From a virus, in IMG/VR virus record IMGVR_UViG_3300030098_002629, positions 1 to 21,076 of that record: a stretch of 21,076 bases of DNA; one strand, written 5' to 3'. The notes beneath the pieces were generated by a model. The model did not search any database and was not told the origin of the DNA. It worked only from the letters and a program-made list of their open reading frames with translations. Of this stretch, positions 1-21,076 are shown in pieces (the stretch's first letter is position 1; each line of letters opens with the position of its first letter). The position numbers and the translations under genes are program-made.

Positions 1-504
1 GCAAAAGAAAACTCAAAAAACCCTTTCTTCAAGTCAAGCTATGCCGATCTTGGATCAGTATGGGACTCTGTTCGTAAGCTACTAGCAGATAACGAGTTAG
101 CAATTATTCAAATGCCTACTGATGTAGGTGGTGTAACAACAATCCTATCACATTCTAGTGGAGAGTACCTAGCATCAACATGTTATATACCTGCAAAAGA
201 AGATGCACATGGTGTAGGCTCTGCTATATCTTATGCTAGAAGGTACGCACTTGCATCATTTGTTGGTGTAGTTACAGGAGATGATGATGATGGCAACATG
301 GCTGTTAAAGGTACTCGTATGAGTTCAAATAAGAAAATTACATCTAAACCTAAGCTAACGGACTCTCAATACAAGAGTATGATGAAGGCTATTGAGGATG
401 GTAAAGGTAGTGTAGTAGAGCAAAAGATGGCTGGATACACTATGACTAAGAATCAACAAGATAATCTTGATAAAGTCCTTAAAATATCTAAGACTTTAGT
501 GTAA
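1..504 (+). CDS. erf: ERF-family single-strand annealing recombinase (5' partial)
   Basis: The reading frame is open from the first base, so the N-terminus lies outside the window; the first in-window ATG at 112 is internal. ERF-family proteins bind single-stranded DNA and anneal complementary strands in phage recombination, acting in the cytoplasm. The visible part starts with NPFFKSSYADLGSVWDSVR, the usual ERF opening. It continues with a GGV...THSSGE-like strand (here ILSHSSGEYL) and the family hallmark GSAISYARRYALAS at nt 217-258, followed by the acidic GDDDDGN. The C-terminal 60 residues are Lys-rich and non-conserved, as expected for the variable tail. The stop overlaps the next start (TAATG), which couples it to an exonuclease VIII-like nuclease, the usual partner of an annealing protein. 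Family assignment is secure; the exact length is unknown. Confidence 0.93.
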   Translation, partial: AKENSKNPFFKSSYADLGSVWDSVRKLLADNELAIIQMPTDVGGVTTILSHSSGEYLASTCYIPAKEDAHGVGSAISYARRYALASFVGVVTGDDDDGNMAVKGTRMSSNKKITSKPKLTDSQYKSMMKAIEDGKGSVVEQKMAGYTMTKNQQDNLDKVLKISKTLV

Positions 505-1271
505 TGAGTTTAGATAAGTTTATAAAGAAACTAGTCGATGACTCCTTTTATTACTCTGACTACGAGTTTGTAACGAACTCGCAGTTAGGGTTAATAAAGA
601 AGGATGTTAGAACTTATAAGATGATGAGGGATAATCCTGAACTTAACAAGGAGACTATGCCTATGATCTTTGGTAGAGCATATCATGTAGCTATGTTAGA
701 GCCTAATGACTTTAACAATAAAGTTTTAGTTTTTGATTCTGCTACAAGAACTACTAAAGGCTTTAAAGAGTTCAAAGAAAATAACCCTAAAGCACCTACA
801 ATAATCTTACAAAAAGAATACGATAAGATTATGTATATGCAAGATGTATTATTTAGTCATTCTGAAGTTAGAGATCTTCTTCAATCAGAAGGAGAGAGGG
901 AGATAGCTAACGCTTGGAAGGATGATGATACAAATGTTTTCTGTAAGGGTAAAGCAGACTATCGTAATGATAAGTTGTTGGTAGACTTAAAAACTACTGC
1001 AGATGGTAGCTTCTATGGATTCTCTAACTCTTGTAAGAAGTATGGATATGATAGACAATCAGCCTTTTATATGGATGGTTTTGGTTGTGATGAGTTTGTA
1101 TTTATAACTCAGGAAAAAGAGAGACCTTATAATGTTTCTATATTTTATGCTGGAGATGAGTTTGTAAAGAGGGGTAGACAAGAGTATAAGTATCTACTAG
1201 ATGTTTACAGAAGATTCTTCATAGATAACGAGGAGATCGTTGAACAACATTTAATAATGGAAACGCTATGA
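504..1271 (+). CDS. Exonuclease VIII-like PD-(D/E)XK nuclease (DUF3799 type)
   Basis: Likely a 5'-3' double-strand DNA exonuclease that makes the single-stranded ends used by the upstream ERF protein. The 255 residues carry the DUF3799/RecE-like motifs in order: FGRAYHVAMLEP (about 56-67), EREIANAW (131-138), KGKADY (148-153) supplying the first Asp, DLKTT (161-165) supplying the second acidic residue and Lys, and YDRQSAFY (182-189), the Q-x3-Y motif that packs against the active site. The length is typical of stand-alone phage members rather than long RecE. The ATG shares one base with the ERF stop, and the 3' end overlaps the next gene by four bases (ATGA), indicating translational coupling. 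All catalytic positions look intact. An alternative is a Cas4/RecB-like nuclease, but the Q-x3-Y block and the neighbour favour RecE-like. Confidence 0.88.
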   Translation: MSLDKFIKKLVDDSFYYSDYEFVTNSQLGLIKKDVRTYKMMRDNPELNKETMPMIFGRAYHVAMLEPNDFNNKVLVFDSATRTTKGFKEFKENNPKAPTIILQKEYDKIMYMQDVLFSHSEVRDLLQSEGEREIANAWKDDDTNVFCKGKADYRNDKLLVDLKTTADGSFYGFSNSCKKYGYDRQSAFYMDGFGCDEFVFITQEKERPYNVSIFYAGDEFVKRGRQEYKYLLDVYRRFFIDNEEIVEQHLIMETL

Positions 1272-1477
1272 CATTGAAAGATAAATTAAAAGAAAGTAAA
1301 ATATACAAGCCTTGGCTTGCAGAAAGATTAGGGTTAAGCCGACCTACCCTAGACAAATACTTAGAGAAACCTGATGAGTTTAAAGTTAAACATCTTAGAA
1401 GGATTGCTAAGTATATAAAAACAACAGAAAGGAAGGCACTAGTTAATTATTTTATAAAAGCTGAAAGCTATGAGTAA
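1268..1477 (+). CDS. Small helix-turn-helix DNA-binding protein
   Basis: A 69-residue protein with one helix-turn-helix. KPWLAERLGLSRPTLDKYLE (14-33) has the first helix, a Gly-centred turn and a Ser-Arg-Pro-Thr recognition helix, in the style of the Cro/C1 (XRE) fold. The following DEFKVKHLRRIAKYI would form the fourth and fifth helices. The start ATG overlaps the nuclease stop by four bases, and the stop overlaps the next gene by eight. It therefore sits within a recombination and replication operon rather than a lysogeny switch. It could be an autoregulator of this operon or bind an origin; the sequence does not decide. No dimerisation domain is apparent. Confidence 0.75.
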   Translation: MTLKDKLKESKIYKPWLAERLGLSRPTLDKYLEKPDEFKVKHLRRIAKYIKTTERKALVNYFIKAESYE

Positions 1478-1742
1478 CAAAACAAAAGAAAAAATCTACG
1501 TTGGAAACGGAGTAGAAAAATTTGATGGAGATTTAGTACAGTTCTCTTTGAATTTAACTAAATTGAAACAAGAAGCTGGAGATTATATCTTCGATGGTAA
1601 AACAGGTGATAAATTTGTAACCTTAAAGGTTGTAAAAAAACGTAATGGTGCTGATGATTATGGTAAAACACACTACGTTGAGGTAGACACTTGGAAACCT
1701 GAAGCTAAGAAAGAAGCAGTAGCTGACGACTTACCATTCTAA
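1470..1742 (+). CDS. Small SSB-like protein with SSB-type C-terminal tip
   Basis: A 90-residue protein with an apparently beta-rich body and a charged linker (KPEAKKEA), ending exactly in VADDLPF. The end matches the acidic amphipathic tip of bacterial SSB (DDDIPF/DDDLPF type), which recruits recombination and replication enzymes. The body is shorter than a canonical OB-fold SSB (about 110 residues plus tail) and shows no clear SSB signature, so an OB fold is not established. Position between the ERF/exonuclease pair and the loader/helicase pair agrees with a single-strand binding role. It overlaps the upstream HTH gene by eight bases and is followed by a structured non-coding stretch. An alternative is a small adaptor that only mimics the SSB tail. 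Confidence 0.6.
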   Translation: MSNKTKEKIYVGNGVEKFDGDLVQFSLNLTKLKQEAGDYIFDGKTGDKFVTLKVVKKRNGADDYGKTHYVEVDTWKPEAKKEAVADDLPF

Positions 1743-1744
1743 TT

Positions 1745-1848
1745 TAAAAGAGGCTGGCGTATGAAGATTTTTCTTGTATAAGTGTACGTCTATTGAGGTA
1801 GATCTTATGTGTCTACCGCCAGTATGCAAGTCAGCCTCTTTTATTTTT
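1745..1848 (+). ncRNA. Branched, terminator-like structured RNA element
   Basis: An outer stem pairs 1745-1758 with 1830-1843 (14 bp, one G-U) and is followed by TTTTATTTTT, as in an intrinsic terminator. The roughly 70-nt apex folds further. GGTAGA (1797-1802) pairs with TCTACC (1812-1817). A weaker arm forms around AAGA (1764-1767) and TCTT (1772-1775). Two competing pairings exist: TCTAT (1789-1793) with GTAGA (1798-1802), and CTGGC (1754-1758) with GCCAG (1818-1822). A tiny ORF (ATG at 1761, six codons, TAA) lies inside. It could be a terminator with an elaborate loop, an attenuator before the helicase-loader gene, or a small RNA. The pairing is seen directly; function is inferred. Confidence 0.5.
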
Positions 1849-1866
1849 AAACAACCAAAAAAAACT
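1846..1866 (+). repeat. Leader motif TTAAACAACCAAAAAA, copy 1
   Basis: An A-rich leader that starts immediately after the U-tract of the preceding hairpin and runs into the ATG at 1867. The 16-nt core TTAAACAACCAAAAAA recurs at 6883-6898, also just downstream of a terminator hairpin and just before an ATG-Ala/Asn-type start. In a host that does not rely on Shine-Dalgarno pairing, such an unstructured A-rich leader probably serves as a ribosome landing site. The repeat is seen directly; the role is inferred. Confidence 0.55.
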
Positions 1867-2361
1867 ATGAAGTACAGAATATCAGACACAGACATTATAA
1901 GTATAGATAAGGTAGAATTTATTGAGGTAGATGGTAGTTGTATAAACTTTCACACCTCAACTAATACACACCGATCTGTATATAATAACGAGATAGAATC
2001 TAGTTGTGTTTTTAATAATATTGTTAATCACTTTAACACTATAGATTTAAGGCTCACTGGAAAGTCTAAGCCTAAGACTGAAAATCAAAGAAAAGAAAAA
2101 GCATTTGAGATGTTTTGGAATTTGTATGATTACAAAAAAGACAAACCCAACACAAGGAAATCGTTTATGAATTTAACCTTAAATGAAATGGGAGAGGCGA
2201 TAAAAGGAGTTAAGGTTTATGTTGAATCAACACCTGATAGAACTTATAGAAAGTTTCCTAGAACTTGGCTTAATTCTAGAGGATGGGAAGATGAAGTTAA
2301 TGTAAATAAAAAGAAATCTAACCGATACGTTAAACCTAAATATATTACAGATGAAAGATAA
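1867..2361 (+). CDS. Helicase-loader / replisome-organiser-like protein
   Basis: A 164-residue protein. The C-terminal half matches the domain common in phage replisome organisers and DnaC-like loaders: FEMFWNLYDYKKDKPNTRKSF (about 80-100; the Trp-x-x-Tyr and basic pair are typical), then TWLNSRGWEDE (133-143), equivalent to the family's 'tWLn..rWeDe' end. The N-terminal 60 residues form an unrecognised beta-rich segment. The frame is open upstream to an ATG at 1774, but that extension would be encoded by the hairpin element, so the ATG at 1867, preceded by the A-rich leader, is preferred. It overlaps the DnaB-like helicase gene by 11 bases, which fits a role in bringing that helicase to the phage origin. 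Function is by family resemblance, not proven. Confidence 0.68.
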   Translation: MKYRISDTDIISIDKVEFIEVDGSCINFHTSTNTHRSVYNNEIESSCVFNNIVNHFNTIDLRLTGKSKPKTENQRKEKAFEMFWNLYDYKKDKPNTRKSFMNLTLNEMGEAIKGVKVYVESTPDRTYRKFPRTWLNSRGWEDEVNVNKKKSNRYVKPKYITDER

Positions 2362-3673
2362 TATGGATATGGAGATGAGGCTTATCGGTAAGATAATGTC
2401 TAGTCCAAGAGACTATTACGACTGTCATAGCCTTATATCTGAGGAGATATTTACCGATCCTTTAAATAGGAAGATATATAAAGTTGTATCTGAAAGGCTA
2501 GACAAAGGTGATAAAGTTGATATGATTATAATATCATCTGCTATTAAAGATCCTCTTGTGGACCTCAGGGTAGCTGAGTGCATGAGTTCTGATCATTATG
2601 CTTACATAACAAAGAACATGGTTCTATATTTATCTCAAGAGGATAAAAAGATAAGACTTAAAAAACTAGCAGAGCTTACTACAAAGAAGATTGATAATGG
2701 TGATGACTTATTTAACGTTATAGAGTTCGTAGAAGAGCAAATGAAGTCTATATCTGAGGTCAGGGGTAGTGACATACCTGATATTAAAAAGCAATTAAAG
2801 ACACTGCATGATGATATAAGAAGAAGAATGGACTCTGAAAACATGGTTGGTCTACCTACAGGATTTCAATCAGTAGACAAGTTCACTGGTGGGTGGCAAG
2901 AGACTGATTTTATTGTTATTGGTGGTGCTTCATCTATGGGTAAGACATCACTTGGTTTAGCCTTCTGCTATAACTGTGCTAAGGTAGGTATTCCATCTGC
3001 AGTATTCTCTTACGAGATGGGGGATACTCAGTTACTACAAAGATTAGTTTCCTTAGAGAGTGAGGTTAATAACAGGTACATAATGAAGGGTGCATTAGAG
3101 AGTGGAGAGCTTAACAGAGTTGATAAGGCTATAGGAAAGCTAGAGGGTGTTAATCTGTTTATAGATGAGTGTAAGGATTCATCTCTTAGGTATCTTCTTA
3201 ATAAGATAAGACAGTACGTTATAACCAAAGATGTTAAGTTTGTTCTTGTAGATTACTTGCAACTTGTTAAGGGTAGTGGTACATCTAGAGAGCAAGAGGT
3301 TGCTATGGTGGCTCGTGAGTTAAAAAACTTAGCTAAGGAGTTAAACATAACAATAGTAGCTCTGTCACAACTTAGTAGAGGTGTAGAACGTAGAGATGGT
3401 TGTAGACCTAGCCTATCTGATCTTCGTGAAAGTGGAGAGATAGAACAGGCATCTGATATTGTTATGCTTGTATACAGACCTGAATACTATGGTATTATGT
3501 CTGATGATAGTGGAAAGTCTACCGAAGGCCTTGTGGACCTTATATTTGCTAAAGGTAGGAATATAGGAACTGGCACACTACCTCTTAAGTTTAAGAAAGA
3601 GTACACTAAGTTTATAGACCCTCAGGATTATACTGAGAAGTTTATATCTGCTCAACCATCAGAATCTTTTTAG
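2351..3673 (+). CDS. dnaB: DnaB-type replicative DNA helicase
   Basis: A hexameric 5'-3' helicase that unwinds DNA at the phage fork. The 440 residues match DnaB in length. The N-terminal domain (1-100) includes the DPLNRKIYKVV stretch. A linker precedes LPTGFQSVDKFTGGW (168-182), the start of the RecA-like domain. Walker A is GASSMGKT (192-199), Walker B FVLVDYLQL (297-305) and motif H3 VALSQLSRGVERR (336-348). The RPEYY (376-380) and AKGRNIGTG (400-408) motifs contribute the arginine finger and DNA contacts. All key residues are present. No intein is seen. A second ATG at 2363, just after the upstream stop, could be the true start, shortening the protein by four residues. The loader-like gene directly upstream completes a helicase module; no primase is seen in the window. 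Confidence 0.95.
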   Translation: MKDNMDMEMRLIGKIMSSPRDYYDCHSLISEEIFTDPLNRKIYKVVSERLDKGDKVDMIIISSAIKDPLVDLRVAECMSSDHYAYITKNMVLYLSQEDKKIRLKKLAELTTKKIDNGDDLFNVIEFVEEQMKSISEVRGSDIPDIKKQLKTLHDDIRRRMDSENMVGLPTGFQSVDKFTGGWQETDFIVIGGASSMGKTSLGLAFCYNCAKVGIPSAVFSYEMGDTQLLQRLVSLESEVNNRYIMKGALESGELNRVDKAIGKLEGVNLFIDECKDSSLRYLLNKIRQYVITKDVKFVLVDYLQLVKGSGTSREQEVAMVARELKNLAKELNITIVALSQLSRGVERRDGCRPSLSDLRESGEIEQASDIVMLVYRPEYYGIMSDDSGKSTEGLVDLIFAKGRNIGTGTLPLKFKKEYTKFIDPQDYTEKFISAQPSESF

Positions 3674-3675
3674 TT

Positions 3676-3765
3676 ATGGAGTGGAATTTTAAAACGATAA
3701 CGGACTTTATTATGGGCATTATATTTATTTTTTGGTTTATAGAAAAAATAATAAATAAAAAGTAA
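3676..3765 (+). CDS. 29-aa single-span membrane peptide
   Basis: A short ORF between the helicase stop (three bases upstream) and the next start (five bases downstream), filling an otherwise empty gap. It encodes 29 residues: a short polar N-terminus with Trp, a hydrophobic core IMGIIFIFWFI (about 12-22) and a basic C-terminus EKIINKK. This fits a single membrane-spanning peptide with the C-terminus in the cytoplasm. The spacing matches the packed operon style, which is the main reason to accept it. Function unknown. Confidence 0.5.
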   Translation: MEWNFKTITDFIMGIIFIFWFIEKIINKK

Positions 3766-3770
3766 ACTCA

Positions 3771-4034
3771 ATGAGAAAAGAAATATATCACGCTACAGTT
3801 CACTACAGATGGAGAACATTAAGATTTGTAAAGGGAGTCGAAAAGGCTGCTAAGAAATGGAAAAAAGCTACTCACAGAACATGTATTACTGAGCTTGATC
3901 CTGAAAAATTACAGAATGTTAAACACTTTGTCAGGGGGTTAGAGATAAAACATAAATCAACTAACGACATACAAATAAAAATAGATAGCGTAACTGATTA
4001 TGAGTTTATATGTATGTCACATGATGTTCATTAA
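3771..4034 (+). CDS. Hypothetical basic protein, 87 aa
   Basis: Not recognised. The N-terminal half is strongly basic and aromatic (HATVHYRWRTLRFVKG, then KAAKKWKKATHR), suggesting nucleic-acid binding. The C-terminal half (IQIKIDSVTDYEFICMS) looks like beta strands. It begins five bases after the small membrane peptide and ends 11 bases before the zinc-ribbon gene, so it is probably co-transcribed with the helicase. No catalytic motif is visible. Confidence 0.7.
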   Translation: MRKEIYHATVHYRWRTLRFVKGVEKAAKKWKKATHRTCITELDPEKLQNVKHFVRGLEIKHKSTNDIQIKIDSVTDYEFICMSHDVH

Positions 4035-4045
4035 AAGATATACAT

Positions 4046-4237
4046 ATGAAATTATATTGTAAAAATTGTGAAAAAACAACTGAAGTTAGTAAATTTACAA
4101 TGAAAGTCATTGATAATAAGGTTATTAAGCCTGAATCAATTTGCAGTTGTGGAGAACAAATGCAAGATATTTCAACTTACGATGGATTTGGTGGAATAAT
4201 AAAGAGACCAGGTGGTAAAGTAAGAGGTAAAAAATAG
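4046..4237 (+). CDS. Small zinc-ribbon protein
   Basis: A 63-residue protein with two cysteine pairs, CKNC (5-8) and CSC (33-35), about 24 residues apart. This arrangement fits a zinc ribbon whose knuckles clamp a beta hairpin. The C-terminus GFGGIIKRPGGKVRGKK is Gly/Lys-rich, as in nucleic-acid-binding tails, and similar small CxxC...CxC proteins with a 'GFGGI.KRPGG' end occur in other marine phages. It lies within the run of small genes after the helicase. Zinc binding is inferred from cysteine spacing; the target is unknown. Confidence 0.7.
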   Translation: MKLYCKNCEKTTEVSKFTMKVIDNKVIKPESICSCGEQMQDISTYDGFGGIIKRPGGKVRGKK

Positions 4238-4255
4238 TAATTAAATTTTATAACT

Positions 4256-4444
4256 ATGAAAGACTTTAAAACAATTCAGTGGGGTTGGGAACAACAAACT
4301 CCAATGGGCATGAGAAGTGAAGAGCATATAGCTTTTTTACTTAAAAGGTACAACGAAGGTAAACCTGAATCAGAACACGTAACAACAATGGCTCAGTTAA
4401 ACAGAGCTTTATTAAAAGAAGAGTCAGAAAATTTGAATAGTTAA
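4256..4444 (+). CDS. Hypothetical 62-aa protein
   Basis: Not recognised. It is soluble and helical in appearance, with a Trp-rich start (TIQWGWEQQTP) and an amphipathic C-terminal half (TTMAQLNRALLKEESENL). It has an A/T-rich upstream start and tight spacing to the zinc-ribbon gene (18 bases). The 29-base spacer that follows is a low-complexity TTAAATTAA-type repeat before the next start. Confidence 0.65.
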   Translation: MKDFKTIQWGWEQQTPMGMRSEEHIAFLLKRYNEGKPESEHVTTMAQLNRALLKEESENLNS

Positions 4445-4473
4445 ATTAAGTTAAACAATTAAATTAAATTAAA

Positions 4474-4743
4474 ATGATCGTAGTAGCGATAACAGTCGTC
4501 TGCGTTATATTTATTCTTATAGCGTGGGACATGGTAAAGTATTCTAAAAAAATTAAAGAAAGTGAAAGACATAATAACAGAGTTCTTGAAGATCTCAAGA
4601 GAGAAAAATCTAAGACTAAGCGTAGTACAAAGGTTTCTGAAGATCAAGTATCGAATAAACGTAAGTATAAGAGTGCTAAAAAGAAGGCTGTCGAATCTAA
4701 AGTAAATAAAAATGCAGGAAGAAATAAGAAAAAAATGCGATGA
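4474..4743 (+). CDS. Membrane-anchored, Lys-rich coiled-coil protein
   Basis: An 89-residue protein with one N-terminal transmembrane segment (IVVAITVVCVIFILIAW, about 2-18). A long, very basic helical tail follows, rich in Lys, Arg and Glu, with coiled-coil character at about 22-50. The positive charge after the membrane span places the tail in the cytoplasm. Architecture resembles an inner-membrane spanin, but a spanin's tail would face the periplasm and none of the neighbours is a lysis gene, so that reading is not favoured. It could tether nucleic acid to the membrane. The last 32 bases overlap the next gene in another frame. Confidence 0.62.
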   Translation: MIVVAITVVCVIFILIAWDMVKYSKKIKESERHNNRVLEDLKREKSKTKRSTKVSEDQVSNKRKYKSAKKKAVESKVNKNAGRNKKKMR

Positions 4744-5071
4744 GATCAGGGATTTATTAATAGAAAAGAATAAATCTTACGGCAACTCAGTTTTTGATAA
4801 AGGAGTTTTATTTAATGTTGATCCTATGTACGCCATCCAAGCTCGTATAAACGACAAGCTGAACCGTATAAAAAGTAAGGAGACTTACATGAGTGAGAAT
4901 GATCTCATGGATCTTACAGGTTACCTTATACTTCTTCAAGTTTACATGGATGAAGTAGATAGAAGAATGAGTGAAACTATTAAGTCTGCAGAAAAGTACG
5001 AAGAAAATGAGACACCATTTAGTTATGATTGGGTAAGTTACGAAGAAGATGAGACTGGAACCCCGATTTGA
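4712..5071 (+). CDS. Nmad1/DUF1599 nucleotide-modification-associated protein
   Basis: A 119-residue all-helical protein with the DUF1599 (Nmad1) pattern: LLIEKNKSYGNSVFDKG (about 15-31; the E-K-N-x-x-Y-G-N-S block is the hallmark), IQARINDKLNRIKS (42-55) and ENDLMDLTGYLILLQ (62-76). The acidic and basic positions resemble the metal and nucleotide site of MazG-type NTP pyrophosphohydrolases. Family members accompany modified-base pathways in phages, hence the name, and may process nucleotides. No base-modifying enzyme (thymidylate synthase homologue, glycosyltransferase, queuosine genes) is visible in this window, so a modification pathway is not shown here. The C-terminal 25 residues are acidic. 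It overlaps the upstream gene by 32 bases and the downstream gene by 23 bases. Confidence 0.8.
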   Translation: MQEEIRKKCDEIRDLLIEKNKSYGNSVFDKGVLFNVDPMYAIQARINDKLNRIKSKETYMSENDLMDLTGYLILLQVYMDEVDRRMSETIKSAEKYEENETPFSYDWVSYEEDETGTPI

Positions 5072-5492
5072 AAGTAAAGAAGATAGGCAACGAGAAGCTG
5101 AAACTCTTCGTATACTATTAGAGGGTAAAGATTTAACCTTTGAGCAGCTAGATAAGTACGCACCAGTAGATGCTGAGATTATAGACAACAAAACCATGAA
5201 GGTTATTTCTCTTTGTGAGGTTAAAACTATGAGTCTTAACATGAAAGACATACAAAGAGTTAGAACTTCAGTTAGAAAAATACAGCATTGTCAAAAAGAA
5301 GCACTTCAAAAGCAACTACCTTTATGTATAGCTTGGAGATTTCTAGATGGAATTGGTTATATTTGGATGCACGAAATAACAAAAGCCACAGTTGAGTGGG
5401 GTGGCATGAAAAACCCACGACCAGGATCTATATGGGATAGAGAATTATTATTCTATATAGATTTAGATTTACTAACTATAATTAAATTTTAG
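5049..5492 (+). CDS. Putative PD-(D/E)XK nuclease-like protein, 147 aa
   Basis: No family is recognised with certainty, but the core looks like a PD-(D/E)XK nuclease: a helix with Glu17, then PVDAEII (39-45) with Asp41, a beta strand, and CEVKT (56-60) giving Glu57-x-Lys59. A basic helix (MKDIQRVRTSVRKIQHCQKEA) and strands (LCIAWRFLDGIGYIWM) follow, as expected of the fold. It may cut DNA structures during replication or recombination, or take part in host DNA degradation. The start overlaps the Nmad1 gene by 23 bases in another frame, and the next gene begins two bases after its stop. Confidence 0.55.
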   Translation: MRLEPRFESKEDRQREAETLRILLEGKDLTFEQLDKYAPVDAEIIDNKTMKVISLCEVKTMSLNMKDIQRVRTSVRKIQHCQKEALQKQLPLCIAWRFLDGIGYIWMHEITKATVEWGGMKNPRPGSIWDRELLFYIDLDLLTIIKF

Positions 5493-5494
5493 AA

Positions 5495-5686
5495 ATGAAC
5501 AAGCAACAAAAAGATCAAGAGCAACAGTACAAGTATTTAAAGTTTGACTGTGAGATGAGAGCTAGAGTATTAGAGATAGCCTCAGGACTATCAACAAGTA
5601 AGAATGCTAAATCTCTTTTAGAGAATGCAGATAAACTTGCTAAATACGTTTTTGGCATACCAACTCCTCCAAAAGAAAAGAAATAA
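5495..5686 (+). CDS. Hypothetical 63-aa helical protein
   Basis: Not recognised. It is Gln- and Lys-rich at the N-terminus, followed by two predicted helices (CEMRARVLEIASGL and KSLLENADKLAKYVF), with a short Pro/Lys tail. The pattern resembles small phage helical-hairpin proteins of unknown function. It begins two bases after the nuclease-like gene and is the last gene before a 30-base gap with a possible promoter. Confidence 0.6.
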   Translation: MNKQQKDQEQQYKYLKFDCEMRARVLEIASGLSTSKNAKSLLENADKLAKYVFGIPTPPKEKK

Positions 5687-5690
5687 TTCG

Positions 5691-5698
5691 TATCTTGC
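5691..5698 (+). promoter_or_regulatory. Weak promoter-like box TATCTTGC
   Basis: TATCTTGC lies 26 bases before the ATG at 5717 and resembles the Bacteroidetes -7 box TAnnTTTG with one T missing. No -33 TTTG is present at the usual distance. A similar TATCTTAG precedes the gene at 5977. The shared sequence suggests, but does not prove, separate transcription of these genes. Confidence 0.25.
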
Positions 5699-5716
5699 AG
5701 GCTACAATAATATAGC

Positions 5717-5956
5717 ATGGCAAGTAAAAGCACTAAGCATTACAAAAAGAATAAGGAGTCGTATAATAAGAAAAAAAAGTACGACTCCGAATATTCTTCA
5801 TCTGAACAGAGAAAGAAGTATCGTGTTAAGCTAAACCTTTTTAACAGAAAGAATGGTAAGAAAGGTGATGGAAAAGATGCCTCGCACACTAAGTCTGGCA
5901 AACTTGTTTTAGAGAGTCAGTCCAAAAATAGGGCTAGGAATAGAGGTAAGAAGTAA
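5717..5956 (+). CDS. Very basic small protein with vestigial HNH-like core
   Basis: A 79-residue protein that is more than a third Lys and Arg. The segment KKGDGKDASHTKSGKLVLES resembles the 'KGDGKDvdHk.G' core of small HNH-type proteins common in marine phages, where Asp-x-Asp-His is the catalytic pair. Here the second Asp is replaced (D-A-S-H), and the end QSKNRARNRGKK keeps the basic 'kNR' signature. It may bind nucleic acid; nuclease activity is doubtful. Codons are strongly A-rich, like its neighbours. It lies between two nuclease genes and is preceded by a 30-base gap. Confidence 0.65.
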   Translation: MASKSTKHYKKNKESYNKKKKYDSEYSSSEQRKKYRVKLNLFNRKNGKKGDGKDASHTKSGKLVLESQSKNRARNRGKK

Positions 5957-5964
5957 TTATTTCA

Positions 5965-5972
5965 TATCTTAG
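5965..5972 (+). promoter_or_regulatory. Weak promoter-like box TATCTTAG
   Basis: TATCTTAG differs from TAnnTTTG at one position, lies five bases before the ATG at 5977, and mirrors TATCTTGC at 5691. The closeness to the start would give a nearly leaderless transcript. No -33 element is seen. Confidence 0.2.
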
Positions 5973-5976
5973 CTTA

Positions 5977-6441
5977 ATGCGATTCAAGAGAAGAAAAGGA
6001 AAGCAGATAACTAAAGCTAAGAAACACAACGCAGATGGAATCACATTTGCCTCAGGTCTAGAGCTTTACTGCTATAGAGCCCTTAAAAAAGCAAAGATCC
6101 CAAATCAATACGAAGGAAAAACTTTTGAGCTTGTAGAGAAATTCAAGTTTGAAGGACTCCTTATGGATAAGGGAAAAACAAAAGGTAAAACTACCTTTAA
6201 AAAAAAACCTGGTAATATAAGAAATATATCTTATACGCCAGACTTTATTAATTTAGAAAAAGGTTTTATCATAGAAACAAAAGGAATAAGAACCCCTGAG
6301 TTTAAGATGCGATTCAAGCTGTTTTTAAAGTATCTTCATGATACCGATCAAAAATTAGACGTATATGTCCCATCAAATCAAAAGGAGGTCGATATTGCAG
6401 TCGATACCATCTTAGGTCGGGGTTCTAAAAAACGAGAGTAA
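5977..6441 (+). CDS. PD-(D/E)XK endonuclease (DUF1064 / T7 endonuclease I-like)
   Basis: A 154-residue nuclease with a readable active site: FASGLELYCYRAL (24-36) with Glu29, YTPDF (86-90) with Asp89, and IIETKG (98-103) with Glu100 and Lys102. A following helix has Arg and Lys (TPEFKMRFKLF). This order matches DUF1064 and T7 endonuclease I-type proteins, which resolve branched DNA such as Holliday junctions during phage recombination and packaging. The N-terminus RFKRRKGKQ is strongly basic and could contact DNA. The last gene of the main plus-strand run, it is followed by a hairpin and an intrinsic terminator. A junction-resolving role is inferred from family and context. Confidence 0.78.
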   Translation: MRFKRRKGKQITKAKKHNADGITFASGLELYCYRALKKAKIPNQYEGKTFELVEKFKFEGLLMDKGKTKGKTTFKKKPGNIRNISYTPDFINLEKGFIIETKGIRTPEFKMRFKLFLKYLHDTDQKLDVYVPSNQKEVDIAVDTILGRGSKKRE

Positions 6442-6468
6442 GCTGCGTGAGTGCTGCATAATTAAAAT

Positions 6469-6493
6469 CCTAGCTTTAGCAATATGGGCTAGG
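6469..6493 (+). other. Hairpin CCTAGC/GCTAGG upstream of the terminator
   Basis: CCTAGC (6469-6474) pairs with GCTAGG (6488-6493) around a 13-nt loop. It stands between the endonuclease stop and the terminator stem at 6502, in a 122-base stretch with no gene. It may be the upper part of an attenuator or the body of a small RNA ending at the terminator. Confidence 0.4.
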
Positions 6494-6501
6494 TTGTTCT
6501 T

Positions 6502-6549
6502 GTATTCGGGGGTTAAAGATTTGGTCGTCTGCACCCCTAATACTTTTTT
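6502..6549 (+). terminator. Intrinsic terminator of the plus-strand early operon
   Basis: GTATT (6502-6506) pairs with AATAC (6539-6543), and GGGGT (6509-6513) with ACCCC (6533-6537), with a small bulge between and a 19-nt loop. TTTTTT (6544-6549) follows. This is a standard Rho-independent arrangement. It ends transcription 61-108 bases after the endonuclease gene, or acts as an attenuator because the next ATG is only 14 bases past the T-run. Confidence 0.65.
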
Positions 6550-6563
6550 AAAATAATATAGTA

Positions 6564-6710
6564 ATGTTACACGACAGAGACAAAGCTTTACGAGAAGCGT
6601 TAAAAAGATCAGACGAATCTAAAGAAAAATTATTTGAATCTTGGGTGGTTGACCCTGAAGATGAAGAATGCTGTGGAGAAGAGGATGACTGCTCTACTTG
6701 CGAGGACTAA
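6564..6710 (+). CDS. 48-aa acidic Cys-rich peptide
   Basis: ATG at 6564, stop at 6708-6710. The N-terminal half is a charged helix (RDKALREALKRSDESKEKL). The C-terminal half is very acidic with four cysteines: ECCGEEDDCSTCED holds Cys36, Cys37, Cys43 and Cys46. Two pairs (CC and CxxC) six residues apart could bind a metal ion, perhaps zinc or Fe-S. It starts 14 bases after the terminator T-run, and AATAATATAG before its ATG resembles the sequence before the gene at 5717. Its stop shares bases with the stop of a minus-strand gene. Function unknown; the Cys/acidic design argues that it is a real protein. Confidence 0.55.
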   Translation: MLHDRDKALREALKRSDESKEKLFESWVVDPEDEECCGEEDDCSTCED

Positions 6711-6838
6711 TCCCAAATAACATAAAAGCATATAACTCCAGCAAATAGCTGGAGTTCGTTGTATGGCATGGATTCTGTTGGGGCGAATAACCTAAATCCA
6801 AACACGACTCCATTAACTAATTGTATACCTATTTCCAT
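6707..6838 (-). CDS. 43-aa conserved-looking small phage protein
   Basis: Reads from ATG at 6838 down to TAG at 6707-6709. The 43 residues have the pattern NGVVFGFRLFAP, then PYNELQLFAGVICFYVIW, like a family of tiny marine-phage proteins (short beta strand, acidic-proline turn, 'Y.EL.L.LG.ICF...W' strand, Trp near the end). This pattern, recalled from phage genomes and not searched, is the reason for calling it real. It lies downstream of the minus-strand terminator, so it needs readthrough or its own promoter; TATTATATTAG just upstream of the ATG is a possible AT-rich box. A perfect hairpin (AACTCCAGC/GCTGGAGTT, 6734-6756) lies inside the gene. Function unknown. Confidence 0.6.
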   Translation of the reverse strand: MEIGIQLVNGVVFGFRLFAPTESMPYNELQLFAGVICFYVIWD

Positions 6839-6852
6839 AGAGCTAATATAAT

Positions 6853-6881
6853 AAAAAAAAAGGAGGGAACTACCCCTCCTT
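6853..6881 (-). terminator. Strong intrinsic terminator of the minus-strand late operon
   Basis: An eight-base stem pairs 6860-6867 with 6874-6881 (AGGAGGG/CCCTCCT plus one A-T pair) around a six-base loop. On the minus strand it is followed by nine Ts (complement of the A-run at 6853-6861). On the plus strand only TTCTT follows, so the main direction is minus. It stands about 100 bases past the end of the 3014-aa gene. Confidence 0.85.
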
Positions 6882-6882
6882 C

Positions 6883-6901
6883 TTAAACAACCAAAAAACT
6901 A
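6883..6901 (+). repeat. Leader motif TTAAACAACCAAAAAA, copy 2
   Basis: The same 16-nt core as at 1847-1862, again directly after a hairpin whose 3' arm reads CCTC-T-rich, and again a few bases before an ATG (6906). Here the only ORF that follows is a 14-codon peptide, after which the convergent giant gene ends. It looks like a leader that has lost its gene, or the 5' part of a small RNA. Confidence 0.5.
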
Positions 6902-6905
6902 ATCT

Positions 6906-6950
6906 ATGAATGCGAACAAAAAAGCAAACTGTTCCAGAATGGAACGTTAG
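6906..6950 (+). other. Mini-ORF MNANKKANCSRMER with internal hairpin
   Basis: Fourteen codons follow the copied leader motif. The second half contains a perfect hairpin, GTTCCA (6931-6936) with TGGAAC (6940-6945), around GAA. The T-rich stretch that would make it a terminator is missing. It may be a leader peptide, a gene remnant or chance. Confidence 0.25.
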
Positions 6951-6982
6951 AAAAGTACTACAAATTTAATAATTATAATTAA

Positions 6983-9900
6983 CTATTTATACATTATTAA
7001 TAAAGAATCTTTATTTTTTCCATTATACACGTTATACATAACTTTATCTATAACATTTGATGGTACACCAGACTTTCTAAGTATCTCTCTACAGTTATTA
7101 TCTCCTTCACTTAATGGAACACCATACCTTCTAGCTGTAGCTACAACATCAACAAGACTGTTAAAATAAATAGCCATATCAGAATCAAAGCTTTCACTTC
7201 CAGGATCTATAGCCCTTGTAAGTTTAACACCTGAATCTCTAAGATCATAACCTTTACCTTCGGATCTACTTCTCATACTAGAATAAATATCCCTAGATCT
7301 AAAGAATAACGCTTTATTAACATCAATAGTAGTAATTCTAAGTCCTATCATAGCTAGTAGCTCGTGATTAGTTATCTTATCACTATTATCTTTTAAAGAG
7401 TCGTTGATAATCTTAGCTCTTCTTAAAACACCAGGACCTAAATTCTTACCTAAATGTAATGCTATGTCTGTAATTTTAGATGCGAAATTATCTGTAGGGT
7501 TATAAATTTTATTGCCTTTATTTTGTCTTATCTCCTCAACAACTTCAAGAGCCATGTCTTGACTTAAAAATGTTCTTCCAAGGGTAAAAGCTATTCTCAT
7601 TAACGAACTCTGTTGTTCTGGAGTATTCATATCTGTAAAAGCAATTCTTAACATATCTTTTACAAGTCCACCACCAGACAATCTTGAAACGTTCATATAT
7701 TGAACATAAGCGTTACCATTGTTCTCACCATTATAAGCCTCGTGATCAGGAGTAATATATCCTTTCTCTATAGGCGTTAACTTAGAGTCTTTATCCCAAG
7801 GAGCTGTTAGATGTCTTAATCCGTAAGTTTCTATATCGTCATCTTCATCATCTGATCCAGATCCAAACAACATTGACATAGCTGTAGATGTTATGTTTTC
7901 CATAAAAGTTAAGGCAGATAAAGAGAATGCTAATCGTTTAGCACCCATTAATTTTACCTTAGGGTTTTGATTACCCATCTCTTGAAACGCTAATTGTAAA
8001 GCGTTCTTAGTGCATCTTATGGCTTCAGATTGAAAAGCAACGAAGGTAGCAACAAAAGGGTTACGACCAAGAACTCTAACTAAGTTTGGGACCATATCAT
8101 AATTAGGGTAAAGGTTTCTAGTGTTTCTTGCTGCCATAGCCTTAGCCTCAGCCTCACTCATACCTGTTTCCATATATCTAGCCTTTTCAGTTATAAAACC
8201 AAATATCTTAAACACATCATCTTCAGCTTGATAAGCAGCAGTTAAACCTCTGTCTATACCTCTTAATCCTTTTAAAGGTATTGTTGCTACCTTTCTAACT
8301 CTACCCTGATTCATTCTATCTAAAAATGCTGTTACATCTTTACCTCCAGCTATATCTTGACCTATTTGTACTATCTCAGCTAAAGAAGCAGATGAGCTAA
8401 CAACACCAAGAGATATTAATTCTTGATAGAAGGCTTCTCTTTCTTTACCACTAAGGTTTGTTATCTCACCAATAGCTGTTCTAGCAGCGTCAAAAAATTT
8501 AATAGGATTCACGTGACCATTAGCTAAAGAGAAGTATGTGTTACCTATTAAGTTCACAGCGTGAGTCCCTGGGTTATGGACTGTGGCAAACTTTTTGGTT
8601 CCGTAAATAAAAGTCATATAAGCTTTGTAAGCCAACGAGTCAAAAAGTGAATTACTTTCATAAGCGTTAAGCATAGCAAACATTTCATTATCTACAAACT
8701 TACCTTCTAATGGACCCCATTTTTTTCCCTCTAATTTATTTGATATTCCAGGAATCTGAGATGTTTTATCATCATCTAAATTTGGATCGGCTACAAACTT
8801 ACCCATACCCATCTGTATAAGATCTTCATATAACTGATTAGATACTACGGTTCTAGATAGTTTAGATATTGTATTTATGTAATTTTCAAAAGGTTCGTTT
8901 ATCTCTCCAAGTAAATCTCTAATCTCTTTAGGAAGATCTTCATTTCTTTCTTTAAATATATCATTCACTCTGGTCATAGAACCACCAATACCTGTATTTC
9001 TTTTAAATGATGTTACACTAATCTTATCTTTAATAAGATTATCAACCATTTGTCTTGCACGAATCATAGCATCTTCTTTACTCATGTTTTTATCAGACAT
9101 AAGTTTGTCAGCTATAAATAATTCAGCACGTCTTATAACCTCTTGATCTGTCTGTCTCCAAGAGCTACTTTCATATTTCTTATAAGCTCTGGTTAAATAG
9201 AACCCAAGATTACCCTCTATGGTATACCTCATCGGTCCACTAACTAAACCATTCTCGTATAGGTATGTACTTAATGTATCTATGTGATCTCTAACCTGAA
9301 GTAAAGCTTGTCTAACCTTGGATTGTTCAGGTAACTCCATTATTTTATTTATATCACCTACAAGGTCGTTTAGACCTTCAGGTGTTAAATTAGATAGCAT
9401 TGCCTCTTGTTCTTGAGCTGTAGCTTGTTTATATTCAGGGGTATCTTTTATTCTTTTTATCTCTTGGTTTACAACTTTCTTAAGGTTCTTTTGATTTTTG
9501 TTAGCTATAAGCATTTGCTCATCAAGTTTACCTCTAGATAGAATAACCATCTCTTTTATCTCAGCGTTAGAGTGCATACCTTTAGGTATTCCAAACAACT
9601 GAGTAGCTCTGATAGGGTAAGGTCTGTCTTTATCTTTAATTCTTGTGGCCCATTCTCCAAGTTCGTAATCTGCATCTATAATAGGTTTTGTTAAGTCCCA
9701 CATTATAGCACCAAGTCCAGAGACATAAACATCACTCTGATCCTGATCGTTAACTTGGAATCTATCATCAACAATTTCAACTGGTTGCCATGCTGTAACT
9801 GTCTTACCACCAACATGGTCATATATGAATCCTTGAAAACCAAGTAACTCTGCAACCCTTGCAACTTCTTCAAACGTATTTATAGGTTGAGTTTTAGGGC

Positions 9901-12900
9901 TTATCTTTTCAAAGAAAGGACTATCAAACGTATCTCTTATTAAAGAGTTTATATTTTCAGATCCAAGTGGATAATTAAGTGAAAAACTAATACTTTCAAT
10001 ACCAGCCTTTTCAAAAGTTCCATCTTCGTTCTTATTATATCTAAAGTTCTCAGTAACAGAACCAAAATCTACTGAGTCTAATACACCCATATCTTTAAGT
10101 AAAGACTGTAGTTTTGATATTGCCATACTAGCACTATCTATAGTAGTAGCATTTAATTTTATTGTAGCTTGAGTTTTATCACCACTATTTCTTTTAATCT
10201 CTATAGCTCTTGATGCTAAATCGTTTAAACCTAAAGGGTCTTCAGTTAAAGGGTATAGTCTATCTATAGGAAATACTGTGGTGTTTTTGTAATGACCTCC
10301 AACAATGCCTTCTTTTATATTAGGATCTGTGTAGAAGAATACTCTAGATCTACCCCAGGTTTTGTATTCTTTCCTAGAATAAGAGTTCATTACTGCAGAT
10401 CTTGGATCAATAACGTCAAGTTCCATATCAGAGTAATGATACATCTTTATCATACCATCTTCAACTTGAATGTCTGGATACTTAGATTCTATTTCTGAAT
10501 ATGTTGACTTTAACAATGTTAATTGATCTTCAGTTATAGTGTTAACCTCTCCAGAAACTACTTGTGATCTAATTCCAGTAGATAAAGGAACTTTACTCTT
10601 CCAATTTATATCTAAAGAAAAGGTTACACCATCAGGTGTTGTTGAATTACCATCTTGAGCTAAAGCTTCCTTGCCAACGTAAACCTTTTCTGAGGCAGGG
10701 TTCATTCCTGAACCATCAGTAAAGATGTTACCTCTTCTTGTTAAGACACCTTCCTGGTCAAAGTTTTTACCAATTTGCATGGCTCTATTCTCTGTAATAC
10801 CAGATATAAAGTAGCTAGGACCCTGATCTTTATTAAGGTATACACCATCTGTTACAACTATATTCTCAGCACCAAACTCTTCAACAAGTTCTTTGTATAA
10901 TCTAGCATTGTTGGATACGTTAACATCAGCATCGTAACTACCATCAGCTTCAACAGTACCTGTTATTATAGACCAATTACCTTTAGATGATAAGCCAGAA
11001 ACATTTTCTAAAAATAAGTCCTGAGGGGTTGCGGTAATCCTATCCTCAGAAGGTGTAACGTTAAACCTACCATACTGGTTTCTACCACCTGTAAAACTAT
11101 CATCAGCCTGAGCTCTAATATTTACAATAGGTGTTGCCATCATTATAGCAGCGTTTCTTCTTGTTGTTGTTGTAGCTTCGCTGTATGGTTGACCTGTCTC
11201 AGGGTTTATTAAATACTTATCTGCAAGATTTAAATCACCCCAAAGTTCACTAGCATCAACAGCCTCATTAAATACCATTAAAGGCTCTCCTTTAACAACG
11301 TATGGATATGTTGGGTGATCTTTTATGTTAGAGTTTTCTCTTGAGTCTATAAATTCAGACTCAGTGTCAATCCTTATAGCAGCAACAACAGGATTACCAG
11401 TTAGGTCTTTTATATCTGATTGATTAACAATAGAATACATCTCTTCTCTTGTAGGTATGCCCCAGCTAGATAAATCTTTACCTTTAATCATTTTAGATAC
11501 TAAATCTTTTCTAACCTCAAAAGCACCATCAAGAGACATTATAAGTTCTCTAAACTCATTTATTGATTTAACCTTTTTCTTTGATATACCCTCTTTGTTT
11601 AATTTATCTTGAACTTTTTTTAGATTTAATTTTTTATTAATAAAATCTAGGACAATCTTTTTCTTTACTCTTTTCTTTTTAATGGAGTTGTCAATCTCAT
11701 CCATTACGTAATCAAACATTTCTACAGAACCATCTATAGACTGAGGTGACATCGCTACAAGTAATACTAGACCACCACTCTCCTTAGCTTTATTAAGTAC
11801 TTTAGATGCTGCACCTTTCGATGCAAATGCCCATACCCCTGTACCATCTTGATACGAGTAATACATGCCACCATTAAACTCTTTAACCACTCCAGATGGA
11901 GACTCTACAGTTCCAGATACAGACCTGTCTATACACATAAGCATAGCCTTCTGATCATTAAACTCTTTTATACTACCTCTTTTTACTTTTGACAAATCAA
12001 AGTTTGGGGTGTAGTCTCCAGGCTGAAATCTAATCTCTTGAGTTTCTACGCCCTCCATGTTTGTTACCTCAGTAACACCAAGGTCATCACCATGTTGTTG
12101 GCTATCAACCTGTTCTCGTATAGAGCTATCTACCTCTTTACTATTCTTAGGCTTTGATACGTTGAAGTCAACACCACCAACACTAACAGTCTTACCCTTA
12201 GCAAGAGCAGCACCAAGGTTACTCCTTAGTTGACCTATATCTTTTACGTCATCTAACTTAAGATCTGATAAGTTTTTCTCTTTTAAAAACTCTGCATTTA
12301 TATTAAAGTATTCTAATATCTCAGCAATAAAATCTTTTATTTGCTTTAGCTTAGAGTTGTCTTTCATAAACTGATTAGCAGCAGCGTCACCAATCATCTC
12401 AGCAAAAGCCTCTTCTATTTGTGCTGCTCTAGACTTACCAGGGTAGTTAGACTCAGCCCAACTCATATAGCTACCAGATTGTCTTCTACCGTTTTTATAC
12501 CATCTCTTTTTAAATGGAGATCCTGGTATATTAGAATCAGACTTTTCAACCATCTGCTCTATTCTAGAATATAAATCTGGGTTTTCTCTTTTTATAAAAT
12601 CCACAAGAGGGTGAGTTATCTCGTGAAATGGAGTATTAAGATTCATCTTCTGCAGATTAAGAACCATGGTCCCATCTTTAGCTCTATAAAAAGCTCTATT
12701 AGATGCTATTGAGTTTATTCTTTCAGGTGAATAACCCTCAGACTCAAGTTGCTTTTTCATAGCTGAATCTGTCTTAACAACTCTAATGTTAAGTCCTTTT
12801 ATATTAGAGAAGAATCTTAACACGTGACCAAGTATTTTCTTTTGATTGTCAGGTAGATTCTCTATGAAGGGATTTATATCTTCTATGTTATTAGCGTTAA

Positions 12901-15900
12901 AATCTTTACTGTATGAAGCCTTATTGGTTCCAAGTCTTACAGATACCTTTCTACCATTAACATTCATAACAACTATTCTAGCACCGTTTCTTGCATTAGG
13001 ACCAGTGTAAACATTACCATCTAAAGATTCTATTGTACCATCTCTATGAAGGATACCATCTTTACTAGAGGTTATAGTTTTTTGTCCAAATCCAACTGCT
13101 AGATCTAAAGCTGCAGAACTTTCCATTCCCTCAACCATAAAAGCTGTCTTGGATATTCCATTTTCTACAACCTGAACTTTCTTGTACTTTAATCCTTTCT
13201 TTTTAAGTACCTTCTCTAGTTTATCATTTCTTTGTTGATTAGATGCCTTACCTAATCCACCTACTGATGCAGATATTATGTTATAATCATTAGATAAATC
13301 ATCTTGAGAAACCTCGTCAAGATTCTTTTTATCTACCTTGTTGAAAGCTTTATTATTTTTCTTTTGAGTTTCAGCGTGTCTTCTTTCTTCTACAGCAGCT
13401 TTAGAATTTTGTTTATTAAAATTATTTAAAGCCCTTTTAGCTGCAGCTTTACTTTTAAACTTACCTAAGGTTATGTTATTCTCTGAAATACTTTTACCAT
13501 CTTTAGATATACCAACACCGTCTTGAGATAAAACTACAGACGGGTTAGAACCATCTTTTAATCCTTTTTCTAAAGCTCTAGCTTGAGATTCAGTTTGTAT
13601 CTCTGTTATTGTTTCTGTTCCCTGTATGTTTGCGTTATCAGTATTTTGATTAAGAACATTATCATTTAAAGATAACCCAGCCTTATTAATAATATTATTA
13701 AGTTTATCTGTAAGACCTTTCAAGTCTTGAGAACCTTTAGCACCAGTCTCCTTAATTATCTCACTCATTCTATTAAGAAGTCCCTTAACTTTGGCTATCT
13801 TATCTGAAGGTGCTTTATCAGTAGATTCTTGCAAATCATTTTCTATCTGATTTAATAAAGAGTTAGCCTCTGACCCTGCCTCGTTAACATCATTATTGGC
13901 TTGGACAACATCTTCAGAATTAGTGTTTGCTATATCATCTATAGCGTCAGCTATGTCAGAGTTATACCTATTAACTTTAATATCACCATTAATTTCGCCT
14001 GCTATATTGTTAGGGTCTTTACTCCACTCTTTATACTCAGCACCAGTAAGCTCTTTAGTTTCACCTAGAGATCCATCCTCATTAACAACTTGATATGTAG
14101 CTACAATCTTATTTGTTAGATCTGTACCTTTAATTGAGTTTAACGCAGAGACACCTACAGCACCTGCACCACCAACAGTTCTTATACCAGCAGCCATACC
14201 AAATCCAGCTATACCAGCATTAGCAACCCTATTCACAACATCATCAAAGCTTTTAGCTAATATACCAGCGTCATTAGTCTTTTCTGTTAACGTAACATGA
14301 TCTACTAACATAGTAGAAATCTCTGTCAGCATCTCTGACCCTGGTTCTTTTATAAATATATCTTTAAAAGCATTTTCAGAAACCTCTTTAGCAACTTGTT
14401 TTGCTGCTTTTTTTCCAGCATTTCTTAATGTTTTTTGAACAGCTCCAATCATTTGATAGGTAGGTATTTCATATAAAACTTCAAATCCACCACTAGCAAT
14501 AGAATTTAAAGCTAAATTAAAATTATTAATATCTATCTTGCCTGACTCTCTAAGCTCCTTAAGCTCTAAAGATTTTTGACCAGCAGCCGAAACACCAAGA
14601 CCACCAAGAATAATCTTAGGATTAATGCCTAATCTTCTAGCCATAGCCATAACAACTATCTGCATTGATGATCCAGCTATAGACTTACCAAACAATGCAG
14701 GAACATCATCCCAAGCACCAGCTCTTATGGCTTCCATTACACCTGGGTACTTATACATTCTCTGCATATCCCTTAGTTGTTCAGCGTAATCTTGAACGTG
14801 ATTAGCTAAAAAACCTCCAGTCTTAATATACTCATCACTAAAAGGAGCTTCAAGAACTTCACCAACTTCAAGTAATCCAGCACCCATACTAGCTCCACCA
14901 GCTAAAAACTCTTCTACTATATCATAAACTTCGCTACCAGCGTTAGACTGAACATCTAAGGTAGCCTTCAAAAATTTACCATACTCTGTTTCAGCGACAG
15001 CAGGGTCTATAGAAACTTTTATAGAGCCATTTTGAAGTCCAGTTATAAAATCTCTATCGTAAACTTGTTGCTCTAAATTAGCAGGAGAAGTCTCCTGGCC
15101 ATTAACCATAAATGCTTTTGATTTAACGTATGCTGTGTTTATTCCAGATTGCTCTACTAATTGATTTAACCTCTCTCCCCTGAAGCCTTGATCAATAAAA
15201 GAGTTCATAAGGTTAGTATTGACATACTCCTCAGCTTTAATAGCATCCTCTTCTTGCTCTTCTAACGCTTTGTAAACATCACTCTCGTCTAGATTAGAAA
15301 GAGGCTTAGCTTTACGTTCAAGATCCTCAATCTCTGTATCTATAACACTATCTGATTTCTTATAGTTCTTTATAGCATACTCCTCAGCTTCTTCTTTACT
15401 ACCAAGTCTAAACTCACTCTCGTCATCGTAATCGTAACCAGTAAAAGCTTGATCTAAATTTTGTAAAAAGTTACCAGAAAATAAACCTTTATCTGTAGGT
15501 ATATAGTACCGATCAGAACCTTCCTTTTGTTTTATACCAACACGAGTCATCTTAGCATTGGTAAGATCTTTTCTTGCTTGTTCTTTCTCTAATTCTATTT
15601 GTGACTTTCTATCTAAAAGGGCTTGCCTCTCACTGTAGTTTAATCCAAAAGCATCATAAACTCTAGATCTCTCATCTTCTAGATTAGACTTCATAGCCTC
15701 TTGATCTGAGCTAGTAGTAAATACTGATAAGTCTAGTTGACTGCCTTTATTTAAGCGATCTTGTATTGATTGATCAAGAGATTCAGTTCCTCCAGAAACC
15801 GATTCTCCAACCTCTGAAGGAGAAGTAGAGACCTGTGAAGGGTCTTTTTTTTTTAAGTTAAAGTTCTCTAAAGATCCAACATCGTATCCCTCTTTATTAA

Positions 15901-16027
15901 AGAAGTCATACAACTCTTTTCTCTTTAACTCGTCCTCAAGTGAAGAGGTAAAGTTATTAAAGTCACCTAAATCGTATCCCTCTTTATTAAAAAAGTCATA
16001 TAGCTCTTGAGCTTTAATTTCATCCAT
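6983..16027 (-). CDS. Giant virion-associated polyvalent protein (metallopeptidase-like, ART-like, LPD38-like)
   Basis: A 3014-residue uninterrupted ORF, the largest in the window. Residues 8-56 contain two 30-aa repeats (ELYDFFNKEGYDLG / ELYDFFNKEGYDVG). Residues about 440-480 and 596-630 are Gly/Ala-rich and hydrophobic, possible membrane or channel segments. HEITH at 1135-1139, with EEAFAE about 70 residues later (Glu1206/Glu1210 as third ligand), makes a gluzincin-type zinc metallopeptidase motif. A segment near 1400 (VWAFASKGAASK) resembles a domain recurrent in large phage proteins. MYHYSD at 1862-1867, followed by IDP and RVFFYTD, resembles the ADP-ribosyltransferase domain of polyvalent proteins. 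The C-terminal region (about 2450-2700, with VHNPGTHAVNLIGN and NPFVATFVAFQSEA) resembles LPD38. Polyvalent proteins are packaged and delivered with phage DNA. Position after two virion-type genes supports that. Domain names rest on motif reading only. Confidence 0.75.
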   Translation of the reverse strand: MDEIKAQELYDFFNKEGYDLGDFNNFTSSLEDELKRKELYDFFNKEGYDVGSLENFNLKKKDPSQVSTSPSEVGESVSGGTESLDQSIQDRLNKGSQLDLSVFTTSSDQEAMKSNLEDERSRVYDAFGLNYSERQALLDRKSQIELEKEQARKDLTNAKMTRVGIKQKEGSDRYYIPTDKGLFSGNFLQNLDQAFTGYDYDDESEFRLGSKEEAEEYAIKNYKKSDSVIDTEIEDLERKAKPLSNLDESDVYKALEEQEEDAIKAEEYVNTNLMNSFIDQGFRGERLNQLVEQSGINTAYVKSKAFMVNGQETSPANLEQQVYDRDFITGLQNGSIKVSIDPAVAETEYGKFLKATLDVQSNAGSEVYDIVEEFLAGGASMGAGLLEVGEVLEAPFSDEYIKTGGFLANHVQDYAEQLRDMQRMYKYPGVMEAIRAGAWDDVPALFGKSIAGSSMQIVVMAMARRLGINPKIILGGLGVSAAGQKSLELKELRESGKIDINNFNLALNSIASGGFEVLYEIPTYQMIGAVQKTLRNAGKKAAKQVAKEVSENAFKDIFIKEPGSEMLTEISTMLVDHVTLTEKTNDAGILAKSFDDVVNRVANAGIAGFGMAAGIRTVGGAGAVGVSALNSIKGTDLTNKIVATYQVVNEDGSLGETKELTGAEYKEWSKDPNNIAGEINGDIKVNRYNSDIADAIDDIANTNSEDVVQANNDVNEAGSEANSLLNQIENDLQESTDKAPSDKIAKVKGLLNRMSEIIKETGAKGSQDLKGLTDKLNNIINKAGLSLNDNVLNQNTDNANIQGTETITEIQTESQARALEKGLKDGSNPSVVLSQDGVGISKDGKSISENNITLGKFKSKAAAKRALNNFNKQNSKAAVEERRHAETQKKNNKAFNKVDKKNLDEVSQDDLSNDYNIISASVGGLGKASNQQRNDKLEKVLKKKGLKYKKVQVVENGISKTAFMVEGMESSAALDLAVGFGQKTITSSKDGILHRDGTIESLDGNVYTGPNARNGARIVVMNVNGRKVSVRLGTNKASYSKDFNANNIEDINPFIENLPDNQKKILGHVLRFFSNIKGLNIRVVKTDSAMKKQLESEGYSPERINSIASNRAFYRAKDGTMVLNLQKMNLNTPFHEITHPLVDFIKRENPDLYSRIEQMVEKSDSNIPGSPFKKRWYKNGRRQSGSYMSWAESNYPGKSRAAQIEEAFAEMIGDAAANQFMKDNSKLKQIKDFIAEILEYFNINAEFLKEKNLSDLKLDDVKDIGQLRSNLGAALAKGKTVSVGGVDFNVSKPKNSKEVDSSIREQVDSQQHGDDLGVTEVTNMEGVETQEIRFQPGDYTPNFDLSKVKRGSIKEFNDQKAMLMCIDRSVSGTVESPSGVVKEFNGGMYYSYQDGTGVWAFASKGAASKVLNKAKESGGLVLLVAMSPQSIDGSVEMFDYVMDEIDNSIKKKRVKKKIVLDFINKKLNLKKVQDKLNKEGISKKKVKSINEFRELIMSLDGAFEVRKDLVSKMIKGKDLSSWGIPTREEMYSIVNQSDIKDLTGNPVVAAIRIDTESEFIDSRENSNIKDHPTYPYVVKGEPLMVFNEAVDASELWGDLNLADKYLINPETGQPYSEATTTTRRNAAIMMATPIVNIRAQADDSFTGGRNQYGRFNVTPSEDRITATPQDLFLENVSGLSSKGNWSIITGTVEADGSYDADVNVSNNARLYKELVEEFGAENIVVTDGVYLNKDQGPSYFISGITENRAMQIGKNFDQEGVLTRRGNIFTDGSGMNPASEKVYVGKEALAQDGNSTTPDGVTFSLDINWKSKVPLSTGIRSQVVSGEVNTITEDQLTLLKSTYSEIESKYPDIQVEDGMIKMYHYSDMELDVIDPRSAVMNSYSRKEYKTWGRSRVFFYTDPNIKEGIVGGHYKNTTVFPIDRLYPLTEDPLGLNDLASRAIEIKRNSGDKTQATIKLNATTIDSASMAISKLQSLLKDMGVLDSVDFGSVTENFRYNKNEDGTFEKAGIESISFSLNYPLGSENINSLIRDTFDSPFFEKISPKTQPINTFEEVARVAELLGFQGFIYDHVGGKTVTAWQPVEIVDDRFQVNDQDQSDVYVSGLGAIMWDLTKPIIDADYELGEWATRIKDKDRPYPIRATQLFGIPKGMHSNAEIKEMVILSRGKLDEQMLIANKNQKNLKKVVNQEIKRIKDTPEYKQATAQEQEAMLSNLTPEGLNDLVGDINKIMELPEQSKVRQALLQVRDHIDTLSTYLYENGLVSGPMRYTIEGNLGFYLTRAYKKYESSSWRQTDQEVIRRAELFIADKLMSDKNMSKEDAMIRARQMVDNLIKDKISVTSFKRNTGIGGSMTRVNDIFKERNEDLPKEIRDLLGEINEPFENYINTISKLSRTVVSNQLYEDLIQMGMGKFVADPNLDDDKTSQIPGISNKLEGKKWGPLEGKFVDNEMFAMLNAYESNSLFDSLAYKAYMTFIYGTKKFATVHNPGTHAVNLIGNTYFSLANGHVNPIKFFDAARTAIGEITNLSGKEREAFYQELISLGVVSSSASLAEIVQIGQDIAGGKDVTAFLDRMNQGRVRKVATIPLKGLRGIDRGLTAAYQAEDDVFKIFGFITEKARYMETGMSEAEAKAMAARNTRNLYPNYDMVPNLVRVLGRNPFVATFVAFQSEAIRCTKNALQLAFQEMGNQNPKVKLMGAKRLAFSLSALTFMENITSTAMSMLFGSGSDDEDDDIETYGLRHLTAPWDKDSKLTPIEKGYITPDHEAYNGENNGNAYVQYMNVSRLSGGGLVKDMLRIAFTDMNTPEQQSSLMRIAFTLGRTFLSQDMALEVVEEIRQNKGNKIYNPTDNFASKITDIALHLGKNLGPGVLRRAKIINDSLKDNSDKITNHELLAMIGLRITTIDVNKALFFRSRDIYSSMRSRSEGKGYDLRDSGVKLTRAIDPGSESFDSDMAIYFNSLVDVVATARRYGVPLSEGDNNCREILRKSGVPSNVIDKVMYNVYNGKNKDSLLIMYK
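15881..16008 (-). repeat. Tandem 90-nt repeat encoding the N-terminal 30-aa repeats
   Basis: Two 38-base blocks, 15881-15918 and 15971-16008, are identical at 35 positions and lie exactly 90 bases apart. They encode ELYDFFNKEGYD twice. The DNA identity is higher than the intervening sequence, implying recent duplication or constraint. Similar 'LYDxxxxEGYDLGxFxxF' repeats open large proteins in other Bacteroidetes phages (recalled, not searched) and may be a virion-targeting or docking module. Confidence 0.8.
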
Positions 16028-16033
16028 AACTAT

Positions 16034-17623
16034 TTATTCTTCTGGTGATATTGGTGTTTTTTTCTTTTCACCACTATTTTCTTCAGTTTTTAATTGTGGT
16101 TGCTGATAATTTATAAGCTGTTGCACACCAGGTTGTTTTAAGGCTGTATCGTGTTCTGCTGATGTCAACTGATCCCATGGCACAACAACTTTAGGACCAT
16201 CTTCTCCTCCTAATTGAACAACCCCTATAGGTTCACCACTACCATCTAAAGCAACCTCTATAAGGTTTACTTCTATACCTGTAAAGTTAGAGTTATCTGC
16301 AATAATAGCATCGTATTCTGCTCTTTCGCTACTACCCTCTTCACCTTTTATCTGACCCATTCTCTCAAGCTGTCTCTCTTTAAATGCTAACACAGATTCA
16401 TCGCTAATAGATCTGTGAAGATCAGCAGCACTTACCTTAACTTTAATATCAGCACCAGTTATACTTTTTGATGTGCTCTCTCCAGTGTATTGAGAAACAC
16501 CAGTTCTATGCTTATCCTGAGCTTCATTATTCTGCATGTAGTTATATGTATCTACATTATATTTATTTTGAGCCGCCTCTCTCTCTTTTCTTTTTCTTTC
16601 TGTGTCAGTTGTTGCTTTTTTACCTCTTTTTTGATCTCTATCTTTATACCCTCTATCAGCAATTTTTTGACCTAAATACTCAGCATACTTATCAGAAAGT
16701 TCTTTATTAAATTTATCACTTTCTGGGTCTAACTGTTCAATTAAATCTACACTAGGAGACACTACGCCTCCAATAACTCCTGTATCTGGATCAACGTAAG
16801 CTTCTTCAAAAAAAGCATCCATAGCAGGAATCCTAACACCATCCACCTCAATTTGTTCGTTTTTATAAACAGCAGCAGCATTAGAATCATTATGTTTATT
16901 ATTAGCGTTAACTTTTAGTTTACTAATAATTTCATTTGTAGTTACTTTTTTTCTGTTTGGATCAATTTCTGTTATATTATATCCATTTTCATCTACACCT
17001 ATAACTACTCTAAAGTTTTTATCATCATTCTCAAAATAAAGATCTCTATTATTATAAAAAGGAATAAAGTCACTTTTTTTAATCATAGATGTAGGATCTA
17101 TAGAATAAGCTCTCAAAGCTTCCTCAAGAGTCATATTCCCACTATTAACTTCCTCCTTTATCTTATTATAATTATACTGGTAAAGGTAAGTTTCACCATC
17201 TTCAGCTAACTTCAAAGTATTTCCCCTACCCTCAAGTACTGCATTATTTAAACTAGTTAGACCATCACTTAAATTATCGTATAAATTTTTACTAGATGAT
17301 AATCCCCTTTCAAGTGCATCTTTTTGATTTCGTAAATTAATATCACCATCATAAATAGATATACTATTTTCACTTACAAATCGTTGATAATCACCTACTT
17401 GAGTTTGAAACTGCTCTTGAAGAAAAGGATCCATTCCAGACACTTCATAAGATTCAGCTTCTACCCCTTTTGACCTAGCATCTTTTCTTCTTCTTATAGA
17501 CTCCTGTCTTTGGAGTTCTAACTCTTCTTTTTGAATAGCTAATTGTTGTCTAGTAGCCTCCTCCTGAATAAGATTCCTATTGTTTTTAAGAACTTGACCC
17601 GTAAAAAATAAAGCGTCACTCAT
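16034..17623 (-). CDS. Putative internal virion protein, 529 aa, coiled-coil
   Basis: Not recognised at family level. Residues about 15-60 form a strong Gln/Glu/Arg-rich coiled coil (EEATRQQLAIQKEELELQRQ). Further helical charged stretches appear near 350-400, and the C-terminus is a Lys/Glu/Pro tail (SGEKKKTPISPEE). No signal peptide, membrane segment or catalytic motif is seen. It starts six bases after the 424-aa gene and ends six bases before the giant gene, so the three are one transcript. Position beside a tail stabilisation protein and before a giant ejected-type protein suggests an internal core or ejection protein like the T7 gp14-gp16 set, but this is by position only. Confidence 0.6.
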   Translation of the reverse strand: MSDALFFTGQVLKNNRNLIQEEATRQQLAIQKEELELQRQESIRRRKDARSKGVEAESYEVSGMDPFLQEQFQTQVGDYQRFVSENSISIYDGDINLRNQKDALERGLSSSKNLYDNLSDGLTSLNNAVLEGRGNTLKLAEDGETYLYQYNYNKIKEEVNSGNMTLEEALRAYSIDPTSMIKKSDFIPFYNNRDLYFENDDKNFRVVIGVDENGYNITEIDPNRKKVTTNEIISKLKVNANNKHNDSNAAAVYKNEQIEVDGVRIPAMDAFFEEAYVDPDTGVIGGVVSPSVDLIEQLDPESDKFNKELSDKYAEYLGQKIADRGYKDRDQKRGKKATTDTERKRKEREAAQNKYNVDTYNYMQNNEAQDKHRTGVSQYTGESTSKSITGADIKVKVSAADLHRSISDESVLAFKERQLERMGQIKGEEGSSERAEYDAIIADNSNFTGIEVNLIEVALDGSGEPIGVVQLGGEDGPKVVVPWDQLTSAEHDTALKQPGVQQLINYQQPQLKTEENSGEKKKTPISPEE

Positions 17624-17629
17624 CTTTTA

Positions 17630-18904
17630 TTATTTTGGTTTTATGTAAGCACCTAGTTTAGCTTTTAACTTTTCTAAGTATCCACCATTCATCATTTTGG
17701 TTTGAGGTGCGTCAGATCTTCCTTTTTCTTTTACTAAGAACTCTCTATAGTTTTTTATAAACTCAATTTCAGCTTTACTGGTTGAGTCAATGTCAAAAGA
17801 AAGCTTATCACCAATATACTTAATAAGTCCTGCAGGATTTGTTGGATCCTCATCAAAAGGAAGCTCTCCAACGTTTCTAACCTGGTCAGAATTTTCCTTC
17901 ATCACTTTTACAATCTCTTGAGCCCTGCCCTCTTTTAGAGGTGGTACAGTAGGGTCTTGCATTTTAGCACCTTCCTGAGCTTCACTATCATCATCATCAC
18001 CTATAACGTTGCTGTCGTATTTAGCAACTAAATCTTTCATTAATTTAAAAGCAGCGTTTTTATCACCATCATTTAGAGCCATCCTAATTTCTTGGACATC
18101 ATCAGGAGGTAGTATGAGTTCTCCGCCTGTAGCCTCACCAATCTTTTCACCATCTTGAACCATATCTATTGGGTTGCTGTCGTGGTCAAATTCACCTGGT
18201 GTAACGCCACCATCCTTATCTATTTTACCACCTTTTTCCCCAGAAGGTAACTCACCACTTCCTGGTGTAGTTCTTTGATTTCTTTTTTGTTTATTAATAT
18301 CTCTACCTGTAGGATTACTAAAGTTATCATTAGCATTATTACTATCATCACCAAAATTCATAGCACCGATACCAGAAGCTATATCTTCAATACCACCAAA
18401 TATATTTTGCTGTGCAGCAGCTTTTTGATCTACTATACCTTTAAGTTCTGCTTCAGCAACACCTAGTCTTTGAGTCTCAGCCATTTGCTGTTCCCTAGCT
18501 AGGTTTTCCATAGCTCTAGTTTTAGCATCCTGCTGCATACCTAAAAGATCTGTTCTTTGTTTTGCAGCCTGAGTTTCTAAAGATTGAACTCCTGCTAAGA
18601 CGTTTCTAGGGTCCTTAGCTAAAGCACCCATAGCAGATGCTCTATCAGCAGCCTGCTGTTGTTGAAGTTGATTTATATAACTTTGATCTATAGGTTGATC
18701 AGCCATCTTTTGTGATGCAGAGCTAACTCCTCTCTCTAACCTGCTCTTATCAAAATCTCTCTCTGCCTTTCTAGCTCTTCTAGCTTGCACAGCTCCAAAT
18801 ATAGATTTACCTAATCCAAGTGCAGCTGTTGCAGCTCCAACAACTGCTTTAGGTGTTTTATTCTTCTTATTATATTTTATCTTGGGTTTTACTCTACGTG
18901 CCAT
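17630..18904 (-). CDS. Putative virion structural protein, 424 aa
   Basis: Starts with a very basic segment (MARRVKPKIKYNKKNK), then an Ala/Gly hydrophobic helix (about 19-40), a Gln/Ala/Met-rich coiled region (60-165), an Asn/Gly/Asp linker, and a conserved-looking block at 237-273: GEFDHDSNPIDMVQDGEKIG followed by GGELILPPDD. Blocks of the type 'NPI..V.dG..iGE.TGGE' recur in phage tail and internal virion proteins. Acidic runs (DDDD) and a Lys-rich end (YLEKLKAKLGAYIKPK) complete it. It is the first gene after a TAnnTTTG promoter box and heads the unit leading to the 529-aa and 3014-aa genes. Role inferred as structural or ejection protein. Confidence 0.6.
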   Translation of the reverse strand: MARRVKPKIKYNKKNKTPKAVVGAATAALGLGKSIFGAVQARRARKAERDFDKSRLERGVSSASQKMADQPIDQSYINQLQQQQAADRASAMGALAKDPRNVLAGVQSLETQAAKQRTDLLGMQQDAKTRAMENLAREQQMAETQRLGVAEAELKGIVDQKAAAQQNIFGGIEDIASGIGAMNFGDDSNNANDNFSNPTGRDINKQKRNQRTTPGSGELPSGEKGGKIDKDGGVTPGEFDHDSNPIDMVQDGEKIGEATGGELILPPDDVQEIRMALNDGDKNAAFKLMKDLVAKYDSNVIGDDDDSEAQEGAKMQDPTVPPLKEGRAQEIVKVMKENSDQVRNVGELPFDEDPTNPAGLIKYIGDKLSFDIDSTSKAEIEFIKNYREFLVKEKGRSDAPQTKMMNGGYLEKLKAKLGAYIKPK

Positions 18905-18919
18905 TGATTTGAATTTTTA

Positions 18920-18927
18920 CAAATGTA
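18920..18927 (-). promoter_or_regulatory. Bacteroidetes -7 promoter box TACATTTG
   Basis: On the minus strand TACATTTG matches TAnnTTTG exactly, 15 bases upstream of the ATG of the 424-aa gene, in the only sizeable gap of the late operon (37 bases). No TTTG is found 19-21 bases further upstream, where an A-run lies instead, so this may need a phage factor or A-tract help. It would drive the 424-, 529- and 3014-aa genes separately from the tail gene before them. Confidence 0.6.
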
Positions 18928-18941
18928 CTAAATTTTTTTTA

Positions 18942-21076
18942 TTATCTATTACTGAGCTCACTCTTGTCTACGTCTGCGTTTACAGCGTAAAGATTAAACT
19001 TCTTTTTAGACTGATTAGAGTTAGTAGCTAATATAGCTCTCATATAACTACCCTTCATTCTCTCACCTTCTATAGAGCCTGTTTTAGTCATAAATAAAAA
19101 GCCTCCATCGTAGCTAGAGTCATAACTATAATTACCAGCGATAAGTATCTTAGTTGCAGATTCTCCATTAAAAGTACCACTAATTATTGAGTATGGATAC
19201 CCTAAAAATTCAGTTGTTGAATCAGTCTTTTTTATGTATATGCTAAGATTAGCACTTACAACTAAACTTTCTGTAGCTGAACTAGAACCATTATGCGTTA
19301 TAACATCACCTACAGATGCTTGATTAGATCCGTAAGAAGAGTCAGAAGCAGAGATCAAATCTTCTTCACCTGGAGCTATATATGTTATAACATAACTTGC
19401 TCCATTAATCATATCACTTGGTGATATTGGTTTGTTCAGATTTGCAGTAGTTGTTAGACTTGTGACTATAGATAAGTTTTCGTTATCATCATCTAAGCCT
19501 GATACTATACCAACACCTTGTATATCTGATCCGTCACCAAAATTAAAGTTTTCCCCTCTAGATTCTATATCTGATGTGCAGAAAGGAATATCAGCATATT
19601 GTATACCCTCTTTAGTTTTATAGTCAATAACTAACATAGTATTATTATCTAAACTTATATCCATCTCTTCTTCAACCTCTATTAGAGTATTTGATATTAC
19701 TTTAGATACTATGTGCTGCTCTTCAGATGCGTTTCCAATAACTTTAATTAAATCACCTGGAGATACGTCTTCATAAAACTTAGTGTCTATGCCTTGTATC
19801 TCAAAATTAGAAACAGTTAAATTGTTACTACACTTGCCTTTAACCTTTTTAAAAGCAATGTTTGTAGTTATAACTTCATCATAATTACCATAGTGTTGAC
19901 CCATGTTAGAGAATAGACCCGTAATAAATTTTGTATCACTCTCTAATGATATAGCGTTATAAGTCTTAATAGATGAAGGCTCTGCGTTAAATACAAAGTC
20001 AATATAAGATAGGTTATTGTTCCCGTAAAACTTATTGAAAGCCTGATTACTTCTAGAATATTTATCTGAGTCGTTATGTCTGTATAATCTACCTTGCTTG
20101 AAGGTGACAAATTGTCTGTTTACCTTAGAGTAATACTCAGGAATATAAGAGTAGAACGATGTCCATCTATTTGATTCTTCACTAAACGCTACAGTAACAG
20201 GATTAAATATAACAACCTTATCATCAAAAGCATTTTCAGGTTTAGTTGTTATCTCATTCCAAGTAGCGATGCTATCACTCCAAACATAAGTTTCAGCTGC
20301 ATATCCAGAGTCTGGATTGCTAATTATTGAAGGGAATGTAACTATATACTCATTATATTTAGGGTCATAACCACCAACAATAGAAGGAGTAAACTCTAAA
20401 TCGTCATTGTACTCTGGGTTATACTTTAAGAACATTTCACCTAGATCTCTAAAGTAATCCTTCATACCATTGTCAGATATAACTGTAATACCATCATTAG
20501 ATAGTCTAAGAACAGATCCTCTTTGTATATCTGTAAAATAGAATACGTTACCTTGTTTTATTACAGACTCAGGGTTTAAACTACAACCATACTGACCTGA
20601 ATAAACTATAGCATAATTATCTATAATCTTATTAGATAAAGAAACTAGACCTTCTCCTGAAGCTGTGTTAAGTATATCTTTACCTACTAAAACTCTACCA
20701 ACCTTGCTTTCATGGAATATAATCAGGTCGTTGTTTTGATTACTTAAATATTGAATAGATCCAAAGTCTTTATTATAATCAAAGTAAGGTGTATTTGCTA
20801 AATTAAAGTTACTTAAACCATTTATAGCACCTGTGCTTACATAAGGCTCAGAGAAGAATATAGAAGCTTTAAGTCTTCTTTCTTCTGAGTTATTATTAAC
20901 TACGTTTATACGACCTTTATCGTAATGATTGGTTTTATGAAAATCATTTAAGAAATAGTCTTCACAAGCAAAGGCTTCTATAGAATCTCCGTTTGTCTCA
21001 GTATACATAGTTCTAGACTTCAAATAAACATCTCCACCGTCTAAAGTCACTTCAGCAGGAATTAAAGAAACCTCTG
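18942..21076 (-). CDS. Tail stabilisation (P22 gp10 / T7 gp12-like) protein, 5' partial
   Basis: The frame is open through the window edge (VSLIPAEVTLDGG upstream), so the GTG at 21050 is internal; 710 residues are visible. The pattern of phage tail-nozzle or DNA-stabilisation proteins is seen: IQYLSNQNNDLIIFHESKVG, then YGCSLNPESVIKQGNVFYFT, GSVLRLSNDGITVISDNGM, YFRDL, and a beta-rich propeller-like body with GGYDPKYNEYIVTFP. The C-terminal part has an acidic beta region and the ending FNLYAVNADVDKSELSN, seen in related tail proteins. Such proteins plug the portal and form the tail nozzle in podoviruses. No catalytic motif is visible. Similar proteins occur in marine and crAss-like podovirus-type phages. 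The exact family would need a search. Confidence 0.6.
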   Translation of the reverse strand, partial: EVSLIPAEVTLDGGDVYLKSRTMYTETNGDSIEAFACEDYFLNDFHKTNHYDKGRINVVNNNSEERRLKASIFFSEPYVSTGAINGLSNFNLANTPYFDYNKDFGSIQYLSNQNNDLIIFHESKVGRVLVGKDILNTASGEGLVSLSNKIIDNYAIVYSGQYGCSLNPESVIKQGNVFYFTDIQRGSVLRLSNDGITVISDNGMKDYFRDLGEMFLKYNPEYNDDLEFTPSIVGGYDPKYNEYIVTFPSIISNPDSGYAAETYVWSDSIATWNEITTKPENAFDDKVVIFNPVTVAFSEESNRWTSFYSYIPEYYSKVNRQFVTFKQGRLYRHNDSDKYSRSNQAFNKFYGNNNLSYIDFVFNAEPSSIKTYNAISLESDTKFITGLFSNMGQHYGNYDEVITTNIAFKKVKGKCSNNLTVSNFEIQGIDTKFYEDVSPGDLIKVIGNASEEQHIVSKVISNTLIEVEEEMDISLDNNTMLVIDYKTKEGIQYADIPFCTSDIESRGENFNFGDGSDIQGVGIVSGLDDDNENLSIVTSLTTTANLNKPISPSDMINGASYVITYIAPGEEDLISASDSSYGSNQASVGDVITHNGSSSATESLVVSANLSIYIKKTDSTTEFLGYPYSIISGTFNGESATKILIAGNYSYDSSYDGGFLFMTKTGSIEGERMKGSYMRAILATNSNQSKKKFNLYAVNADVDKSELSNR

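Follow-up and report, generated by a model that had tools for sequence, protein, structure and literature searches.

Polyvalent proteins are single polypeptides that combine 2-15 domains of disparate activity, and in the account by Iyer et al. (2017; PMC5512222), those of the phage type are encoded among late virion genes, packaged and transferred together with the DNA. The same account proposes processing of polyvalent proteins by zincins, likening it to eukaryotic viral polyproteins, and records the polymerase of phage N4, which also bears a zincin, as packaged uncut (PMC5512222). SAM lyases, for their part, act against restriction and BREX, and type III CRISPR includes a PII-like SAM-AMP lyase (PMC12255297); the residues critical for the SAM lyase Svi3-3 are Tyr58, Glu69-x-Ser71 and Gln104-Glu105-Ser106 (PMC7877911).

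The window, i.e. the whole stretch of DNA analysed here, covers bases 1-21,076 of a marine phage record that is 37,599 bases long. In agreement with the original prediction, which had been made from the letters of the sequence, positions 6983-16027 of the minus strand hold a single open reading frame of 3014 aa (start at 16027, stop at 6983) without internal stop. An identical copy of the gene lies in a second contig (L002; 58.6 kb), and further relatives with 56% down to ~36% identity were found in other contigs (within L002-L015 and at more loci). Since the whole gene recurs in other contigs, an assembly artefact is an unlikely explanation of the ORF. It is the last gene of the virion module, preceded on the same strand by genes for two probable internal virion proteins, a ~3.4-kaa virion gene, and genes for two connector-like proteins, capsid, a scaffold-like protein and portal. 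This context, a C-terminus common to annotated virion structural proteins and the invariant zincin residues described below support the claim of a virion-type giant with a zinc-protease domain and effector-like cassettes. The ~3.4-kaa virion gene is broken into ORFs of 702 and 2730 aa by a 10-N scaffold gap just beyond the window (G000 21077-21086) and is a single open frame in L002. On the plus strand, positions 112-6441 encode by eye an ERF-like recombination protein, a PDDEXK-like exonuclease, an HTH protein, a DnaB-like helicase and a small endonuclease-like protein. The features of the locus are:

6983..16027, minus strand: gene of the 3014-aa polyvalent giant (ORF; homologues L002-L015 and further loci)
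15860..16009, minus strand: tandem N-terminal repeat, aa 7-56, followed by invariant KKKD, aa 59-62 (sequence)
12938..13315, minus strand: DUF3293 copy 1, aa 905-1030 (PF11697, E 1.1e-8; SAM-lyase/PII-like, active-site residues degenerate)
12233..12850, minus strand: zincin-type metallopeptidase domain, aa 1060-1265 (A3 alignment; AlphaFold model)
12611..12625, minus strand: HEITH, aa 1135-1139, predicted zinc ligands and catalytic Glu (sequence; A3)
12395..12415, minus strand: EEAFAEM, aa 1205-1211, candidate third zinc ligand (A3; A4)
12110..12121, minus strand: motif 1, IREQ, aa 1303-1306 (in a linker of pLDDT<50)
12023..12034, minus strand: motif 2, IRFQ, aa 1332-1335 (disordered tail of the zincin model)
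11120..12022, minus strand: 305-aa cassette, aa 1336-1636 (cluster of 10; most constant cassette of the group)
11108..11119, minus strand: motif 3, IRAQ, aa 1637-1640 (sequence)
10574..11107, minus strand: second DUF3293-like cassette, aa 1641-1818 (PF11697, E 0.0021, below the curated cut-off)
10562..10573, minus strand: motif 4, IRSQ, aa 1819-1822 (sequence; L003 junction nearby)
9767..10561, minus strand: ART-like cassette (YHYS ... VFFYTD ... GFQGF), aa 1823-2087 (at motif level only; phrog_31873, E 0.004)
9755..9766, minus strand: motif 5, DRFQ, aa 2088-2091 (just before the C-terminal module)
6986..9754, minus strand: conserved C-terminal virion module, aa 2092-3014 (phrog_22602 virion structural protein, E 6.6e-37; A2 alignment)
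16034..17623, minus strand: 529-aa upstream gene of the same operon, probable internal virion protein (position; syntenic ORFs in relatives)
17630..18904, minus strand: 424-aa upstream gene, probable internal virion protein (position; synteny)
18942..21050, minus strand: 702-aa C-terminal piece of the ~3.4-kaa virion gene (phrog_14478, E 4.8e-39)

With a zincin, two DUF3293 domains, the 305-aa and ART-like cassettes and the C-terminal module in one chain, and with a gene preceded on its strand by those for portal, capsid and connector, the 3014-aa protein is by domain content and gene position a polyvalent protein in the sense of Iyer et al. 2017. Aligned with distant relatives, it is well conserved at aa 900-1300 and 2100-3000, and the alignment is poorly conserved or gappy at aa 1300-2090. 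The duplicated N-terminal module that had been predicted is indeed present as a tandem repeat (copies ELYDFFNKEGYDLGDFNNF and ELYDFFNKEGYDVGSLENF), and the KKKD that follows corresponds to invariant columns in the alignment of relatives. Repeat and KKKD together (window 15842-16027, aa 1-62) are possibly a packaging or targeting signal; in gp101 of phage phi38:1 the tandem repeat is another one (ELDEFGIP, twice), and KKKE follows it. As to the predicted Gly/Ala-rich hydrophobic stretches, the composition was confirmed at ~aa 584-660 (35% G+A versus 14% on average), but the giant shows no membrane-spanning segment that convinces.

The zinc-metallopeptidase-like motif of the original prediction proved to be the core of a conserved domain: the HExxH residues and the downstream glutamates are invariant in all 14 sequences of alignment A3 (reading HEITH, HEIIH or HEIVH), and the EEAFAEM glutamates stay nearly invariant in A4, which adds more distant members. 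HEITH and EEAFAEM both lie on helices of the AlphaFold model, giving the zincin arrangement of HExxH plus a downstream Glu on the next helix, and the third ligand that the prediction had asked for has a candidate in EEAFAEM. These findings support a zinc-protease domain with its active-site signature intact. The zincin part was modelled at moderate pLDDT, with Foldseek matches to anthrax lethal factor and Certhrax at E 0.1-0.7 and low TM; the modelled region (aa 880-1345) as a whole matches the model of a structural protein of a Flavobacterium phage (elemoC). Searching PDB sequences with the zincin profile returned chance-level matches only. Among 84,980 bacterial and archaeal genomes no relative of the zincin was found, and the phages are therefore perhaps strictly lytic. 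A fragment in L006 (aa 1-494) reads FYEIIHP at the zincin, with the His lost, and its adjoining motifs look decayed (IREK, IKMQPF); it could be a defective copy.

Two DUF3293/SAM-lyase-like domains, like the cassette structure and the punctuation motif described below, had been absent from the original prediction. Pfam PF11697 matches aa 926-985 and, more weakly, a second region at ~1700-1760; the whole-protein score of 35.9 bits exceeds the cut-off of 25, and scored singly copy 1 reaches 25.1 bits and copy 2, at 19.1 bits, stays under it. In Foldseek, the model of aa 880-1345 matched the T3-type SAM lyases 8bb1/7ock in the PDB (prob 1.00, TMt ~0.60, E ~0.01) and phage SAM hydrolase models in BFVD (TMt up to 0.68, E <1e-3). 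Profile comparison by hhalign gave 74.7% between DUF3293 and seven SAM lyases versus 0.1% for an unrelated zincin profile used as control; a PDB sequence search with the DUF3293 profile yielded chance-level matches only. Copy 1 thereby shows the GlnB/PII-like SAM-lyase fold on the predicted model. The catalytic signature is replaced in the window protein, which reads VENG / KTA / QKT, whereas most relatives keep SAM-lyase-type residues (VYNG / EES / Q[ED]S). Because the residues are kept there and replaced here, an enzymatic role of DUF3293 is likely in the relatives with an intact signature and doubtful in the window protein. DUF3293 as a whole, for which we found no mention in the literature searched, may be a SAM-lyase/PII-like family. 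PF11697 was present in 1 of 14 control genomes.

At the other end of the chain, an LPD38-like C-terminus had been proposed. Pfam LPD38 matched neither aa 2090-3014 nor any of six distant proteins sharing parts of the module, and the match to a virion structural protein family (phrog_22602) takes its place. By tblastn with the C-terminal module, the nearest named phages are Cellulophaga phi19:3, phi18:3 and phi38:1 and Pseudoalteromonas phage Y3.

The zone between the zincin and the C-terminal module is exchanged between relatives, with the 305-aa domain, DUF3293-like, ART, methyltransferase, ParB-like and LPD23 domains occurring in it. L007 has a methyltransferase (PF13489, 8e-7), and L015 a ParB-like domain; L037 carries LPD23 together with a second HExxH, a phrog_3170 domain is found in L009, and L004 contains inserts that the window protein lacks. 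ART-PolyVal cassettes (PF18760, Pfam) occupy the middle zone of L071, L072, L074 and L021. The 305-aa cassette has no Pfam match and is the only one folded confidently in the model of the cassette zone (~aa 1352-1595); its Foldseek matches, small ferredoxin-like folds of low TM, were taken as uninformative. The predicted ADP-ribosyltransferase did not stand as a Pfam ART: PF18760 finds no match in the ART-like cassette of the window protein, hhalign against the true ART-PolyVal cassettes gave a probability of 3.4%, with only 3 sequences a side, and an additional viral scan revealed no more homologues. To judge from its residue motifs, a host-modifying transferase in the window protein is plausible. 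In L003, a different upstream flank is joined to the same ART-like cassette within ~12 residues of motif 4.

The cassettes are delimited by a short border motif with the core [IL]-R-[FM]-Q-[AV]-P, which varies in the window as IREQ, IRFQ, IRAQ, IRSQ and DRFQ. Across 21 giants, [LIMST][RK][FM]Q was seen 56 times between zincin and C-terminal module versus 1.8 times expected from shuffles; outside this zone there was 1 match before it (2.6 expected) and 0 after it (1.7 expected). Ten chosen representatives carried 28 motifs (0.85 expected; maximum of 6 in 1000 shuffles). The window protein alone has a relaxed motif (only IRFQ is strict), which is not significant without the relatives. In the near clade the motif occurs only downstream of the zincin, and motifs 1 and 2 fall in the disordered tail that follows it (aa 1266-1345, pLDDT<50; AlphaFold, aa 880-1345). 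Since related proteins are non-independent, motif matches were reduced to distinct junctions, leaving 34, in which 21 left and 22 right flanks are joined combinatorially. A given left end can be followed by different right ends and vice versa, so that recombination between related cassettes takes place at the motif. Of the local-alignment ends, 15% lie within 5 aa of a motif versus 3.5% at random; the motif is confined to cassette borders. The C-terminal module begins 7-8 aa past the last motif in most giants, divergent clades included, and the border in more distant clades reads TRFQL or [RK]FS[LI] (SRFSL/TRFSL by inspection). The codons of the motif vary synonymously (AGA/AGG/CGA, TTC/TTT, CAA/CAG), which suggests that it is the peptide that is under selection. 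VRSQ in L021/L024 was rejected as a cassette border as it sits inside the ART cassette, and relaxed motif forms were for this reason kept out of the enrichment statistics.

Proteins that share the C-terminal module and lack a HExxH zincin (phi19:3 gp129, phi38:1 gp101, HTVC027P gp85 and 023Pt) lack the motif, an absence confounded by these controls being distant and apparently cassette-free too. In the phage that encodes the window protein, capsid, scaffold and connector proteins are also free of it, and relaxed single matches occur in the portal (RMQ) and the tail protein (RAQ). No RFQ-like motif was seen in other zincin-bearing polyvalent proteins (Nostoc, Pag-Yong1, ctQRb9 and Y3 ORF30), and giants with a QEIQSDW domain and cyanophage polyvalent proteins are mostly without it. 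An unrelated zincin-bearing giant of 5067 aa (L131) has a border-like repeat of its own, FSRR in five copies plus variants, which came from a scan of dozens of proteins and whose trimer is not significant after correction (0.1). The tray of exchangeable cassettes, the border motif and the likeness of DUF3293 to phage SAM lyases are new.

To our knowledge, no cleavage site of a polyvalent-protein zincin has been reported, though cutting has been proposed since 2017. The co-occurrence of the protease with a repeated border motif suggests that the main target of the protease is its own chain rather than host proteins. On the most likely reading, the giant would be a self-cutting viral polyprotein, whose embedded zincin cleaves at the border motifs and frees the cassettes. 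Its N-terminal chassis (the tandem repeat, a long helical region, the SAM-lyase-like DUF3293 and the zincin) would be followed by a row of exchangeable effector cassettes and the conserved C-terminal virion module. The chain would be packaged in the virion and injected, the zincin would cut it at the border motifs, either in the capsid or after ejection, and the freed cassettes would act as separate effectors on the host early in infection. We hold this with evenly balanced confidence because there are counter-examples: in L074 the motif persists in an RFSL version next to a zincin reading HDIVH, in L028 the zincin is intact and the first motif decayed (IRKK), and the motif is missing from several other giants with a zincin. 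Somewhat short of even is our confidence in a broader proposal, namely a true prokaryotic viral polyprotein that would deliver interchangeable effectors flanked by zincin sites from the virion, with cassette, protease and site co-evolving (RFQ, RFS and, in the unrelated L131, FSRR) and with DUF3293 as a virion-borne counter-defence domain of SAM-lyase type in most members.

The main rival to self-cutting sees in the motif a joining site for the shuffling of cassettes, in the form of short homologous DNA or a tolerant linker at which phages would recombine productively, with no proteolysis involved and the zincin acting elsewhere. The two roles are compatible and can both hold, and recombination junctions do fall exactly at the motif, where the R-F-Q codons are partly alike from copy to copy (AGA TTC CAA being frequent). 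As the sole explanation we nevertheless consider shuffling unlikely: codons differ at several positions, the residue pattern persists through L/I and F/M swaps, homologous recombination would have only a short seed of 12 bases, and the motif is retained at the constant border of the C-terminal module in divergent clades.

The site could also be cut by another protease. T4 gp21 cuts packaged internal proteins during head maturation, and in other phages prohead proteases mature the effectors that are packaged; by analogy, a phage prohead or host protease might cut the motif during head maturation, leaving the zincin as an effector against host proteins. The absence of the motif from capsid, scaffold-like and connector proteins of the phage studied here, its restriction in the near clade to positions downstream of the zincin, and the lack of a prohead-protease family match among the structural genes scanned in this incomplete record make this quite improbable. 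Alternatively, the chain might never be cut and would be an ejected internal virion giant analogous to T7 gp16 or N4 vRNAP, with the motif as a structural linker or docking peptide. The gene is the last in a block of internal-virion-protein-like genes, and the zincin-bearing N4 vRNAP, packaged unprocessed according to Iyer et al. (PMC5512222), would by analogy count against the polyprotein reading. However, serving as a structural linker does not call for a single tetrapeptide that is found in the cassette zone alone and is missing where relatives have no zincin, and we regard an uncut chain as improbable. Under the self-cutting polyprotein reading, the border motif is a candidate processing signal that gives exact predicted cut points and makes processing by the zincin testable. 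It also offers a way to parse phage giants into single effectors, and the SAM-lyase-like reading provides a functional hypothesis for DUF3293.

Among described proteins, phi19:3 gp129 and phi38:1 gp101 (Pachyviridae, Pervagoviridae) share the C-terminal module (~26% identity) and, annotated as virion structural proteins, the position as last gene of the virion block; phi38:1 additionally has the analogous N-terminal repeat and KKKE. Both differ in being without HExxH zincin and border motif. Gp074 of Tenacibaculum phage Gundel_1 (Pachyviridae, podovirus), a 2482-aa 'structural protein' adjoining a virion structural gene, has a homologous zincin (HEFGH, E 5e-4), but neither border motif nor cassette was detected downstream of it. 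In ORF31 of Pseudoalteromonas phage vB_Pun_Y3 (PMC11654794), the C-terminal module (27% identity) likewise stands behind an ART-PolyVal-like domain; unlike the giant, it has 1027 aa and is without zincin and motif. The giant resembles the phage SAM lyases (T3 gene 0.3, Svi3-3) in the fold predicted for DUF3293 copy 1, and most of its relatives also have the Y / E-x-S / Q-[ED]-S residues; it differs in that DUF3293 is embedded in a virion giant and the catalytic residues are replaced in the window. With polyvalent proteins as described by Iyer et al. (PMC5512222), it has in common the many unrelated domains per chain, the zincin metallopeptidase, the ART and ParB-like cassettes and the late virion context. 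What sets it apart, and was not found in the sections of that account consulted, is a border motif limited to the zone from zincin to C-terminus, swaps of cassettes at this motif and a SAM-lyase-like domain.
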